NCBI RefSeq assembly: GCF_020166345.1
Contig: NZ_JAIUJS010000008.1
Coordinates: 1 to 64,000 of the forward strand
DNA length: 64,000 bases
Direction: 5' to 3'
From: Winogradskyella vincentii
GTDB lineage: Bacteria; Bacteroidota; Bacteroidia; Flavobacteriales; Flavobacteriaceae
Made by a program: the position numbers and the translations under genes. A model generated the notes under the pieces. The model was not told the origin of the DNA. It worked only from the letters and a program-made list of their open reading frames with translations, and made no database searches. This document shows, piece after piece, positions 1 through 64,000 of the stretch. Each line of letters opens with the position of its first letter. Position 1 is the stretch's first letter.

Positions 1-95
1 TGCCGAGCAGCGATTACTGGTTCACCGTGGAGTACGACGAGCCGATAACCAACCAGAGAAAGGAACTGAAGGCCCATTTTACCTTGAAACGTTAA
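1..95 (+). CDS. C-terminal end of a secreted protein with a type B T9SS sorting domain (partial)
   Basis: Only the last 30 codons are present, in the frame that ends in TAA at 93-95. The tail reads DYWFTVEY...KAHFTLKR, which matches the end of the gliding-motility-associated type B C-terminal domain. That domain directs export through the type IX secretion system and cell-surface attachment. The next gene, 7 bp downstream, is a PorP/SprF protein, the usual partner of such large adhesins, as sprB is followed by sprF. These 95 bases contain 47 G or C (49%), clearly richer than the A/T-rich genes that follow. The size and repeats of the full protein lie outside the window. Confidence 0.8.
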   Translation, partial: PSSDYWFTVEYDEPITNQRKELKAHFTLKR

Positions 96-102
96 TAAAG
101 AA

Positions 103-1113
103 ATGAATTTGAAAAAGTATAGTTTAATAACATTTATAGCCTTAATAGTTAATTTTAGTTTTGCTCAAGAGGGTGTGCCTATTTATTCAGATTATTTGAC
201 TGATAATTATTATTTAATTCATCCGTCAATGGCTGGTGTGGCTAATTGTGCAAAGATTAGAATGACTGCAAGACAACAATGGTTTGGTATTGACGATGCT
301 CCTAGCTTACAAACAATAAGTGCGAATGGGAGAGTCGGAGACTCACCTGTTGGAATTGGAGGTGTCTTTTTTAATGATTCAAATGGGTATCATTCTACAG
401 TAGGTGGTTATGCTACATTTGCTTATCACTTAATGTTTTCAAGAAATGAGATAGATTTAAATATGCTTTCATTTGGATTAAGTGCTGGATTTTTACAGTA
501 TAAGTTGGATGAAACAGATTTTTTAGCACCAGGAGAATTTGATCAATTAATCGCAGGAATTGAACAAAGTGCAACAAACTTCAATATTGACTTTGGGTTT
601 TCATATCAATTTCTAGATTTTTATGCACATTTCACTGCGAAGAATATTCTTAAAAATGAAGGGATAAACTTCAATGAACAGGGATTTGAATTTGATAATT
701 TAAGAACCTATTTATTTTCCACAGGATATGTTTTTAGTAAATATGGTAGTGATTGGAGTTATGAGCCATCTGTAATGTTAATGCATAGAGATGCTACTGA
801 GGAAACGACTATAGATATAAACGCTAAGGTTTATAGAGAAATGGATTTTGGTAAAGTTTGGGGAGGATTATCATATAGACGTAGTTTAGATGGAGCTGAA
901 TTTGTTGACGGTTCTGGAATTAGTAGTCAAAAGTTACAATATTTCACGCCATTCATCGGAGTTGATTATAATCAATTCGTTTTTGCATATACCTATTCTT
1001 ATCAAGCAAATACAGTTAATTTTAATACAGGCGGATTTCATCAGATTACTTTAGGGTATAATTTTAATTGTAGACGAGAGAAATACGAGTGTAACTGTCC
1101 AGCAGTAAATTAA
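103..1113 (+). CDS. PorP/SprF family type IX secretion system membrane protein
   Basis: This 336-residue protein has a signal peptide (about residues 1-21, cleaved after SFAQ) and the conserved PorP/SprF opening, in which mature residues read 'PIYSDYLTDNYYLIHPSMAG', followed by an RQQW motif. The rest is alternating aromatic strands of an outer-membrane beta-barrel. Family members work with T9SS-exported adhesins, and SprF is needed for surface delivery of SprB. The ATG lies 7 bp after the stop of the type B sorting-domain gene, so the two are almost certainly one transcript and a cognate pair. A bidirectional terminator follows. Family assignment is firm; the specific partner is inferred from position. 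Confidence 0.9.
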   Translation: MNLKKYSLITFIALIVNFSFAQEGVPIYSDYLTDNYYLIHPSMAGVANCAKIRMTARQQWFGIDDAPSLQTISANGRVGDSPVGIGGVFFNDSNGYHSTVGGYATFAYHLMFSRNEIDLNMLSFGLSAGFLQYKLDETDFLAPGEFDQLIAGIEQSATNFNIDFGFSYQFLDFYAHFTAKNILKNEGINFNEQGFEFDNLRTYLFSTGYVFSKYGSDWSYEPSVMLMHRDATEETTIDINAKVYREMDFGKVWGGLSYRRSLDGAEFVDGSGISSQKLQYFTPFIGVDYNQFVFAYTYSYQANTVNFNTGGFHQITLGYNFNCRREKYECNCPAVN

Positions 1114-1124
1114 TATATAAAAAG

Positions 1125-1149
1125 AAAGGCTCAATTTTATTGAGCCTTT
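1125..1149. terminator. Bidirectional intrinsic terminator
   Basis: A 10-bp perfect stem (AAAGGCTCAA with TTGAGCCTTT) and 5-nt loop sit between the convergent PorP/SprF and vWA genes. A-rich sequence on the left and T-rich sequence on the right allow termination in both directions. Confidence 0.85.
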
Positions 1150-1154
1150 GTTTA

Positions 1155-2318
1155 TTACCAACTATAATTCTTAGTCTTACCCTGTATTTTAATTGCTTTA
1201 ATCATTGCGTTTTCTAATCCATTTTTTGATTCGGTGGATTCGTTTGAAATATAATCACGTCGTTTAATATTTAATGATGCAATTGATTTTTGGAGTTTCT
1301 CTCTTTCTTTTCGTTTAAGTTGAATATAAGTTTTTATTTCAGAATTTGATTTGCCTTTCAATTCTTTAGGAAGTTGTTCGTCTTTTAAATCTTCATACTT
1401 AAAATTTTCTTCAAGTTCTGCATCAACTAAATCCCAAGAACTATTTTTATAAAGCCTAGAACTTTTACTAACTGTTCTGCTAACAGCATTGGCCTTATTG
1501 TAACTTCTTGCATTAGAATCTTGTTCTGCTTGGAGTTCCATTTTGGCAATGCCTTGAGTTCCATAGGCAACATAGGTTTTATTTAACTTTTTATTCAGTA
1601 AAAGAATTTCATCATCATAAGGAGTAGCTATATGTTTTGTTGCTTGATTATGATTTATAGCCATATAATTTCCATGTGTTAAATCAGCACCATCTTTCCA
1701 AGATGTGGAAATTCCTTGGTTGTAATCTCCGCAAAAAATAGTATTAACGGTGACATCTTTTTGATGAGCCAATTTAGAGGCAACTTTATAACTCACATCT
1801 CCTTGAGTGTAAGGTTCATTACCTGCAATAAAGATAAACTTTAAGTCATCTTTTTGATTACCCCAATTAAGTTGTTTAAGCGCTGTTTCAATTACTTTAC
1901 CGCAAAATTCATTGCCACCATTTGTGGTTAATGAGAATAAGCTTTTAGAAATTTCGTCTAAATCATCGCTAAAACCAATTACTTGTCTTAAATAGCCTTC
2001 ATCTGCATTGAGATTATCATTACCGTATTCATAAACAGCAATCTTAAGATTTGGATTTTGTTCTTTGCACTTTGCATATGATAGTTCATTTACAATTTGC
2101 CATAATTGGGCCTTTGCCTGGTCAATAAGTCCGTCCATACTATTACTAGTATCTAGAAGTAAAGCGACTTTAATTTCAGGTGTCTCTGAAATCATATTAG
2201 TTTCTAGAACCGTTCCTTTAATTGCAATTTCTTGTTTGTGTTTTTTATTATTAGCATTGCAAGCGCTTACAACTATAATGGTCAATGAAAGGACCATGTT
2301 TTTAATTATTGTTTTCAT
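1155..2318 (-). CDS. vWA domain lipoprotein
   Basis: This 387-residue protein begins with a lipoprotein signal peptide; the lipobox VSAC has its cysteine at residue 20. Residues about 50-250 form a von Willebrand factor A domain with the metal-site motif DTSNS at 56-60. The C-terminal third is charged and helical. Bacterial vWA lipoproteins usually act in protein-protein contacts at the envelope; the partner here is unknown. It is transcribed alone, converging on the PorP/SprF gene and diverging from the TPR histidine kinase gene at 2533. Confidence 0.8.
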   Translation of the reverse strand: MKTIIKNMVLSLTIIVVSACNANNKKHKQEIAIKGTVLETNMISETPEIKVALLLDTSNSMDGLIDQAKAQLWQIVNELSYAKCKEQNPNLKIAVYEYGNDNLNADEGYLRQVIGFSDDLDEISKSLFSLTTNGGNEFCGKVIETALKQLNWGNQKDDLKFIFIAGNEPYTQGDVSYKVASKLAHQKDVTVNTIFCGDYNQGISTSWKDGADLTHGNYMAINHNQATKHIATPYDDEILLLNKKLNKTYVAYGTQGIAKMELQAEQDSNARSYNKANAVSRTVSKSSRLYKNSSWDLVDAELEENFKYEDLKDEQLPKELKGKSNSEIKTYIQLKRKEREKLQKSIASLNIKRRDYISNESTESKNGLENAMIKAIKIQGKTKNYSW

Positions 2319-2532
2319 ATTGATTCGTTTTTTGATTACTGTGTAAAGCTCATATTAAAAAGAATGAATAAAAAACCAGAATGAGTGAATAAGTCTTTTG
2401 AGTGAGTGATGCAATTAGGTTTTTTTGTTAAGTAGAAGATTCGGGTAATTAAATAATTGAGATAGAAGGTTGAGCATTTTTTCAAGTGGAATAAAGTATG
2501 TAAGTTTAATCCATTAACACGTATTAAATATT

Positions 2533-4716
2533 TTGAATACAACGCATATATATATTTATTTAATCATTTTTCTACTTGGATTTAGCGCACAAAGTCAGGT
2601 TAAGACTGAGGCAGATTCAAAAAAGGAAGAAATGATTTTTGATATTAGGGGTTCGGTATATATGCAAGACACGCGTGTGCCAATAGATGGTGTTGCAATT
2701 TCTGTGAACAATGGCGCTTACACAACTACAAATAAAGACGGAAAATTTACAGTTGAGGCTAGAATAGGCGATCAACTTACGGTACAGCATAAAGATTTTG
2801 AAACTATTTTTTATACCATTACAAGCGGAGAAAGAATTTCTATTGAGGTTTCTGAAGATAGTAGTCCATATCGCAAAAAACTAGGTAAAGAGTCATTAGG
2901 TATGCGGTTTAATAGGTTAATTGACTCTGCGGATGTTTATTTAAAGCAGGATGCCGAAAGAAGTATACAATTTATTGGAGATGCTTTAGATAGAGATGTA
3001 AGTTCTGGCCAAAGTGCAGAGGCCCATGAACTGTTAGGCGATGTGTACATGTATTGGAAACAATATGATTTAGCAATTTCAGCTTACAAAATTAGTATTC
3101 AAAACACTGAATCATCTTCTACTAAATTAAAATTAGCAAAGGCATTTTTTGGGAATCAAGAATATCAACAAAGTATAAGGGCTTTTCAAGAGTTAAATGA
3201 GAGGAACCTATCCAATTACGAAAACACCGAACGCTTTGAGGGTTTAGGAGATGCATATCAAAAAATAAATGATTATACCAGCGCAATAGATTCTTATGAA
3301 AAAGGGTTGACAATTGCTAAAGACCATCTGATTTCTCCAAAAATCACGGATTTAAACTCAAAGTTAGCCCAAGTTTATAATGATAGAGGGGAGTTAACAA
3401 AGGCCAAAACCTATTTTAATAACTCATTAAACTTAGCACAAAAGGAAAATAAAACGAGGGCAGTAGAGGAACAAGTAAAAGTTGCTGAATTTAGTGGTGA
3501 TATGGAAGATTATGAAAGTGAAATACAACTAAGAAAAAAAGCAATTGAAGGCATAATAGATATAGAAAAAGATTCTTTAATCTCAAATGAAAGTGCTATA
3601 ACATTACAGAAACAGAATTATAAAATAGGGAATGCATATTATCTTAATAATGATTTAGAGAATGCCATACCTTATTTAGAAAAGAGCTTTGAAGAGGCCG
3701 AGAAGAAGGAGGATCTTGTTGTAAAGAAGGATGCAGCGCGCAAACTATCAGAGGTAAATATTAAAGCAGGTAATACCGAAAAAGGTCTAGAATACTTGGA
3801 TACATATAAAAATGTAGTTGATGAGCTTTATGATGAGCTTTACGCACAGAAGGAAATGGAGATTTCTCAAGTGTCAAGTTTTAGAAGAAATATTTTAGAT
3901 AAACAAAACAGAATTACCTCGCTTGAAAGTGATAGGGCTTTATCTGAAAGCAAATATGAACTAACCGAGGAAAGAAATAAACGCCAGCAACTTATTATAC
4001 ACTCACTAATTGGAGGCTTGATACTTCTTTTGGTTACGGGTTATTTTATGTTTAAGTATATAAAACAACAAAAGCTTGCAAACAATCTATTGGCTTTAAA
4101 AACATTGCGTAGTCAAATGAATCCACATTTCATTTTCAATGCCTTAAACTCTGTTAATAGTTTCATTGCTACAAACGATGAGCGCACTGCAAATAAGTAC
4201 TTGTCTGATTTTTCATTTTTGATGCGAGCCGTCTTAGAAAATAGTGAAGAGGATTTTATTCCTTTGGCAAAGGAGATTGAGCTATTAGAATTATATACCA
4301 AATTAGAGCACTTTAGGTTTCAGGATAAATTTGATTACTCTATTAATGTAGATGAATCCATAAACATCGAAGACTTTCTTATTCCTCCTATGCTACTTCA
4401 ACCATATATAGAAAATGCTGTATGGCACGGGTTGAGATACAAGGAAAATAAAGGGAAATTGAATATAGACATTCAATCTAGATCCAAAGAAGAGATAACA
4501 ATCACAATTACTGATGATGGTATTGGTAGAGAGCGTTCTAAAGCGTTAAAAACTGCACACCAAAAGAAACAAAATTCAAAGGGTATGAACAATATCAAAA
4601 AGCGCGTTGCCATACTTAATGAAATGTATAAAGACAAAGTTGATGTTTATATTGATGATTATCAAGATGAAAGGGATACAGGTACAAAAGTTGTTGTAAC
4701 ACTTAAAAAGGATTAA
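2533..4716 (+). CDS. TPR-containing LytS-type membrane histidine kinase
   Basis: This 727-residue protein starts at TTG; no upstream ATG keeps the frame, and the TTG start gives a good signal peptide (about 1-22). Order: carboxypeptidase-regulatory-like beta-sandwich (about 35-105), tetratricopeptide repeats (about 130-430), coiled coil, one membrane helix (about 488-508), then a His_kinase domain with the phosphoacceptor motif MNPHFIFNALNS (His532) and an HATPase with DDGIGRERS. The sensor is therefore periplasmic and the kinase cytosolic. The LytTR response regulator starts 1 bp after this stop, making a clear two-component pair. The ligand is unknown. A later ATG at 2632 would remove the signal peptide and is less likely. 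Confidence 0.88.
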   Translation: MNTTHIYIYLIIFLLGFSAQSQVKTEADSKKEEMIFDIRGSVYMQDTRVPIDGVAISVNNGAYTTTNKDGKFTVEARIGDQLTVQHKDFETIFYTITSGERISIEVSEDSSPYRKKLGKESLGMRFNRLIDSADVYLKQDAERSIQFIGDALDRDVSSGQSAEAHELLGDVYMYWKQYDLAISAYKISIQNTESSSTKLKLAKAFFGNQEYQQSIRAFQELNERNLSNYENTERFEGLGDAYQKINDYTSAIDSYEKGLTIAKDHLISPKITDLNSKLAQVYNDRGELTKAKTYFNNSLNLAQKENKTRAVEEQVKVAEFSGDMEDYESEIQLRKKAIEGIIDIEKDSLISNESAITLQKQNYKIGNAYYLNNDLENAIPYLEKSFEEAEKKEDLVVKKDAARKLSEVNIKAGNTEKGLEYLDTYKNVVDELYDELYAQKEMEISQVSSFRRNILDKQNRITSLESDRALSESKYELTEERNKRQQLIIHSLIGGLILLLVTGYFMFKYIKQQKLANNLLALKTLRSQMNPHFIFNALNSVNSFIATNDERTANKYLSDFSFLMRAVLENSEEDFIPLAKEIELLELYTKLEHFRFQDKFDYSINVDESINIEDFLIPPMLLQPYIENAVWHGLRYKENKGKLNIDIQSRSKEEITITITDDGIGRERSKALKTAHQKKQNSKGMNNIKKRVAILNEMYKDKVDVYIDDYQDERDTGTKVVVTLKKD

Positions 4717-4717
4717 T

Positions 4718-5452
4718 ATGAAACTTAAAGCAATAATTGTAGAAGATGAGGCAAAAAGCAGAGAGATTCTAAGAAATTATCTCACTAAATATTGCCCAAA
4801 TGTTTCAATATTAGGTGAAGCTTCTAATGTAGATGAAGCATTAATTGAGATAAGAAATAACGATTTAGATGTTGTTTTTCTCGATGTTGAAATGCCGTAT
4901 GGCAATGCCTTTGATTTATTGGATAAAGTGGGTGATATCAATTTCGAAACCATATTTGTAACCGCATATAATCACTATGCAATTGACGCTTTAAATGCTC
5001 ATGCATCATATTATTTGATGAAACCAATTTCCATTGACGAGTTAATAAAAGCTGTAGATTATGTAACTGAAATAAAAACTAAGGAAGATGCACTACAGGA
5101 TCAGGTTTTAACGCCTAAAACTAAAGTTGTAAGTGGTAAGATTACATTACCTCAACAAGATGGTTTTGAAATAATAGATACTTCGGACATAATGTATTGC
5201 AAGGCAGATGACAATTACACGGAAATATATTTAAACAACAATAAAAAGAAATTAGTGAGTAAAACACTAAAATATATTGAAGAAAGTCTAAAGGATGGTA
5301 ATTTTGCAAGAGTTCATAAAAGTTATTTGGTCAATGTCAATGAAATTGTAAAATACGTGAAAGGAAAAGGAGGAAGTGTAGTGTTAAGTAATGGAAAAGA
5401 GGTTATGGTATCGGCTTCTAGAAAATCTGAATTGTTATCTTATTTTAAATAA
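4718..5452 (+). CDS. LytTR family response regulator
   Basis: This 244-residue regulator has an N-terminal receiver domain (about 3-120), with phosphoacceptor Asp56 in FLDVEMP and the conserved lysine in YYLMKPIS. The C-terminal LytTR DNA-binding domain (about 140-240) contains the typical RVHKSYLVN segment. It is translationally close to the upstream TPR histidine kinase (1-bp gap) and is its cognate regulator. The carbonic anhydrase-like gene begins 2 bp after its stop, so all three form one operon. Confidence 0.93.
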   Translation: MKLKAIIVEDEAKSREILRNYLTKYCPNVSILGEASNVDEALIEIRNNDLDVVFLDVEMPYGNAFDLLDKVGDINFETIFVTAYNHYAIDALNAHASYYLMKPISIDELIKAVDYVTEIKTKEDALQDQVLTPKTKVVSGKITLPQQDGFEIIDTSDIMYCKADDNYTEIYLNNNKKKLVSKTLKYIEESLKDGNFARVHKSYLVNVNEIVKYVKGKGGSVVLSNGKEVMVSASRKSELLSYFK

Positions 5453-5454
5453 TT

Positions 5455-5976
5455 ATGCCAATTATAAAACAAGTTAGAGGAATACATCCTCAAATACCAG
5501 AAGATTGTTTCGTCGCAGAGAATGCAACAATTGTAGGAGAAGTCATAATGGGGAAAAAATGCAGTGTATGGTTTAATGCTGTAATTAGAGGAGATGTACA
5601 TTTTATAAAAATGGGCAATAAAGTTAATGTACAGGATGGCGCTATAATACATGCTACATACCAGAAATCTCCAACGACGATTGGTAATAATGTTTCCATA
5701 GGGCATAATGCAATTGTGCATGGTTGTACCATATATGATAATGTACTTGTGGGTATGGGCAGTATTATAATGGATGATTGTATAGTAGAAAGTAATTGTA
5801 TAATTGCCGCAGGTGCAGTCGTTACCCAGAATACAATTGTTGAGTCTGGAAGTATCTATGCAGGAGTACCTGCTAAAAAGGTTAAAGATATAAGTGCTGA
5901 GTTAATTTCTGGTGAAATTGACAGAATTGCGAATAACTATGTGAAGTATTCAAGTTGGTTTAAAACCGATTCTTGA
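5455..5976 (+). CDS. Gamma carbonic anhydrase family protein
   Basis: This 173-residue left-handed beta-helix protein is built from hexapeptide repeats (about 10-150). The metal-ligand histidine segments typical of gamma-CA/PaaY-like trimers are visible: NVQDGAIIH, and IGHNAIVHG with two His. The length is normal for the family. Members range from active carbonic anhydrases to acyl transferase-like proteins, so the activity is not certain. It is the last gene of the operon with the LytTR two-component pair, and its end overlaps the convergent gene on the other strand by 17 bp. Confidence 0.88.
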   Translation: MPIIKQVRGIHPQIPEDCFVAENATIVGEVIMGKKCSVWFNAVIRGDVHFIKMGNKVNVQDGAIIHATYQKSPTTIGNNVSIGHNAIVHGCTIYDNVLVGMGSIIMDDCIVESNCIIAAGAVVTQNTIVESGSIYAGVPAKKVKDISAELISGEIDRIANNYVKYSSWFKTDS

Positions 5977-6307
5977 GAATTTCAATTAATTCCTCAACAC
6001 TTTGGATGGAATTAAGCTTTTCATTATTTAATATAGTAGTCAACTGGTTATCCATAAGTTTTAATACAGATGGATATTCAACTTTAACATTTGGAAAGAT
6101 CGCTTCAAATTCATCTTTATGGTAAAAGATCAAATCAGTGTTACTTTTTTCTCTAAAATTTTTCCATGTCTTTTTTTCAGAAAAGGCATCGTAAGTTAGG
6201 GCGCATAAACTACAAGGATAAGTTTTTGGACTTAATAGTTTATGTACTCCGTCCAATAAGGCATTTAACTTCCCTGAGTTGGCATTATATATAAAAATGA
6301 ACTTCAT
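5960..6307 (-). CDS. Conserved hypothetical protein with CxxC motif
   Basis: This 115-residue protein opens FIFIYNANSGK and has a CSLC motif near residues 32-35. It has no signal peptide or membrane segment. I recognise the type from flavobacterial genomes but no function is established. The CxxC and the beta-strand start recall thioredoxin-like folds, but the rest is too divergent to claim that. Its 3' end overlaps the carbonic anhydrase-like gene by 17 bp in convergent orientation. It lies downstream of murI on the same strand. Confidence 0.6.
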   Translation of the reverse strand: MKFIFIYNANSGKLNALLDGVHKLLSPKTYPCSLCALTYDAFSEKKTWKNFREKSNTDLIFYHKDEFEAIFPNVKVEYPSVLKLMDNQLTTILNNEKLNSIQSVEELIEILKNRF

Positions 6308-6344
6308 TATATATTAATTAGTGTATGACTAAACACTTTCCTTA

Positions 6345-7130
6345 CTAAAATTCTAAAAACGAAGTATCAAACCTATTTTCTAGAATTGAGTTTAGTACTT
6401 CAATGTCTCCATTAGAATACAATTTTATTATAGGCTTAGTATTATTGGAGTTTAATAAGTCATTCGCTTTTAGTATGGCTTGAGTTTGTTTGGCAACTGC
6501 TAGTCCAGAATCTATAATAGTTACTTTTTTTGGCAACATCTTTTTCAAAATTGGAATTAAATATGGATAATGTGTGCAACCTAAAACCAAATAGTCTATA
6601 TCTGCTTCGATCATTGGGTCAATATAGCTTTTTAATAAAGCCTGCATCTTTTTTGAATCTAATTGACCTGTTTCAATTAAAGGAACAATGCCTTCACCAA
6701 CTTGTTCAATGACTTTTATCCCACTAGCATATAAGTCCGTGGTCTTATGAAATAATTGACTACTCAAAGTACCTCTTGTAGCCAGGATACCGACTACTTT
6801 AGTCTTAGTCTTTAAGGCTGCTGGTTTAATTGCTGGTTCAATTCCTATAAAAGGCACATCATATTTTTCTCTTAAATAGGATATGGCATTTGTTGTAGCA
6901 GTGTTGCATGCAACTACAATAATTTTGCATCCTTCATCAAGCAGTAATTCTGTGTTTTTGATACTTAGTTGAACAATTTCATCCTTTGTTTTATTACCAT
7001 AAGGAGCATGTTTACTGTCTGCCAAATAAATAAAGTGTTCAGCAGGTAGTATGCTATGTATCTCCTTAAAAATAGAAGTTCCTCCAATGCCAGAATCGAA
7101 TATTCCTATGGGTTTGTTACTCATTATCAC
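6345..7130 (-). CDS. murI: Glutamate racemase
   Basis: This 261-residue enzyme interconverts L- and D-glutamate for peptidoglycan precursors in the cytosol. The N-terminal GIFDSGIGG motif and both catalytic cysteines are present: Cys75 in VVACNTATT and Cys185 in LGCTHYPY. The length is normal. It lies downstream of the ompH genes on the same strand, as in other Bacteroidota, but a strong terminator (7132-7165) separates it from them, so it probably has its own promoter. Confidence 0.96.
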   Translation of the reverse strand: MIMSNKPIGIFDSGIGGTSIFKEIHSILPAEHFIYLADSKHAPYGNKTKDEIVQLSIKNTELLLDEGCKIIVVACNTATTNAISYLREKYDVPFIGIEPAIKPAALKTKTKVVGILATRGTLSSQLFHKTTDLYASGIKVIEQVGEGIVPLIETGQLDSKKMQALLKSYIDPMIEADIDYLVLGCTHYPYLIPILKKMLPKKVTIIDSGLAVAKQTQAILKANDLLNSNNTKPIIKLYSNGDIEVLNSILENRFDTSFLEF

Positions 7131-7131
7131 A

Positions 7132-7165
7132 AAAATAAAAAGTCGCTTATCAAATAAGCGACTTT
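7132..7165 (-). terminator. Intrinsic terminator after the ompH genes
   Basis: A 12-bp perfect stem (7139-7150 with 7154-7165) around a 3-nt loop, followed on the minus strand by a T-rich run. It sits between the stop of the short ompH gene and murI and should end the bamA-ompH transcript. Confidence 0.85.
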
Positions 7166-7188
7166 TATAATATTTATTTGAGTATAAA

Positions 7189-7689
7189 TTATAATCCTAA
7201 TTCAGCCTTTACGTCTGCCATTAAATCTTTTCCCTTAGCAACAATTAATCCTCCTGCTTCAAGTACATATTCAATATTTTGCGCAGCAGCAACTTTTTCA
7301 ATTGCACTCTTCGCTTTTTCTGTAATTGGCTTTAATAGATCAAATTCCTTTTTTTGTAGATCTTGTTGAGCTTGTTGCTGGTATTGACCTAAGCTTTGCT
7401 TCATTTCCTCAACTTCTTGCATACGCTTTTGATTCTCTTCTTGTGTCTGGCTTGGTGCTTCAGCATCGTATTGCTTTAATTTAGTCTCAAGTTCTTTAAT
7501 AGAGCCTTCTATTGTTTGTTGATAGGTTTTCCCAAGTTTTTCAATTTCCGCTTGTGCAGCTTTATACTCAGGCATGGCTTTTATTAGCTCTTGTGTATCA
7601 ATATGTGCAATACTACTTTGTGCAGCTGTAAAACTAGTAGCTCCTATAAAAAGTGCTGTTGCAAATAATAAAGTTTTTAAATGTTTCAT
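7189..7689 (-). CDS. OmpH/Skp family periplasmic chaperone
   Basis: This 166-residue protein has a signal peptide (about 1-23, ending FTAAQ) and a long charged coiled-coil middle, the architecture of Skp/OmpH holdase chaperones that carry outer-membrane proteins to the BAM complex. It is the second of two ompH paralogues immediately downstream of bamA, 29 bp after its longer sister, which fits joint function. A terminator follows. Confidence 0.9.
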   Translation of the reverse strand: MKHLKTLLFATALFIGATSFTAAQSSIAHIDTQELIKAMPEYKAAQAEIEKLGKTYQQTIEGSIKELETKLKQYDAEAPSQTQEENQKRMQEVEEMKQSLGQYQQQAQQDLQKKEFDLLKPITEKAKSAIEKVAAAQNIEYVLEAGGLIVAKGKDLMADVKAELGL

Positions 7690-7718
7690 TTTTTCTAAGT
7701 TGTATTTGTGTGTTATAA

Positions 7719-8876
7719 TTAATTATTTCCTTCCTCTTTCTTAGCTTTTGCTATAGAATCTCTCTTTTTTAGTTGTTTCTCTCGTTCTTCGCGAGCTTTT
7801 TTACGCTCTTCGATTATTTGTTTTTTTCTATCTTCTAATGCTTTCTTTCTGGCTTCTCTTTCCTTTAATTTTTGCTGACGCTTTTCTTCTAAAATTTCAG
7901 CTTGGGTTTTAGGCTTACTTGTTTTACTTGAGTCTTTTTTTACTTCAGCTTCAGGCTTTTTGGTTTCTGTTTTATCCGTATTTTTTTCTTTTGCAACCTC
8001 TCCTACAACTGCTCCTTCTTTAGTTTCAGTTTTGGTTTCTTCCTTAGCTTCTTCTGTTTTAGCTTCAGTCTCTTCTCCTGTATTATTCTGAGCATTTCTT
8101 GCCTCAAGAACCTTTCTACGTCTTTCCTCTGCTTCACGCTTTTTTGCTTCCCTAGCTTCTTGTTGTTGCTTTCTTCTTTCTTCTAGAGCTTTTTCTCTTT
8201 CAGCACGTTTAGCCGCTAACTCAGCTTCACGAGTTGCTTTGCGTTCTTCTAGGGCTTTTTGTCGTTCATCCTTTTCTGAGTCTACAACTGGTACAACTTC
8301 TTCCTCTTCTAATTCCTTTCTTTCTTTTTTGCTTTTCGCTTGAGATCTCTTAGATGTTCTAGTAATAGTTCTTAGAACTTGCTCACTAATGTCATATCGC
8401 TCAGCTGAATAAAGCATAACAACGTCTGCAGATTTATCAAAAACAAAATCATATTTCTTTGTTGATGCTATCTCTTGCACAGCTGAAAAAATCTGATCTT
8501 GAATTGGAGCAATTAATTGTCTTTTTTGAATCATTAAATCTCCATTAGGACCAAATCGTTTTTGTTGATAATCTAAAATTTCAGCTTCTTCAAAAGATAT
8601 GTCTTCCATCCTTTCTTCATAGAGCTCCTTGGTTAAAAGAACACTTTCATTTTCAAGCTCTTTCTTCTTCTGCTCAATGACGCTCAGCTGTTTTTCAATT
8701 TCAGATTTCCATTGCAATACTTTCTTGTCTAATTGCGTTGAAGCTTCTTGATATTCAGGAACATTTTGTAAAATGTATTCAGTATCTATATAACCAATCC
8801 TAACACCACGTTGTGCCATAGCACTAAAGCTCATTAACCCTGTAATTGCCAGTAAAAAAAGAACTTTAAATTTCAT
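7719..8876 (-). CDS. OmpH/Skp family protein with long charged C-terminal extension
   Basis: With the ATG at 8876 the protein is 385 residues. I chose this start because it begins directly with the signal peptide (KFKVLFLLAITG...AMAQ); the open frame extends to 8918, but that would put 14 extra residues before it. Residues about 22-175 are the OmpH/Skp domain. The remaining roughly 200 residues are almost entirely E, K, R and A in heptad-like blocks, predicting a long charged helix or disordered tail absent from the sister gene. It lies between bamA and the short ompH. Role in the OMP pathway is from family and context; the tail function is unknown. Confidence 0.87.
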   Translation of the reverse strand: MKFKVLFLLAITGLMSFSAMAQRGVRIGYIDTEYILQNVPEYQEASTQLDKKVLQWKSEIEKQLSVIEQKKKELENESVLLTKELYEERMEDISFEEAEILDYQQKRFGPNGDLMIQKRQLIAPIQDQIFSAVQEIASTKKYDFVFDKSADVVMLYSAERYDISEQVLRTITRTSKRSQAKSKKERKELEEEEVVPVVDSEKDERQKALEERKATREAELAAKRAEREKALEERRKQQQEAREAKKREAEERRRKVLEARNAQNNTGEETEAKTEEAKEETKTETKEGAVVGEVAKEKNTDKTETKKPEAEVKKDSSKTSKPKTQAEILEEKRQQKLKEREARKKALEDRKKQIIEERKKAREEREKQLKKRDSIAKAKKEEGNN

Positions 8877-9031
8877 CATGAGTATATTTTTATTTAGAGT
8901 CTTAAATGGTGTGACCAAATGTTTCCCTTGTTTTCAGTGTTACTTTACTTCAAATTAACGAAATATATTCCTAAAAATTTTAACACCATGATGAAATCCT
9001 TATATAGCTGTTAGAAAATATCGTGCCAAAC

Positions 9032-11602
9032 TTAAAATTGTTGTCCGATAATGAAGTGAGTTTCCCATCCATTTTTAACAGTTCGACCTGGTAGAGGATC
9101 GAAACCATGACCAAAATCTATACCCAATAATCCAAAGGCTGGCATAAATATTCTTAAACCAACACCTGCAGATCTATTGAGATCAAACGGATTGAAATCT
9201 CTAAAGCTATTAACAGATGCTCCAGCTTCTAAAAAGGTTAAAGCATAAATTTTAGCTTGTGCACCCAAAGTTATAGGGTACCTCAATTCTAATGAAAACT
9301 TGTTATATATTGATCCACCATCTTGAGTTGATAGCGATTGATTTGGATAACCACGTAATTGAATTATTTCTCTTCCATCTAAAGCAAAGTTTCCTAAACC
9401 ATCACCACCAAGGAAAAATCTTTCAAAAGGTATAACACCTCTATCGTTGTTATATGCACCTAAGAAACCAAATTCAACACTCGGTCTTAAAACGAGCTTT
9501 TTAGTTAATTCGGTATACCAATCTGCCTTAAACTTTATTTTGTAAAATTCTAACCAATTAAAACGTTCTTGGTCAATTTCACCGATGCGCTCTAAGTCAT
9601 CCGGATCAGTTGGGTCTAGAGAATCCCTTTCATCAGCTAAAGCTTCATAATCAACACCATTAACCAAGGAATATGGGAAAGTAGCCTTTGCTGATATTGA
9701 AAAATTTGAACCACCAGTTGGATAAATAGGATCGTTATAAAGGTTATTTCTACTTAAACCAATGGTGTAAGATAAATTATTAGAGGTTCCGTTTCCAAAC
9801 GTAAATAGCCCTGTGTTATAATTATTAAGATCGTAATGCTGATAACTTATTGCTTGAGAAAGTAAAAAGAAATCATCTGGTCTCTTTAATCTGGTAGATG
9901 CACCAAATGTTATACCTGTAATATTAAAACTTCTACTTTTATCTGCTCTTCTGCTTTGAGGGTCAAATAAAAATTGTCTAGAATAGGATAATGAAGTTGA
10001 AAGTTGGAATGGTTTTTTACCACCTAACCATGGTTCACTAAAAGAAAAACTATAAGTCTGAAAGAACTGACTAGCTTGAAGCCTTAATGCTAAACTTTGA
10101 CCATCACCTCTAGGGACTGGCTTATAAGCTTCCTTTTTAAATATGTCTTTTATTGCAAAGTTGTTAAAAGACAAACCGAGTGTTCCGATAAAGCCACCAC
10201 CACCGTAACCACCTTGTAATTGAATCTGGCTAGAACCTTGCTCTACAACTGAATACTCAACATCGAGAGTTCCATCAACAGGGTTTGGGTTTTTGATATT
10301 AGGTGCAATTTGCTGAGCATCAAAAAATCCTAATTGACCAAGCTCTCTAATTGTTCTAATAATATTTGCCTTACTATACAATTGTCCTGGACGTGTTCTA
10401 ATTTCTCTATATATTACATGGTCGTTAGTTACATCATTTCCAACTACCGTTACATTATTAAAATAGGCTGGTTTACCCTCTGATATTCTTATCTCCATAT
10501 CAATAACATTACCTTCTGCACTCACTTCTACTGGATTAATAGTAGAAAACATGTATCCGAAGTTTTGATATGCATTTGTTAAATCATTGGCATCAGGATT
10601 ATTTGGGTCTGCTATACGCTCTCTTAATTCAACACCATTATAAGTGTCTCCTGGTTTAATTTTTAAGATACTAGATAAATAGCTATCTGAATAAACTGTA
10701 TTACCTACAAAATCTATTTTTCCAAAGGTATATTTTTCACCTTCCTCAACATTAATATTTAAACTGATAGTATTGTCATTGTTGTAAATAATAGAATCTG
10801 ATACTACCCTTGCGTCTCTATATCCTTTGGCTTTATAATAATCTACAACACTTACAAGGTCAGTTTTATAGTCTTCCTCAATGTACTTAGATCTTTTAAG
10901 AATACGAATTGGGTTTTTTTGCTTCGTGTTTTTCATTGCTTTACGAAGCTTTTTCCCTTTAATTTTTTCATTGCCGATAAAAGAGATATCCTTAATCTTA
11001 ACCTTTTCACCTTTATCTATTTTAATAAGCATATCAACGCGCTCCTTCTTAACTGAATCTATTACCTGGGAAGTGATTATGTTTATTTTAGCATTAAGAA
11101 ACCCTTTCTTTTGGTATTTATTGGAAAGATAATTACGCGTATTAGCTATTAAATTTTCAGTAACCTTAACTCCAGATTGAAGATTGTTTTCTTGGATGAT
11201 TTCATCTTTTTTACCTTTTTTTACCCCAGATATTGTAAGGTCCAATAGTTCTGGCAAATCCATAAGGTTTATCTCTAGATTTGCAGTATTACCATCAATG
11301 TTAGTTACGTATATATCTATACTACTAAATAGGTTAGATTTCCACAGTGTTTTTACAGCATTTGCTATTTTCTCACCACCTATTTGAATTTCTTCATTTT
11401 TTCTAAGTTTAGAATAAGCTATAATTGTTTGTGGACTGAAATTAGTGTTTCCAGTAACATTAATTTCTTTTATTAAATACTTAGCGCCTTCAACCTGAGC
11501 ATTAGCAGTTATCGTTGCAATAAAGAACAATACTATGGTTATAAACGTTGTAAAGGAGATTAGTACTCTATTAAGGGGTAAGTTGTTCGCTTGTTTTTCC
11601 AA
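9032..11602 (-). CDS. bamA: Outer membrane protein assembly factor BamA
   Basis: This 856-residue Omp85 protein has a signal peptide (about 1-36, ending ANAQ), five POTRA domains (about 40-450) and a 16-strand barrel at the C-terminus. The loop-6 motif is LRGY in place of the proteobacterial VRGF, and the protein ends in a phenylalanine, as barrel substrates do. It inserts beta-barrels into the outer membrane. Its start overlaps the 3' end of uppS by 32 bp, and the two ompH genes follow, giving the order uppS-bamA-ompH-ompH. Confidence 0.96.
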   Translation of the reverse strand: MEKQANNLPLNRVLISFTTFITIVLFFIATITANAQVEGAKYLIKEINVTGNTNFSPQTIIAYSKLRKNEEIQIGGEKIANAVKTLWKSNLFSSIDIYVTNIDGNTANLEINLMDLPELLDLTISGVKKGKKDEIIQENNLQSGVKVTENLIANTRNYLSNKYQKKGFLNAKINIITSQVIDSVKKERVDMLIKIDKGEKVKIKDISFIGNEKIKGKKLRKAMKNTKQKNPIRILKRSKYIEEDYKTDLVSVVDYYKAKGYRDARVVSDSIIYNNDNTISLNINVEEGEKYTFGKIDFVGNTVYSDSYLSSILKIKPGDTYNGVELRERIADPNNPDANDLTNAYQNFGYMFSTINPVEVSAEGNVIDMEIRISEGKPAYFNNVTVVGNDVTNDHVIYREIRTRPGQLYSKANIIRTIRELGQLGFFDAQQIAPNIKNPNPVDGTLDVEYSVVEQGSSQIQLQGGYGGGGFIGTLGLSFNNFAIKDIFKKEAYKPVPRGDGQSLALRLQASQFFQTYSFSFSEPWLGGKKPFQLSTSLSYSRQFLFDPQSRRADKSRSFNITGITFGASTRLKRPDDFFLLSQAISYQHYDLNNYNTGLFTFGNGTSNNLSYTIGLSRNNLYNDPIYPTGGSNFSISAKATFPYSLVNGVDYEALADERDSLDPTDPDDLERIGEIDQERFNWLEFYKIKFKADWYTELTKKLVLRPSVEFGFLGAYNNDRGVIPFERFFLGGDGLGNFALDGREIIQLRGYPNQSLSTQDGGSIYNKFSLELRYPITLGAQAKIYALTFLEAGASVNSFRDFNPFDLNRSAGVGLRIFMPAFGLLGIDFGHGFDPLPGRTVKNGWETHFIIGQQF

Positions 11603-12314
11603 ATCTTCGTTCTCTATTTTGATAATTTATGAGGGCCTCGTACAGATTTTCTTTTTTAAAATCTGGCCATAAAATATCTGTAAAATATAATTCTGCATAG
11701 GCGATTTGCCAAAGCAAAAAATTACTAATACGTTGTTCTCCACTTGTTCTAATTAGTAGGTCAACGTCTGGTAAATTTTGCGTGTAAAGATGCTTATTTA
11801 TAATGGATTCATCAATACTTTCAGAGGAAATTATATTATTTTTAACTTTAACTGATAATTCCTTAATAACATTAACAATTTCCTCACGAGAACCATAGCT
11901 TAACGCTAAAGTTAATGTCATATTCGTATTGTTTTTGGTTTTTTCTATAACATCTAATAGTTCAGAATATGCTTTTTTAGGTAAATCTTTTAAGCAACCA
12001 ATAGCAGAAAGTCTAATATTATTGTCTTGTAAAGTTTTTATCTCTTTTTTTAAAGACCTGACCAATAACTTCATTAGAGTTTGCACTTCTATTTTTGGTC
12101 TATTCCAGTTTTCAGTTGAAAACGCATAAAGAGTGAGGTTTTTTATGCCAAGTTCAGCACTAGCTTCTACTGTTTCCCTAACAGATTTTGTTCCGTTTTC
12201 ATGACCAATGACTCGCACTAACCCTTTTTGCTTTGCCCAGCGTCCATTACCGTCCATTATTATGGCAACATGGTTAGGTAGTTTATCTTTGTTTATTTGG
12301 TCTTTTAAGCTCAT
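11571..12314 (-). CDS. uppS: Isoprenyl transferase (undecaprenyl diphosphate synthase)
   Basis: This 247-residue cis-prenyltransferase makes the C55 lipid carrier for peptidoglycan and surface glycans. The catalytic Asp21 lies in IIMDGNGRWA, with the STENW segment and the C-terminal RTSGEQRISNFLLWQ signature also present. The length is normal. The ATG abuts the stop of porG (12315), and its own 3' end overlaps bamA, so porG-uppS-bamA are tightly co-transcribed. Confidence 0.96.
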   Translation of the reverse strand: MSLKDQINKDKLPNHVAIIMDGNGRWAKQKGLVRVIGHENGTKSVRETVEASAELGIKNLTLYAFSTENWNRPKIEVQTLMKLLVRSLKKEIKTLQDNNIRLSAIGCLKDLPKKAYSELLDVIEKTKNNTNMTLTLALSYGSREEIVNVIKELSVKVKNNIISSESIDESIINKHLYTQNLPDVDLLIRTSGEQRISNFLLWQIAYAELYFTDILWPDFKKENLYEALINYQNRERRFGKTSEQLTP

Positions 12315-13004
12315 TTAAAAATTACAATAGCAAGGTCTTCTTCCAAAGGTGTAAGTTAGTGTAAATCCTGTAAATACATACCAATCATTACTATTAGTAT
12401 TTCCAAAACTAAATCGTTCTCTAAATTCTGCATCTGGAACGCTTCCATCAATCTCGTCAGTAAAGGTATATCTTGTGCCAATTTCTGCTGCTAGGACCAA
12501 ATGATTTGAGATATTAGTTTTATAGCCTAAAACCATTGGTATTCCATAGGCCCAACTAGAAGTGTTTTCAGATGTTATAATGCCGTTTTCATCAAAATAG
12601 AAATTATCATGATTTGCTGTAGTTATACCAGTGTATAGATACGGTGTGCCTTGTATGCCTACTTGATGAAGATCAAAATCCCAAAAGGTAAACTCCATAC
12701 CCACAGAAATTTCTAATATATCGTTACTAAAACTATAGTCTCTTTCTACTCGCCTAGGATCACTAGATTTACTATCGAGTCCTTCTAATTCACTAAAAAT
12801 AATTGACGCTCTAAAGGAATGTCTGGGGCTTCTATTCCATTTAAAAATAGCGCCTAATGCCGGTTGATTTGGAGAAATGTAATTGGTAGCTCCAACATCG
12901 CCAATAAAATTACTTCCACCAGCAAAAATACCAACTTCATAAATCTGAGCGTCTATATTTTGGCTTATGAAAATACTCAATATAACTAGGAAAAAATACC
13001 TCAT
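12315..13004 (-). CDS. porG: Type IX secretion protein PorG-like outer membrane protein (DUF6089)
   Basis: This 229-residue protein has a signal peptide (about 1-19, ending IDAQ) and a small outer-membrane barrel. The opening EVGIFAGGSNFIGDVG and the closing strand are those of the DUF6089/PorG family. In Porphyromonas gingivalis PorG is tied to the PorKN ring of the T9SS and its gene is beside uppS and bamA, the same neighbourhood as here. Assignment rests on family resemblance plus this gene order. It touches uppS with no gap. Confidence 0.8.
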   Translation of the reverse strand: MRYFFLVILSIFISQNIDAQIYEVGIFAGGSNFIGDVGATNYISPNQPALGAIFKWNRSPRHSFRASIIFSELEGLDSKSSDPRRVERDYSFSNDILEISVGMEFTFWDFDLHQVGIQGTPYLYTGITTANHDNFYFDENGIITSENTSSWAYGIPMVLGYKTNISNHLVLAAEIGTRYTFTDEIDGSVPDAEFRERFSFGNTNSNDWYVFTGFTLTYTFGRRPCYCNF

Positions 13005-13103
13005 AAAATTCTCAAAGTTTGCAAATATAATAATTATGATGAGCCTTTAACAATTTGAATTAAATTGTCTTAGAGATAAACAGATTAAATGGGTATTTAT
13101 TGT

Positions 13104-13982
13104 TTAGTTTCTCCGATCTTCTCCCCAGAGTAATTTTTTTCTTAATGTATCTAAAAATGACTCATCAATCAATTCTACCATTCTTATTACAAAGTCAGCT
13201 TTTTTAATAATCACCTTAGTGCTGTTTGGTAAGGTAATGATCCGAGAATCTAGTGACAAGAGAAATTGGTCCTCTCTACCGTCAACTTTAAACTTCACGG
13301 ATGTGTTATCTGGTATTATTAGAGGCCTAGCACTTAGGTTATGCGGTGCAATAGGCGTTAATACAAAGTTGTTAGCATCTGGTGTAATAACAGGTCCTCC
13401 ACAACTTAATGAATAACCTGTTGAACCTGTAGGTGTGGAAAGGATAAGGCCATCCGCCCAATATGAGGTTAAATATTCATCATTAAGGTGAGTTTCAACA
13501 GTAATCATTGAGGTTGTATTCTTCCTGCTTATGGCAATTTCGTTTAGTGCGAAGTTCGTGTTTTCAATATCCTCATTCTTTGGGCTAGTTGTAACACTTA
13601 ACAATGAACGCTCTGATATTTTATAGGCACCTTTGAATATTTCATTCAAGGCATTTGAGATTTCATCTGTCTGTATTGTTGCCAGAAATCCTAGACGCCC
13701 AGTATTTATACCTACAATCGGAATCCCTAAATCTCTTACAAAAGTTATTGCTCTTAGAATTGTACCGTCTCCTCCAATACTAATTAGTAAATTAAAGGAA
13801 TCATCTAGGGTATTGAATTGTTTTACAGATGAATTATCTTGAATAGAATCAGTTTGCTTGCTTAAAAAATCTGATTCGACAAAAACATCTATGTTATGTT
13901 CTAAAAGTATTTTTAGAAGAATATTAAAGGCCTCTTGGTTGGATTCCTTTGCATAATTTTGACCATAAACAGCAATTTTCAT
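13104..13982 (-). CDS. nadK: NAD kinase
   Basis: This 292-residue cytosolic enzyme phosphorylates NAD to NADP. The GGDGT motif (in LLISIGGDGTILRA) and the downstream GSTGYSLSCGGPV glycine-rich motif are intact, and the length is normal. It lies 5 bp downstream of the CBS-domain gene on the same strand, an arrangement common in flavobacteria. Confidence 0.96.
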   Translation of the reverse strand: MKIAVYGQNYAKESNQEAFNILLKILLEHNIDVFVESDFLSKQTDSIQDNSSVKQFNTLDDSFNLLISIGGDGTILRAITFVRDLGIPIVGINTGRLGFLATIQTDEISNALNEIFKGAYKISERSLLSVTTSPKNEDIENTNFALNEIAISRKNTTSMITVETHLNDEYLTSYWADGLILSTPTGSTGYSLSCGGPVITPDANNFVLTPIAPHNLSARPLIIPDNTSVKFKVDGREDQFLLSLDSRIITLPNSTKVIIKKADFVIRMVELIDESFLDTLRKKLLWGEDRRN

Positions 13983-13987
13983 ATCAA

Positions 13988-14644
13988 TTACATGTTTAAA
14001 TATTTATCAAGATATTGTGAGCGTTCTTTCAAACTATTTAGATAAGTGTCATCTTCATGACCCGAAACTATATTATAACTGTAACGTCTAAAGGTCTGAA
14101 TAACCTCGTTTAGACTTGCGTTGGCAATTTTAATAGTAACTTTAACTAAATCACCATCCATTTTAGAGATAAATGCACCTAATAATTTGGCATCATTAGA
14201 TTCAACAATTTGACTTATTTCACTGAAAGAATAGTCATTAATACCCTTTTCAACAATTATTATTCCTCCTGGCTCAGAGAAAAATGGAGTTTCATTAAAT
14301 AAGTGAATAATATCGTTCAATTCATAATAACCAATATAGGTGTTATCCATCCTTAACACAGGCATTATGTTAGAGTCGTTTTGTGCAAAAGCCTCTAAAA
14401 CATCAAGCCAATTTGTGGTGTCTCTAACGTAGAAGCCCTCAACTGCATAGTTGCAATCGCTTATGGAAATTGCACCATCAAAGCAATGTGCGTCTGTTTC
14501 AGAAATGCAACCCATATAAATTCCATCTTTGTGAATTGGAACATGCGAATAAGTCAGATTATTAAAAAGTAATTGTAAATCACTTATTTTATCTGTGATA
14601 CTTAGTGGTTTAATATCATTTATTATGTATTGCTGTAATTGCAT
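13988..14644 (-). CDS. CBS domain protein
   Basis: This 218-residue protein starts at the ATG at 14644 (MQLQQYI...). The frame is open to 14689, but the additional 15 residues are hydrophobic and atypical. Two CBS motifs span about residues 5-125, and a C-terminal ACT-like segment follows. CBS pairs bind adenosine nucleotides and regulate partners. Its constant position just before nadK (5 bp) suggests, but does not prove, a link with NAD(P) or adenylate sensing. It is divergent from pdxJ. Confidence 0.82.
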   Translation of the reverse strand: MQLQQYIINDIKPLSITDKISDLQLLFNNLTYSHVPIHKDGIYMGCISETDAHCFDGAISISDCNYAVEGFYVRDTTNWLDVLEAFAQNDSNIMPVLRMDNTYIGYYELNDIIHLFNETPFFSEPGGIIIVEKGINDYSFSEISQIVESNDAKLLGAFISKMDGDLVKVTIKIANASLNEVIQTFRRYSYNIVSGHEDDTYLNSLKERSQYLDKYLNM

Positions 14645-14707
14645 TATGGGACTATTAATTAGGCGCAAATTAATCAAAAATAACCACAAAAAGCATCATG
14701 TACTTCG

Positions 14708-14715
14708 TATTTTTG
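14708..14715 (+). promoter_or_regulatory. -7 element of the pdxJ promoter
   Basis: The sequence TATTTTTG matches the Bacteroidota TAnnTTTG consensus exactly, 22 bp before the pdxJ ATG. No convincing -33 TTG partner is visible. Confidence 0.55.
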
Positions 14716-14737
14716 TATTTCAAAAAATTGAGATTAA

Positions 14738-15451
14738 ATGACCAAGTTAAGTGTTAATATTAATAAGATTGCCACACTAAGAAACAGTAGAGGAGGTGAC
14801 CTGCCCAATGTTGTACAGTTTGCTAAGGATGTTCAAAGATTTGGGGCAGAAGGGGTTACGATACATCCGAGACCTGATGAAAGACATATTAGATATCAAG
14901 ATGCATACGATTTAAAACCAGTAGTGCACACTGAATATAATATTGAAGGTAATCCAATACCCAAGTTTATTGATCTGGTTTTAGACATAAAACCAACTCA
15001 AGTGACTTTAGTGCCAGATGCTGAGGATGCAATAACATCAAATGCTGGTTGGGACACCATTAAACACAAAGATTTTTTAATAGAGGTAATTAAAGAATTT
15101 AAAGACAATGGTATCAGAACTTCCATTTTTGTTGATCCAGATATGTGCCAGATACAAGGGGCAAAGGATACAGGTACAGATAGAATAGAATTATACACAG
15201 AGTCATTTGCACATCAATTTAAATTCGGGAATAAAGAAGGTATTAAACCTTATATGGAATGTGCTGGTTTAGCAAATTCGTTGCAATTAGGCATTAATGC
15301 TGGACATGATTTATCACTAGAAAATATAAAATTCTTTAAGGAAAATATTACAGGACTCCTTGAGGTATCAATTGGGCATGCATTGGTATCGGAAAGTCTT
15401 TATCTCGGAGTTGAAAATGTAATTCAAATGTATTTGCACAGACTACAATGA
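14738..15451 (+). CDS. pdxJ: Pyridoxine 5'-phosphate synthase
   Basis: This 237-residue TIM-barrel enzyme condenses 1-deoxyxylulose 5-phosphate with aminoacetone phosphate to form pyridoxine 5'-phosphate. Family motifs KLSVNINKIATLRN, GAEGVTIHPRPDERHI and LEVSIGHALV are present, and the length is normal. Its stop overlaps the start of the following hydrolase by 4 bp (ATGA), so the two are translationally coupled. Confidence 0.96.
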   Translation: MTKLSVNINKIATLRNSRGGDLPNVVQFAKDVQRFGAEGVTIHPRPDERHIRYQDAYDLKPVVHTEYNIEGNPIPKFIDLVLDIKPTQVTLVPDAEDAITSNAGWDTIKHKDFLIEVIKEFKDNGIRTSIFVDPDMCQIQGAKDTGTDRIELYTESFAHQFKFGNKEGIKPYMECAGLANSLQLGINAGHDLSLENIKFFKENITGLLEVSIGHALVSESLYLGVENVIQMYLHRLQ

Positions 15452-16212
15452 TTTTACATTCTAATGTTATTGGTGAAGGTAATCCCTTCATAATATTGCA
15501 CGGATTTTTAGGTATGGGTGATAATTGGAAAACCTTGGCCAGAAAGTTTTCAGAATCAAGTTTCCAAGTGCATTTAGTGGATCAGAGAAATCATGGTCGT
15601 AGTTTTCATTCAGATGAATTTGACTATGAACTTTTGGCGGAAGACTTAATGCATTATTGTCAGAGCAAAGGAATGTCTGAAATTATTTTGTTAGGTCATT
15701 CAATGGGTGGAAAAACAGCCATGTTATTTGCTTCAAAATACCCAGATTTAGTAAAAAAATTAATTGTTGCAGACATATCTCCACGATATTACCCTGTGCA
15801 TCATGATGTCATTTTAGAAGGATTGAGCCAATTAGATTTTTCATTCGTCAAAACGAGACTAGAAGCAGATCAGGTTTTAGAGGAATACGTACCACAAATC
15901 GGAGTTAGGCAATTTTTGCTGAAAAATCTATATTGGGTGTATAAAGGTGAACTAGGATTGAGAATAAACCTTGAAGTTTTAAAAGAAAATGTATCAGAGG
16001 TTGGAGAAGCTTTGCCAGCTCATGCTGTTTTCGAGAAGGAAACTTTATTTCTTCGTGGGGACAGATCTGAATATATTGGAGAGGCTGATGAGGCCATAAT
16101 TAATAGCCACTTTCCAAATTCAGAAATTGTGACAATAACTAAAGCAGGTCATTGGCTTCATGCAGAAAACCCAACTGAGTTTTATGATGCTGTTATAAAA
16201 TTTGTAAATTGA
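15448..16212 (+). CDS. Alpha/beta hydrolase (YbfF-like)
   Basis: This 254-residue alpha/beta-fold hydrolase has the nucleophile elbow GHSMGG, the oxyanion segment LHGFLGMGDNW, the VDQRNHGRS motif and the late catalytic histidine in KAGHWLHAE. This set resembles YbfF-type esterases. The natural substrate is unknown. It is coupled to pdxJ by a 4-bp overlap, and a small membrane protein gene follows 16 bp later. Confidence 0.88.
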   Translation: MILHSNVIGEGNPFIILHGFLGMGDNWKTLARKFSESSFQVHLVDQRNHGRSFHSDEFDYELLAEDLMHYCQSKGMSEIILLGHSMGGKTAMLFASKYPDLVKKLIVADISPRYYPVHHDVILEGLSQLDFSFVKTRLEADQVLEEYVPQIGVRQFLLKNLYWVYKGELGLRINLEVLKENVSEVGEALPAHAVFEKETLFLRGDRSEYIGEADEAIINSHFPNSEIVTITKAGHWLHAENPTEFYDAVIKFVN

Positions 16213-16228
16213 TAAAAAATCAAAGATT

Positions 16229-16582
16229 ATGAATGTAATTATTAGACTTTTATTAAACGCTTTAGCAGTTTTCATTCTCGCACATGTTTTAGACGGTGTT
16301 ACTGTAAATGGTTATTTGGGAGCATTAATTGTTGCCGTAGTCATAGCAGTATTGAATATATTGGTAAAACCTCTACTAATTATTTTAACCTTACCAGTGA
16401 CTTTAATGACATTGGGCTTGTTTCTGTTAGTTATTAATGCGTTGATAATACTTTTGGCAGACAAATTAGTTGATGGTTTTGGGGTTTCAAGTTTTTTGAC
16501 TGCTTTGCTTTTTAGCATCCTGTTATCTATACTTCAATCGATACTACATTCAATATTTAAGGAGAAGAAGAAACCGCAATAA
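16229..16582 (+). CDS. Phage-holin-superfamily-IV-like small membrane protein
   Basis: This 117-residue protein has four closely packed hydrophobic segments (about 5-22, 30-50, 55-78 and 86-108) with the conserved 'NILVKPLLIILTLPVTLMTL' run of the family annotated as phage holin family/DUF-type 4-TM proteins. Despite the name, there is no phage context. It is a common chromosomal membrane protein of unknown role, the third gene of the pdxJ operon. Confidence 0.8.
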   Translation: MNVIIRLLLNALAVFILAHVLDGVTVNGYLGALIVAVVIAVLNILVKPLLIILTLPVTLMTLGLFLLVINALIILLADKLVDGFGVSSFLTALLFSILLSILQSILHSIFKEKKKPQ

Positions 16583-16602
16583 ATCAAAGACTTAAAGTAT
16601 TG

Positions 16603-16630
16603 TTGGGTTGTAAAAAATATTGTATTTTTG
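16603..16630 (+). promoter_or_regulatory. tig promoter (-33 TTG and -7 TAttTTTG)
   Basis: A perfect -7 element (16623-16630) has a TTG at 16603-16605, 17 nt upstream. Transcription would start near 16636, which supports translation from the ATG at 16656 rather than the open-frame start at 16620. Confidence 0.65.
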
Positions 16631-16655
16631 CAGCCCAATTTTAGTTACAATAATA

Positions 16656-17978
16656 ATGAATATCACAAGAGAGAACATCGACGAGCTTAATGCGGTAGTA
16701 AAAGTAGATATCGCAAAAGAAGATTACAGCGATAAAGTTGAAAAAATATTAACTGATTATCGTAAATCTGCCAACATTCCTGGATTTAGAAAAGGGCATG
16801 TGCCAATGAGTTTAGTTAAAAAGCAATATGGTAAAGCAGTTCTTGTTGATGAGGTAAATAAACTATTACAAGATGCAATTGGTAAGTATCTAGTAGAAGA
16901 AAAGTTAGACGTTTTAGGAAACCCATTACCAAAACCTCAAGACAATTTAGATTGGGATTCTGATGCATTTTCTTTTGAGTTTGAGCTTGGTTTAGCGCCA
17001 GAATTTGACGTTAAGTTAAAAGGTAAAAAAGCAATAACACATTATAATATAGTTGCAGATGATAAAATGATTGACAATCAGGTTGATCACATCAGAAAAC
17101 AATATGGAAAATTAGTTTCAGAAACTGAGATAGCTAAGGATTCAGAGGTAACAGGTAAATTTACCAGCGAAGAAAATGGTATTGAAAATGTTGCTACAAT
17201 TACTTTAGATAAGCTAAAAGGAAAAACAAATCCTAAGAAATTTATTGGTGCAAAAGTTGGAGACGTGATTAAATTAAAGACTAAAGGATTATTTAATGAT
17301 GATCACGATTTAATGACTTTCTTAAAAGTTTCTCACGATGATGCTCATGATTTAAATGTGGATGTAGATTTTGAAGTTAGCGAAATAAACTCAAGAGAAT
17401 TAGCAGATTTAGACCAAGAGTTGTTTGATAAACTTTTTGGAAAAGGTGTGGTGACTACTGTAACTGAATTGAAAGAAAAGATAAAAACAGACTCTGAAAA
17501 GCAATTTTCACAACAAGGAGATCAAAAATTATTAAACGATGTTACCGAGTATTTGGTAGACAATACAAAGTTTGATTTACCAGCAACATTTTTGCAAAAA
17601 TGGATGCAGACTGCAGGAGAAGAGCCAATGACTGAGGAGCAAGCTAAGGAGGAATATGAGAAGTCTGAGAAGAGTATGCGTTATCAATTAATTGAAGGTA
17701 AATTAATTAATGAGTATGATTTACAAGTTCAATTTGAAGATTTAAAAGCCTATGCACTAGAAATGATCAAAGGACAAATGGCTCAGTTTGGTCAAATGAA
17801 TCCTTCAGAAAAGGAATTAGAGGATATTGCAGCTCGTATATTATCTAATCAAGATGAAGTAAAGAGACTTTCTGAACAGTTAATGAGTCAGAAATTATTA
17901 GACTTGTATAAAAAAGAAGCAAATCTTAAAACAAAAGAAATCACTTATGATGATTTTGTAAAAGAATTTTACAGTTAA
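16656..17978 (+). CDS. tig: Trigger factor
   Basis: This 440-residue ribosome-associated folding chaperone starts at ATG 16656 (MNITRENIDELNA), the usual N-terminus; the frame extends upstream through the promoter. The ribosome-binding segment (PGFRKGHVP) is recognisable, followed by the central PPIase-like region, which is divergent as in other Bacteroidota, and the helical C-terminal arms. The neighbours clpP and clpX are in the classic order, but an intrinsic terminator lies after tig. Confidence 0.94.
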   Translation: MNITRENIDELNAVVKVDIAKEDYSDKVEKILTDYRKSANIPGFRKGHVPMSLVKKQYGKAVLVDEVNKLLQDAIGKYLVEEKLDVLGNPLPKPQDNLDWDSDAFSFEFELGLAPEFDVKLKGKKAITHYNIVADDKMIDNQVDHIRKQYGKLVSETEIAKDSEVTGKFTSEENGIENVATITLDKLKGKTNPKKFIGAKVGDVIKLKTKGLFNDDHDLMTFLKVSHDDAHDLNVDVDFEVSEINSRELADLDQELFDKLFGKGVVTTVTELKEKIKTDSEKQFSQQGDQKLLNDVTEYLVDNTKFDLPATFLQKWMQTAGEEPMTEEQAKEEYEKSEKSMRYQLIEGKLINEYDLQVQFEDLKAYALEMIKGQMAQFGQMNPSEKELEDIAARILSNQDEVKRLSEQLMSQKLLDLYKKEANLKTKEITYDDFVKEFYS

Positions 17979-18008
17979 TCAGTCTGTAAAAATATTAGTA
18001 TCTTTAAG

Positions 18009-18040
18009 GCGTAAAACTGAAAAGTTTTACGCTTTTTTTT
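18009..18040 (+). terminator. Intrinsic terminator after tig
   Basis: A 10-bp perfect stem (GCGTAAAACT with AGTTTTACGC), GAAA loop and eight T residues. It partially or wholly separates tig from clpP. Confidence 0.92.
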
Positions 18041-18066
18041 TAAAATCAAAAAACAATTTAAAATAT

Positions 18067-18741
18067 ATGAACTACGGTAAGGAATTTGAAAAATTCGCTA
18101 TTAAAGACCAAGGTGTAAGCAGTACATATTACGATAGTATAATAACCAGTATGTATCCTACAAATTTAACTCCAAACATTATAGAAGAGCGTCAGATGAA
18201 TGCTGTTGCTATGGATGTTTTCTCAAGGTTAATGATGGATCGTATTATCTTTTTAGGAACTGGTGTAAATGACCAGGTAGCTAATATTATTCAGGCTCAG
18301 TTGTTATTCTTGCAAAGTGTGGATGCTTCAAAAGATGTTCAAATTTATATCAATTCACCAGGTGGTAGTGTATATGCCGGATTAGGTATATATGACACCA
18401 TGCAATTTATTAAACCAGACGTTGCTACTATTTGTACTGGTATTGCAGCTTCGATGGCGGCAGTATTACTATGTGCTGGAGAAAAAGGAAAGAGATCAGC
18501 CCTTAAGCACTCAAGAGTAATGATTCATCAACCAATGAGTGGTACCCAAGGACAAGTATCTGATATGGAAATTGCTGTAAGAGAAACCATAAAGGTAAAA
18601 GAAGAACTTTATAACATTATTTCAAGTCATTCGGGTAAACCATATGAGCAAGTGGAGAAAGACTCAGATAGAGATTACTGGATGAAATCTAGTGAAGCAC
18701 TAGAATACGGAATGATTGATGAGGTTTTAGAACGCAAGTAG
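18067..18741 (+). CDS. clpP: ATP-dependent Clp protease proteolytic subunit
   Basis: This 224-residue serine protease subunit of the ClpXP barrel has the catalytic Ser129 in [10 protein letters not shown], His154 in VMIHQP and the typical [10 protein letters not shown] loop. The length is normal for Bacteroidota, which carry a longer N-terminal extension. clpX follows 43 bp downstream on the same strand. Confidence 0.97.
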
Positions 18742-18784
18742 TACTTGTTGTTTACGACTATATCTACAAACTAGAATTAATATT

Positions 18785-20014
18785 ATGGCCAAAGAAGAAT
18801 TAGAATGTTCGTTTTGCGGAAGGAAGAAGCCAGAGACAAATTTGCTTATAGCAGGTCTTGATGCACATATTTGCGATAGGTGTATCGAGCAAGCCCATGG
18901 AATTGTAATAGAAGAATCTAAGCAAAGCGGTAATTCAGAGTTAAGTGCTGAATTAATGCTTAGAAAGCCCAAAGAGATAAAGGCATTCTTAGATGAATAC
19001 ATTATTGGGCAGGAGTATACTAAAAGAGTTATGTCTGTTGCAGTATACAATCATTATAAACGATTGTTGCAACCACCATCGGATGATGAAATAGAAATAC
19101 AAAAGAGTAACATCATAATGGTTGGTCAAACAGGAACTGGTAAAACTTTGATGGCAAAAACCATTGCCAGAATGTTAAATGTGCCATTGGCTATAGTTGA
19201 TGCAACAGTTCTTACTGAAGCTGGTTATGTGGGTGAAGATGTTGAGAGTATATTAACAAGGTTACTACAATCTGCAGATTATAATCTTGAAAAAGCGCAA
19301 CGTGGAATTGTATTTATTGATGAAATCGATAAAATTGCACGCAAGAGCGATAACCCGTCTATTACTAGAGATGTTTCTGGTGAGGGTGTGCAACAAGCCT
19401 TATTGAAATTATTAGAAGGAACTGTTGTTAATGTACCGCCAAAAGGTGGTCGTAAACATCCAGATCAAAAATTTATTGAAGTAAATACTGAGCATATTTT
19501 GTTTATTGCAGGTGGTGCCTTTGATGGTATTGAACGTGTTATTACCAAAAGACTAAATATGCAGGCTATTGGTTACAGTTCAATCAATACAGATACTGTT
19601 GATAATGATAACATTCTTCAATATATAATACCAAAAGACCTTAAAGATTTTGGGTTGATACCTGAGATTATTGGAAGGCTGCCTGTTTTGACTCATATGG
19701 ATCCCTTAGATGCTAATACTCTGAGGGCTATTTTAACAGAGCCTAAAAACGCCATAATCAAACAGTACAAGAAGTTGTTTGCGATGGACGAAGTAGATTT
19801 TAGTATTACTGAAGGCGCACTAAATTACATCGTAGAAAAAGCGATTGAATATAAGCTTGGTGCTCGTGGTCTTAGATCTCTTTGTGAAGAAATATTAACA
19901 GAGGCAATGTTTGATTTACCAGGATCTGGTGAGACAAAATTGAATGTTACCAAAGCATATGCTGAGGATAGGCTTTCTAAATCTACATTGAAAAAACTGA
20001 AGGCAGTCTCTTAA
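18785..20014 (+). CDS. clpX: ATP-dependent Clp protease ATP-binding subunit ClpX
   Basis: This 409-residue AAA+ unfoldase has an N-terminal zinc-binding domain (CSFCGRKK...CDRC), Walker A GQTGTGKT, Walker [10 protein letters not shown] and the C-terminal sensor-2 region (GARGLR). It delivers tagged substrates to ClpP. It ends just before a strong terminator. Confidence 0.97.
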
Positions 20015-20038
20015 GACGCATAGTGCTATAAAAAACAG

Positions 20039-20073
20039 AAACCACAAGATCTAAATTAGATTTTGTGGTTTTT
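20039..20073 (+). terminator. Intrinsic terminator after clpX
   Basis: A nearly continuous 15-bp stem (20039-20053 with 20057-20071) around a 3-nt loop, flanked by T-rich sequence. It ends the clpP-clpX transcript. Confidence 0.85.
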
Positions 20074-20284
20074 ATATTTAGTTAGGATTGATTAATAAAA
20101 TATTGCATGCAATATTGTTCTGTTGAGGAGATAAAATCATTGTTATTTATCTTCTGTACGAATATATAATCTTTACTTAGTATTAATCCTTTCTTAATTA
20201 ATTATTGGTCAAAATCGTTGGTATTATCGATGTACGAAAACTCAAGACAAATTTTAACGATAAAAGGAAATTTAGAGATAAATG

Positions 20285-21805
20285 CTACACCTTAGAATTT
20301 AGCTTTAGAAGCTCATCAATATAATCCCTTGTGTTGGAGAGCCTAGGTACTTTATGTTGTCCGCCTAATTTGTTGTTTTCTTTTAGCCAATCATAAAATA
20401 AATTTTGTCGTGCAGAATGTATTGTTGGTTTGTTAAGTGTCATGTTGTTATAGCGCTTTGCTTCATAATCTGAATTTAGTGCCTTTAAGGCATTATCAAA
20501 TAATTCTTCAAAATAAGACATATTTTCAGGAGGTGTCTTAAATTCTATAATCCATTCATGGGCGCCCTTTTCTTTTCCTTTCATAAATATTGGAGCGGCA
20601 GTGTAATCTACAATTTCCGCATTGGTCCGTTTACAGACTTTTTTAAGAGCATCTTCTGCATTCTCTATTATTAATTCTTCACCAAATGCATTAATATGAT
20701 GTTTAGTTCTACCAGATACTTTTATTCTATGTGGTTTTAAACTCACAAACCTTATTGTGTCGCCAATTCTATAACGCCATAAACCAGCATTAGTAGTAAT
20801 AAGGAGCGCATAGTTTGTATTAAGTTTTACATCACTGAGCGGAATGACTTTTTGTTCACTAGTGCCATAGCTGTCCATTGGGATAAATTCGTAAAATATT
20901 CCATAATCTAGCATTAATAATAAGTCACCAGTATAGTTTTGATCTTGTATGGCAAAGAAACCCTCAGAAGCATTGTAGATTTCGTAATATTTAAATTTCT
21001 TAGACGGTAGTATAGCTCTATATTGTTCTATATATGGATTGAAACTTACGCCACCATGAAAATAAACTTCTAGATTTGGCCAAACATCAAATAAACTATC
21101 CTTTCCAGTCTTGTCCAATACATGGTTTAACAATACTAGCATCCATGACGGAACACCTGCAAGACTGGTTACATTTTCATTTATTGTTTCTTCTACAATT
21201 GCAGCCATTTTAGTTTCCCATTCACTCATAAGAGAGACTTTACTGCTAGGAGTGCTGCTAAATTCTGCCCAAAAAGGCATGTTGTCAATAAGAATTGCGC
21301 TCAGGTCTCCAAATACGGTTCCATTTTCTTTATACAATTCTTTGCTGCCACCCAATCGTAAACTCTTACCAGTAAACAATTGAGCATCTTCATTGTTATT
21401 TAAATACATACAAAGCAAATCCTTACTTGCGGCATAATGGCAATCCTCAAGTGATTCATTACTTACTGGTATAAATTTACTTTTGGCATTGGTTGTTCCA
21501 CTGGATTTTGCGAACCATTTTATAGGCCTTGGCCAAAATATATTTTGTTCACCTTGTCTAGAACGTTCAATTAAGGGTTGAAGGGTTTCATAATTAACTA
21601 TTGGGAGACGTTCACTGAATTCTTTGTAGGTCTTTATAGATGCAAAATCATACTTTTTCCCATATTCTGTATCCTTAGAAAATTTTAATAGGCTAAAAAG
21701 TAGCTCATTTTGTACTTCATTAGGATATTTTAAAAACAAATCAATCTGATGAAATCGTTTTTTTAGAAACCATGAAGCAATAGAATTTACAATAGGAATT
21801 GGCAT
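20285..21805 (-). CDS. GH3 auxin-responsive-promoter family acyl-adenylase
   Basis: This 506-residue protein belongs to the GH3 family (named after plant auxin-conjugating enzymes, unrelated to glycoside hydrolase family 3). The adenylate-forming core shows the ATP-binding segment KSSGTTNAKSKFIPVS, the EIYNASEGFFAI motif and the C-terminal GLWRYRIGDTIRFV. Bacterial members are thought to adenylate or conjugate small carboxylic acids; the substrate is unknown. It is transcribed alone and is divergent from the DUF2797 gene. Confidence 0.88.
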   Translation of the reverse strand: MPIPIVNSIASWFLKKRFHQIDLFLKYPNEVQNELLFSLLKFSKDTEYGKKYDFASIKTYKEFSERLPIVNYETLQPLIERSRQGEQNIFWPRPIKWFAKSSGTTNAKSKFIPVSNESLEDCHYAASKDLLCMYLNNNEDAQLFTGKSLRLGGSKELYKENGTVFGDLSAILIDNMPFWAEFSSTPSSKVSLMSEWETKMAAIVEETINENVTSLAGVPSWMLVLLNHVLDKTGKDSLFDVWPNLEVYFHGGVSFNPYIEQYRAILPSKKFKYYEIYNASEGFFAIQDQNYTGDLLLMLDYGIFYEFIPMDSYGTSEQKVIPLSDVKLNTNYALLITTNAGLWRYRIGDTIRFVSLKPHRIKVSGRTKHHINAFGEELIIENAEDALKKVCKRTNAEIVDYTAAPIFMKGKEKGAHEWIIEFKTPPENMSYFEELFDNALKALNSDYEAKRYNNMTLNKPTIHSARQNLFYDWLKENNKLGGQHKVPRLSNTRDYIDELLKLNSKV

Positions 21806-21938
21806 GGATTGGTTATCTTTACTCGCTAAGCGAGATATAATTATTTTTAATTAAAATATTATTATTAAATCTTTTTCTTCAAAGTTCTTTATGCTAATTT
21901 CATTGAGGCTTAGATGCTAAAAATAATAAATTTCTTTT

Positions 21939-22730
21939 ATGATTTACAGAGGTGTTCTTACTAAAATGCAAACCGAGTTTTTAGAACCAATTCAATATTA
22001 TCTGGTCTTTGAGAATGACTTCATTCATATGAACCAATTATTGAATAAAAGTGTATCCATAAAACTTATTGGTAGTCAATGTTTAAGTTGTGGTCTTGAT
22101 AGGCCAATTTACAGGCAAGGATTTTGCAGAACCTGTTTTTTTGATAAACCAATTGCTGGTGATTGGATAATGCGTCCGGAATTAAGTACTGCTCATTTAG
22201 GTAAAGAAGATCGCGATTTAGAATATGAGAAAAAAGTACAATTACAACCTCATATTGTATACTTGGCTAACTCCAGCAATGTTAAGGTTGGTGTTACTAG
22301 AAAAAGCCAGGTCCCGACTAGGTGGATAGATCAAGGTGCCCATGAGGCTGTCGAAATTGTTGAAGTTCCTAACAGGTATCTCGCAGGTATTACGGAAGTT
22401 GCTCTAAAAGATCATGTTGCTGATAAAACAAATTGGAGAAATATGTTGAAAAATGACGTTAAAGATGAAGATTTAATTGAATGGCGAAATAAGCTTAAGA
22501 AATTTATTCCTGACGAAGCTAAAGATTATTTTATTGAGAATAATTCCGAGACACATTTATATTTTCCAGTTGGGCAATATCCTGAAAAACCGAAGAGCTT
22601 AAATCTGAATAAATCCATTGAATTTGAAGGCAAATTAGTTGGTATCAAAGGACAATATTTAATTTTTGAAGACAATACTGTTTTTAATGTTAGAGCTAAT
22701 GAAGGTCTAGTGGTGGAGTTGAGTATGTGA
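21939..22730 (+). CDS. DUF2797 domain protein
   Basis: This 263-residue protein has the DUF2797 opening (YRGVLTKM) and a zinc-type cluster CLSCGLDR...CRTCF near residues 50-68. The middle, VKVGVTRKSQVPTRWIDQGA, resembles GIY-YIG-like small folds. Its function is unestablished. It is a monocistronic neighbour of the GH3-family gene. Confidence 0.85.
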   Translation: MIYRGVLTKMQTEFLEPIQYYLVFENDFIHMNQLLNKSVSIKLIGSQCLSCGLDRPIYRQGFCRTCFFDKPIAGDWIMRPELSTAHLGKEDRDLEYEKKVQLQPHIVYLANSSNVKVGVTRKSQVPTRWIDQGAHEAVEIVEVPNRYLAGITEVALKDHVADKTNWRNMLKNDVKDEDLIEWRNKLKKFIPDEAKDYFIENNSETHLYFPVGQYPEKPKSLNLNKSIEFEGKLVGIKGQYLIFEDNTVFNVRANEGLVVELSM

Positions 22731-22821
22731 CTTGTTTATGCTCATAGCATTAGTGTTAGTTTTCCGTTAAAATTTATTTTGTTTAACAAATATTAGATAA
22801 TTTTAAACAAAATATATATTT

Positions 22822-23082
22822 ATGAAAACTTCTCCTTTTTTATATATAGCAATTACAACCCTTATTTTAATTACCATAACTGTAATGTCAGCAATGGATT
22901 TTCCTTTTGGTTGGGTGTTCTATTTAACAGTATTAGGACAGGTTTTTTTAGTAGTAATGGTTTATAAGGTGCTAACGGACGACTATAAAACTGATAAAAC
23001 ATTTGATCATTTTTATGAAGACAGGCCAATTGAGCCATTAGAATTGAGAGCAGAAAATGAAACGGAAAAATTTAGATTGTAA
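22822..23082 (+). CDS. Small two-helix membrane protein
   Basis: This 86-residue protein has two transmembrane segments (about 5-23 and 28-50) followed by a charged cytosolic tail with the segment FYEDRPIEPLE. This type of small inner-membrane protein is common in flavobacteria and has no known function. The start follows an A/T-rich leader typical of the phylum. Confidence 0.7.
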   Translation: MKTSPFLYIAITTLILITITVMSAMDFPFGWVFYLTVLGQVFLVVMVYKVLTDDYKTDKTFDHFYEDRPIEPLELRAENETEKFRL

Positions 23083-23180
23083 TAAAATACAAGCCCTTAG
23101 TTAATAAAACTTATTGAACATAGCTTCAACATTGCTATGATTAAGAAGTCAAAAATGTTCTGGTATGAGCAAATTTTGAC

Positions 23181-23210
23181 AAAAAAAAGAGCAACTTATT
23201 AGTTGCTCTT
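23181..23210 (-). terminator. Intrinsic terminator after rpsU
   Basis: A 10-bp perfect stem (AAGAGCAACT with AGTTGCTCTT) and 4-nt loop, followed on the minus strand by a T run. Confidence 0.9.
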
Positions 23211-23231
23211 TCAATTTATATGAAAATATAA

Positions 23232-23426
23232 TTATATGTTCTCTTGATCTCTTAGACCTTGAATATACTGAGCTTTTTGGATCTCTCTTCTTCTTTTTAC
23301 TGATGGCTTAGTAAAATAACGAGACTCCTTCAAATTGTTCATAATTTGAACGTTTCTATGTTTACGCTTATAACGCTTAAGCGCTCTTTCTATATTCTCT
23401 CCTTCTTTAATTTCAATCTTTATCAT
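23232..23426 (-). CDS. rpsU: 30S ribosomal protein S21
   Basis: This 64-residue basic protein has the S21 core (ERALKRYKRKHR...ESRYFTKPSVKRRR). Length and composition fit Bacteroidota S21. It is flanked by its own promoter and terminator. It lies downstream of rpoD on the same strand but is probably transcribed separately. Confidence 0.95.
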   Translation of the reverse strand: MIKIEIKEGENIERALKRYKRKHRNVQIMNNLKESRYFTKPSVKRRREIQKAQYIQGLRDQENI

Positions 23427-23461
23427 CTAATGATATTTTATTGTGTTTCTCAAATGGACGG

Positions 23462-23469
23462 CAAATATA
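23462..23469 (-). promoter_or_regulatory. -7 element of the rpsU promoter
   Basis: On the minus strand the sequence is TATATTTG, an exact TAnnTTTG match, 35 bp before the rpsU start. No clear -33 TTG is visible. Confidence 0.5.
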
Positions 23470-23497
23470 TGCTAACTATTTGAAAATAAAAAATTAA

Positions 23498-24361
23498 TTA
23501 TCCCAAATAGGTCTTTAAAATCTTACTCTTGCTAGCATGTCTTAATCTTCTAATGCCCTTTTCTCTAATTTGTCTTACACGTTCTCTGGTTAAATCATAA
23601 ATTCCACCAATCTCTTCTAGCGTCATAGCAGGTTGATCTCCAATACCAAAATTTAATCTTATGATATCACTTTCCTTTTGCGTTAGCGTATCGAGAGCTC
23701 TTTCAATCTCTATGTTTAAGGATGCTTTCATCAATGATTTGTCTGGGTTTGGTGATTCACTGGCGCTAACTACATCATATAAACTAAAGTCTTCACCTTG
23801 CTTTAGAGGTGCATCCATAGATAAATGACGGCCAGAATTTTTCATTGATTGTTTTACCTCTCTCACACTGATATCTAATTCTCTAGCAATTTCATCAGCG
23901 TTTGGTGGACGTTGATGAATTTGCTCTAAATGAGAAAATGTCTTATTGATTTTATTGATAGTACCAATTTTATTAAGTGGTAATCTAACAATTCTAGATT
24001 GCTCAGCTAATGCCTGAAGAATGGCTTGTCTTATCCACCAAACTGCATATGAGATAAATTTAAATCCTCTGGTTTCATCAAATCTTTTAGCCGCTTTAAC
24101 CAAACCAGCATTTCCTTCATTAATTAAGTCTGGTAATTTTAACCCTTGGTTTTGGTATTGCTTTGCAACAGAAACCACAAATCTCAAGTTAGCAGTGGTC
24201 AATTTTTCTAAAGCTTGCTGATCCCCTTTCTTTATTCTTTGTGCTAATTCTACCTCTTCATCTGCGGTAATCAAAGGAATTTTGCTTATGTCTTGTAGAT
24301 ATTTGTCTAAAGATTTGTCTTCTCTGTTGGTTACCTGCTTGGTAATTTTTAATTGCCTCAT
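23498..24361 (-). CDS. rpoD: Primary RNA polymerase sigma factor RpoD/SigA
   Basis: This 287-residue sigma-70 factor has regions 1.2 ([17 protein letters not shown]), 2 ([17 protein letters not shown] and [10 protein letters not shown]), 3 and 4 ([18 protein letters not shown]). It lacks the long region 1.1, as is normal for the primary sigma of Bacteroidota, which recognises the -33/-7 promoters seen elsewhere in this window. It is transcribed alone. Confidence 0.95.
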
Positions 24362-24473
24362 GGAATTAGTTTAAATTTAGTCAACCCACAACATAACTTA
24401 ATAATTTAGAAAAGCAAGAAAAACATCAATTATTAACAAAAATTGGCAAAAAATGAATCATTTTTGCCTAAAA

Positions 24474-27140
24474 TCAATCATTTTTAGTCGAATCTGGGAC
24501 TTTTTTGTCTTCTTTTTCTTTACTCTTCTTTTTCCTGAAAATATCGCCAAGTACATTTTTCACGCCCTCTTTTACCACATCTTCAGTTGAATTTGTTTTG
24601 GTACTATCAGTTTTGGTAATTGTGGAGTCTGTTTTTGTTTCGTTTTTGTTATTACCTAATATTCCGCCAATTAGCTCATTAACTTTGTCTTTGCCTTGAT
24701 TAAGTAGTTTTTGCTTTTGTATTTCTATGAGTAGATTTGTTAAGTTGGCAATGCCACTTGTTAAGTCCGTTTTTATATTAGGATTTGAAAATGTCCCATC
24801 AATATTGGCTGTTACCGGGATGGTGACATTATCTAGTTCTGGATCATTTAAACTTTCTAATAATTGGTTAACGTCGTTGCCTAGGTATTTAGCTGGCACT
24901 TCTACAATAGCCTTATAATCCATTGTATTTGTGAAACTGTGTTTCCCAGAAACTTCAATAGGAATATCATTATAAGTGATTGTAAACGGATTCACTGTTA
25001 CCTCACCCTTGTCAAATTTCAACTTTGTTTTAATATCCTTTTCAAGCTCATTAAAATCAATGAAATTTAATTGATCATCTAAACCAGATAATATTGGACT
25101 TTTAGATGTATCAATATTAGACGTCAGTATTTCAGCAAGTGCATCACCAGAAATAGTATTTAGGTCTGGTGTGAAATTTTCATCTAGTAAACCGCTTACA
25201 TTAATGGTAGAATTTAGTTTTCCTTGAACAACTTTGGCGATAGGAGCCAGAGCTTTTAACATTTCTAAATCATTAAAAGATTGCGAAATATCAAATTGTT
25301 GCATAGCCAATTGCATGTCAAAAATAGGTCGGTCGGATTTTGTAGATACATTACCGTTTATACCTAATTTGCCTCCAAAAAGACTGGTTGTCATTTCACT
25401 TAAATTAGCATTTTGGTCTTTGATACGTAGTTTGCCACTAACGTTTTTCAAGGTTAAATTATCATAAACAACATTTTGTGCATTGGCGTAAATAGAACAG
25501 TCTAAAAAATCTGGAATTTTTAAAGATTCATCATCAGATGTCGTCTTTTTGGAATCATCTGTCACTGACTCATCTTCAACCATAAAATCTTCAACAACAA
25601 AATTGTTCGATGTTACTTTAAAATCACCCTGTAATTTTTTATCGCTCAATAAGAAACCAAGAAGATTATTAATATATCCTGTTGCCTTAAAATCACTTTT
25701 CCCTGTTTGTGCGTCAAAACTATTGAGCATAACATTGCCAGGTTTAAAACTTAAGTCAGCATTATTTATTTGTATTGGATTAACAATATCTTCAGATGAA
25801 AAAATAAAATCTGAGATGGTAACACTCCCTTTATTCTTTATTCTTTGATAGGCATTTGTTTCAATGGCATTCATATCAAAAGACGTATTGAGTTTTCCTT
25901 TTAGGATACCGCTAAGTTGATTTTCTAGTTCTATTGGATAGGCCTTTGTGATATTTGCCAAATTCAATACGCCATCTAAGTAGGCGTCAATCAGTATATT
26001 TCCTGTTAGATTTTTTATATGAGCCTCAGATTTAAAAACATCTTGGTCTACTTTAAAATCTAGTTTATTAATGTCTATATAAGTGTCGTTTGCTTTGCCT
26101 GTTTTGTTTTTAATAGAAGCATCTATAGTTATATTATCAACGCTTTTAGCCAAATCAGGATACTTAAACGACGCATTTTTGGATAACAAATTAATGTCTA
26201 AGGTTGGGATAGATTCATCTGAAATCAATCCTTTTATCTCTCCATCAATCTTAAAACTACCAGTGGTAGTTACATCTTCAATGTTTTTTGAATAGGTTTC
26301 TGGTAAAATGGCCAAGAAATCTTTAAATGAAGATTCTGGATTTTTGAATGTTATGTCTATTTGTTGACCAGCTTCAACCAATTGAACAAATCCGTTAAAT
26401 TCTAAAGGCAAAGCATTGATAAATCCTTTGTTCTCTTTAAATGTATAAATGTCTTCATCTAAGTTAAGATCGATGAGTGCATCTAATTTTAAATTATTAT
26501 TTGTTAGGTAATTTGTACTATCAAGGCTCAAACTGATTTTTGCAACGGTGTTTGTTTCCAATTCAGAAAGTTGCCCAGAAAAAATACCATTACCAGAGTG
26601 ATTAATATCCGTAGCATCAAACTTTACGTTAGATTCTTCATCTAAATATGTTATTGCACTGTTGTTAAGTTCATAATGCTCTATATCAAAACTAAAACTC
26701 GTTGAAGAAGAATCCGAGGTTGGAGTAACAGATTCATTTTTCTTCACAATGTCATAATTAACGGTACCATTTTTATTGGTTTTTAAGGTTAACAGCAATT
26801 CGTCAGCGATGATTTCATTAACTGCTAAGGGCTCATCTTCACTGCTGAATAATTGACGCACTGGCATTTCAAAAGAAATGGATTTTGCAGTGACTAATGT
26901 TTCATCCTCAAATGGTGCCCTATTAATTATTTTTAAGTTCTCTACATTAACTTCAGCCTTCGGAAAACTACTAATTAAACTCAGGCTGATATCGTCAAAA
27001 CTTAAATCAGCATTTAAGTTTTCATCGGCATAATTCTGAACTATGGTATCTATTTTAGACTCTAAAACAAGAGGAATTGCTATCAATACAGCGATAAAAA
27101 TGAGTAAAAGAATTCCAATTATTTTTAAAAATTTCTTCAT
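24474..27140 (-). CDS. AsmA family protein
   Basis: This 888-residue protein has one N-terminal membrane helix (about 5-27), an AsmA-type N-terminal domain, a very long beta-rich periplasmic body, the C-terminal AsmA_2-like region (KALAPIAKVVQGKLNST) and a charged tail. AsmA/TamB-like proteins form lipid-conducting bridges or affect outer-membrane composition; the specific role here is unknown. It is monocistronic. Confidence 0.87.
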   Translation of the reverse strand: MKKFLKIIGILLLIFIAVLIAIPLVLESKIDTIVQNYADENLNADLSFDDISLSLISSFPKAEVNVENLKIINRAPFEDETLVTAKSISFEMPVRQLFSSEDEPLAVNEIIADELLLTLKTNKNGTVNYDIVKKNESVTPTSDSSSTSFSFDIEHYELNNSAITYLDEESNVKFDATDINHSGNGIFSGQLSELETNTVAKISLSLDSTNYLTNNNLKLDALIDLNLDEDIYTFKENKGFINALPLEFNGFVQLVEAGQQIDITFKNPESSFKDFLAILPETYSKNIEDVTTTGSFKIDGEIKGLISDESIPTLDINLLSKNASFKYPDLAKSVDNITIDASIKNKTGKANDTYIDINKLDFKVDQDVFKSEAHIKNLTGNILIDAYLDGVLNLANITKAYPIELENQLSGILKGKLNTSFDMNAIETNAYQRIKNKGSVTISDFIFSSEDIVNPIQINNADLSFKPGNVMLNSFDAQTGKSDFKATGYINNLLGFLLSDKKLQGDFKVTSNNFVVEDFMVEDESVTDDSKKTTSDDESLKIPDFLDCSIYANAQNVVYDNLTLKNVSGKLRIKDQNANLSEMTTSLFGGKLGINGNVSTKSDRPIFDMQLAMQQFDISQSFNDLEMLKALAPIAKVVQGKLNSTINVSGLLDENFTPDLNTISGDALAEILTSNIDTSKSPILSGLDDQLNFIDFNELEKDIKTKLKFDKGEVTVNPFTITYNDIPIEVSGKHSFTNTMDYKAIVEVPAKYLGNDVNQLLESLNDPELDNVTIPVTANIDGTFSNPNIKTDLTSGIANLTNLLIEIQKQKLLNQGKDKVNELIGGILGNNKNETKTDSTITKTDSTKTNSTEDVVKEGVKNVLGDIFRKKKSKEKEDKKVPDSTKND

Positions 27141-27233
27141 AATGATTCCGTAACTATAGTATTATACGAATAACAAGGGACAATAGTTGTGCCTTAATTA
27201 AACTTTAGCAAGATTTTAAGGTTTAAAAATCAC

Positions 27234-27938
27234 CTAAAGGAGATCAATTTCTTCATTTACTTTTAGCTTAAATCTTCTTCTAAAAATATACACACCTAAA
27301 TAAAGAAATGGAGTGTCAAATAAAGCAACGAGAACTTTAAAGAGAAAACCAGCGATTAACAAACCAGTGAATTTATCCCATTCAATTTTACCGAAACTAC
27401 ATAGTAAAAGTAGGACCGTTGCAGTATCGACAAATTGAGATAAAAATGTTGAGAAATTATTACGTAACCAAAGGTGTTTCCCTTTGGTTAGATTTTTCCA
27501 GAAATGATAAATATGAATATCTACAAATTGAGCCAAAAGATAGGCCATCATACTTGCAAAAACTGCAATTGCTGTACTTCCAAAAACTGTAGAAAACATG
27601 CTGTCTTGCACAGGTGACCATGGCGTAGCAGGAACCGCATTTGAAGTGTATATAATAAGCATTGAAAAAAAGGAAGCGAAAATACCTGCTACTACAACAT
27701 CGTTTGCTCTTTTTTTACCATAAATCTCACTAATTAAATCTGTAATTAAAAAGGTAATAGGGTAAGGCAATATGCCAACCGAAATTTCAAATATTTTACT
27801 CCCAAAAATTTCAATGTCTATAGGGTACCAGTAAAAAAACTTTTGGAAAATTAAATTAGATACAACAAGCGAGGTAATAAAAAGGGCACCTAATAGTAGG
27901 TATATGCGTTGGGCTAAAAGCTTGTCCTTTAATTGCAT
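27234..27938 (-). CDS. yhhQ: Queuosine precursor transporter
   Basis: This 234-residue membrane protein of the YhhQ/QueT type (DUF165) has about six transmembrane helices and the conserved segments LPYPITFLITDLISEIYGKK and AQFVDIHIYHFWK. Family members import queuosine precursors (preQ0/preQ1) for tRNA modification. It is transcribed alone and is divergent from the folK fusion. Confidence 0.92.
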   Translation of the reverse strand: MQLKDKLLAQRIYLLLGALFITSLVVSNLIFQKFFYWYPIDIEIFGSKIFEISVGILPYPITFLITDLISEIYGKKRANDVVVAGIFASFFSMLIIYTSNAVPATPWSPVQDSMFSTVFGSTAIAVFASMMAYLLAQFVDIHIYHFWKNLTKGKHLWLRNNFSTFLSQFVDTATVLLLLCSFGKIEWDKFTGLLIAGFLFKVLVALFDTPFLYLGVYIFRRRFKLKVNEEIDLL

Positions 27939-28009
27939 TTAAAATTGTAGATAAAATGTTGACCCAAAGATAATCTATTAATATATCTTTTAGTTAATTT
28001 GCTTTCTCC

Positions 28010-29137
28010 ATGAAATTAGCGAAGACAGTTTACATAGCATTAGGTAGTAATAAGGGTTTGAAATTGCAAAATCTCCAATCTGCCATTGATGCTATTTTTA
28101 TAACTGTTGGTGCTATTGAAAAAATATCTAAAGTATATAACACACCTGCTTTTGGGTTTGAAGGTGAAGAATTTCATAATGCTTGCATTAAGGTCAATAC
28201 CGAATTGAAACCAAAGCAACTATTAAAGCAACTTTTGAAGATTGAAAAGGATTTAGGTCGTAAGAAGTCAAGCTCTAAAGGTTATGAATCTCGTGAAATT
28301 GATTTGGATATATTATTTTATGAAGATGAAATAGTTGAGCAAAAGAGTCTTATAATTCCCCATCCAGAAATGCATAATCGCAGATTTGTATTGGAACCTT
28401 TGCTGGATATTGCAAAAGATATAGCGCATCCAAAATTGAATAAAACAGTTTCAGAATTGTTAGGGGAATGCTCAGATAATTCAAAAATTGAACCTATTAA
28501 TAAATGGCTAAAGAATCCAAAAAAGGCCTACAGCTTTAGTGATTTTAACTTTATTGCAATAGAGGGGAATATTGGTGCAGGGAAAACGAGCTTAGCAACA
28601 AGGATTTCAAAAGATTTTAATGCTAAACTCATTTTAGAGCGCTTTGCTGACAATCCGTTTTTACCCAAATTTTATAAGGAACCAGAGCGTTACGCCTTTA
28701 CACTAGAGATGTCTTTTTTAGCGGATCGCTATCAGCAAATAAGTGATGATTTATCGCAATTGGATTTGTTCAAAGACTTCATGGTTAGTGATTACGACGT
28801 CCATAAATCGCTCATTTTTTCAAAGGTAACCTTGCCCGAAGATGAGTTTAGACTATATCGAAAATTGTTCTATCAGGTTTATAAAGACATCGCAAGACCA
28901 GATTTATATGTCTATCTCTATCAAAATACGGAACGATTGCAAGAAAATATAAAAAAGCGCGGACGTAAGTATGAGAAAGAAATACAAGATGAATACTTAG
29001 AGAAAATTAACTCAGGTTATTTAAACTTCTTACGGAATCAAACAGAATTAAACGTAAAAATTATAGATATTTCAGATCGTGATTTCGTAAAGAATCGTGA
29101 AGACTACTTGTGGTTGTTGAATGAAATTAATAGTTAG
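28010..29137 (+). CDS. folK: FolK-deoxynucleoside kinase fusion
   Basis: This 375-residue fusion has an N-terminal HPPK (about 1-155) with ALGSNKG, the SREIDLDILFY motif and HPEMHNRRFVLEPL. It pyrophosphorylates 6-hydroxymethyl-dihydropterin in folate synthesis. The C-terminal part (about 180-375) is a deoxynucleoside kinase with P-loop EGNIGAGKTSL and the SFLADRYQQ segment. It joins folate and deoxynucleotide salvage steps in one polypeptide, an arrangement known in Bacteroidota. Its end overlaps the convergent methyltransferase gene by 4 bp. Confidence 0.92.
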   Translation: MKLAKTVYIALGSNKGLKLQNLQSAIDAIFITVGAIEKISKVYNTPAFGFEGEEFHNACIKVNTELKPKQLLKQLLKIEKDLGRKKSSSKGYESREIDLDILFYEDEIVEQKSLIIPHPEMHNRRFVLEPLLDIAKDIAHPKLNKTVSELLGECSDNSKIEPINKWLKNPKKAYSFSDFNFIAIEGNIGAGKTSLATRISKDFNAKLILERFADNPFLPKFYKEPERYAFTLEMSFLADRYQQISDDLSQLDLFKDFMVSDYDVHKSLIFSKVTLPEDEFRLYRKLFYQVYKDIARPDLYVYLYQNTERLQENIKKRGRKYEKEIQDEYLEKINSGYLNFLRNQTELNVKIIDISDRDFVKNREDYLWLLNEINS

Positions 29138-29823
29138 AACAGTTCGTATAAAACAGTTTTAATTATTCCTTTATTAGTTTCTAATATTATTTCATTCAGT
29201 AGTATGTCCTTTTTTATTTTGAGATTAAAAGGCGTTGCCAATAGGTCTACACCACTATTAATTTTTTTACGAATTCCTTGACCAGAAATAACATCTTTGT
29301 TAGCAGTGAATTGACCGATTGGAAGATGCTCTGTGAGTATTATGTATTTATAATTAGAAAGTTTTTCGACAATACTTTTAATTTCATTATTTGATAAATG
29401 CTGAAGGACTTGCCTCAGAATAATGCAATCTGCTTTTGGCAATTCATCTCGTGAAATATCTAAACAATGAAACTCTAAATTATCTGCCTTGAATAGTGCT
29501 TTGTTCCTTTCGATTAGGTTTTCTACAATATCAATAGCAATGAATGATTCAGTAAATTCAACAAGTTGCTTTCCAATATTAAAATCACCACAGCCCAAGT
29601 CGCAAACCGTTAGTTTATTATTGTGCGAAGCTAAAAAAGAAGTCACGGCTTCTAAATAGGGTTTTATAATGTCTCGATGGTGAGAACCTTCACCAGAATA
29701 AAAATCATAGTCTTTTCCGCCCCAAAGATGCATCTCATAAATTTGAGTCATTGCTTCCTTAGTTGGCCAAGGGTTTTTTAACTTATTCAATTTAATTACG
29801 TTGCTTAAGTTTAGAAAACACAT
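29134..29823 (-). CDS. Class I SAM-dependent methyltransferase
   Basis: This protein of up to 229 residues has the SAM-binding motif VCDLGCGDFN and a conserved N-terminal NPWPTKEAM...YEMHLWGG. The substrate is unknown. Starting at the ATG (29823), it overlaps the upstream RNA methyltransferase by 32 bp. A TTG at 29790, one base after that gene's stop, would give 218 residues and retain the whole conserved N-terminus, so it is a credible alternative start. Confidence 0.82.
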   Translation of the reverse strand: MCFLNLSNVIKLNKLKNPWPTKEAMTQIYEMHLWGGKDYDFYSGEGSHHRDIIKPYLEAVTSFLASHNNKLTVCDLGCGDFNIGKQLVEFTESFIAIDIVENLIERNKALFKADNLEFHCLDISRDELPKADCIILRQVLQHLSNNEIKSIVEKLSNYKYIILTEHLPIGQFTANKDVISGQGIRKKINSGVDLLATPFNLKIKKDILLNEIILETNKGIIKTVLYELF

Positions 29824-30328
29824 CCCAAATTACCACGCCAGCGCTTACAGAAATATTTAGGGAATGCTTAGTGCCATATTGAGGAATTTCAATCACCACA
29901 TCACTTTTGTCAACCACATCTTGTTGTACACCTTTAACTTCGTTTCCAAAAACAAAGGCATATTTGGTATTTGGTTGAGGTTCAAAAGTATTGAGAAATG
30001 TGGCCTTTTCTGCTTGCTCAATTGAGCATATAATGACGTCTTCAGATTTTAACTTTTCAATTACATTAAGTGTGTTTTCATGATATTCCCAATCCACAGA
30101 TTCTGTGCTTCCTAAAGCCGTTTTACGAATATCGTTATGTGGTGGTTGCGCTGTAATGCCACAGAGATAAATTTTCTCAATTAAGAAGGCATCGCTGGTT
30201 CTAAATACCGAACCGATATTATTTAAACTTCTAATATTATCAAGAATTATTATGATAGGTGACTTATCAGTTTGTTTAAATTCTGAAATATCTAATCGGT
30301 CTAATTCTTCGTTTTTTAACTTTCGCAT
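29792..30328 (-). CDS. SpoU/TrmH family RNA methyltransferase
   Basis: This 178-residue SPOUT enzyme shows motif 1 LDNIRSLNNIGSVFRTSDAF, motif 2 AFVFGNEVKGV and motif 3 HSLNISVSAGVVIWD. It probably 2'-O-methylates tRNA or rRNA. It is short, lacking the N-terminal extension of TrmH or RlmB. It is followed directly by another methyltransferase and is divergent from mutS. Confidence 0.92.
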   Translation of the reverse strand: MRKLKNEELDRLDISEFKQTDKSPIIIILDNIRSLNNIGSVFRTSDAFLIEKIYLCGITAQPPHNDIRKTALGSTESVDWEYHENTLNVIEKLKSEDVIICSIEQAEKATFLNTFEPQPNTKYAFVFGNEVKGVQQDVVDKSDVVIEIPQYGTKHSLNISVSAGVVIWDVFSKLKQRN

Positions 30329-30389
30329 GTTGAAATCTTGGTCTAATTGTAGATAACTTATAGCTTCTTCACTTTATAAAACTCAGCTA

Positions 30390-30417
30390 TTTGGCTAAAT
30401 TAGCACACTTACATTTT
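30390..30417 (+). promoter_or_regulatory. mutS promoter
   Basis: A TTTG at 30390-30393 and TACATTTT at 30410-30417 are separated by 16 nt, close to the phylum's -33/-7 consensus. Transcription would begin about 17 bp before the TTG start codon of mutS. Confidence 0.45.
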
Positions 30418-30438
30418 TAACAAAAGTACACAAAACTC

Positions 30439-33051
30439 TTGGCTAAAAAGGCAAAAAAAGAAACACCATTAATGAAGCAATACAATGCTATTAAAGCAAA
30501 GTATCCAGATGCTTTATTGTTGTTTAGAGTCGGTGATTTCTATGAAACCTTCGGTAGTGATGCCGTTAAAGCTTCAAAGATTTTAGATATTATTCTAACA
30601 AAACGTGGTGCAGGTAGCGAGAGTGAAACAGAATTGGCAGGATTTCCTCACCATTCGTTAAATACGTATTTGCCAAAATTAGTGAGAGCAGGTGAGCGTG
30701 TAGCGATTTGCGATCAATTAGAAGATCCTAAGCAAACCAAAAAAATTGTAAAACGCGGTGTGACGGAATTGGTAACACCAGGTGTAGCGTTGAATGATGA
30801 TATACTACATTCAAAATCAAACAACTTTTTATGTGCAGTCCATTTTGATAAAAAATATATTGGTGTTTCCTTCTTGGATATTTCTACTGGAGAATTTTTA
30901 ACATCTCAAGGTGATGCAGAATATGTAGATAAGTTACTTCAGAATTTTAGTCCTAATGAAGTTTTAATATCCAAACAATGTAGAACGGAGTTTACTGAAA
31001 CTTTTGGAAATGATTTCCATACATTTTATCTGGAAGATTGGGTGTTTCAAGCAGATTATGCTCACGAAACCTTAACCAAACATTTCAATACAAAAACTCT
31101 TAAAGGCTTTGGTATTGATGATTTATATGAAGGGATAATTGCTTCTGGCGTTGTACTTCATTATTTAAGTGAAACTCGGCATAACAGGTTAGAGCATATT
31201 GCAACCCTATCAAGGATAGCAACCGATGATTATGTGTGGATGGATAAATTCACTATTAGAAATTTAGAGTTGTACCATTCCACAAATGCAAATGCCGTTA
31301 CACTTATTAACGTTATTGATAAGACCATTTCTGCGATGGGAGGGCGAACTTTAAAACGTTGGTTAGCCTTACCATTAAAGCATGCAGATAAGATAAAGCA
31401 ACGACATGAGGTTGTACAGTTTTTGCTAGATAATGAAGCCGTTCTTCAAAAAATACAAGGACAAATAAAGCATATTGGTGATGTAGAACGTCTTATCTCA
31501 AAAATTGCAACGACTAAAGTGAGTCCTCGCGAAGTGATTCAGTTAAAGAATTCATTGGAAGCCATTGTACCGATAAAATCTTTGGCAGAAACATGTGAAA
31601 ATGAAGCTCTAAAAGTCATTGGTGAGAATCTAAATAATTGTGATTTACTAAGGGATAAGATAAAGCAGACACTTAATGAAGAAGCACCAGTTAATGTATT
31701 GAAAGGAAATACAATTGCTACAGGTTATTCCCAAGAATTAGATGAGCTAAGAGGATTGTCAAAGTCAGGTAAGGATTACCTAGATGCTATGCTACAACGT
31801 GAAAGTGAACGCACAGGGATTACCTCACTAAAGATAGCCTCAAATAATGTGTTTGGGTATTACATAGAAGTACGTAATTCGCATAAAGATAAAGTACCGG
31901 AAGAGTGGATTAGAAAACAAACTTTAGTCAATGCAGAACGCTATATTACAGAAGAACTAAAGGAATATGAAGCTAACATTCTTGGTGCAGAAGAGCGTAT
32001 TTTAGCCATTGAACAACAACTGTTTTCTGAGCTAGTGCTTTGGATGCACCAATTCATTATTAAAGTGCAACAAAATGCGCAACTGATAGGTCAGTTAGAT
32101 TGTCTGTGTGGCTTTGCAAGTTTGGCAAAATCCAATAAATATAATTACCCACAGATTGATGATAGCTTTGAATTAGATATCAAAGATGGTCGTCACCCAG
32201 TCATTGAAAAACAATTACCACTTGGTGAACCCTACATTGCAAATGATGTTTATCTAGATAGAGAGTCACAACAAATCATTATGATAACCGGACCTAATAT
32301 GTCTGGTAAGTCAGCTATATTGAGACAAACGGCTTTAATAGTATTGCTGGCTCAAATAGGAAGTTTTGTCCCAGCAAAAGAAGCTAGAATAGGCTTGGTA
32401 GATAAAATATTTACGCGTGTTGGTGCTAGTGATAATATCTCAATGGGTGAATCTACGTTTATGGTTGAGATGAATGAAACGGCATCTATTCTTAACAATA
32501 TTTCTGAACGAAGCTTGGTACTTCTAGACGAAATCGGTCGTGGTACAAGCACTTACGATGGTATTTCCATCGCTTGGGCTATCAGTGAATATCTGCATGA
32601 GCATCCTGCAAGACCAAAAACCTTATTTGCAACGCATTACCACGAGCTTAATGAAATGACTGAGACCTTCGGTAGAATTAAAAACTTTAATGTTGCGATT
32701 AAGGAGCTAAAGGACAATGTACTATTTGTGCGGAAGCTAGTTGAAGGAGGTAGTGAACATAGTTTTGGAATTCATGTAGCTAAGATGGCTGGTATGCCAC
32801 AACAGGTTATTCGTCGTGCTAATAAGATATTATCAAAATTAGAGAAGTCCCATTCTAGCGAAGAATTAACGGATAAGGTAAAATCGCTAAAAGATGATAT
32901 GCAGTTGAGCTTCTTTAACCTAGACGATCCATTATTAGAAGAAATTAAAGACGAAATATTACATACAGATATTGATACCCTGACTCCTGTTGAAGCTTTA
33001 ATGAAGCTCAATGAAATAAAGCGTATGCTGGTTAAGAAAAAACAAGCATAA
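30439..33051 (+). CDS. mutS: DNA mismatch repair protein MutS
   Basis: This 870-residue mismatch-recognition ATPase has N-terminal [11 protein letters not shown] (the mismatch-contacting Phe-x-Glu motif), Walker [10 protein letters not shown], the signature [12 protein letters not shown] and an ATHYHEL switch. The start is TTG at 30439, supported by the conserved sequence beginning [10 protein letters not shown] and by a promoter close upstream. The tRNA unit lies 100 bp downstream. Confidence 0.97.
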
Positions 33052-33080
33052 TTTAATTTCTATTTATTTTAAAAAAAGGC

Positions 33081-33110
33081 TTTGCTTTTCTAAGAAATAT
33101 TTTAAATTTG
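33081..33110 (+). promoter_or_regulatory. Promoter of the tRNA-Gly/tRNA-Leu unit
   Basis: A perfect -33 TTTG (33081-33084) and -7 TAaaTTTG (33103-33110) are spaced by 18 nt. Expected initiation is near 33116, about 35 bp before tRNA-Gly. Confidence 0.75.
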
Positions 33111-33150
33111 CATCCGCTTTTACAGCGAATATGTTCTTTAAAAAGACTAC

Positions 33151-33222
33151 GCGAAAGTAGCTCAGGGGTAGAGCATCACCTTGCCAAGGTGAGGGTCGCG
33201 GGTTCAAATCCCGTCTTTCGCT
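33151..33222 (+). tRNA. tRNA-Gly (anticodon GCC)
   Basis: The cloverleaf is clear: the acceptor GCGAAAG pairs with CTTTCGC, the anticodon stem TCACC/GGTGA encloses loop TTGCCAA with anticodon GCC at 33183-33185, and the T-arm is GCGGG TTCAAAT CCCGT. No CCA is encoded. Confidence 0.97.
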
Positions 33223-33265
33223 CTATACAATATATACCAATATGGTTACAGTTCGTAACCTTGAT

Positions 33266-33350
33266 GCTGAAGTGGTGGAATTGGTAGACACGTTGGACTT
33301 AAAATCCAATGGCCATTATGGCCGTGCGGGTTCAAGTCCCGCCTTCAGTA
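33266..33350 (+). tRNA. tRNA-Leu (anticodon TAA)
   Basis: A class II tRNA of 85 nt with a long variable arm. The acceptor GCTGAAG pairs with CTTCAGT, the anticodon stem TTGGA/TCCAA holds loop CTTAAAA (anticodon TAA), and the T-arm is GCGGG TTCAAGT CCCGC. It is co-transcribed with tRNA-Gly and followed by a terminator. Confidence 0.97.
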
Positions 33351-33356
33351 CAGACG

Positions 33357-33386
33357 AAAAGCCGAAACGAAAGTTTCGGCTTTTTT
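33357..33386 (+). terminator. Intrinsic terminator of the tRNA unit
   Basis: An 8-bp G/C-containing stem (GCCGAAAC with GTTTCGGC), GAAA loop, preceding A run and six T residues. Confidence 0.93.
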
Positions 33387-33420
33387 GATTTTAAAAGACA
33401 TGAAAAATAACTGGTAAACT

Positions 33421-33484
33421 TCATACTACAAAATTATGTGTCAATCAGTCTGAGTGTTGCTTATTATTGTAGCAATAATCTGTT
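33421..33484 (+). repeat. 64-bp direct repeat, copy A
   Basis: It matches copy B (34171-34234) at 58 of 64 positions with no gaps. Each copy contains the inverted repeat ATTATTG-TAG-CAATAAT near its right end. The two copies bracket the LRR lipoprotein gene. Confidence 0.9.
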
Positions 33485-33621
33485 GTAATACTGAAGGTTT
33501 AAAAATACTTGCTTTTAAAAAAGTAGGATTTTATAACTGAGTAATATCATTGCCTTATTTTTTTTAATTGACCATCTTGATGTTCGGAACGTTGGTTTTG
33601 GAATAATTAAAATCTAATATT

Positions 33622-34158
33622 ATGAAAAATCTAATTTTAATATTGGTTTCATTATTATTAATGACTTGCTCAAAGGATAACGATATTGTTGAAGACATGG
33701 ATTTAAGTCTTTATACTTATGTGCCTGATGACAATTTCGAGGAATTTCTAATCATTAAAGGGTACGATGATAAAATGGATAACTATGTTTTAACACGTAA
33801 TATTGAAGACATAAAAGAATTAAATGCCAGTCAAGGTTATGGATGGTCGATTACCGGTTATGGCATAAGAGATCTTACTGGTTTACAAGACTTCAGCAGT
33901 TTAGAAATATTAAACGTTCAACATAATTACATTACTGCTTTGGATTTGTCTCAAAATACTGCTCTAAAATATTTAGATTGTTCAGCGAACTTTGGCTTAA
34001 TTCAATTAGATATAAGTAGAAATTTAAACTTGATATACTTAGAATGCGAACACATATTTAATCTTGAATGTATACAAGCAAATCAATTTCAAATCGAAAA
34101 TCTTGATTATAAAATAGATCCAGAAACGTATTTATCTATTGACTGTAACTATCAATAG
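33622..34158 (+). CDS. Leucine-rich-repeat lipoprotein, hypothetical
   Basis: This 178-residue protein has a lipoprotein signal (LLMTC, cysteine at residue 16) and then a short leucine-rich segment (about 75-150) with repeats such as LEILNVQHN and LKYLDCSAN. It resembles the small LRR lipoproteins often seen in Flavobacteriaceae. No function is known. It stands alone between two copies of a 64-bp direct repeat and downstream of the tRNA terminator, which looks like an acquired or duplicated cassette. Confidence 0.75.
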   Translation: MKNLILILVSLLLMTCSKDNDIVEDMDLSLYTYVPDDNFEEFLIIKGYDDKMDNYVLTRNIEDIKELNASQGYGWSITGYGIRDLTGLQDFSSLEILNVQHNYITALDLSQNTALKYLDCSANFGLIQLDISRNLNLIYLECEHIFNLECIQANQFQIENLDYKIDPETYLSIDCNYQ

Positions 34159-34170
34159 AACTATATTTTC

Positions 34171-34234
34171 TCATGCCACAAAATTATGCTTCAATCAGTC
34201 TGAGTGTTGCCTATTATTGTAGCAATAATGTGTT
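34171..34234 (+). repeat. 64-bp direct repeat, copy B
   Basis: Second copy of the element at 33421-33484, beginning 13 bp after the LRR lipoprotein stop. It has the same internal inverted repeat. Confidence 0.9.
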
Positions 34235-34263
34235 CAATTTAGATAATTGAATCAAAAAAATCA

Positions 34264-35442
34264 CTAAAATCTAAAGACCAACTCAATAGGTCTATTTATA
34301 TTTCCGTCAGAATTATAATTGCCATCTGGGCTATAATAAACAGGTTGATGGCCGATGATAGTTAATCCAGCGTTTGATTGTTGCGAGAAAATGAAATCTC
34401 CCTGCTCGAGTCCATAGACCGAAGGGCTGCCACTAGTCCAGTTCCAAGAAACGCTATTTAAACTATCCATAATCCAGTAGATTGTCATAAACTCTCTTCC
34501 ATCATTTGGCCAGATAATACCACCATTATTTACTTCTTCACAATTAAATTCTGTATTAATATAATACAATGTACCCTCATAACAGTCAATATTATTTGTT
34601 ACGAACACTTGATCTTGAAATTTAAAGACTTCACCAGTATCTAAAAACTTAATATAACTTTTAATAGGCTCTTCTATATCCTCGCAAGTAAAAGGAGCTT
34701 GAAAAACTCTATCCTCAGTTACTATTGTATCATCGTCGCAAAAGACCCTTCTTGCCATCTCCATCACCCAATTTATGAACTTTCCAACTCTACTAACATC
34801 ACGATGTCCAGTTTGTCCAGAGGTCGATTCAAAATCTTCACCAAATTGTTCGTAAAGCTCTCTATCATTACAAATATATAATGGCCTATCATCTAGTATT
34901 TCATCTAAGCAATCCTCATTGAAAGTGCCATTACGATCGTTAGATGAAGGGTCAAATCCCGGGAGGGTTAATGTCTCAACAAAATTGAGAGAACCATCAA
35001 TATTTTCAACTTCTACTGTAATTTCAGTTATCATTGGGTCATATTGAATACTCCAAATCGTATCTAATGCATTTATTCTGTTTGACCTATATTCAATTGG
35101 GATATAATTATTGTCCAATTCCATTGAATAGGAAACATCTGAATCAGGATCAAACTGAACAACATTTTTTATGTTCTTTGGTACATTCTTCCCAGCAACT
35201 GAAGAGAAGAAAGATTCACCATAGCCTATGTAGTTAAACTTATCATCACTCCCTTCAAATATCTTATCTGTGCTTGTATTTGAGTTACTAAACATTTTAA
35301 ATTCAAGCAATCCAAATTCATTTAATGGCTCTATTATAACATCATCGTTGTTCGCGTCATTTGAACTGTCATCACCATTTGAACAGTTAGTAATAAAAAT
35401 AAAGGAAAAAAGTAAAAAAGAAATTTTGAGAAAAGTGCGCAT
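34264..35442 (-). CDS. Hypothetical lipoprotein
   Basis: With the ATG at 35442 the protein is 392 residues and opens RTFLKISFLLF...ITNC, a lipoprotein signal. The open frame reaches 35466, but that adds eight residues before the signal. After the lipidated cysteine there is an Asn/Asp/Ser-rich linker (about 20-37), then an acidic beta-rich body with several cysteines (in DECLDE, ICNDRE, FCDDD, TCEDIE). I do not recognise a domain. The linker plus surface anchor suggests exposure at the outer membrane. The gene lies in the accessory patch next to the tRNAs. Confidence 0.65.
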   Translation of the reverse strand: MRTFLKISFLLFSFIFITNCSNGDDSSNDANNDDVIIEPLNEFGLLEFKMFSNSNTSTDKIFEGSDDKFNYIGYGESFFSSVAGKNVPKNIKNVVQFDPDSDVSYSMELDNNYIPIEYRSNRINALDTIWSIQYDPMITEITVEVENIDGSLNFVETLTLPGFDPSSNDRNGTFNEDCLDEILDDRPLYICNDRELYEQFGEDFESTSGQTGHRDVSRVGKFINWVMEMARRVFCDDDTIVTEDRVFQAPFTCEDIEEPIKSYIKFLDTGEVFKFQDQVFVTNNIDCYEGTLYYINTEFNCEEVNNGGIIWPNDGREFMTIYWIMDSLNSVSWNWTSGSPSVYGLEQGDFIFSQQSNAGLTIIGHQPVYYSPDGNYNSDGNINRPIELVFRF

Positions 35443-35843
35443 CTGAAATAAAAAATTAATTAGCAATAATAGAATATAGTAAATATATCAGAAAAATCAA
35501 ATGGACTTATTCATCTTAAATTGCGATATGTTATGTTTCTACTTTGTTAATCTGATTTATAATTCGCAAATACCTTTTAGTGGGCTTTCCAGCATAGGTT
35601 TTTTTATAGTGTAAGAGAATTAAAAAAGATTATTAATGATTATCACACTATTATTACGATAGATTATCCTAATCTCTAAGCGATATCTTCTGTCTTATCT
35701 TCGCTCATTATCTTGTAGTCTGTAAAGTTCATCTAGTTCACTCTCTAGCGTTCTGATATTTAATATCATTTGTAATTTCCTTACCATTAAATTAGTTGCT
35801 CATTTTAATTTTAGCAGACAAGAATTATATTCGATTATAAAAG
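35443..35843. other. 401-bp gap with possible degraded coding sequence
   Basis: No intact gene. On the minus strand, 35695-35787 encodes a 30-residue open frame starting with ATG (it includes RTLESELDELYRLQDNERR). A second stretch ending at 35531 reads 'YKKTYAGKPTKRYLRIINQI' with no start codon. Both look protein-like rather than random and could be frameshifted remains of one gene, but I cannot identify it and chance is possible. Confidence 0.3.
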
Positions 35844-36875
35844 CTACCACTTTCTCCAATAGTGTCTACAATTCGTCTCAGGGTAGTATACATAAAGATC
35901 TGGAGAAATATTTTGTCCATTAACATAATTAAATAGTGATCTATTTAAATCATTAAAATGAATTTCTATACGCGAAAGTAGACATACATACCTTTGACGA
36001 ATTTTCCCAGAATCTTTTTTATAAAAGTTGGTTTCGAAAGGATAAATATAATAGTATACTCTACCATAAGGCCTTAATCCATCTATTACTATATCATGTA
36101 TACTTGGCATATCCAAAAAATCAAATTCAACTGGCTCTACCCAAGACTGATCTTCATACAAATAGCAATAGAATATTTGAACTGGATCTATCGTGTAGCT
36201 TCCTTCAAAAAACTTTAATTCTACGGTATAAAAAACCTCTGGAAATGCTACACTTGTTATTGTTGTTCCTGGGGTTCCTCCTTTGAGAATTAATGGATTA
36301 TATGCTGTTAGTGTAATTTTATAGTTTTCTTTATCAATAGTGAACTTATAGGTGAATTCAGGTATAATTGTGTCAGGTATTATTCGAGGTATAAAGTCTA
36401 TTTTATTCACATATCCCTTTGGATAATATGAATTTCTAAATCTTTTTCTGCCCTCATACTCTGCGAAAACTGAATCCTTCTGTATTAAAAAATTGTGTTC
36501 AGTAGTAATAAAACTTTCCTTTATCCATTCAATGGCACGATTAAAAAGTTCATCACAGCTCATTGAATCAATGTCTACTTTCAAATAATCTGTAAACCCG
36601 TTTGGTTCCCATTCAAAATATTGCCAACCTTCAATTTCTTTTCTTACAGATAGTATGTTAAAAGTTGGGAGAGAAATGGAGTTTCCCTTAGAGTCAATGA
36701 TCTTAACTTTTTTGCCATCGTAGTGCTGCTTGCCATATATTGTATCTAACTTATTAGAAAATAACTTATTTGTAATGATCCTAAACTCTTCTTCTTGAGG
36801 TGATAGTGTAATTGGTAACAGTAATAAAACTATTAAAACTGTAAGAAATTTAAAGTGTTTTTGAACGGTCTTCAC
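35844..36875 (-). CDS. Hypothetical secreted protein, possibly DUF4468-like
   Basis: This 343-residue protein has an N-terminal signal peptide (about 1-27). The middle (about 105-195) reads CDELFNRAIEWIKE, followed by DSVFAEYEG and YKFTIDKENYKI. This pattern recalls the TBP-fold DUF4468 domain of Bacteroidota secreted proteins, a tentative match. The C-terminal half is rich in Tyr and Phe without a recognised domain. It is the last gene of the unrecognised patch and is divergent from the glycoside hydrolase. Confidence 0.55.
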   Translation of the reverse strand: MKTVQKHFKFLTVLIVLLLLPITLSPQEEEFRIITNKLFSNKLDTIYGKQHYDGKKVKIIDSKGNSISLPTFNILSVRKEIEGWQYFEWEPNGFTDYLKVDIDSMSCDELFNRAIEWIKESFITTEHNFLIQKDSVFAEYEGRKRFRNSYYPKGYVNKIDFIPRIIPDTIIPEFTYKFTIDKENYKITLTAYNPLILKGGTPGTTITSVAFPEVFYTVELKFFEGSYTIDPVQIFYCYLYEDQSWVEPVEFDFLDMPSIHDIVIDGLRPYGRVYYYIYPFETNFYKKDSGKIRQRYVCLLSRIEIHFNDLNRSLFNYVNGQNISPDLYVYYPETNCRHYWRKW

Positions 36876-37216
36876 AACTAATATTTTAAAATTGTTCAGT
36901 ATTCAACTTTTCGAACAACACTTTAAATTATAACTTCAAAAAACACTAGCCAATGATATCGGTCAGCGGTGAATTTTTTGAACAAGTAATAATATTGTAT
37001 AGTTTAAACTGAATTACCAATTATTAATTGAAGTTAATCATATAAGCCAATAAAATTTTTAAAAGCATCTTTCTTATCTTTTTCTTTTAATAACACATTT
37101 TTCGTTTCAATTCATGGAAAAAGAAAATGTTTAAATATCTTTAAGAGATTTTTATTTTAGTGAAAAAACATTTCTTTTTGCAACCAAAATATTCCAACCA
37201 TACAATTACAAGATTT
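36876..37216. other. 341-bp A/T-rich divergent intergenic region
   Basis: It separates the hypothetical secreted protein from the glycoside hydrolase and should hold both promoters. No exact TAnnTTTG with a partner -33 could be picked out. One TGA-N6-TCA palindrome (37029-37040) lacks a correctly spaced -7 element. Confidence 0.5.
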
Positions 37217-39478
37217 ATGAATTTTAAACATACCGTATTAGCAATTGTTACAGTATCATTAATTAATATATCCTGCAATGATTCAACAAAAACAGAAATT
37301 TCAATGGATGAAAAAGAGCCATCTAAAACCTATGTAGGTGAATCTATAACACATGCGTTTGATGCAGAAATAGATGCTTTAATAAGTCAAATGACATTAG
37401 AAGAAAAAACGGGAATGCTACATGGTACAAGTATGTTTTCTACCGCAGGTGTAGAACGCTTAGGAGTGCCTGAATTGAAAATGGCAGATGGACCTTTAGG
37501 TGTACGTGAAGAGATTTCAAGAGATTCTTGGGCACCTGCCGGATTAGATAATGATTTTGCCACGTACTATCCTGCTGGAGGTGGACTTTCTGCTACATGG
37601 AATACTGAACTGGCCTATTCATTTGGATTTAGTGTTGGCCAAGAAACTCGCGCGAGAGATAAGGACGTGTTGTTATCTCCTGCTATTAATATTATTAGAA
37701 CGCCTTTAGGAGGTAGAACCTATGAATACTTTACGGAAGATCCGTTTCTAAATAAAAAACTCACGGTTCCTTTTGTAGTTGGTATGCAAGAAAATGATGT
37801 TGCGGTTTGCGTAAAACACTATGCCGCTAATAATCAAGAAACCAACAGAGATTTTGTAGATGTACAGATAGATGAACGTGCACTGCGTGAAATTTATTTA
37901 CCGGCATTCAAAGATGCAGTGGTAGATGCAAAGGCCTATAGTATGATGGGAGCATACAACAAATTTAGGGGAGAATACTTGTGTGAAAATGGCTATATGC
38001 TAAACGATGTTTTAAGAGATGAATGGGGATTTGAAGGGATAGTTATTTCAGATTGGAACGCTGTACATACATCAGTAAAATCCTTAAGAAGTGGTCTAGA
38101 TATTGAGATGGGAACTCCTAAACCTTTTAATGAATTTTATTTGGCAGATCCATTGATCGACTCCATTAAAGTTGGGAAAATGTCAGAAGCAGAACTTGAC
38201 ATACATCTAAAAAGAATATTACGATTGATGCATACCGTAAAGAGCATGGGCAACGATAAGCGCAAAAAAGGAAGCATAAATACTGAGGCTCACTTTATGG
38301 ATGCTTACGATATAGCTAAAGAGTCGGTTGTTCTATTAAAAAATAGTAATGACTTATTGCCAATAAACATATCTGAAATTAAATCTATTGCGGTAATTGG
38401 TAATAATGCTATGAAGAAGAACGCATTAGGAGGATTTGGAGCTGGTGTTAAAACCAAACGTGAGGTGACTCCTTTTGAAGGTCTACAAAATAGACTACCA
38501 GAATCTATCAAAATTAATTATGCAGAAGGTTATCTTGAAAGATATGCACCCAAAAAGAAAGGTGCTGTGGGTCAAGTAGCAGAAGTTGGTGAAGTAACCC
38601 AGGAACAGCTAACTACAATAGATGAATTGGATACTAAGCTATTAGATGAAGCGCTTAGCGCGGCCAAAAATTCTGATATAACCGTAATTTTTGCAGGTTC
38701 AAATCGTGATTATGAAACGGAGGCTTCTGATAGAGCAGATTTAGAACTTCCTTTTGGACAGGTAGAACTAATTGAGGAAGTTCTTAAAGTCAATCCAAAT
38801 ACAATTGTGGTTATGATTGGTGGCGCACCATTCAATTTAAATACTATAGAGCAAAAATCATCAGCTTTGGTATGGAGCTGGTTCAATGGTTCTGAAGGAG
38901 GAAATGCCCTAGCAGATGTATTATTAGGAACTGTTAATCCATCAGGAAAGCTGCCATGGACTATGCCTAAAGCATTAGACGATTCTCCTGCACATGCAAC
39001 TAATAGTTTTCCAGGTGATGAGTCGGTATTGTATGAAGAAGGCATTTTGGTGGGATACCGTTGGTTTGACACAAAAAATGTAGAACCCTTATATCCATTT
39101 GGTTATGGGCTTTCTTATACATCTTTTGGTATTAAAAACGCTAAAACTGATAAGAATGAGTATACTAAAGAGGAGACTATTTTAATTACGGTTGATGTTG
39201 AAAATACTGGAGGCATGGATGGAAAAGAGGTTGTACAATTATATGTTAGTAAATCAGATTCTCAAGTTGAAAGAGCTGAAAAGGAATTAAAAGGATTTAA
39301 AAAGGTGATGGTAACCTCTGGACAAAGTAAAAAGGTTACTTTAGAATTACCAGTTAAAGAATTAGCGTACTATGATGTTTCCCAAAAAGCTTGGACAGTA
39401 GAACAGGGCAGTTATAGTTTGAGAATTGGTAATTCATCAAGAAATATTACATCAGAGGTTACAATTAATGTAAAATAA
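37217..39478 (+). CDS. Glycoside hydrolase family 3 beta-glucosidase-like lipoprotein
   Basis: The ATG at 37217 gives 753 residues with a lipoprotein signal (LINISC, cysteine at residue 20). A GTG at 37160 keeps the frame but would bury the signal. Order: GH3 N-terminal barrel with the nucleophile aspartate in GIVISDWNAVH, the (alpha/beta)6 sandwich (about 370-620) and a C-terminal fibronectin-III-like domain. GH3 enzymes release glucose or other sugars from beta-linked oligosaccharides; exact specificity cannot be read here. The lipid anchor places it at the periplasmic or outer-membrane face. It is not adjacent to the SusC/D locus. Confidence 0.9.
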   Translation: MNFKHTVLAIVTVSLINISCNDSTKTEISMDEKEPSKTYVGESITHAFDAEIDALISQMTLEEKTGMLHGTSMFSTAGVERLGVPELKMADGPLGVREEISRDSWAPAGLDNDFATYYPAGGGLSATWNTELAYSFGFSVGQETRARDKDVLLSPAINIIRTPLGGRTYEYFTEDPFLNKKLTVPFVVGMQENDVAVCVKHYAANNQETNRDFVDVQIDERALREIYLPAFKDAVVDAKAYSMMGAYNKFRGEYLCENGYMLNDVLRDEWGFEGIVISDWNAVHTSVKSLRSGLDIEMGTPKPFNEFYLADPLIDSIKVGKMSEAELDIHLKRILRLMHTVKSMGNDKRKKGSINTEAHFMDAYDIAKESVVLLKNSNDLLPINISEIKSIAVIGNNAMKKNALGGFGAGVKTKREVTPFEGLQNRLPESIKINYAEGYLERYAPKKKGAVGQVAEVGEVTQEQLTTIDELDTKLLDEALSAAKNSDITVIFAGSNRDYETEASDRADLELPFGQVELIEEVLKVNPNTIVVMIGGAPFNLNTIEQKSSALVWSWFNGSEGGNALADVLLGTVNPSGKLPWTMPKALDDSPAHATNSFPGDESVLYEEGILVGYRWFDTKNVEPLYPFGYGLSYTSFGIKNAKTDKNEYTKEETILITVDVENTGGMDGKEVVQLYVSKSDSQVERAEKELKGFKKVMVTSGQSKKVTLELPVKELAYYDVSQKAWTVEQGSYSLRIGNSSRNITSEVTINVK

Positions 39479-39503
39479 AACTGGTAGGTTTTCAGAGATG
39501 GAA

Positions 39504-40181
39504 TTAACTAATAATTCTGCCATCTCCCATAGTTATAATTCTGTCTGTTTGTTTTGCGAAATCTTCATCGTGCGTAACAATAAGTAAGGAGAGGTTTTGT
39601 TCGTCACTTAATTGTCTAAAAATATTAAAGACATTATCAGCATTGTGGCTATCAAGGTTGCCCGTAGGCTCATCGCCCATTATAATTGATGGATTGTTAA
39701 TGAGTGCTCTTGCGATTGCAACACGTTGTTTTTCTCCACCAGAAATCTGAGATGCACGTTTAGTTGCGAGGTGCTCAATATTTAGTATTTTCAATTTGTC
39801 ATGACCGTCTGAGATTATTTCTTCAATGGATTTCTCTCCCAATTTTTTTGCAGGTAGTATTACGTTTTCTAGAACTGAGAATTCAGGCAATAAATAATGA
39901 AACTGAAACACAAATCCGACGTACTTATTTCTAATATATGACAGCTCATTGCGTTCAGCCCCAGTTATAAGCTGATTGTTGAGTAATAATTCACCATCAT
40001 AATCTGTATCCATTGTAGACAATATGTATAATAGCGTAGATTTTCCACAACCAGACTTACCCATAATTGAAGTGAATTCGCCTTTGTTTATCTTAAAATT
40101 AATGTCTTTAAGGACATGGAATAAAACAGGTTTTCTAAAATATTTGTTGATATGTCTTGCTTCTAAAATTGGTTCCATCAT
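39504..40181 (-). CDS. ABC transporter ATP-binding protein (LolD/MacB type)
   Basis: This 225-residue ATPase has Walker A GKSGCGKST, signature ISGGEKQR, Walker B IIMGDEPTG and the H-loop in VTHDED. It is the type that powers MacB/LolCDE-like mechanotransmission systems. Its start overlaps the permease stop by 4 bp. It is the last gene of a four-gene operon with a WG-repeat protein, a lipid-anchored adaptor and an FtsX-type permease, whose promoter carries a TGA-N6-TCA site. Confidence 0.93.
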   Translation of the reverse strand: MMEPILEARHINKYFRKPVLFHVLKDINFKINKGEFTSIMGKSGCGKSTLLYILSTMDTDYDGELLLNNQLITGAERNELSYIRNKYVGFVFQFHYLLPEFSVLENVILPAKKLGEKSIEEIISDGHDKLKILNIEHLATKRASQISGGEKQRVAIARALINNPSIIMGDEPTGNLDSHNADNVFNIFRQLSDEQNLSLLIVTHDEDFAKQTDRIITMGDGRIIS

Positions 40182-41440
40182 TGTCCTCTTATAATTTTAA
40201 CTGGATCAATTTTTTCTGCCCTTTTAGATGGTAAATAACCCGCAATAAATGTAGATATCATTGCAAAACTAAAGCCTATAAGAAAGAATAATGGATTTAG
40301 ATTTATGGGATAGGTCTCAATAGTTGGTAAGGCTTCCGTATTAAATGGCAATGTGCCTATAAAGTTGGCCAATCCAAAACCAATTAAAAGCCCTAAAATT
40401 CCGCCTACAAACCCAATAATCATTGCCTGACTCATAAATATAAGCTGAACGTCTCTGCCAGAGAAACCTGTGGCTTTGAGAATAGCAATATCATTCATCT
40501 TTTCATAGATTAACATATTAAGAATGTTATAAATCCCAAATCCGGCTACTATTAAAAGTGTGATGGAAACAGCATATGTAATTAGGTTTCTAACGGTTGT
40601 TCCTGTTTCAAATTGCGCATTTGCAGTTTGTATATCAATGGCTCTTAAATTAAACTGATTTTCAATTTCCTTGGATAATTGTGGTGCTATGTTAATATCA
40701 TATAACTTTAGGTTTAAATCTGTGATATAGTTTTTTGGCTTTCCTAGAATCCGCTGAATCGTTTTTATATTAGTAAAGCTTTGTATGGCATCGACATCTG
40801 CTATACCACTTTGATAAATACCTACAATTTTTAATGGGAAGAAACCACCTTCAAGAGGACTGACCTGGACACGATCTCCAATTTTTAAAGACATTTTTTC
40901 TGCAATTCCAGCACCAATAATTATGCTGTTGTCAATATTGTTTAAAGCTGTAGCAGATCCTTCAATGATATAATTGTTGAGGTTAAAATGCTCAACTTCC
41001 TTAATGGGTTCAAAGCCGGTAAGGTTGCCGCCAATTTCAATAGAACCAGCGATATAAAATATCTGAGTTTTAATTTGAGGTAAAACAGCTTCAACATTGC
41101 TATTGTTAGACAAATAATCTATTATAGGCAAAACATTGTGAATTTTCTTCTGGGTTATTTTGGGCTTAATAGAATGAACAACTTTAATACTGTTATTGAG
41201 TTCTTCGTATAGACTTATAGGTTGTTGGTTAGAGGGTTTAATTTCATTATAAATATGAATTTGCGGAGTCTGATTTAATATGAGGTCATCTAACATAGTG
41301 TTTAAACCTGTCATAAAACATACTAAGGTAATGTAGGCACCTATACCAAAAGTGACTCCTAAAGCGGCAATGCTTGTCTGCTTTACCTTGGTTAGTAAAT
41401 GAGTTTTAGCAATGTTTAAGATTAAATTCCAGTTAACCAT
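40178..41440 (-). CDS. FtsX-type ABC transporter permease
   Basis: This 420-residue MacB/LolC-like permease has one N-terminal transmembrane helix (about 17-40), a large periplasmic domain (about 50-290) and three C-terminal helices in the FtsX domain, ending with the characteristic GYLPSKRAEKIDPVKIIRG. With the adjacent ATPase and adaptor it forms a tripartite exporter-like unit. The substrate is unknown. Confidence 0.9.
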   Translation of the reverse strand: MVNWNLILNIAKTHLLTKVKQTSIAALGVTFGIGAYITLVCFMTGLNTMLDDLILNQTPQIHIYNEIKPSNQQPISLYEELNNSIKVVHSIKPKITQKKIHNVLPIIDYLSNNSNVEAVLPQIKTQIFYIAGSIEIGGNLTGFEPIKEVEHFNLNNYIIEGSATALNNIDNSIIIGAGIAEKMSLKIGDRVQVSPLEGGFFPLKIVGIYQSGIADVDAIQSFTNIKTIQRILGKPKNYITDLNLKLYDINIAPQLSKEIENQFNLRAIDIQTANAQFETGTTVRNLITYAVSITLLIVAGFGIYNILNMLIYEKMNDIAILKATGFSGRDVQLIFMSQAMIIGFVGGILGLLIGFGLANFIGTLPFNTEALPTIETYPINLNPLFFLIGFSFAMISTFIAGYLPSKRAEKIDPVKIIRGQ

Positions 41441-42519
41441 TATTCTGGTTTGTAAATGATTGTGTTTTCTGAAATGCCTGATTTTATTTCTGCAAATTCC
41501 ATACTCTGCAATCCAAGTTCCACAGTTTTTAAACCATCTTCTGTTGAGACTTTGTCGTTGTCAATCAAATAAGATTTTGGTATGGTTAAAACATTATCAT
41601 GTTTGGCAATTATTATGTTAGCTTCACCAGAAAGTCCAGGGTAAAGCCTTTCAGGGACTTCAGTAAATATTGCCTCAACCAAAAAGGTTTGATTGCGAAC
41701 ATCCTTCTTAGGGTAAATTTTTGTAATTGATGCATCAAAAACGGTGTTATTATAAGCATCTAAGGTGACGAGTACTTTTTGCCCTAGGGTTATACTAATT
41801 ATGTCAACTTCGTCTATAAGCATCTCAATGATAAAATTATTTCTGCTACCAATGGATGCAAGAGGTTCCTGTGTATTTACAATTTCTCCAGGTTCTTTGT
41901 ATAATGCGTATAATTTACCATCAATCTTACTTTTAATAGTGAAATCTTTGGTGTTAATAAGAGAAGTTTCATAGTTGTTTTCGGCCTGTTTTAACAACAC
42001 CTTTAATTCATTTTCTGTTCTCTTAAATTTATCTTTTAAAAGTTTTAATGAATTTTTAGATAGTTCATAATTTAATTTCTTGGTATCATACTGTGCTTTA
42101 GATCCTATATTTTGTTTCCATAAATTAGATTGTCTAAAATAATTAATGGAGTCGTCCTTAAACTTCAATTTGGCAGCTTCAATTTCATTTCTGATGTCAT
42201 TTAATATAGTTGCTTCACCTTTATAGTTTTGATAAGCCAAATCTGCCGCAAGCCTATTGTTTTGCGCGTTAAGTTTGGGGGAATTATTTATAATTTGGAG
42301 TAATGGTTGATTTTTAATTACAATGTCACCTTCTTCAACTAAGTTTTCTTGCAAAATTCCAGAAACTATTGAATGTACCTGGTATAAGCTGTCTGGTTGA
42401 ACTGTAACCGAAGCATATACGGATTCTGTAATTGAGTTTTTTGTAGCTGTAGTGTGTTCCTTATTATTTGAACAATCAAAGAATAGGATTAAAAAGAGAA
42501 CTAAATAATATAATCTCAT
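41440..42519 (-). CDS. Periplasmic adaptor (membrane fusion) lipoprotein
   Basis: This 359-residue HlyD/MacA-like adaptor has a lipoprotein signal (LFFDC, cysteine at residue 16), a barrel-sandwich hybrid split by a long coiled-coil hairpin (about 100-190) and a beta-barrel region. It links the inner-membrane permease to an outer-membrane exit. No TolC-like gene is adjacent, so the exit duct must be encoded elsewhere. It shares one base with the permease gene and lies 5 bp after the WG-repeat gene. Confidence 0.88.
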   Translation of the reverse strand: MRLYYLVLFLILFFDCSNNKEHTTATKNSITESVYASVTVQPDSLYQVHSIVSGILQENLVEEGDIVIKNQPLLQIINNSPKLNAQNNRLAADLAYQNYKGEATILNDIRNEIEAAKLKFKDDSINYFRQSNLWKQNIGSKAQYDTKKLNYELSKNSLKLLKDKFKRTENELKVLLKQAENNYETSLINTKDFTIKSKIDGKLYALYKEPGEIVNTQEPLASIGSRNNFIIEMLIDEVDIISITLGQKVLVTLDAYNNTVFDASITKIYPKKDVRNQTFLVEAIFTEVPERLYPGLSGEANIIIAKHDNVLTIPKSYLIDNDKVSTEDGLKTVELGLQSMEFAEIKSGISENTIIYKPE

Positions 42520-42524
42520 TAAAG

Positions 42525-43139
42525 TTATTGTTTATACTTTTTTATGGTCCAAGTATTATCCATGTTCTGAGTAGCAATTAAGTTGTCAGATATGAATTTT
42601 GATTTAATTCTAGGAGGTTTGCCTAAGAAGTTTTTTTCTAAGGTAACATGAGTTGGTTTTTTATTGAAATAATAAACAATTTCACCATTGATATCAATAG
42701 CAACTTCCATATAATCATATTCAATCATCTGTTTATCTAGAACATCATTTTTACCCAATACATTTTTGTAGAGCTTAATAACAGTGGCCTTACCATTTTT
42801 AAATTCAGTCGCATTTAAAAATTGTGGTTTTAAAATAGCATTACCCTTTTTATCAATATACCCGAAATAGGAAATACCTTCTTTCTCAGATGAGATTAAA
42901 CATCGATCTGAATTAAAAACCGGGTACTTGTTTCCATTAATAGTAGAAACAACAACATCATTTCTAAAATCAACAAGTAGTTCACCTTCTTGGTTAATAA
43001 ATGCCCATTTTTCACCTTTTTTAATAGCCATCACACCATCATGTATAGGTGAAATGAAATCTAATCCGCTTAAGGATTGTGCAAATACTGTTAACGGAAT
43101 AATCAATAGTAAAACGGATAAACTCAGTGCTTTTTTCAT
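42525..43139 (-). CDS. WG-repeat secreted protein
   Basis: This 204-residue protein has a signal peptide (about 1-20, ending VFAQ) and at least two WG-type beta repeats: KKGEKWAFINQEGELLV and FGYIDKKGNAILKPQF. WG repeats are found in many secreted Bacteroidota proteins; no activity is known. It is the first gene of the exporter operon, and its start lies about 20 bp after the initiation point predicted for the Crp/Fnr-type promoter at 43165-43207. Confidence 0.75.
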   Translation of the reverse strand: MKKALSLSVLLLIIPLTVFAQSLSGLDFISPIHDGVMAIKKGEKWAFINQEGELLVDFRNDVVVSTINGNKYPVFNSDRCLISSEKEGISYFGYIDKKGNAILKPQFLNATEFKNGKATVIKLYKNVLGKNDVLDKQMIEYDYMEVAIDINGEIVYYFNKKPTHVTLEKNFLGKPPRIKSKFISDNLIATQNMDNTWTIKKYKQ

Positions 43140-43164
43140 GACATAAGCCTTTAAAATTATGGCT

Positions 43165-43207
43165 TAAATGTAAAATACGATGTCGTATTAAACAATGACT
43201 AAAATCA
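43165..43207 (-). promoter_or_regulatory. TGA-N6-TCA activator promoter of the exporter operon
   Basis: Palindrome TGACTAAAATCA (43196-43207), centre 43201.5. On the minus strand a -7 element TACATTTA occupies 43172-43165, ending 36.5 bp from the centre, the same spacing as in the other sites of this cluster. The transcript would start near 43160 and serve 43139 to 39504. Confidence 0.75.
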
Positions 43208-43224
43208 CTCTTTATGGGTAATCC

Positions 43225-43524
43225 TTATTTTGTGTTTTTTATAACTGAAACAATATCAGATTTTTGTAATACACCAGATTGACGCCAGACTTGTTTTCCA
43301 TTTTTAAATAAGAGCATTGTTGGGACACCTCTAACCTGATAAGTACTTGCGAGAGCTTGATTTTTATCCACATCTATTTTCACAATTTTAATATTGTCAC
43401 CCAATTCATCCTTCACCTCTTTTAGTATTGGAGCTAACATTTTACAAGGACCGCACCAATCAGCATAGAAATCTACCAATACAGGTACTTGTGAATTAAT
43501 TATTTTATTGAAACTAGATTTCAT
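43225..43524 (-). CDS. Thioredoxin
   Basis: This 99-residue single-domain cytosolic thioredoxin has the redox motif WCGPC, cis-proline in GVPTM and normal length. It reduces protein disulfides. It follows the TerB-like gene with a 2-bp gap, so the two are one operon transcribed away from the LOV kinase gene. It is slightly shorter than housekeeping TrxA and may be a stress paralogue. Confidence 0.93.
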   Translation of the reverse strand: MKSSFNKIINSQVPVLVDFYADWCGPCKMLAPILKEVKDELGDNIKIVKIDVDKNQALASTYQVRGVPTMLLFKNGKQVWRQSGVLQKSDIVSVIKNTK

Positions 43525-43526
43525 GA

Positions 43527-43895
43527 TTATATCTTTTTAAATTCTAAATCCAATTTTGCGACATAGGTCAGTTCAGCTTTGTTGATTTTTGAAAATGCGT
43601 AAGCAATATCGTTTGCTGTTTTTAAAATCTTTGACCTGATATTTTTTTCAAACAAATCTGGGTTGTTATTTAAATATCCTACAAAGGATTTAAAACAAAT
43701 GTCTGCTGATTTATTTTCACTTTGCAAATCGTTGAACTGCTTTTTAATGACTTCTAAATTTTTGTCTCCAACATGAAACCAATCACGTTCTAAACAACGT
43801 GATAACTCAGTATATTCCTCAAATGTAAGGTTGCCATCTGCCTTTGCAATTGCGTAAAATAAGGAGCCAATATTTTTGTAAAATTCTGATTTCAT
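43527..43895 (-). CDS. TerB-like small cytosolic protein
   Basis: This 122-residue helical protein opens LFYAIAKADGNLTFEEY, the acidic loop pattern found in TerB-like (tellurite resistance TerB superfamily) proteins. It is otherwise unrecognised and has no signal peptide. It is operonic with thioredoxin and divergent from the LOV kinase gene, sharing its control region, so it likely belongs to the same stress response. Confidence 0.6.
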   Translation of the reverse strand: MKSEFYKNIGSLFYAIAKADGNLTFEEYTELSRCLERDWFHVGDKNLEVIKKQFNDLQSENKSADICFKSFVGYLNNNPDLFEKNIRSKILKTANDIAYAFSKINKAELTYVAKLDLEFKKI

Positions 43896-43966
43896 ATGGT
43901 CTAATAAATTTAATAAAAAGCTAACTATTTACAGTTGAAGTTAATACAAATTTGAAAGGTTGAATG

Positions 43967-44009
43967 TGATAATTGTCATGATTTAACTAGGTCTTAATTC
44001 ATACATTTA
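43967..44009 (+). promoter_or_regulatory. TGA-N6-TCA activator promoter of the LOV kinase operon, possibly bidirectional
   Basis: Palindrome TGATAATTGTCA (43967-43978) and -7 element TACATTTA (44002-44009), 36.5 bp from centre to element end. Initiation is expected near 44014, about 23 bp before the kinase ATG. On the other strand at the mirror distance (43943-43936) the sequence is TAACTTCA, a weaker -7 match that could serve the TerB-like/thioredoxin genes. The site would make the system autoregulated. Confidence 0.75.
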
Positions 44010-44036
44010 TTAATAAGGCTTAATACATTTTGTTGT

Positions 44037-45920
44037 ATGCTAAGACAAGACCAGGAAATATTCAACATTCTTTTAGAAACCGTTTCTGAAGCGGTGGTGA
44101 TTGTTAACCAAGATCAGAAAATCGTTGAGGTTAATAGATCCGCAGAGGTAATTTTCGGTTATGATAACGAAGAAATTAAAGGAAAGCCATTAAATGTATT
44201 AATGCCATCTAATTATCATGATTCCCATAAGGTTCATTTTAAAAATTTTATTGAACAGATGGGCAATAAAAAGATGGCAAAATCCATGGACGTTTTTGGG
44301 CTCAATAAGCTTGGTGACATAATTCCAATTGAAGTACAACTAAATCCTTTTAAAATTTATGATAAGACCTATGTAATGGCCTTAATTAAGGATGTTACTA
44401 AACAGAAGGAAACAGAGTTAGACTATATGCTAAGAAGCAAGGCTTTGGAGTCAGCAAGCAATGGAATAATAATTACTGATGCGTTAAGACCAGATAACCC
44501 TATAATATATTGTAACAAAGCTTTTATAAAACTTACAGGTTATTCCAATAAAGAAGTGGTCCATAAGAATTGTAGATTTTTACAAGGTGAAGACCGAGAA
44601 CAAAAAGAACTTGATAAACTAAGAAGAGCCATTAAAAATGGGAAAAGTTGCCTGGTAACTCTTCGAAATTATAGAAAAGATGGGAGTCTATTCTGGAATG
44701 ATCTTTATATCACACCAATAACAAACAATGACGGGATAATTACCAACTATATCGGAATTCAAAATGATGTTACTGAACGTGTAAAATCAGAGCAAGAAAG
44801 AAGTCATTTCGCAACAATATTCAATGAAAGTTTAAATGAGATATATGTATTTGATGCTAAAACATTATTGTTTTTATCAGCTAATACAGGCGCCTTAAAA
44901 AATTTAGGCTATTCAGAGGATGAATTGAAAAAAATGACACCTTTCGATTTAAAGAATGAAGTAGATGAAGAAAGTTACCGAAAAGCATATTTTGATCCAT
45001 TAACAACTAAAGCAACAGAGAAAGTTGAATATGAAACCATACATGTAAGAAAAGACGGTAGTATATACCCTGTTAATGTACATTTACAGCTGTCCTATCT
45101 AAGCGGTAAACCTGTTTTAGTTGCCATTGTTCTTGATATTACGGAACAAAAGAATTACCTGCAAAAACTTGAGAATACTGTTAAAGAAAGAACAGAGCAG
45201 TTAAGAATAGCATTGAGCAAGGAAAAAGAGCTTAATGAACTTAAAACTAAATTTTTATCTCTTGTGTCACATGAATTTAAAACACCGCTAAGCGGTATTT
45301 CTACTTCAGTGATGTTGCTAGAAAAGTATCAGAAAGAAACTGAGCAAAAAAAACGAGAAAAGCACTTAAATACTATTAAGGAAAAAGTGCAGTATTTAAA
45401 TGCAATTTTAAATGATTTTCTATCTATTGAGAGACTAGAATCAGGCACTGTTAATTATAAAATAAGTGACTTTAATTTAAGCAAGGTTATAAACGAGGTG
45501 GTTTATAATGCCAATATGCTTTTAAAAGAAGGACAGCATATAAAATACCCAATTAACATTGATCATATGACCATGCGTCAAGATGAAAGGATATTAGAAC
45601 TGATTTTATCCAATGTTGTGCTTAATGCCATTAAATACTCAGCCGAAAATACATGTATTGATATTACAATTGAGCAAAACAAAAACAATACAAAAATTAG
45701 GGTTAAAGATGAAGGCGTTGGTATTCCAAAAGAAGATTTGGAGAATGTATTCACACGCTATTTTAGAGCTGAAAATGTTGTAAATATTAGAGGAACAGGT
45801 ATTGGTCTCAACATTGCTAAAACACATGCCGAAAACTTAGGAGGTGAAATTACTTTACAAAGTGAAGAAAATAAAGGAACAACAGTAACGATTAATATAC
45901 CATCTAGATATGATAGCTAA
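44037..45920 (+). CDS. Soluble PAS-LOV-PAS sensor histidine kinase
   Basis: This 627-residue kinase has no signal or membrane segment, so it is cytosolic. PAS1 (about 5-122) has FGYDNEEIKGKPLNVLMP, then His64 at the position of the FixL haem-ligand histidine. The second domain (about 132-250) is a LOV domain: NCRFLQG with the photoactive Cys179, and the flavin-contact residues Asn211 and Asn221 in the NYRKDGSLFWN motif and Gln242. A third PAS (about 258-372), a coiled coil, the H-box SLVSHEFKTPLSG with His412 and an HATPase (DEGVGIP, GTGIGLNIA) follow. It overlaps the response regulator gene by 11 bp. Blue-light sensing is strongly indicated; oxygen or redox input is possible. Confidence 0.9.
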   Translation: MLRQDQEIFNILLETVSEAVVIVNQDQKIVEVNRSAEVIFGYDNEEIKGKPLNVLMPSNYHDSHKVHFKNFIEQMGNKKMAKSMDVFGLNKLGDIIPIEVQLNPFKIYDKTYVMALIKDVTKQKETELDYMLRSKALESASNGIIITDALRPDNPIIYCNKAFIKLTGYSNKEVVHKNCRFLQGEDREQKELDKLRRAIKNGKSCLVTLRNYRKDGSLFWNDLYITPITNNDGIITNYIGIQNDVTERVKSEQERSHFATIFNESLNEIYVFDAKTLLFLSANTGALKNLGYSEDELKKMTPFDLKNEVDEESYRKAYFDPLTTKATEKVEYETIHVRKDGSIYPVNVHLQLSYLSGKPVLVAIVLDITEQKNYLQKLENTVKERTEQLRIALSKEKELNELKTKFLSLVSHEFKTPLSGISTSVMLLEKYQKETEQKKREKHLNTIKEKVQYLNAILNDFLSIERLESGTVNYKISDFNLSKVINEVVYNANMLLKEGQHIKYPINIDHMTMRQDERILELILSNVVLNAIKYSAENTCIDITIEQNKNNTKIRVKDEGVGIPKEDLENVFTRYFRAENVVNIRGTGIGLNIAKTHAENLGGEITLQSEENKGTTVTINIPSRYDS

Positions 45921-46962
45921 ACTATTACTTATAGAAGATGATATAGTATTAAGAGATAATACTGCAGAATTATTGGAGTTATCTGATTACAATGTGATTA
46001 AGGCCTCTAATGGTAAAGAAGGGCTGAAACTTGCAATGACTAATCCTCCTGATCTTATAATATGTGATATTATGATGCCAGAAATGGATGGTTATGAAGT
46101 TTTAGAAAAATTATCCAAAAACAAAAAATTAAAGTTCACACCGTTTATTTTTCTATCAGCCAAGACAGAACATCAAGATGTTAGAAAAGGTATGAATATG
46201 GGTGCAGACGATTATATAACAAAACCATTTACTGAAGATGAACTTTTAAGTGCAATTAAAAGTAGACTTGCCAAAGCTACAATATTAGAACAAAGACGAG
46301 GTTTAAATCAATATGTCGATGAAGATGAAGAGGAATTACGATCATTAAATGATCTTAAGAATTTCTTTGATGATTATGGTGAAGAATTCAAATACGATAA
46401 GAATGAAATCATTTATAACGAAGGTGATCATTCAAACTACATTTATTTAATAACAAAAGGTGCGGTTAAATGCCATAAGTTAGATGACCAAGGAAAAGAA
46501 TTAACAATAGCACTTTACAAAGAGGACGATTTATTTGGTTACACATCCTTTACACACAATTTACCGCACAAGGAGACAGCAACGGCAATAAAAGAAACGC
46601 AATTGATGGGTATATCCATCCTTCAGTTATCTAGTATTTTAGATAGTAACCATAGAGTTGCAATTGCTCTTATAGATCTGCTTACAGATGATTTGTGCAA
46701 TACAAAAGAGCAACTATTGCAAATGGCTTATAGTTCTGTAAATAAAAAAACAGCCAGTACAATTGTGCAGTTTGCAGAACATATAAATCGCAAACCTGAA
46801 GACCCAATAAAAATTTCCAGAAGTGATTTGGCAAGTGTAGCTGGTGTAGCAACAGAAACCTTTATAAGAACACTTACAAATTTTAAAAATGACGGAATTA
46901 TAAAATCAGAAGGCAGAAATATTGTTGTGTTAGATTTAGAACGATTAAAGGAAATAGAATAG
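45910..46962 (+). CDS. Response regulator with Crp/Fnr-type output
   Basis: This 350-residue protein has a receiver domain (about 4-120; phosphoacceptor Asp53 in ICDIMMP, Lys105 in YITKPF), a cNMP-binding-fold domain (about 140-255) and a Crp-type winged HTH (about 275-345). In the recognition helix Glu316 and Arg320 occupy the positions that read the TGA half-site in Crp and Fnr. It is therefore a phosphorylation-controlled Crp/Fnr relative, and I infer that it activates the TGA-N6-TCA promoters around it. No Fe-S cysteine cluster like that of Fnr is present at the N-terminus. It overlaps the kinase gene by 11 bp. Confidence 0.92.
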   Translation: MIAKLLLIEDDIVLRDNTAELLELSDYNVIKASNGKEGLKLAMTNPPDLIICDIMMPEMDGYEVLEKLSKNKKLKFTPFIFLSAKTEHQDVRKGMNMGADDYITKPFTEDELLSAIKSRLAKATILEQRRGLNQYVDEDEEELRSLNDLKNFFDDYGEEFKYDKNEIIYNEGDHSNYIYLITKGAVKCHKLDDQGKELTIALYKEDDLFGYTSFTHNLPHKETATAIKETQLMGISILQLSSILDSNHRVAIALIDLLTDDLCNTKEQLLQMAYSSVNKKTASTIVQFAEHINRKPEDPIKISRSDLASVAGVATETFIRTLTNFKNDGIIKSEGRNIVVLDLERLKEIE

Positions 46963-46975
46963 AAACGCAGTTTAA

Positions 46976-47018
46976 TGACTGTCGTCATTTTAGAGCTACT
47001 AAAAAGAAATTACATTAG
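46976..47018 (+). promoter_or_regulatory. TGA-N6-TCA activator promoter of the first usp operon
   Basis: Palindrome TGACTGTCGTCA (46976-46987) and -7 element TACATTAG (47011-47018), 36.5 bp from centre to element end. The expected leader before the ATG at 47040 is about 17 bp. Confidence 0.75.
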
Positions 47019-47039
47019 TTCTCTTAAATCAATATAATT

Positions 47040-47888
47040 ATGAAGAGTGTACTTCTGCCCACTGATTTTTCTGAAAATTCTTGGAACGCTATTGAGTATG
47101 CACTTGAATTTTTAAAAAGGGAACCGTGCGTATTTTATTTACTTCATGTAAACACCATGAGTAACGCTATTTTAAACGATCCAACTTATATAAGTACTGA
47201 AGATGTCATTGAAGAAGTTTACGTTAAACCGTCCAAGGTGAAGTTGCATAAGCTGTTAAAACGTATTTCGAAAATTTCAGATAAAGATTATCATAGGTTT
47301 TATTCCATTGTAGATTATGGGTTCTTTATTGATTCCATAAGAAGACAAATTGAAGAAAAGAATATAGATTTAATAGTCATGGGCACAAAAGGAGCTTCAG
47401 GACTTAAAAAAATTGTGATTGGCAGTAATGCCGGCGATGTAGTTGTTAAAGTTAAATGTACAACACTTGTAGTGCCTGAAAATGCAGTTTATGATGGTAT
47501 ATCTGAGGTAGCTTTCCCTACTGATTTTTCATCTCACAACAATTTTGAAACCTTAAAGCCTTTGGTTGATCTTGTTGAGGAAAGAGATTCTAAACTATCT
47601 GTACTGCATGTAAATGGATCCAATCAAAGCCTTAATGAAGAACAAGAAAACGGTAAAGAATTTATTAAAGATTTATTTGGTGAATATGAGCATAAGTTTT
47701 TCTTCCTTTCAAACAAAAAGTTAGAGGATGCTGTACAGTGCTTTACAGAAAGTAGAGAGGTTGATATGATTGCAATGGTTGCAAAGAATCTTAATTATTT
47801 TCAACAAATATTATTTCATTCAAGAGTAGAGAATATTACATATCATACAAATATTCCTTTCTTAGTATTACACGAAACAACTAATTAA
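47040..47888 (+). CDS. Universal stress protein (tandem UspA domains), copy 1
   Basis: This 282-residue protein has two Usp domains. The first opens SVLLPTDFSENSWNAIEYAL and carries the ATP-binding pattern G-2x-G-9x-GS (GTKGASGLKKIVIGSN); the second domain (about 155-282) is degenerate and lacks it. Tandem Usps are stress-induced and often nucleotide-binding regulators. It has its own regulon-type promoter, and a small membrane protein gene follows 6 bp later. Confidence 0.92.
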   Translation: MKSVLLPTDFSENSWNAIEYALEFLKREPCVFYLLHVNTMSNAILNDPTYISTEDVIEEVYVKPSKVKLHKLLKRISKISDKDYHRFYSIVDYGFFIDSIRRQIEEKNIDLIVMGTKGASGLKKIVIGSNAGDVVVKVKCTTLVVPENAVYDGISEVAFPTDFSSHNNFETLKPLVDLVEERDSKLSVLHVNGSNQSLNEEQENGKEFIKDLFGEYEHKFFFLSNKKLEDAVQCFTESREVDMIAMVAKNLNYFQQILFHSRVENITYHTNIPFLVLHETTN

Positions 47889-47894
47889 ACTATT

Positions 47895-48281
47895 ATGGAT
47901 GTATCAGTAACTTTTGCAAAATTTTGGGGTTGGTATCTTATTATTTTCTTTTTAATATTAAGCTTAAATCCAAAACGTATCAAACAGATTTTTGAGGATC
48001 TTAAAGACCAAAAGTTTCTCATTTTGTTTTCATTCTTAGCAATAATTGTAGGGTTGATCAATATCATTTTTCATAATATTTGGGAGGCTAATTTTAAAAT
48101 TATCATAACCTTAATCGGTTGGTTTTCGCTAATAATTGGCTTAGGCTTATTTATTTTCCCTGTTAGGACTGTTAGTTGGCTCCAGGTAACCAATGTAAAA
48201 TTTGTACAGGTTATTTATACGCTCTTATTTTTAGTTGGTTTGTTCTTATTAAATGAAGTATATAATCTAATTCCTTTTTAA
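47895..48281 (+). CDS. Four-helix membrane protein, hypothetical
   Basis: This 128-residue integral membrane protein has four hydrophobic segments (about 8-24, 43-62, 68-90 and 102-122). I do not recognise a family. It follows usp copy 1 by 6 bp and is probably co-transcribed, so it should share the light/redox-type regulation inferred for the cluster. Confidence 0.65.
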   Translation: MDVSVTFAKFWGWYLIIFFLILSLNPKRIKQIFEDLKDQKFLILFSFLAIIVGLINIIFHNIWEANFKIIITLIGWFSLIIGLGLFIFPVRTVSWLQVTNVKFVQVIYTLLFLVGLFLLNEVYNLIPF

Positions 48282-48284
48282 AAT

Positions 48285-48327
48285 TGACGATTGTCATTTT
48301 TAGTTAGTTCATAAAGCATTATGTTTA
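48285..48327 (+). promoter_or_regulatory. TGA-N6-TCA activator promoter of candidate sRNA 1
   Basis: Palindrome TGACGATTGTCA (48285-48296) and -7 element TATGTTTA (48320-48327), with the same 36.5-bp spacing. There is no protein start downstream before a terminator. Confidence 0.68.
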
Positions 48328-48331
48328 TTTA

Positions 48332-48415
48332 ATATTAAGGTTTGGGAGTTCCTTAATGTTATTTTGCTATTAATCATGAAGAGAACCAGATTTGCTAAAA
48401 TCTGGTTCTCTTTGT
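48332..48415 (+). ncRNA. Candidate regulated small RNA 1
   Basis: Predicted from the promoter at 48285-48327 to the hairpin terminator at 48379-48415, about 84 nt. The only reading frames are a few codons long. No similarity to a known RNA family was recognised. Confidence 0.45.
48379..48415 (+). terminator. Terminator of candidate sRNA 1
   Basis: A 15-bp perfect stem (48379-48393 with 48398-48412), loop GCTA, followed by a short T-rich run. It could also end the usp copy 1 operon transcript. Confidence 0.8.
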
Positions 48416-48440
48416 TAAGATAATTCAACATTTCTAAAAC

Positions 48441-48483
48441 TGATTAAAATCATTTTAGAATTTAGCATTTTATTCTACTTTGA
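48441..48483 (+). promoter_or_regulatory. TGA-N6-TCA activator promoter of candidate sRNA 2
   Basis: Palindrome TGATTAAAATCA (48441-48452) and a weaker -7 element TACTTTGA (48476-48483) at the standard spacing. The 22 bp around this site (48437-48458) are identical to the site before hsp20 (53225-53246). Confidence 0.62.
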
Positions 48484-48487
48484 GAGT

Positions 48488-48664
48488 TGTTAAAAGGGGG
48501 CTTTTAATAACATAATTAAGGGGCTGTGTGAGTTTATGATAAAGCTCAAAGTACTTTCAGTTTTCTTAAGATAAAAGATATCTTTAAACTGCTACGAAAG
48601 CAATATCATAAAATTATAATGTTCGGTGAAACAGGGAGCGTAAGCTCCCTGTTTTGGTCTTTTT
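48488..48664 (+). ncRNA. Candidate regulated small RNA 2
   Basis: About 177 nt from the predicted start to a strong terminator. Near its 5' end is a 7-bp hairpin with a GGGG loop (TTAAAAG-GGGG-CTTTTAA), another G-rich stretch follows, and two very short frames (12 and 15 codons) have no convincing ribosome site. It is more likely structural or regulatory RNA than a coding transcript. Confidence 0.45.
48630..48664 (+). terminator. Terminator of candidate sRNA 2
   Basis: A 10-bp perfect stem (AACAGGGAGC with GCTCCCTGTT), GTAA loop and a T-rich tail ending in five T residues. Confidence 0.88.
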
Positions 48665-48689
48665 AAGTATCTTATAGTAATTATCTAGA

Positions 48690-48732
48690 TGACATATATC
48701 ATTGTAATAAAGGTGATTAAGATATAGTTTTA
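48690..48732 (+). promoter_or_regulatory. TGA-N6-TCA activator promoter of usp copies 2 and 3
   Basis: Palindrome TGACATATATCA (48690-48701) and -7 element TAGTTTTA (48725-48732), 36.5 bp from centre to element end. The leader before ATG 48757 is about 20 bp. Confidence 0.75.
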
Positions 48733-48756
48733 TGGTTCAATTTAATTGATACAATT

Positions 48757-49608
48757 ATGAAAAATGTGCTTATTCCAACTGATTTTTCAAAAAACGCAAT
48801 GAATGCAATTCGATTTGCATTAGAGTTTTTTAAGTATGATAACTGCGAATTCTATTTTTTGCATACATATGAAGACGAAGTTTACGAAAAGCACAATATT
48901 GCCGAAGAAGTTTCCTTTGATAAGATTAAGGAGGATGCAAAAATCAAATCTGAAGAGAATTTAAATAGCTTGTTTAAAGAAGTAACTTCACTTGCGCCTC
49001 ATAAAAGATTTAAACATCACTTAATATCTGCTTACAATTCTATTTTAGATGAGGTTGATAAAATTGTAATTGACAAGAACATAGATTTAATTGTAATGGG
49101 CACAAAAGGAGAAGGCTCAAATCATGCCTATGCTTTTGGCAGTAACACATTACAAGTTTTAAAATATGTTGCTTGTCCAGTTTTAGTAATCCCAGAATTT
49201 TGCAAATATGAACAACCAAAGAAAGTACTTTTTCCAACTAATTTCTTAATTCCTTATAGGAGAAGAGAGCTGAAGTTGTTAAATACTATGCTTAAGCCTT
49301 TTAGGTCTATGGTTGATGTATTGTATATAGCTAAATATAGTAATCTCTCCAGGCGACAAATAGATAATAGAGAGTTCCTTGTAGAGGAATTGGACGGTTT
49401 AGAATTAAAATTTGAAACTGTAGATAAGAAGGATGTCTCCAAAGCAATTATACATCATATTAAGACTTATGAAATTGACTTATTAGTAATGGTGAATACT
49501 AGACATTCCTATTTAGAGGATATGCTCTATAGATCTAAGGTTGATGATATTTCATTACACACTGATATTCCATTTTTAGCACTTCAAAATGTAAGAAGGA
49601 CCATTTAA
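48757..49608 (+). CDS. Universal stress protein (tandem UspA domains), copy 2
   Basis: This 283-residue paralogue of the neighbouring Usps opens NVLIPTDFSKNAMNAIRFAL. The first domain keeps the ATP pattern G-2x-G-9x-GS (GTKGEGSNHAYAFGSN); the second is degenerate. usp copy 3 follows after 11 bp, so the two are one transcript from the promoter at 48690-48732. Confidence 0.92.
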   Translation: MKNVLIPTDFSKNAMNAIRFALEFFKYDNCEFYFLHTYEDEVYEKHNIAEEVSFDKIKEDAKIKSEENLNSLFKEVTSLAPHKRFKHHLISAYNSILDEVDKIVIDKNIDLIVMGTKGEGSNHAYAFGSNTLQVLKYVACPVLVIPEFCKYEQPKKVLFPTNFLIPYRRRELKLLNTMLKPFRSMVDVLYIAKYSNLSRRQIDNREFLVEELDGLELKFETVDKKDVSKAIIHHIKTYEIDLLVMVNTRHSYLEDMLYRSKVDDISLHTDIPFLALQNVRRTI

Positions 49609-49619
49609 AACTGATTAAA

Positions 49620-50447
49620 ATGAAAAAAATACTTTTGCCAACAGATTTCTCAGATAATTCTTGGAGCGCTATTGTATATGCACTTAAACTTTTCCAAGAA
49701 GAGTATTGTACGTTTTACGTTTTAAACTCTATTGCCTTGAAGGCATCTACAATGTCTAATTTTTCAAATACTCTTTTAAAGAAAATGAAGGACAATGCCC
49801 TTATTGAACTACTTGAAATAAGAGATCAATTGATTTCCTCTGATGCCAATGCAAATCATGAGTTTCATACGGTATTGAGCATGCATGATTTAATTGATGC
49901 AATTGATGCGGAAGTTAAACAGAATAACATTGATTTAATTGTTATGGGAACCAAAGGTGCTACTGGAGCAAAGGAAATATTTATTGGTAGCAATACGGTT
50001 AGAGTCATTAAAAAAATACAGAATTGTCCAATATTATTGGTTCCAGATGAGCATGATTTTGTTTCGCCGAGACAAATTGCTTTTCCGACAGATTTTAAAC
50101 ATAAATATACAGTTGAGCAATTAGCTCCATTAATTGATATGGCAGAACTGTATAATTCTAAAATAAGGATATTACACATTAATGAAGAGGAAAAATTAAG
50201 TAATAAACAAGAACTTAATTATGAGAATTTAAAAGAGAAACTTAGTGATTATAGATCGTCATTTCATTGGATGCCAGACTACAGTACAAAAGAAGTTGAG
50301 ATTAATGAGTTTATATCAGAATTAGAGATTGACCTTTTAGCCATGGTAAATAACAAGCACAGTTGGCTAGAAAAAATAACACATGAACCAGTTATTAAAA
50401 AGATTGGATTTCAACCATTAATTCCATTTTTGGTGATTCCGGCCTAA
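49620..50447 (+). CDS. Universal stress protein (tandem UspA domains), copy 3
   Basis: This 275-residue protein opens KILLPTDFSDNSWSAIVYAL, closest to copy 1. It has an intact first-domain ATP motif (GTKGATGAKEIFIGSN) and a degenerate second domain. It is co-transcribed with copy 2. Three tandem-Usp genes within 3.5 kb point to local duplication under shared control. Confidence 0.92.
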   Translation: MKKILLPTDFSDNSWSAIVYALKLFQEEYCTFYVLNSIALKASTMSNFSNTLLKKMKDNALIELLEIRDQLISSDANANHEFHTVLSMHDLIDAIDAEVKQNNIDLIVMGTKGATGAKEIFIGSNTVRVIKKIQNCPILLVPDEHDFVSPRQIAFPTDFKHKYTVEQLAPLIDMAELYNSKIRILHINEEEKLSNKQELNYENLKEKLSDYRSSFHWMPDYSTKEVEINEFISELEIDLLAMVNNKHSWLEKITHEPVIKKIGFQPLIPFLVIPA

Positions 50448-50449
50448 AG

Positions 50450-50492
50450 TGATTGATATCATTGTTAGAGGTACTATTACAACCTAAATTTA
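50450..50492 (+). promoter_or_regulatory. TGA-N6-TCA activator promoter of the 50525 gene
   Basis: Palindrome TGATTGATATCA (50450-50461) and -7 element TAAATTTA (50485-50492), a very clean match at the standard 36.5-bp spacing. The leader before ATG 50525 is about 28 bp. Confidence 0.78.
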
Positions 50493-50524
50493 GATTGTAA
50501 CAATTTATAATATTAAATGCAGAA

Positions 50525-50926
50525 ATGAAAAATAAAGGAATTTGGATTGATAAGGAAAAGGCGCATATTGTAACAGTTCTAGAAAAAGACACAAAGATGG
50601 TAACAATATTGGCTGAGGATAATGTTGAACAATCATTTGAAGTTGAACGGCCAGGTGGTGCACAAGAAATAATAAAGGATCGTAAAGTTCTGGAGCGAGA
50701 AAAACTAAGAATAAATAGTTTTATAAAATCATTAGTTCCAAAATTAAAGGACACAAAAAATATTCTTGTATTAGGTCCGTCAATGATGTGCCAAAAGTTT
50801 GCCAAAGTATTGGGTAACAATTATCCAATTATAGGCGCCAAAATAAAGGAAGTAAGAAAGGCTGATAAGATGACAGAAAATCAATTAAAAGCCTTGGTAA
50901 AAGATTACTTTTCGCCATTAGGTTAA
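50525..50926 (+). CDS. Small protein, possibly release-factor-like (baeRF/host-attachment type)
   Basis: This 133-residue cytosolic protein opens GIWIDKEKAHIVTV; its later segment ILVLGPSMMCQKFAKVLGNN resembles the central RNase H-like domain of bacterial relatives of archaeal/eukaryotic release factor 1. This is a pattern impression, not a firm family match. Related proteins include ribosome hibernation factors, which would fit a dormancy regulon. It has its own strong regulon-type promoter, and a large hairpin separates it from the nuclease gene. Confidence 0.55.
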   Translation: MKNKGIWIDKEKAHIVTVLEKDTKMVTILAEDNVEQSFEVERPGGAQEIIKDRKVLEREKLRINSFIKSLVPKLKDTKNILVLGPSMMCQKFAKVLGNNYPIIGAKIKEVRKADKMTENQLKALVKDYFSPLG

Positions 50927-50950
50927 GCGGCGATTTGGTTAGTTTGGGGA

Positions 50951-50980
50951 GTTGCCAGGGCAATACGTTGCCCTGGCAAC
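50951..50980 (+). terminator. Strong hairpin between the small protein and nuclease genes
   Basis: A 13-bp perfect G/C-rich stem (50951-50963 with 50968-50980) with loop TACG. No long T run follows, so it may be a terminator, an attenuator or an mRNA-stabilising end. The next gene starts 10 bp later. Confidence 0.6.
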
Positions 50981-50990
50981 ATAATTCTTA

Positions 50991-51836
50991 ATGGTTATGA
51001 AAAACGACAATTTTGAAGTAATAAAATCTAGCGGTAAACGTGTAAAGTTTTCTTTAAGCAAATTAAGATCCTCTTTAAAAAGAAGTGGAGCCAGCAAAGA
51101 AACAATAGACGCAATAATTGATAAGGTTAGAGATGAGCTATATCAAGGTATTTCAACCAAAGAGATTTATAATAGAGCTTTTGCATTGCTGAAGAAGAAA
51201 AAAAGTTACCTGGCTTCAAAATACAAATTAAAAAAGGCAATTTATGAGCTTGGACCAACAGGATTTCCTTTTGAAAGATTCATTCAGGAAATACTTCGTT
51301 ACTCAGGATATGACACCTCAGTAGGCGAGGTAGTAGAAGGGAAATGTGTCTCGCACGAAATTGATGTTATTGCAAACATAGATAATGAAACTATTATCAT
51401 TGAGTGTAAGTTTCATGGTGAGCAAGGCTTAAACTGTAATGTTAAAGTACCGTTATATATCAACTCTAGATATGAGGACATTAAAGCGAGTTGGAAGGCA
51501 AATGGTAACAGTACGCAACTAAAAAATTGTTGGGTGGTTACGAATACGAGGTTTTCAGAGGACGCGGTACAATATGGTCGCTGTTCTGGTTTGTATTTGT
51601 TGAGTTGGGATTATCCTAATAATGAAAGTTTAAGAGATAGAATTGATAGACTTGGTCTATATCCAATTACAGTTTCTACATTGCTGACAAAACGAGAAAA
51701 ACAGTTTTTATTGAGTCGAAATATTGTTTTATGCAGACAACTTTTAGGAGATGTGTTTTATCTAGATCATTTAGGTATTTCTGAAGTCAGAAAAGAAAAA
51801 ATTCTATTAGAGATTGAAGCCTTATGTACAACTTGA
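50991..51836 (+). CDS. ATP-cone/restriction-endonuclease-fold fusion
   Basis: This 281-residue protein has an ATP-cone domain (about 8-95; VIKSSGKRVKFSLSKL), the nucleotide-sensing module of ribonucleotide reductases and NrdR. It is joined to an Mrr-like PD-(D/E)xK nuclease domain (about 95-205) with Asp125 in SHEIDVIAN and Glu138-x-Lys140 in IIIECKFH. The C-terminal 60 residues are helical. The nuclease core looks intact. No methyltransferase or restriction partner is nearby, so classic restriction is unlikely; nucleotide-gated nucleic acid cleavage under stress is an inference. An ATG at 50997 is an alternative start. Confidence 0.82.
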   Translation: MVMKNDNFEVIKSSGKRVKFSLSKLRSSLKRSGASKETIDAIIDKVRDELYQGISTKEIYNRAFALLKKKKSYLASKYKLKKAIYELGPTGFPFERFIQEILRYSGYDTSVGEVVEGKCVSHEIDVIANIDNETIIIECKFHGEQGLNCNVKVPLYINSRYEDIKASWKANGNSTQLKNCWVVTNTRFSEDAVQYGRCSGLYLLSWDYPNNESLRDRIDRLGLYPITVSTLLTKREKQFLLSRNIVLCRQLLGDVFYLDHLGISEVRKEKILLEIEALCTT

Positions 51837-51846
51837 TAATCTACCT

Positions 51847-53220
51847 ATGAAACGAATAGTTAAGGTCAATTTTTTAGGAGGTGCAGGCACAGTTACAGGT
51901 TCTAAGTTTTTACTAGAAACATCTGAATGCAATTTAATGATAGATTGTGGGATGTTTCAGGGTCTAAAGGAACTCAGAGAATTGAATTGGGTTGATTTAC
52001 CAGTAGATGTTCCCAGAATTGACTTAGTCCTTTTAACGCATGGACATCTAGATCATGTAGGTTATATGCCTCGACTTATAAAGCAAGGGTTTAAGGGTGA
52101 AATAATTGGAACATCACCAACTTTGGCAATAGCAGAAATAATTTTAAGAGATAGCGCAAAGATTCATGAGGAAGAAGCAAAAAAAGCCAACAAAGAAAAG
52201 TACACCAAACATAATCCTGCTCTTCCATTTTACACTATAAATGAGGCAGAAAAAACTATTAAGTACTTTAAATCTGTTGAATTAGATAGTTGGGTTCAGT
52301 TGTCTGAAAATATATCAGTAAGATTTCAATATAATGGACATATTATAGGTTCAACATTTATTGAATTAGAAATTAATGGTAAACGCCTAGTGTTCTCAGG
52401 TGATGTTGGAAGAAAGAATGATTATTTATTGAGTAATCCCAAAAAACCACAATGGGCAGACTACTTATTTGTAGAAAGCACTTATGGAGATAAACTCCAT
52501 CCGGAGCAAGATGTAGAAATTGTTCTCGCTGATCTTGTTAAAAAAACACTTCAAAATAGAGGTAACTTGATAATACCAAGTTTTGCTGTGGAAAGGCTTC
52601 AAACCTTAATGTACATACTCTGGAAACTGTATAAGCAAAATAAAATTCCAGATATTCCAATATTTATTGATAGTCCAATGGGAAAAAACGTGTTGGATGT
52701 TTTTAAGTATTATCCAAATTGGCATAAGTTACCAGAATCTGAGTATTATGCCATGTGCAATCACATAAATATTGTTAGTTCCTACAAGGAAACTTGGGAG
52801 ACAATAGACGATAGAAGGGCAAAGGTCGTTATTGCCGGTAGTGGTATGGTAACCGGAGGAAGGGTGCTTACATACTTACAACAGTATATTGATGAGCCCT
52901 CAACAACAGTTTTATTGGTTGGTTACCAAGCCGAAGGAACCCGTGGACGCCAGCTGATTGAAGGTGCACACGAAATAAAATTCTTTGGTAAGTATTATCC
53001 AATTAAAGCAAAAGTTGAACACATAGAGAGCCTATCTGCCCATGCCGATCAAGGAGAACTTATGGACTGGTTAGATGAAATAAAAAACATACCAGAACAG
53101 GTTTACCTTATACACGGTGAGTCTAATGCGCTTAATGCTTTTAGAGTTAAGCTTGAAACTATTAATAAATGGCGTGTAAAAATTCCAAAATTAACAGATA
53201 TAGACCAGCTAATTATTTAA
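51847..53220 (+). CDS. MBL-fold/beta-CASP RNA-processing-type metallo-hydrolase
   Basis: With the ATG at 51847 the protein is 457 residues; the open frame begins at 51814 inside the previous gene, but the conserved protein starts at KRIVKVNFLGGAGTVTGSKF. It has the zinc motif THGHLDHVGY, further ligands in RFQYNGHIIGST and FSGDVGR, a beta-CASP domain and the C-terminal HIESLSAHADQGEL and HGES motifs of CPSF73-like exonucleases. Family members cut or trim RNA. It is 10 bp after the nuclease fusion, so the two nucleic-acid enzymes are probably co-expressed. Confidence 0.9.
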   Translation: MKRIVKVNFLGGAGTVTGSKFLLETSECNLMIDCGMFQGLKELRELNWVDLPVDVPRIDLVLLTHGHLDHVGYMPRLIKQGFKGEIIGTSPTLAIAEIILRDSAKIHEEEAKKANKEKYTKHNPALPFYTINEAEKTIKYFKSVELDSWVQLSENISVRFQYNGHIIGSTFIELEINGKRLVFSGDVGRKNDYLLSNPKKPQWADYLFVESTYGDKLHPEQDVEIVLADLVKKTLQNRGNLIIPSFAVERLQTLMYILWKLYKQNKIPDIPIFIDSPMGKNVLDVFKYYPNWHKLPESEYYAMCNHINIVSSYKETWETIDDRRAKVVIAGSGMVTGGRVLTYLQQYIDEPSTTVLLVGYQAEGTRGRQLIEGAHEIKFFGKYYPIKAKVEHIESLSAHADQGELMDWLDEIKNIPEQVYLIHGESNALNAFRVKLETINKWRVKIPKLTDIDQLII

Positions 53221-53228
53221 AAGTAAAC

Positions 53229-53271
53229 TGATTAAAATCATTTTAGGAATCAGGTTTGATTTTTAAATTTC
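53229..53271 (+). promoter_or_regulatory. TGA-N6-TCA activator promoter of hsp20
   Basis: Palindrome TGATTAAAATCA (53229-53240) and -7 element TAAATTTC (53264-53271) at the standard spacing. It lies inside the longer open frame that starts at 53256, which argues for the hsp20 start at 53307. Confidence 0.72.
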
Positions 53272-53306
53272 AGTTAGAATCATGTTTAACAAATAAAATA
53301 AAAGCT

Positions 53307-53759
53307 ATGTCATTAATTAAATTTAACAATCGAAACCGATTATTCCCATGGAATAATACACAGCTAAAAGATTTTTTTAGCTCTGATGATTTCTTTTTTA
53401 ACGATAACTTTTTTGAAGAAGATTCTTTAATGCCGGCGATGAATGTAAAAGAGTTGGAAGGTGAGTTTGAAGTTGAGTTTGCAGCACCTGGATTTAAAAA
53501 GTCTGATTTTGAAGTTACATTAGAAGATAACATCCTTAATGTATCTGCGAAAAAGGAAATAGAAAAAGAAGAAGAAAAAGAAGACTACATGCGCAGGGAA
53601 TTTAGCTATAATGCATTTAAGCGCGCATTAAGACTGCCTGAAACTGTTGATAATATGGCAGATATCAAGGCAACTTATAACGAAGGTATATTAAAATTAA
53701 ATCTTCTTAAAAAAGAACCATCAAAAGAAACACCTAAAAAAGTAATAGAGGTTATTTAA
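53307..53759 (+). CDS. Hsp20/alpha-crystallin family small heat shock protein
   Basis: The ATG at 53307 (MSLIKFNNRN) gives 150 residues, the usual size. The frame is open from 53256, but the predicted promoter and initiation point lie downstream of that. The alpha-crystallin domain (about 45-135) shows FEVEFAAPGFKKSDFEVTLE and the closing YNEGILKLNLLKK; a short C-terminal tail (PKKVIEVI) provides the IxI/V-type oligomerisation motif. It holds unfolding proteins without ATP. A terminator follows directly. Confidence 0.94.
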   Translation: MSLIKFNNRNRLFPWNNTQLKDFFSSDDFFFNDNFFEEDSLMPAMNVKELEGEFEVEFAAPGFKKSDFEVTLEDNILNVSAKKEIEKEEEKEDYMRREFSYNAFKRALRLPETVDNMADIKATYNEGILKLNLLKKEPSKETPKKVIEVI

Positions 53760-53773
53760 AAATCAAGGATTTG

Positions 53774-53811
53774 AGCAGAGTGCATTTTTAGGTGTTGCAC
53801 TCTGCTTTTTT
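53774..53811 (+). terminator. Intrinsic terminator after hsp20
   Basis: An 11-bp perfect stem (53774-53784 with 53796-53806), 11-nt loop and T run. It ends only 14 bp before the next start codon. Confidence 0.85.
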
Positions 53812-53824
53812 ATACCATTATACC

Positions 53825-54268
53825 ATGAAAACAATACACACAAAAGCAAAACATACAGAGTGGCTTAGTGCTGAGGATATGCACGATGCTTCTAAAATAT
53901 GGATTTCAGAATTGAGTTTTTTTAAGGAGGAACAACTTTTCTTAGAAGACCTAATTAAATCGTATACTCTAAATTTAATTGACAACAATCATTTTGAAGA
54001 AAGTAAAAAAGTAATTGATAAACTCTCCATAGTGGTTAAGAATACACAAGTTTTATTGAATGCTGTTAATTCTCACGAAAATGGATTATCAATTATGGTT
54101 GATGGAATTGATCAGTTAGAAGAAGAGGCCACATATAGAAAAGAACACAGAAATTTAATTGAGCTGATAGGTGAATTTAAAAAGCGTTACCAAAAGATTA
54201 AGATGAGGCTTTTCACATTAATAAAACTTGTAATGAAGGAAAGCAAACAAAAAAGACTTTTGAAATAA
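53825..54268 (+). CDS. Helical cytosolic protein, hypothetical
   Basis: The ATG at 53825 (MKTIHTKAKHTEWLSAEDMH) gives 147 residues. The frame is open to 53792, but those codons lie within the hsp20 terminator hairpin. The protein is almost all alpha-helix (about 15-145), with charged amphipathic heptads suggesting a coiled-coil or four-helix bundle. I do not recognise a family. It sits between hsp20 and the VIT1-type gene and would be expressed by read-through of the hsp20 terminator. Confidence 0.6.
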   Translation: MKTIHTKAKHTEWLSAEDMHDASKIWISELSFFKEEQLFLEDLIKSYTLNLIDNNHFEESKKVIDKLSIVVKNTQVLLNAVNSHENGLSIMVDGIDQLEEEATYRKEHRNLIELIGEFKKRYQKIKMRLFTLIKLVMKESKQKRLLK

Positions 54269-54299
54269 TGCCATTTCTGTTTTTTATTAGTTCGGCCAT

Positions 54300-55031
54300 T
54301 TAAGAACCTACTATGATTGCCTCTAAAATGTCACCTACATAATAGGCAACGGTTGCGGCTATTGCACCAAGTATAAGCGTCTCAAACACACCTTTAATTT
54401 TACTGGTGTTGGTAATGTGTGTTTTTAAAAATCCTATTAAAATAAAAGCCATAGAAGTTAAAATGCTTGTCCAAAGAAATAGATGACCAGGGAATTCCCA
54501 AATTAAATCCCATACATATACTGTTAAGGGAATAATACCGACCAAAACAAATGCCAAATAAGTGGATAATCCAATTTTAAATGGTGTTTTACTTAATTGG
54601 ATCATGTCTATATTACTTTTTTTGAAATTTTTCATCCAGGTCTTCTTCTCTGTTACGATTTCCTCAACCATGCTTTCAATTGATTCTCCAGCAAAGCCAT
54701 TTTTAAGAAGAATTTTTTTGATTTTGTTTTTACCGTATTTGAGTTGATTCTGAGATGTTCTGCTATTTGTGTTTTCAATATTATTTTGGCTGTCCTTTAC
54801 TGATTTGGCAGATAAATAAGCGCCTACGGACATCGCGAACCCATCTGCGAGTAAATTTGCAAAACCAAGTATGATTATTACTGAATTACTCAGACCCGCA
54901 CCAACTGCACCAGAAACAACCGCAAATGTTGTAACGGCACCATCAATACCTCCATAAACAATCTCTCCAAGATATATTTGAAATGGATAAAGCCAATTAG
55001 TTGGTTCTATTATTGATTTTTGTTTTTTCAC
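54300..55031 (-). CDS. VIT1/CCC1 family metal transporter
   Basis: The GTG at 55031 gives 243 residues. The frame is open to a TTG at 55061, but the predicted transcription start lies near 55044, downstream of it. The protein has the VIT1 signature [20 protein letters not shown], five membrane helices and a cytosolic helical loop (about 100-150) between helices 2 and 3. Family members move Fe2+ or Mn2+ out of the cytosol or into compartments, limiting metal-driven oxidative damage. It is convergent with the preceding small protein. Confidence 0.86.
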
Positions 55032-55048
55032 ACCATATAAGATAAGAT

Positions 55049-55091
55049 TAAAATTAGACAACAGACATATGATAACCTATGATAATAATCA
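55049..55091 (-). promoter_or_regulatory. TGA-N6-TCA activator promoter of the VIT1-type gene
   Basis: Palindrome TGATAATAATCA (55080-55091). On the minus strand the -7 element TAATTTTA occupies 55056-55049, 36.5 bp from the centre. The leader to the GTG at 55031 would be about 13 bp. Confidence 0.75.
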
Positions 55092-55283
55092 TTCTTTATA
55101 TTTCATTTTATGCAATTAAAAATGGTCGTATTAAAATACATTCCCTTATAATAAATAATAAAAAAGTATCATAAATTAAATAGATTACCACTACAAATAT
55201 TCTAAAAACCCTTATAATTGCTTATATTTAAACCTTAACAAACCAAAACACAAATGTTGTGGTAGTTTCTATGGATTATTCAA

Positions 55284-58088
55284 ATGGTCATTCTTAGAAA
55301 AATACTTTGTTTATCTTTTGTTTTACTTGTTACCTTCCTTCAGTCTCAAGAAATTCCTCCAATAAATATTTTTACACCACAAGATTATGGAGCTGAAGAT
55401 CAGAATTGGTCAATCACACAGAATGACAAAAACTTTATTTATGTAGCTAATAATGTTGGTCTGTTAGAATACAATGGTGCTTCTTGGCAGATGTATAAAT
55501 CACCAAATGATATGATTCTCAGAACTGTAAAAAGTGTTGGAGATCTTATTTACACAGGTGGATATATGGATTTTGGTTATTGGCAAAGAAATGAATTTGG
55601 AGAGTTGTTGTATTCATCCTTAGTCAAGGAAATAGGATTTGATATACTGGAAGATGAGGAGATTTGGGGAATTATTGCTGTAGAAGATTTTGTTCTTTTT
55701 CAGTCTTTTGAAAGAATATATATCTACAGTACAAAGGATAAATCTTTTAGAATTATAAATTCTGACAATAGAATCAATAAAATCTTCGTAGTAAATGGTA
55801 TAGTCTTTTTTCAAAAGCGAGGAGAGGGATTATTTAAATTAGAGAATGGTAAGGAATCTAAATTTTTAGACTCTGAAGATATTAATGGTGTTGAAATAAT
55901 TAATATGTTCAGTTTTGAAGATGACTTATTGCTTATAACCAAGGAAAGAGGTTTTTATAAGGTTAAGGATGAGAATCTCGAAAAATGGTCCATTAATGCT
56001 GACAACTTAATATTAAATGAAAGTATTTATAGTGGTATTAGGCTTAAAGACGGCAGTTTTGTTTTGGGCACAATTTCCAACGGTATAATTAATATTGATG
56101 CCAACGGAAATTTATTATTTTCTATTAACCAAGAAATTGGCTTGAGTAATAATACTGTTCTATCAATTAATGAGGATTCCAGCGGTAATGTATGGCTTGG
56201 ATTGGATAATGGTATTAACGTAATTAATTTGAATTCACCATACCGAGTTTTTCAGGACAAGTTGGGTATTTTGGGTACTGTTTATGTTTCAAGAAAAATT
56301 GGAAATACACTCTATCTAGGTACAAATCAAGGCCTATTTTATAAAGAACTCAATACAAATGACGGTTTTACTTTCATTAAAGGAACAAACGGTCAGGTTT
56401 GGAGCTTAAAAGTTATAGACGGCACACTTTTTTGCGGTCATGATAAAGGGACTTTTATTATAGTAGATAATCGTTCAACCCTAATTTCGGACGAAATGGG
56501 GACTTGGAATATCAAACAGATTGAGAATAATCCAAATTTGATAATTACCGGTAATTATAAGGGTCTTCATATTTTAGAAAAGACAAGTACAGGATGGAGA
56601 AAAAGAAATAAAATTCAAGGTTTTGATATATCAAGTAGATATTTAGAATTTGCATCACCTACAGAGATTTTGGTTAGCCATGAGTACAAAGGCATATATA
56701 GGTTAATTCTTGATGAAGAATACAGGAATGTGATTAAATCATCACAATTTTCAAAATTTATGGGATCCAAGTCTGGTATTGCACAATACGACAATGATAT
56801 TTTGTATTGCAATCAAGATGGAGTTTTTAAATATGACAAAGTTGGTTCAACTTTTAATAGAGACAGTTTGTTTAGCTCTGTTTTGAGTGGTGATAAATAT
56901 CTTTCCGGAAAACTAATTTATAATCGCGATGATAAGAGACTTTGGGGTTTTCCTAAGAATGAGATTGTTTATATCGAACCTGGAAAACTTTCTTCGATTC
57001 CCGAAATAGAAGCAGTGCCTATTCCTAGTGAAATTAGAAAGGGCAAACCTGGCTACGATAATCTGCTGTATTTGGATAATAAAAGATATTTAATTGGGAC
57101 AACTGTTGGGTATTTAGTTATAGATTTAGCCAAATTTAAAAATGAAGAGAAAGAGATATTCCTTAATGGTGTAACGTATAACTCAAACCATAATGAATCT
57201 GTATCATTAGCAACTAATGTTGCTTCAAACTTAAAACCTAGAGAGAATAACTTACACTTTAAATATAGTGTAGCAAGTTATAACGCATTATCAACGAATA
57301 AGTATCAATATAGGTTATTGGGTAGGTATGATCAATGGAGTGAATGGTCTTCTAGCCCAGAGGTTGTATTTGAGAATCTTCCTCATGGTGAGTACACTTT
57401 TGAAGCTAGAGCAATAACAGATGGAGTAACCTCTAAGAATAAAATCAGTTATAATTTTTCCATTGAAAAGCCATGGTATATTAAACCATTAGCACTAATT
57501 ATTTATGCACTTTTAGCTATAGTGTCTATATACCTTATTCATTATCTCAATAAGAGATATTACAAAAAGCAAAAAGAGACTTTACTTAGGAAAAAGGCAC
57601 AAGAACTTGAACTAGAGCAATTAGAAAACCAAAGGCAATTAATTCAATTTAAGAATAAGAATCTTCAATTGGATATTGAAAATAAGAACAGGGAATTGGG
57701 CATGGCGACAATGAACCTTGTTAAACGTAATGAATTGCTTAATAACATTAAAGAAGAATTGACTAGAGCCAATTCTATTGATGAAATTAAAAGTGTAATA
57801 AAGGTTATTAACTCAAGTTTAAACAGCACTGGAGACTGGAAACTCTTTGAAGAAGCTTTTAATAATGTTGATAAAGACTTTATGAAGAGAATTAAAATAT
57901 TACATCCCGCAATTACACCAAATGATTTAAGACTATGTGCCTATTTAAGATTGAACTTGTCATCTAAAGAAATAGCACCACTATTAAATATATCTCACAA
58001 AAGTGTAGAGGTAAAGCGTTATCGTTTACGTAAAAAAATGGGCTTAGAACACGATCAAAGCCTTTCTAATTACATTATTGAATTGTAG
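55284..58088 (+). CDS. Membrane-spanning transcription regulator: periplasmic propeller, Y_Y_Y and LuxR-type HTH
   Basis: This 934-residue protein has a signal peptide (about 1-22) and periplasmic two-component-regulator-type propeller repeats (about 30-640). A Y_Y_Y domain (about 650-730) follows, with one membrane helix (about 734-755), a cytosolic coiled coil (about 760-835) and a C-terminal LuxR-type HTH (about 875-930; LSSKEIAPLLNISHKSVEVKR). It resembles hybrid two-component glycan sensors but lacks kinase and receiver domains, so ligand binding must be passed to the HTH directly. It lies 236 bp upstream of susC and probably controls that locus. Confidence 0.88.
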   Translation: MVILRKILCLSFVLLVTFLQSQEIPPINIFTPQDYGAEDQNWSITQNDKNFIYVANNVGLLEYNGASWQMYKSPNDMILRTVKSVGDLIYTGGYMDFGYWQRNEFGELLYSSLVKEIGFDILEDEEIWGIIAVEDFVLFQSFERIYIYSTKDKSFRIINSDNRINKIFVVNGIVFFQKRGEGLFKLENGKESKFLDSEDINGVEIINMFSFEDDLLLITKERGFYKVKDENLEKWSINADNLILNESIYSGIRLKDGSFVLGTISNGIINIDANGNLLFSINQEIGLSNNTVLSINEDSSGNVWLGLDNGINVINLNSPYRVFQDKLGILGTVYVSRKIGNTLYLGTNQGLFYKELNTNDGFTFIKGTNGQVWSLKVIDGTLFCGHDKGTFIIVDNRSTLISDEMGTWNIKQIENNPNLIITGNYKGLHILEKTSTGWRKRNKIQGFDISSRYLEFASPTEILVSHEYKGIYRLILDEEYRNVIKSSQFSKFMGSKSGIAQYDNDILYCNQDGVFKYDKVGSTFNRDSLFSSVLSGDKYLSGKLIYNRDDKRLWGFPKNEIVYIEPGKLSSIPEIEAVPIPSEIRKGKPGYDNLLYLDNKRYLIGTTVGYLVIDLAKFKNEEKEIFLNGVTYNSNHNESVSLATNVASNLKPRENNLHFKYSVASYNALSTNKYQYRLLGRYDQWSEWSSSPEVVFENLPHGEYTFEARAITDGVTSKNKISYNFSIEKPWYIKPLALIIYALLAIVSIYLIHYLNKRYYKKQKETLLRKKAQELELEQLENQRQLIQFKNKNLQLDIENKNRELGMATMNLVKRNELLNNIKEELTRANSIDEIKSVIKVINSSLNSTGDWKLFEEAFNNVDKDFMKRIKILHPAITPNDLRLCAYLRLNLSSKEIAPLLNISHKSVEVKRYRLRKKMGLEHDQSLSNYIIEL

Positions 58089-58093
58089 CTCGC

Positions 58094-58134
58094 CTATACA
58101 TTGATAAAAATTACCTATACATTAACTATACATT
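58094..58134 (+). repeat. Three phased CTATACATT repeats upstream of susC
   Basis: Identical 9-mers at 58094-58102, 58115-58123 and 58126-58134. Start-to-start distances are 21 and 11 bp, about two turns and one turn of the helix. A related inverted copy (TTGTATAG, 58260-58267) lies nearer to susC. A candidate operator for the neighbouring LuxR-HTH regulator. Confidence 0.55.
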
Positions 58135-58324
58135 AGTGTTAAAACAAGGATTTTAAGGGATTTATGTTAATTAATTACTAAATTAATGAATCCTTATTTT
58201 ATGGGCTAAATATTGAATTTACAGTAAAAATAGGCCTAAAATTTTGCCTTGTATACTTATTGTATAGCCAATAATTAATGATTTTTTAACAACTTGTTTT
58301 AAGTTGCAGTAAATCAAAATAACT

Positions 58325-61300
58325 ATGCGCAATCAATTTTTAACTTTAATTGTTATGCTAATGACAGGTTTAATCGCTGGACAAAACATTAGTATTTCAG
58401 GAACAGTTACAGAAGCCTCCTCAGGCCAACCCTTACCAGGAGTAAATGTTATTATCAAAAACACCGCAAAAGGTGCTTCTACCGATTTTGACGGAAAATT
58501 TACTCTCGATGATGTTCCTCTAAACTCCATTATCGTTATTTCTTACATCGGGTATCAAACTCAAGAAATTACGGTGGTAAATGAACAACCGTTAACAATT
58601 CAACTTCAAGAAGATGCTGAGGCATTAAGTGAAGTTGTAGTTATTGGTTATGGGACACAAAAAAAGAAAGAAGTCACAGGTGCAGTTAGTGTACTAGACT
58701 CCAAAGCAATAGAAAAGCTTAATCCAGTGAGGGTTGAGCAAGCAATACAAGGTCAAGTAGCAGGTGTCAATATTACATCGAATTCTGGTTCTCCAGGTAG
58801 TGGTCTCAATATTCGAATTAGAGGTATTACTACAAATGGTAATAATGCACCATTAATTTTGGTAGATGGAAATAGAATAACTGATTTGTCTGTTTTAAAT
58901 CCAAATGATATTAAAACAATAAACGTATTAAAGGATGCTACTGCAGGTATATATGGTGTACAAGCAGCAAACGGTGTTATATTAATTACTACTAAATCTG
59001 GTAGAACTAATTCGGAATTAAAATTTCAATTAGATACCTACTCGGGCTTTCAGGTAACCAGTAAAAAAATGGACTTGTTAAACTCCAGAGATTTTGCAAT
59101 TTATGTTAATGACGCTGCGGATGATACGGAGTTTTTTGTTTATCCGAGTAGCGGTACAGATTGGCAAGATGAAGTTTTTGAAGCTGCGCCAATTTCAGAT
59201 ATCAGTTTAAATGTTAGTGGTGGAACTGAGAAATCGGCATTTTCAGCTGGTGTTTCTTATTTAAATCAAGATGGTATTGTTGGTGGAGATAAGAATAAAT
59301 ATGAAAGATTGACTGGAAGAATAAATTTTCAATATGACATTTTAGATAATTTGAAATTAACGGCTAATACTTTATTAACTAAGTCGGAAAAAAATAACCT
59401 AGCAGAAGGTGGCATAGGGGCAGTATTATATAATGCTGTTAATATAAATCCAACAATGCCTGTTCGAGACGAAAATGGTGTTTTTGCATTGGCAAATGAT
59501 ATCACACAAATTGAGATTATTAATCCAGTTGCTCAAATAGCAGATACCTATAATACAAGTAAGGTAGAGCGATACAGTGGTGTGTTAGGATTAGACTACA
59601 CATTTTGGGAAAACTTTACTGTTACTTCAAGATTTCAAGGAAACCATGCCAACGTTCGTGATGATATTTTTAGACCAGAAGTATATTATGGTGGTGGTAA
59701 ATCAGCAAATACGGTTAGCTCATTAGCAGCATTAGAAGATGAAATTGTTTTCAATGAAGTTGTTGATTTTGGTTCTGATTTCACTGATTTTACTTGGGAT
59801 AATTTAATAACATATACCAACACTTTCGATGATAAACACGATTTAACAGTTTTATTAGGAACGTCCTTATATAGAACAAAAGGTCGTTTTTATGGTGATG
59901 TTGGTCGTACTGAGATGGGAACAAATGAGCCTGGGCAATCAATTTATGATGATGGAATGGAAAGACAACCACGTTTTACAGAAGCACAATTAGAAAATGG
60001 TGCTGATTGGTTTGATTCGCGTCTTTCTTCGCTTTTTACCAGAATACAGTACAGTTATAAAGGTAAATATTTACTTTCTGCAGTGATAAGAAGAGACGTG
60101 TCCTCACAATTTTCTTCGCAAGATAATAACAACGTAGGGTACTTCCCATCTGGATCTATAGGTTGGAATATTTCTGATGAAGACTTTATGCAAGAAGTTA
60201 ACTGGATTAATAGTTTAAAATTAAGAGCAAGTTATGGTGTAATAGGAAATGACCGTATACCTAATTTTGCCTTCGTTACTAGATTAGACGGTCAAGCTAC
60301 AATTGATGTTGGTTCTGACGATCTATTATTCGGATTAGCACCAGGTAGACCAGGTAATCCAGATTTAAAATGGGAAGAGCAGGAAACAGCAAATGTTGGT
60401 TTAGACTTACGTTTTTGGGATAATAAAATTAATATAACTGCTGATGCCTACAGAAAACAAACAAAGGATTTATTATTAACTCCTCAAGCTTCAGGTATTA
60501 CTGGTGTTGGTGCACCTGCTACAGGACCTTCAGTAGTTAATGCAGGTACAGTTCGTAATACAGGATTGGAGTTTGCAATAGGATATAGCGAAAACTTTTC
60601 AGATGATTTCAACTTTAATTTGAATTTCAATTTTACAACTATAGACAATGAGGTAATTTCTCTTAACGGAAGAACAACTCCTGTAGGTGGTGAATACGGT
60701 GTAGGAATAAACCAAACCGGAATTACTAGAATGGTACCAGGTCTTCCACTTGGTCATTATTATGGTTACGAAACTGATGGTATTTACCAAACACAAGCTC
60801 AAATAGACGCATTAAATGCTTCTGCACCTTCTGGTACATATAGTACAATTGGAGATGTAGCACCTGGTGATTTAATATTTGTTGATACAAATGGTGATGG
60901 CGAAATCACAGCAGAAGACAGAACCAATATAGGTGATCCGATACCTGATGTTACTTTTGGTCTAAATATTGGTTTTTCTTACAAAAACATAGATTTTAGT
61001 GCTAATGCCTTTGCATCAATTGGCAATGATATGATTAGAGACTATGAGCGTAAAGATTTATACGCTAATAGAGGTACTTATATGTTAGAAAGATGGCAAG
61101 GTACAGGTACAAGTAATTCTGTGCCAAGAGCTGTTTCTGGTGCAAATGTAAATACTGATGTATTTAATGATTTTCATGTTGAAGACGCATCATTTTTGCG
61201 TTTACAAAATGTACAAATTGGTTATACATTTGGAGAGAAATTGGTTAACTCATTAGGAGTGAACAGTTTCAGAGTATATGTGTCAGGTAATAATTTATTT

Positions 61301-61426
61301 ACAATATCTGATTATTTTGGGTTTGACCCATCTGCAAATACAGGTGCTCCTCTTGGAGGTGGAATTGATAAAGGGTTCTACCCAGTTGCTGCATCTTATC
61401 TTTTAGGAATTAATTTAAACTTTTAA
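58325..61426 (+). CDS. SusC/RagA family TonB-linked outer membrane transporter
   Basis: This 1033-residue transporter has a signal peptide (about 1-19), a carboxypeptidase-regulatory-like domain (about 22-100; ISGTVTEASSGQPLPGVNV), the SusC signature VVVIGYGTQKKKEVTGAV, a plug (about 115-230) and a 22-strand TonB-dependent barrel ending in a terminal Phe. With its SusD partner (6 bp downstream) it imports oligosaccharides using TonB energy. The glycan is not identifiable from this gene alone. Confidence 0.95.
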   Translation: MRNQFLTLIVMLMTGLIAGQNISISGTVTEASSGQPLPGVNVIIKNTAKGASTDFDGKFTLDDVPLNSIIVISYIGYQTQEITVVNEQPLTIQLQEDAEALSEVVVIGYGTQKKKEVTGAVSVLDSKAIEKLNPVRVEQAIQGQVAGVNITSNSGSPGSGLNIRIRGITTNGNNAPLILVDGNRITDLSVLNPNDIKTINVLKDATAGIYGVQAANGVILITTKSGRTNSELKFQLDTYSGFQVTSKKMDLLNSRDFAIYVNDAADDTEFFVYPSSGTDWQDEVFEAAPISDISLNVSGGTEKSAFSAGVSYLNQDGIVGGDKNKYERLTGRINFQYDILDNLKLTANTLLTKSEKNNLAEGGIGAVLYNAVNINPTMPVRDENGVFALANDITQIEIINPVAQIADTYNTSKVERYSGVLGLDYTFWENFTVTSRFQGNHANVRDDIFRPEVYYGGGKSANTVSSLAALEDEIVFNEVVDFGSDFTDFTWDNLITYTNTFDDKHDLTVLLGTSLYRTKGRFYGDVGRTEMGTNEPGQSIYDDGMERQPRFTEAQLENGADWFDSRLSSLFTRIQYSYKGKYLLSAVIRRDVSSQFSSQDNNNVGYFPSGSIGWNISDEDFMQEVNWINSLKLRASYGVIGNDRIPNFAFVTRLDGQATIDVGSDDLLFGLAPGRPGNPDLKWEEQETANVGLDLRFWDNKINITADAYRKQTKDLLLTPQASGITGVGAPATGPSVVNAGTVRNTGLEFAIGYSENFSDDFNFNLNFNFTTIDNEVISLNGRTTPVGGEYGVGINQTGITRMVPGLPLGHYYGYETDGIYQTQAQIDALNASAPSGTYSTIGDVAPGDLIFVDTNGDGEITAEDRTNIGDPIPDVTFGLNIGFSYKNIDFSANAFASIGNDMIRDYERKDLYANRGTYMLERWQGTGTSNSVPRAVSGANVNTDVFNDFHVEDASFLRLQNVQIGYTFGEKLVNSLGVNSFRVYVSGNNLFTISDYFGFDPSANTGAPLGGGIDKGFYPVAASYLLGINLNF

Positions 61427-61432
61427 TTTGTT

Positions 61433-62944
61433 ATGAAAAGAACGTTAATAATTTTATTTGGTCTCACTTTATTCTATGTCGTAGGATGTAGTGATGACTT
61501 TGTTGAAGTAGAACCGGATGGTTTCAATGACACTGATTTTTTTAATAATCAGCAAGAATATGAAAGTGCTTTGATTGGTGCATATGATATGCTACAGTCT
61601 ACATTTTGGAATGTCCTTACTGGTATTGTAGCCTCACCTGATTATGCTGCGGGAGGTGATGCATTTAATTACGACCAGGCTACATTGCAAAACATTAATT
61701 TAATGATCCATACGCCTGCTGATGAAAATCAGTTGAGAAGCATTTGGGGCCTTATGTATGCTGGGATAAATAGAGCTAATTTTATTTTAGAATTTGAGGA
61801 TAAAACTGATTTTTCTGGAAAAGAAGAGATTATTGCTGAGACTTATTTTTTAAGAGCATATTACACTTTTGAACTAGTAAAATACTTTGGTAATGTGCCA
61901 CTTAAACTTGAAGAGCGCAACGGTGTAATGAGAATTGCAAATGAGCGTATTTTTCCGGAAGAAGAGTTTGGTTTAGAAAGGGTGGCAGATATTGCGACTG
62001 CATATAGTTTAATTGAAGAAGACTTAAAAGAAGCTATTCCTAATTTACCAGTTACTCAAGATTTTCCATATGAGGCAACTAAGAGTGCTGCTCAAGCACT
62101 ATTAGGCAAAGTATATTTATATCATGGTACATTTGATCAATCTAAATTCGCTGATGCTGCATCCGAGTTAAACGAAGTTATTTCTAGTAACCAATATTCA
62201 TTAACAACAGGTGATAATTATATGATGCTTTTTGAAGGTGAAGGAGAGAACAGTTCTGAAGCTGTTTTTGAAATTCAGTATACTGGTATAGAAGCTGCAG
62301 GTTGGGGATGTATAGAATGTAGTCAAGGAACTTATTTTCCACAATTCTGTGGTCCTCGTTCTCCATATAATAATTCAGAGTTTTCTTCAGGTTGGGGCTT
62401 TTGTTTACCATCACTAGAATTATATGACTTATTTGAAGATGGTGATGCTAGGCGCGATGTAACATTTTTTGACTTAAGAGATGATCAAGATAGTTATTCT
62501 CAAAGTAGAGATGATACTGGCTTATTCAACAGAAAGTATATGCCACGCAAGGCTGCGGACGGAGTCGGTGCTGATCCCTTAAATTATTCCCAAAATTACA
62601 GGTCAATAAGATATGCGGATGTTTTATTGATGGCTGCAGAGGCTGAAGCGCAAAGTGGAGGTGCTAATGCTGAAAATTATTTAAATGAAGTAAGAGCAAG
62701 AGCTTATGGAGATAATAGTCATGACTTTGATACTTCTGAAGGTACGCTTTTAGAGGCGATTTATACAGAAAGAAGAAAAGAATTAGGAGGTGAAGGACAT
62801 GGATTCTTTGATTTAGTTAGAACAGGAAGAGCCGCTTCTACAATTGAAGGGTTTACACCAAATAAAAATGAAGTATTTCCAATACCTTTAATTGAACTTC
62901 AATTAGCCAATGCAGAAGAGCGTTGGGGAAATCCAGGATATTAA
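61433..62944 (+). CDS. SusD/RagB family nutrient-binding lipoprotein
   Basis: This 503-residue lipoprotein has a signal with lipobox VVGC (cysteine at residue 19), the N-terminal SusD pattern (DFVEVEPDGFNDTDFFNNQQEYE), TPR-like helices and the C-terminal ERRKELGGEGHGFFDLVRTG motif. It forms the lid over SusC and captures glycan at the surface. It is co-transcribed with SusC (6-bp gap). Confidence 0.95.
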   Translation: MKRTLIILFGLTLFYVVGCSDDFVEVEPDGFNDTDFFNNQQEYESALIGAYDMLQSTFWNVLTGIVASPDYAAGGDAFNYDQATLQNINLMIHTPADENQLRSIWGLMYAGINRANFILEFEDKTDFSGKEEIIAETYFLRAYYTFELVKYFGNVPLKLEERNGVMRIANERIFPEEEFGLERVADIATAYSLIEEDLKEAIPNLPVTQDFPYEATKSAAQALLGKVYLYHGTFDQSKFADAASELNEVISSNQYSLTTGDNYMMLFEGEGENSSEAVFEIQYTGIEAAGWGCIECSQGTYFPQFCGPRSPYNNSEFSSGWGFCLPSLELYDLFEDGDARRDVTFFDLRDDQDSYSQSRDDTGLFNRKYMPRKAADGVGADPLNYSQNYRSIRYADVLLMAAEAEAQSGGANAENYLNEVRARAYGDNSHDFDTSEGTLLEAIYTERRKELGGEGHGFFDLVRTGRAASTIEGFTPNKNEVFPIPLIELQLANAEERWGNPGY

Positions 62945-62973
62945 AAATAGTAAAATAATAAAATAGATTAAAA

Positions 62974-64000
62974 ATGAAAATATTAAAAAAAGGAGCTTTT
63001 AAAATCTTAGCATTGTTGCTTTTAGTGAGTACACCATATGCTTGTGAAGATGACGATGATTTAAATATTATTGCAGGCCTGGATTTTACCATTGCAACAT
63101 TAAATGCAGAAGGTAATGAAACAGGAGTTGTAGCAACAACTATTCCACCAGATGGAAGAATGTTGTTCACCGTAGATTTCGGAAATCCAGATGATGAAGC
63201 CGATGTATTCCAAACAAGTGGTCCAATGGTGACTTATGAATATCCATTAGAAACGGCTACTTATACAATTACTGTAACTGCATCTTTACCAGGAAGAGAC
63301 GATGTTTCAATTACCAAGGAACATACGGTTATTTATGTTACAGAACCAGAGCCAACTCCAGACTCACCAATAGCTGGTACATGGAGATTAGCACCTCAAG
63401 CTGGTGCATTTGGAGTAGGTCCTGGATTAAATGATACATCTTGGTTTTCAAGTTCTGCAGATGACGTAACAACACGAGCATGTTTATTTGATGATGAATA
63501 TGTTCTTGGATCAGATGGTTCTTTTATGAATGTTTTAGGTGCAGACACATGGTTAGAGGCATGGCAGGGCGTAGATCCTGAAGCTTGTGGTGCTCCAGTT
63601 GCACCTCATGATGGATCAGCGAGTGCTACATATACTTATAACGCAGCGATGGGTACATTAACAATTAACGGTACAGGTGCATTCATGGGTCTAGCAAAAG
63701 TTATAAATGGCGCAGAATTGGCAGCACCTGGTGACGCACCAGAGTCAATTACATATGTGGCAGAAATATCTGCTGATGGTAACACTTTAGATTTGGATAT
63801 CCAAGTAGCTGGAGATGGATGGTGGTCATTCACTTTCCAAAAAGATGCTCCACCTGAGCCATCAGCATTGGATGGGACTTGGAGATTCGCACCAGAAGCA
63901 GGTGCATTTGGAGTAGGTCCAGGATTAAATGATGTATCGTGGTTTTCAAGTTCGGAAGAAGATATAACAACGCGAGCATGTTTATTTGATGATGAATACG
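62974..64000 (+). CDS. Surface lipoprotein with duplicated domain (SusE/glycan-binding position), partial at 3' end
   Basis: The open frame starts at ATG 62974 and is still open at the window end (342 complete codons). A lipoprotein signal (TPYAC, cysteine at residue 28) leads into an acidic linker, a PKD-like beta domain (about 35-128) and then a domain opening GTWRLAPQAGAFGVGPGLND that is repeated 166 residues later (GTWRFAPEAGAFGVGPGLND). Position after susC-susD fits a surface glycan-binding protein; a downstream catalytic domain cannot be excluded, as similar modules precede glycoside hydrolase domains in some marine flavobacteria. Confidence 0.82.
   Translation, partial: MKILKKGAFKILALLLLVSTPYACEDDDDLNIIAGLDFTIATLNAEGNETGVVATTIPPDGRMLFTVDFGNPDDEADVFQTSGPMVTYEYPLETATYTITVTASLPGRDDVSITKEHTVIYVTEPEPTPDSPIAGTWRLAPQAGAFGVGPGLNDTSWFSSSADDVTTRACLFDDEYVLGSDGSFMNVLGADTWLEAWQGVDPEACGAPVAPHDGSASATYTYNAAMGTLTINGTGAFMGLAKVINGAELAAPGDAPESITYVAEISADGNTLDLDIQVAGDGWWSFTFQKDAPPEPSALDGTWRFAPEAGAFGVGPGLNDVSWFSSSEEDITTRACLFDDEY
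63373..64000 (+). repeat. Tandem domain repeat, 498-bp period, within the surface lipoprotein
   Basis: The first unit is about 63373-63870. The second begins at 63871 and is cut by the window end. The sequenced 130 bases of the second unit are highly similar to the first, with changes mostly at third codon positions. Confidence 0.85.

Follow-up and report, generated by a model that had tools for sequence, protein, structure and literature searches.

Genes, operators and candidate small RNAs of the block

The window, the 64,000-nucleotide stretch of DNA analysed here, can be placed in or next to the genus Winogradskyella, its response regulator being 90% identical to that of W. alexanderae among the named loci compared. 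It carries a block of genes that were assigned mostly with Pfam. On the minus strand lie an exporter operon (39504..43139), encoding a WG-repeat protein, HlyD, FtsX/MacB and an ABC ATPase, and the genes for a thioredoxin (43225-43524) and a TerB-like protein (43527-43895). The plus strand then encodes a sensor histidine kinase with three PAS stretches, HisKA and HATPase_c (44037..45920) and the response regulator (RR; 45910..46962), the proposed activator, which was assigned from Pfam and from its relatives. RR joins a receiver (REC, PF00072) to a cNMP-binding domain (PF00027) and an HTH_Crp_2 domain (PF13545), all three over the Pfam cut-off. Further along the same strand are found Usp1 (47040..47888), a 128-aa protein (47895..48281) that neither Pfam nor NCBIfam matches and that has 15 homologous ORFs in 40 RR loci of the family, Usp2 (48757-49608), Usp3 (49620-50447), a 133-aa protein followed by an ATP-cone+Mrr_cat protein and a beta-CASP/RMMBL metallo-hydrolase (together 50525..53220), and Hsp20 (53307..53759; the query used was 53256-53759). 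A VIT1-family transporter (54300..55031, minus strand; query 54300-55061) lies beyond them.

Nine TGA-N6-TCA palindromes are present at all the centres originally predicted: 43201.5, 43972.5, 46981.5, 48290.5, 48446.5, 48695.5, 50455.5, 53234.5 and 55085.5. At each of the nine, as had also been claimed, a -7 element, the 8-mer TAnnTTTR, ends exactly 36.5 bp from the centre in the downstream direction. The element is exact at six centres (43201.5, 43972.5, 48290.5, 48695.5, 50455.5 and 55085.5) and has one mismatch at the other three, that of the second candidate small RNA among them. The sites were sorted into classes A and B, which were derived by eye from the site list of this genome; class B reads TGAY, then any base except A, then RTCATT, with an exact -7 element, mismatches in the latter being allowed for the window operators.

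Operator 1 (TGATTTTAGTCA, class B, 43196..43207), with its -7 element TACATTTA at 43165-43172, faces the WG-repeat/HlyD/FtsX/ABC genes on the minus strand. Operator 2 (TGATAATTGTCA, 43967..43978), of class A type by pattern fit, is bidirectional: on its plus side TACATTTA (44002-44009) precedes the LOV kinase and RR genes, and on its minus side TAACTTCA (43936-43943, one mismatch) points toward TerB and thioredoxin. The next four operators all face the plus strand. Operator 3 (TGACTGTCGTCA, class B, 46976..46987; -7 element TACATTAG, 47011-47018) precedes Usp1, Operator 4 (TGACGATTGTCA, class B, 48285..48296; TATGTTTA, 48320-48327) candidate sRNA1, Operator 5 (TGATTAAAATCA, class B, 48441..48452; TACTTTGA, 48476-48483) candidate sRNA2, and Operator 6 (TGACATATATCA, 48690..48701; TAGTTTTA, 48725-48732) the pair Usp2-Usp3. 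Operator 7 (TGATTGATATCA, class B, 50450..50461, plus strand; TAAATTTA, 50485-50492) lies before the gene of the 133-aa protein, behind which come the ATP-cone/Mrr and beta-CASP genes. Operator 8 has the same sequence as Operator 5 (TGATTAAAATCA, class B, 53229..53240, plus strand; TAAATTTC, 53264-53271) and precedes Hsp20, whose ATG at 53307 is downstream of the predicted transcription start. Operator 9 (TGATTATTATCA, 55080..55091; TAATTTTA, 55049-55056) faces VIT1 on the minus strand, and from the position of this promoter the VIT1 start is probably near 55031 rather than 55061.

Between the gene of the 128-aa protein and Usp2, two operators are each followed by a terminated, apparently non-coding stretch. 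Candidate sRNA1 (about 86 nt; 48332..48417, plus strand) would consist of a 5' hairpin, a linker with UGCUAUUAAUC that is predicted to be unpaired in the window copy, and a terminator hairpin; candidate sRNA2 (about 173 nt; 48488..48660, plus strand) ends in an ACAGG...CCUGU terminator hairpin. Their predicted folds have z-scores of -6.3 and -5.7, respectively, for a large part of which the terminators account. Counterparts of sRNA1 were found at six Winogradskyella loci, in Psychroserpens (L142, diverged) and at one further locus (L105), in a set of searches of which one took in 49 sources; in 6 of 9 copies the first 20-40 nt are predicted to be closed to a large part by a 5' hairpin, the sequence of which differs between copies. 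The counterparts of sRNA2 in other genera end in the ACAGG...CCUGU hairpin, though not all of them do, and align poorly outside the terminator. A strict scan for a site followed by a perfect-stem terminator, covering the 85 loci in which Usp1 or the 128-aa gene is followed by 150 nt or more, gave candidates in 23 loci and none in 62. A covariance model of sRNA1 (R1) matched at E 0.05 or less in 48 of 60 relatives and reached 60 bits in 6 of the 60; since the predicted structure in the model covers only the terminator, most of its weak matches are probably generic terminators. Rfam gave a single match over positions 38000-60000, at E 0.89 and far below the gathering score. Counterparts in some relatives support the two non-protein transcripts of the original prediction as candidates.

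Promoter layout in the window, the genome and relatives

The palindrome alone is a weak signal, 38 being present in the window against 25.6 expected. It is the pairing with the -7 element that stands out: a match with at most one mismatch lies at 36.5 bp on 12 of 76 palindrome-strands, the runner-up offset having 7. When TGAY-N4-RTCA-N23-TAnnTTTR is searched with at most one mismatch, the window yields 11 matches; shuffled versions yield a mean of 0.62 and a maximum of 3, and none of 100 shuffles reaches 11. The combination is thus not equally frequent in shuffled sequence. Two of the 11 lie beyond the nine sites originally listed, namely the minus side of the palindrome at 43972.5 and a match at 36923-36965.

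The same spacing recurs in relatives. Around the RR genes of 40 loci of the family, an exact -7 element lies at 36.5 bp on 164 of 632 palindrome-strands, against 3 at 35.5, 4 at 37.5 and at most 7 at any other offset. At 80 named loci, whose species may overlap with those of the first set, the corresponding count is 235 of 766, against 3 at 35.5, 9 at 37.5 and 10 at the highest other offset. Other offsets average 2-2.6 exact matches in the two sets. In the geometry established for class II activation by E. coli CRP and FNR, the operator is centred at about -41.5. The sigma-A box TAnnTTTG of Flavobacterium psychrophilum has been placed at -12 to -5 (PMC9723704), which would put the palindrome centres of the window at -41.5. 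The spacing in the window, that in relatives and the mapped F. psychrophilum box agree on the class II architecture that had been proposed, and a Crp/Fnr-type class II layout is the supported reading of these promoters, with starts predicted from the position of the -7 box.

It had been suggested that the regulon is compact and self-contained. A search of the whole genome (3.29 Mb in 64 contigs) with the original, exact pattern gave 46 matches, 6 in the window and 40 outside it, so that neither description holds; in addition, another part of the genome has the gene of a second, Fnr-type regulator whose recognition-helix residues are the same. With at most one mismatch, 186 matches were obtained against 126 for the reversed pattern, meaning that much of this wider list is noise. 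Of the 46 exact matches, 45 could be read in context, four of them being flagged inside a longer open frame. Among the genes that follow these sites, as read from their translations, are ccoN, hemN (itself followed by a Usp), pyruvate:ferredoxin oxidoreductase, ferredoxin, AhpC and pyruvate phosphate dikinase. Pfam was applied to ten genes behind sites that lie beyond the window, picked mostly for class B. They yielded a citrate-type transporter, a D-2-hydroxyacid dehydrogenase, an MlaE permease, an outer-membrane barrel, an ABC1 kinase (the second gene behind its site), an amine-oxidoreductase-type flavoprotein and a cytochrome c (barely over the cut-off); three of the ten had no family.

Which of the sites are conserved was assessed by counting, for homologous ORFs of the 40 RR loci, those preceded by a site whose -7 element had at most one mismatch. 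A site precedes Usp1 in 39 of 47 cases, Usp2 in 25 of 28, Hsp20 in all 16, TerB in 18 of 24 and the WG-repeat gene in 7 of 12. The TerB count extends to relatives the divergent side of Operator 2, which the original prediction had missed. Among the 79 named loci, a site lies directly behind the RR stop codon in 70, with an exact -7 element in 57 (the counterpart of Operator 3). Low counts were obtained for Usp3 (14/63), the kinase (3/42), RR (0/41), a 158-aa protein (3/21), ATP-cone (0/20), the metallo-hydrolase (0/20), the 133-aa protein (1/17), ABC (0/17), thioredoxin (2/15), the 128-aa protein (2/15), HlyD (1/13), FtsX (0/12) and Fnr (1/5). Many of these low-scoring genes sit second or later in an operon. 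VIT1 and a 934-aa gene have no homologues in the 40 loci, and the sites before VIT1 and the 133-aa small protein look local rather than conserved. With a kinase-direction element before just 3 of 42 kinase ORFs, the kinase operon is not supported as a general target, and conserved autoregulation of this operon was rejected.

Wholly or partly, the 12 loci inspected of the 40 show the gene order ABC-FtsX-HlyD / WG / thioredoxin-TerB / kinase-RR / Usp1-128 aa / gap / Usp2-Usp3 ... ATP-cone-MBL / Hsp20. RR is also found in Tenacibaculum, Olleya, Aquimarina, Maribacter, Lutibacter, Gillisia, Salegentibacter and other genera of the named loci. Judged from these comparisons, the putative conserved regulon in Flavobacteriaceae is real. 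Across the phylum, full-length RR occurs in 32 of 198 genomes, 12 from the family (the present one included) and 20 from other families of the class; a 33rd match (G264) was partial. At the 20 loci outside the family, 7 exact -7 elements lie at 36.5 bp against 6 at an unrelated offset, and class B gives 0 at 36.5 and 2 at 37.5, so the layout is left unclaimed there.

The sensor presents a different picture. The second PAS stretch of the window kinase is, as read from its sequence, a LOV domain with the cysteine motif NCRFLQ. An NCBIfam YtvA-family blue-light stretch covers kinase residues 134-257 below the cut-off of that family; against the curated cut-offs of NCBIfam blue-light families the kinase scores 138.4 of 450 bits (NF052306) and 175 of 250 bits (NF052652). 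The motif is found in only 11 of 40 neighbouring kinases when sought as NCR[FY][LM]Q and in 12 of 77 when sought as NCR[FYA][LM]Q; 23 of the 40 are short proteins of 379-427 aa. Light, which had been proposed as an input, is thus not a conserved one. To judge from these sequences, conservation lies on the output side and variation in the sensor.

Response regulator or Fnr

Six proteins with a cyclic-nucleotide-type domain are encoded in the genome. Among these Crp-type proteins, only RR and a 225-aa Fnr-type protein have TExxIR in the recognition helix, which makes these two the main candidates. Three others (L043, L044 and L045) lack the glutamate; L046, on contig C4, has the similar TESLSR in a helix scoring below the Pfam cut-off and may be a further binder. 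The Fnr-type protein (C44:206602-207276) adjoins the cbb3 genes and has a CxxC at its start, where RR has a receiver instead; the two are 29% identical over their Crp halves. Sites of the same layout adjoin the Fnr gene and precede the genes read as ccoN and hemN, and the cbb3-linked Fnr probably shares some of the sites.

The two candidates were compared in 149 genomes of the family (148 genera), as plain genome counts that ignore kinship. RR is full-length in 74 of them (75 matched; G002, with receiver-only matches, was set aside) and a canonical Fnr, with at least 41% identity, is present in 98. Class B sites occur in 70 of the 74 RR genomes (the present one included) against 16 of the 75 without RR. 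With the present genome left out, 303 class B sites are found in 73 RR genomes against 26 in the 75 others (p 5e-21). The Poisson rate ratio for class B is 12.8 for RR and 1.5 for Fnr; for class A it is 2.3 and 2.7, respectively. The reversed-pattern control gave 12 class B matches and no class A match in the 149 genomes. In 40 RR genomes, the DNA around RR, 0.54% of the total, holds 46 of 194 class B sites where 1.05 are expected, and 18 of 149 class A sites where 0.81 are expected. Taken together, the rate ratios and the clustering mean that class B follows the RR gene and that class A can follow either. Among the exceptions, G055 (contamination 6%), in which the absence of RR was confirmed, has 7 class B sites, and four RR genomes (G066, G069, G080 and G081) have none. 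A division into two clean classes, one per regulator, was rejected, the split having a p of 0.039 in stretches of the present genome and of 0.74 in the 40 RR loci; as the split is not sharp, class A-like sites are not assignable to one regulator.

The original prediction had taken the Crp-type response regulator for the activator, and both the tracking of the RR gene by class B in the 149 genomes and the site behind the RR stop argue for it. RR is the probable activator, a role that is well supported, though indirectly. A strong competitor, to which we give somewhat less than an even chance, is that RR and Fnr co-regulate the same promoters, Fnr bringing in oxygen directly and RR the signal of the kinase, possibly in a cascade. 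Their motifs overlap, class A sites cluster at RR loci as well, and at four loci (L113, L114, L115 and L118) the conserved site precedes a Usp1-Fnr gene pair; in the genome of the window, however, Fnr lies elsewhere. Co-regulation overlaps with the explanation preferred here and may apply to some of the sites. That the block belongs to the regulon of the cbb3-linked Fnr, RR having other targets, is improbable. The common helix pattern and Crp-half identity, the sites adjoining Fnr, the rise of class A with Fnr and the class A fit by eye of the site at 43972.5 all speak for this, but class B does not track Fnr (p 0.997, unadjusted; mean per genome 0.44 in the 55 genomes with Fnr and without RR, against 3.26 in the 31 with RR and without canonical Fnr) and, judged by eye, six of the window's nine operators match the class B pattern. 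Repression by RR at these sites is the least probable, since a centre at -41.5 with spacing to the -7 element rigid to the single base is class II activator geometry that a repressor does not need, and since the region expected to contain a -33 element (+7.5 to +11.5) is T-rich, 81 to 102 of the 157 sites having a T there, and shows no TTG consensus in these sites.

Proposed regulon and known systems

We thus favour, with good confidence, a class II stress regulon of Flavobacteriaceae that is activated by RR. Element spacing, its conservation and the co-occurrence of sites with the RR gene were computed; from there we infer binding, activation, phosphorylation, a signal and functions for the RNAs. 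RR, a protein that joins a receiver directly to a Crp/Fnr DNA-binding half, would be phosphorylated by a PAS-type histidine kinase, which in this genome has a LOV domain in addition. RR would then bind TGAYNNNNRTCAT centred at -41.5 and recruit the sigma factor of the phylum to the TAnnTTTR -7 box, switching on the Usps, Hsp20, TerB/thioredoxin, the exporter operon and the two candidate sRNAs. The regulon would reach beyond the block and overlap with that of the separate cbb3-linked Fnr. The stress is probably of the low-oxygen/redox or survival type. A bolder version, whose chances we put at about even, makes this a survival regulon of the whole family. In it, RR would be a fusion of a FixJ-like receiver with a FixK-like activator, lineages would freely exchange the sensory part of the kinase (some having LOV), and RR would drive conserved sRNAs that act in trans, namely sRNA1, with its unpaired UGCUAUUAAUC linker flanked by two hairpins, and the longer sRNA2.

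The analysis provides a concrete operator, a promoter layout, a probable regulator and core targets for a stress regulon of Flavobacteriaceae, a family that abounds in the sea; RR is present in 74 of the 149 genomes, about every second genus sampled. The questions that follow are what switches the Usp/Hsp20 survival genes of flavobacteria, whether light plays a part in lineages with a LOV domain and which tasks the sRNAs have. No description of RR or of the regulon was found in the part of the open-licence literature that was searched.

The system has relatives in function. The rhizobial and Burkholderia FixL-FixJ-FixK systems likewise combine a sensor kinase, a response regulator and a Crp/Fnr-type activator. 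There, FixJ, which is LuxR-type, and FixK are separate, whereas here the receiver and the Crp/Fnr half form one protein and the core targets are Usps, Hsp20 and candidate sRNAs. The mycobacterial DosR system is made of a sensor kinase and a response regulator, DosR being LuxR-type. As had been pointed out in the original prediction, the DosR regulon, of the hypoxia/dormancy kind, resembles this one in content, with several Usps and an alpha-crystallin/Hsp20 (PMC6127331); the regulator here, REC-Crp, is unrelated, and operator and promoter differ. In Burkholderia dolosa, FixLJ controls FixK (PMC6127331). The same source describes the lxa locus of Burkholderia cenocepacia, with six Usps, a heat-shock protein and a suspected Crp-type oxygen regulator; this block of Usp and heat-shock genes is similar to ours, but the suspected regulator, BCAM0049, is a separate Crp-type protein, and the phylum and the other gene content differ. 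Within this genome, there is a likeness to the flavobacterial Fnr-cbb3 regulon, which has the class II layout and a near-identical operator; it differs in having an Fnr without a receiver, as against the RR fed by a kinase, and in its core targets. In F. psychrophilum, cbb3 is reported to be induced under oxygen limitation by PMC9723704, in the main text of which the word 'Crp' does not occur. The regulon described here is a variant of these known Fix/Fnr- and Dos/lxa-like schemes rather than a new category.

Two-sided palindromes and neighbouring genes

Between the kinase and TerB/thioredoxin genes (43936-44009), a single TGA-N6-TCA palindrome carries a divergent promoter pair, with an exact -7 element toward the kinase and one mismatch toward TerB/thioredoxin. 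Among palindromes having an exact -7, a second -7 on the opposite side (at most one mismatch) was found for 4 of 34 in stretches of the same genome and for 11 of 161 in the 40 loci around the response regulator (RR). An additional palindrome/-7 pair, with one mismatch, lies on the minus strand at 36923-36965. At 50991-53220, the gene for a beta-CASP/RMMBL metallo-hydrolase adjoins that for an ATP-cone/Mrr_cat protein; each has 20 homologous ORFs in the 40 RR loci, adjacent to each other among the loci listed.

Sites elsewhere in the genome and the Fnr-type regulator

A 17-kb stretch of the same genome (L048-L049, G000:C64:51339-68363) holds five exact site matches and is possibly a second RR-controlled block; two of the five share a palindrome, one on either side of it (65339-65412). 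In L047 (G000:C44:200000-219999), the Fnr-type gene adjoins cbb3-type genes; sites of the same layout precede genes read as ccoN and hemN, the latter followed by a Usp gene.

Related loci

In L113, L114, L115 and L118, the conserved RR site would drive expression of a Usp1-Fnr gene pair, which suggests a cascade from RR to Fnr in some genera. The more distant RR of L130 (G103:C80), 43% identical, is accompanied by sites, several of them reading TGACYTARGTCATT, a hint that divergence of the regulator goes along with that of its operator.
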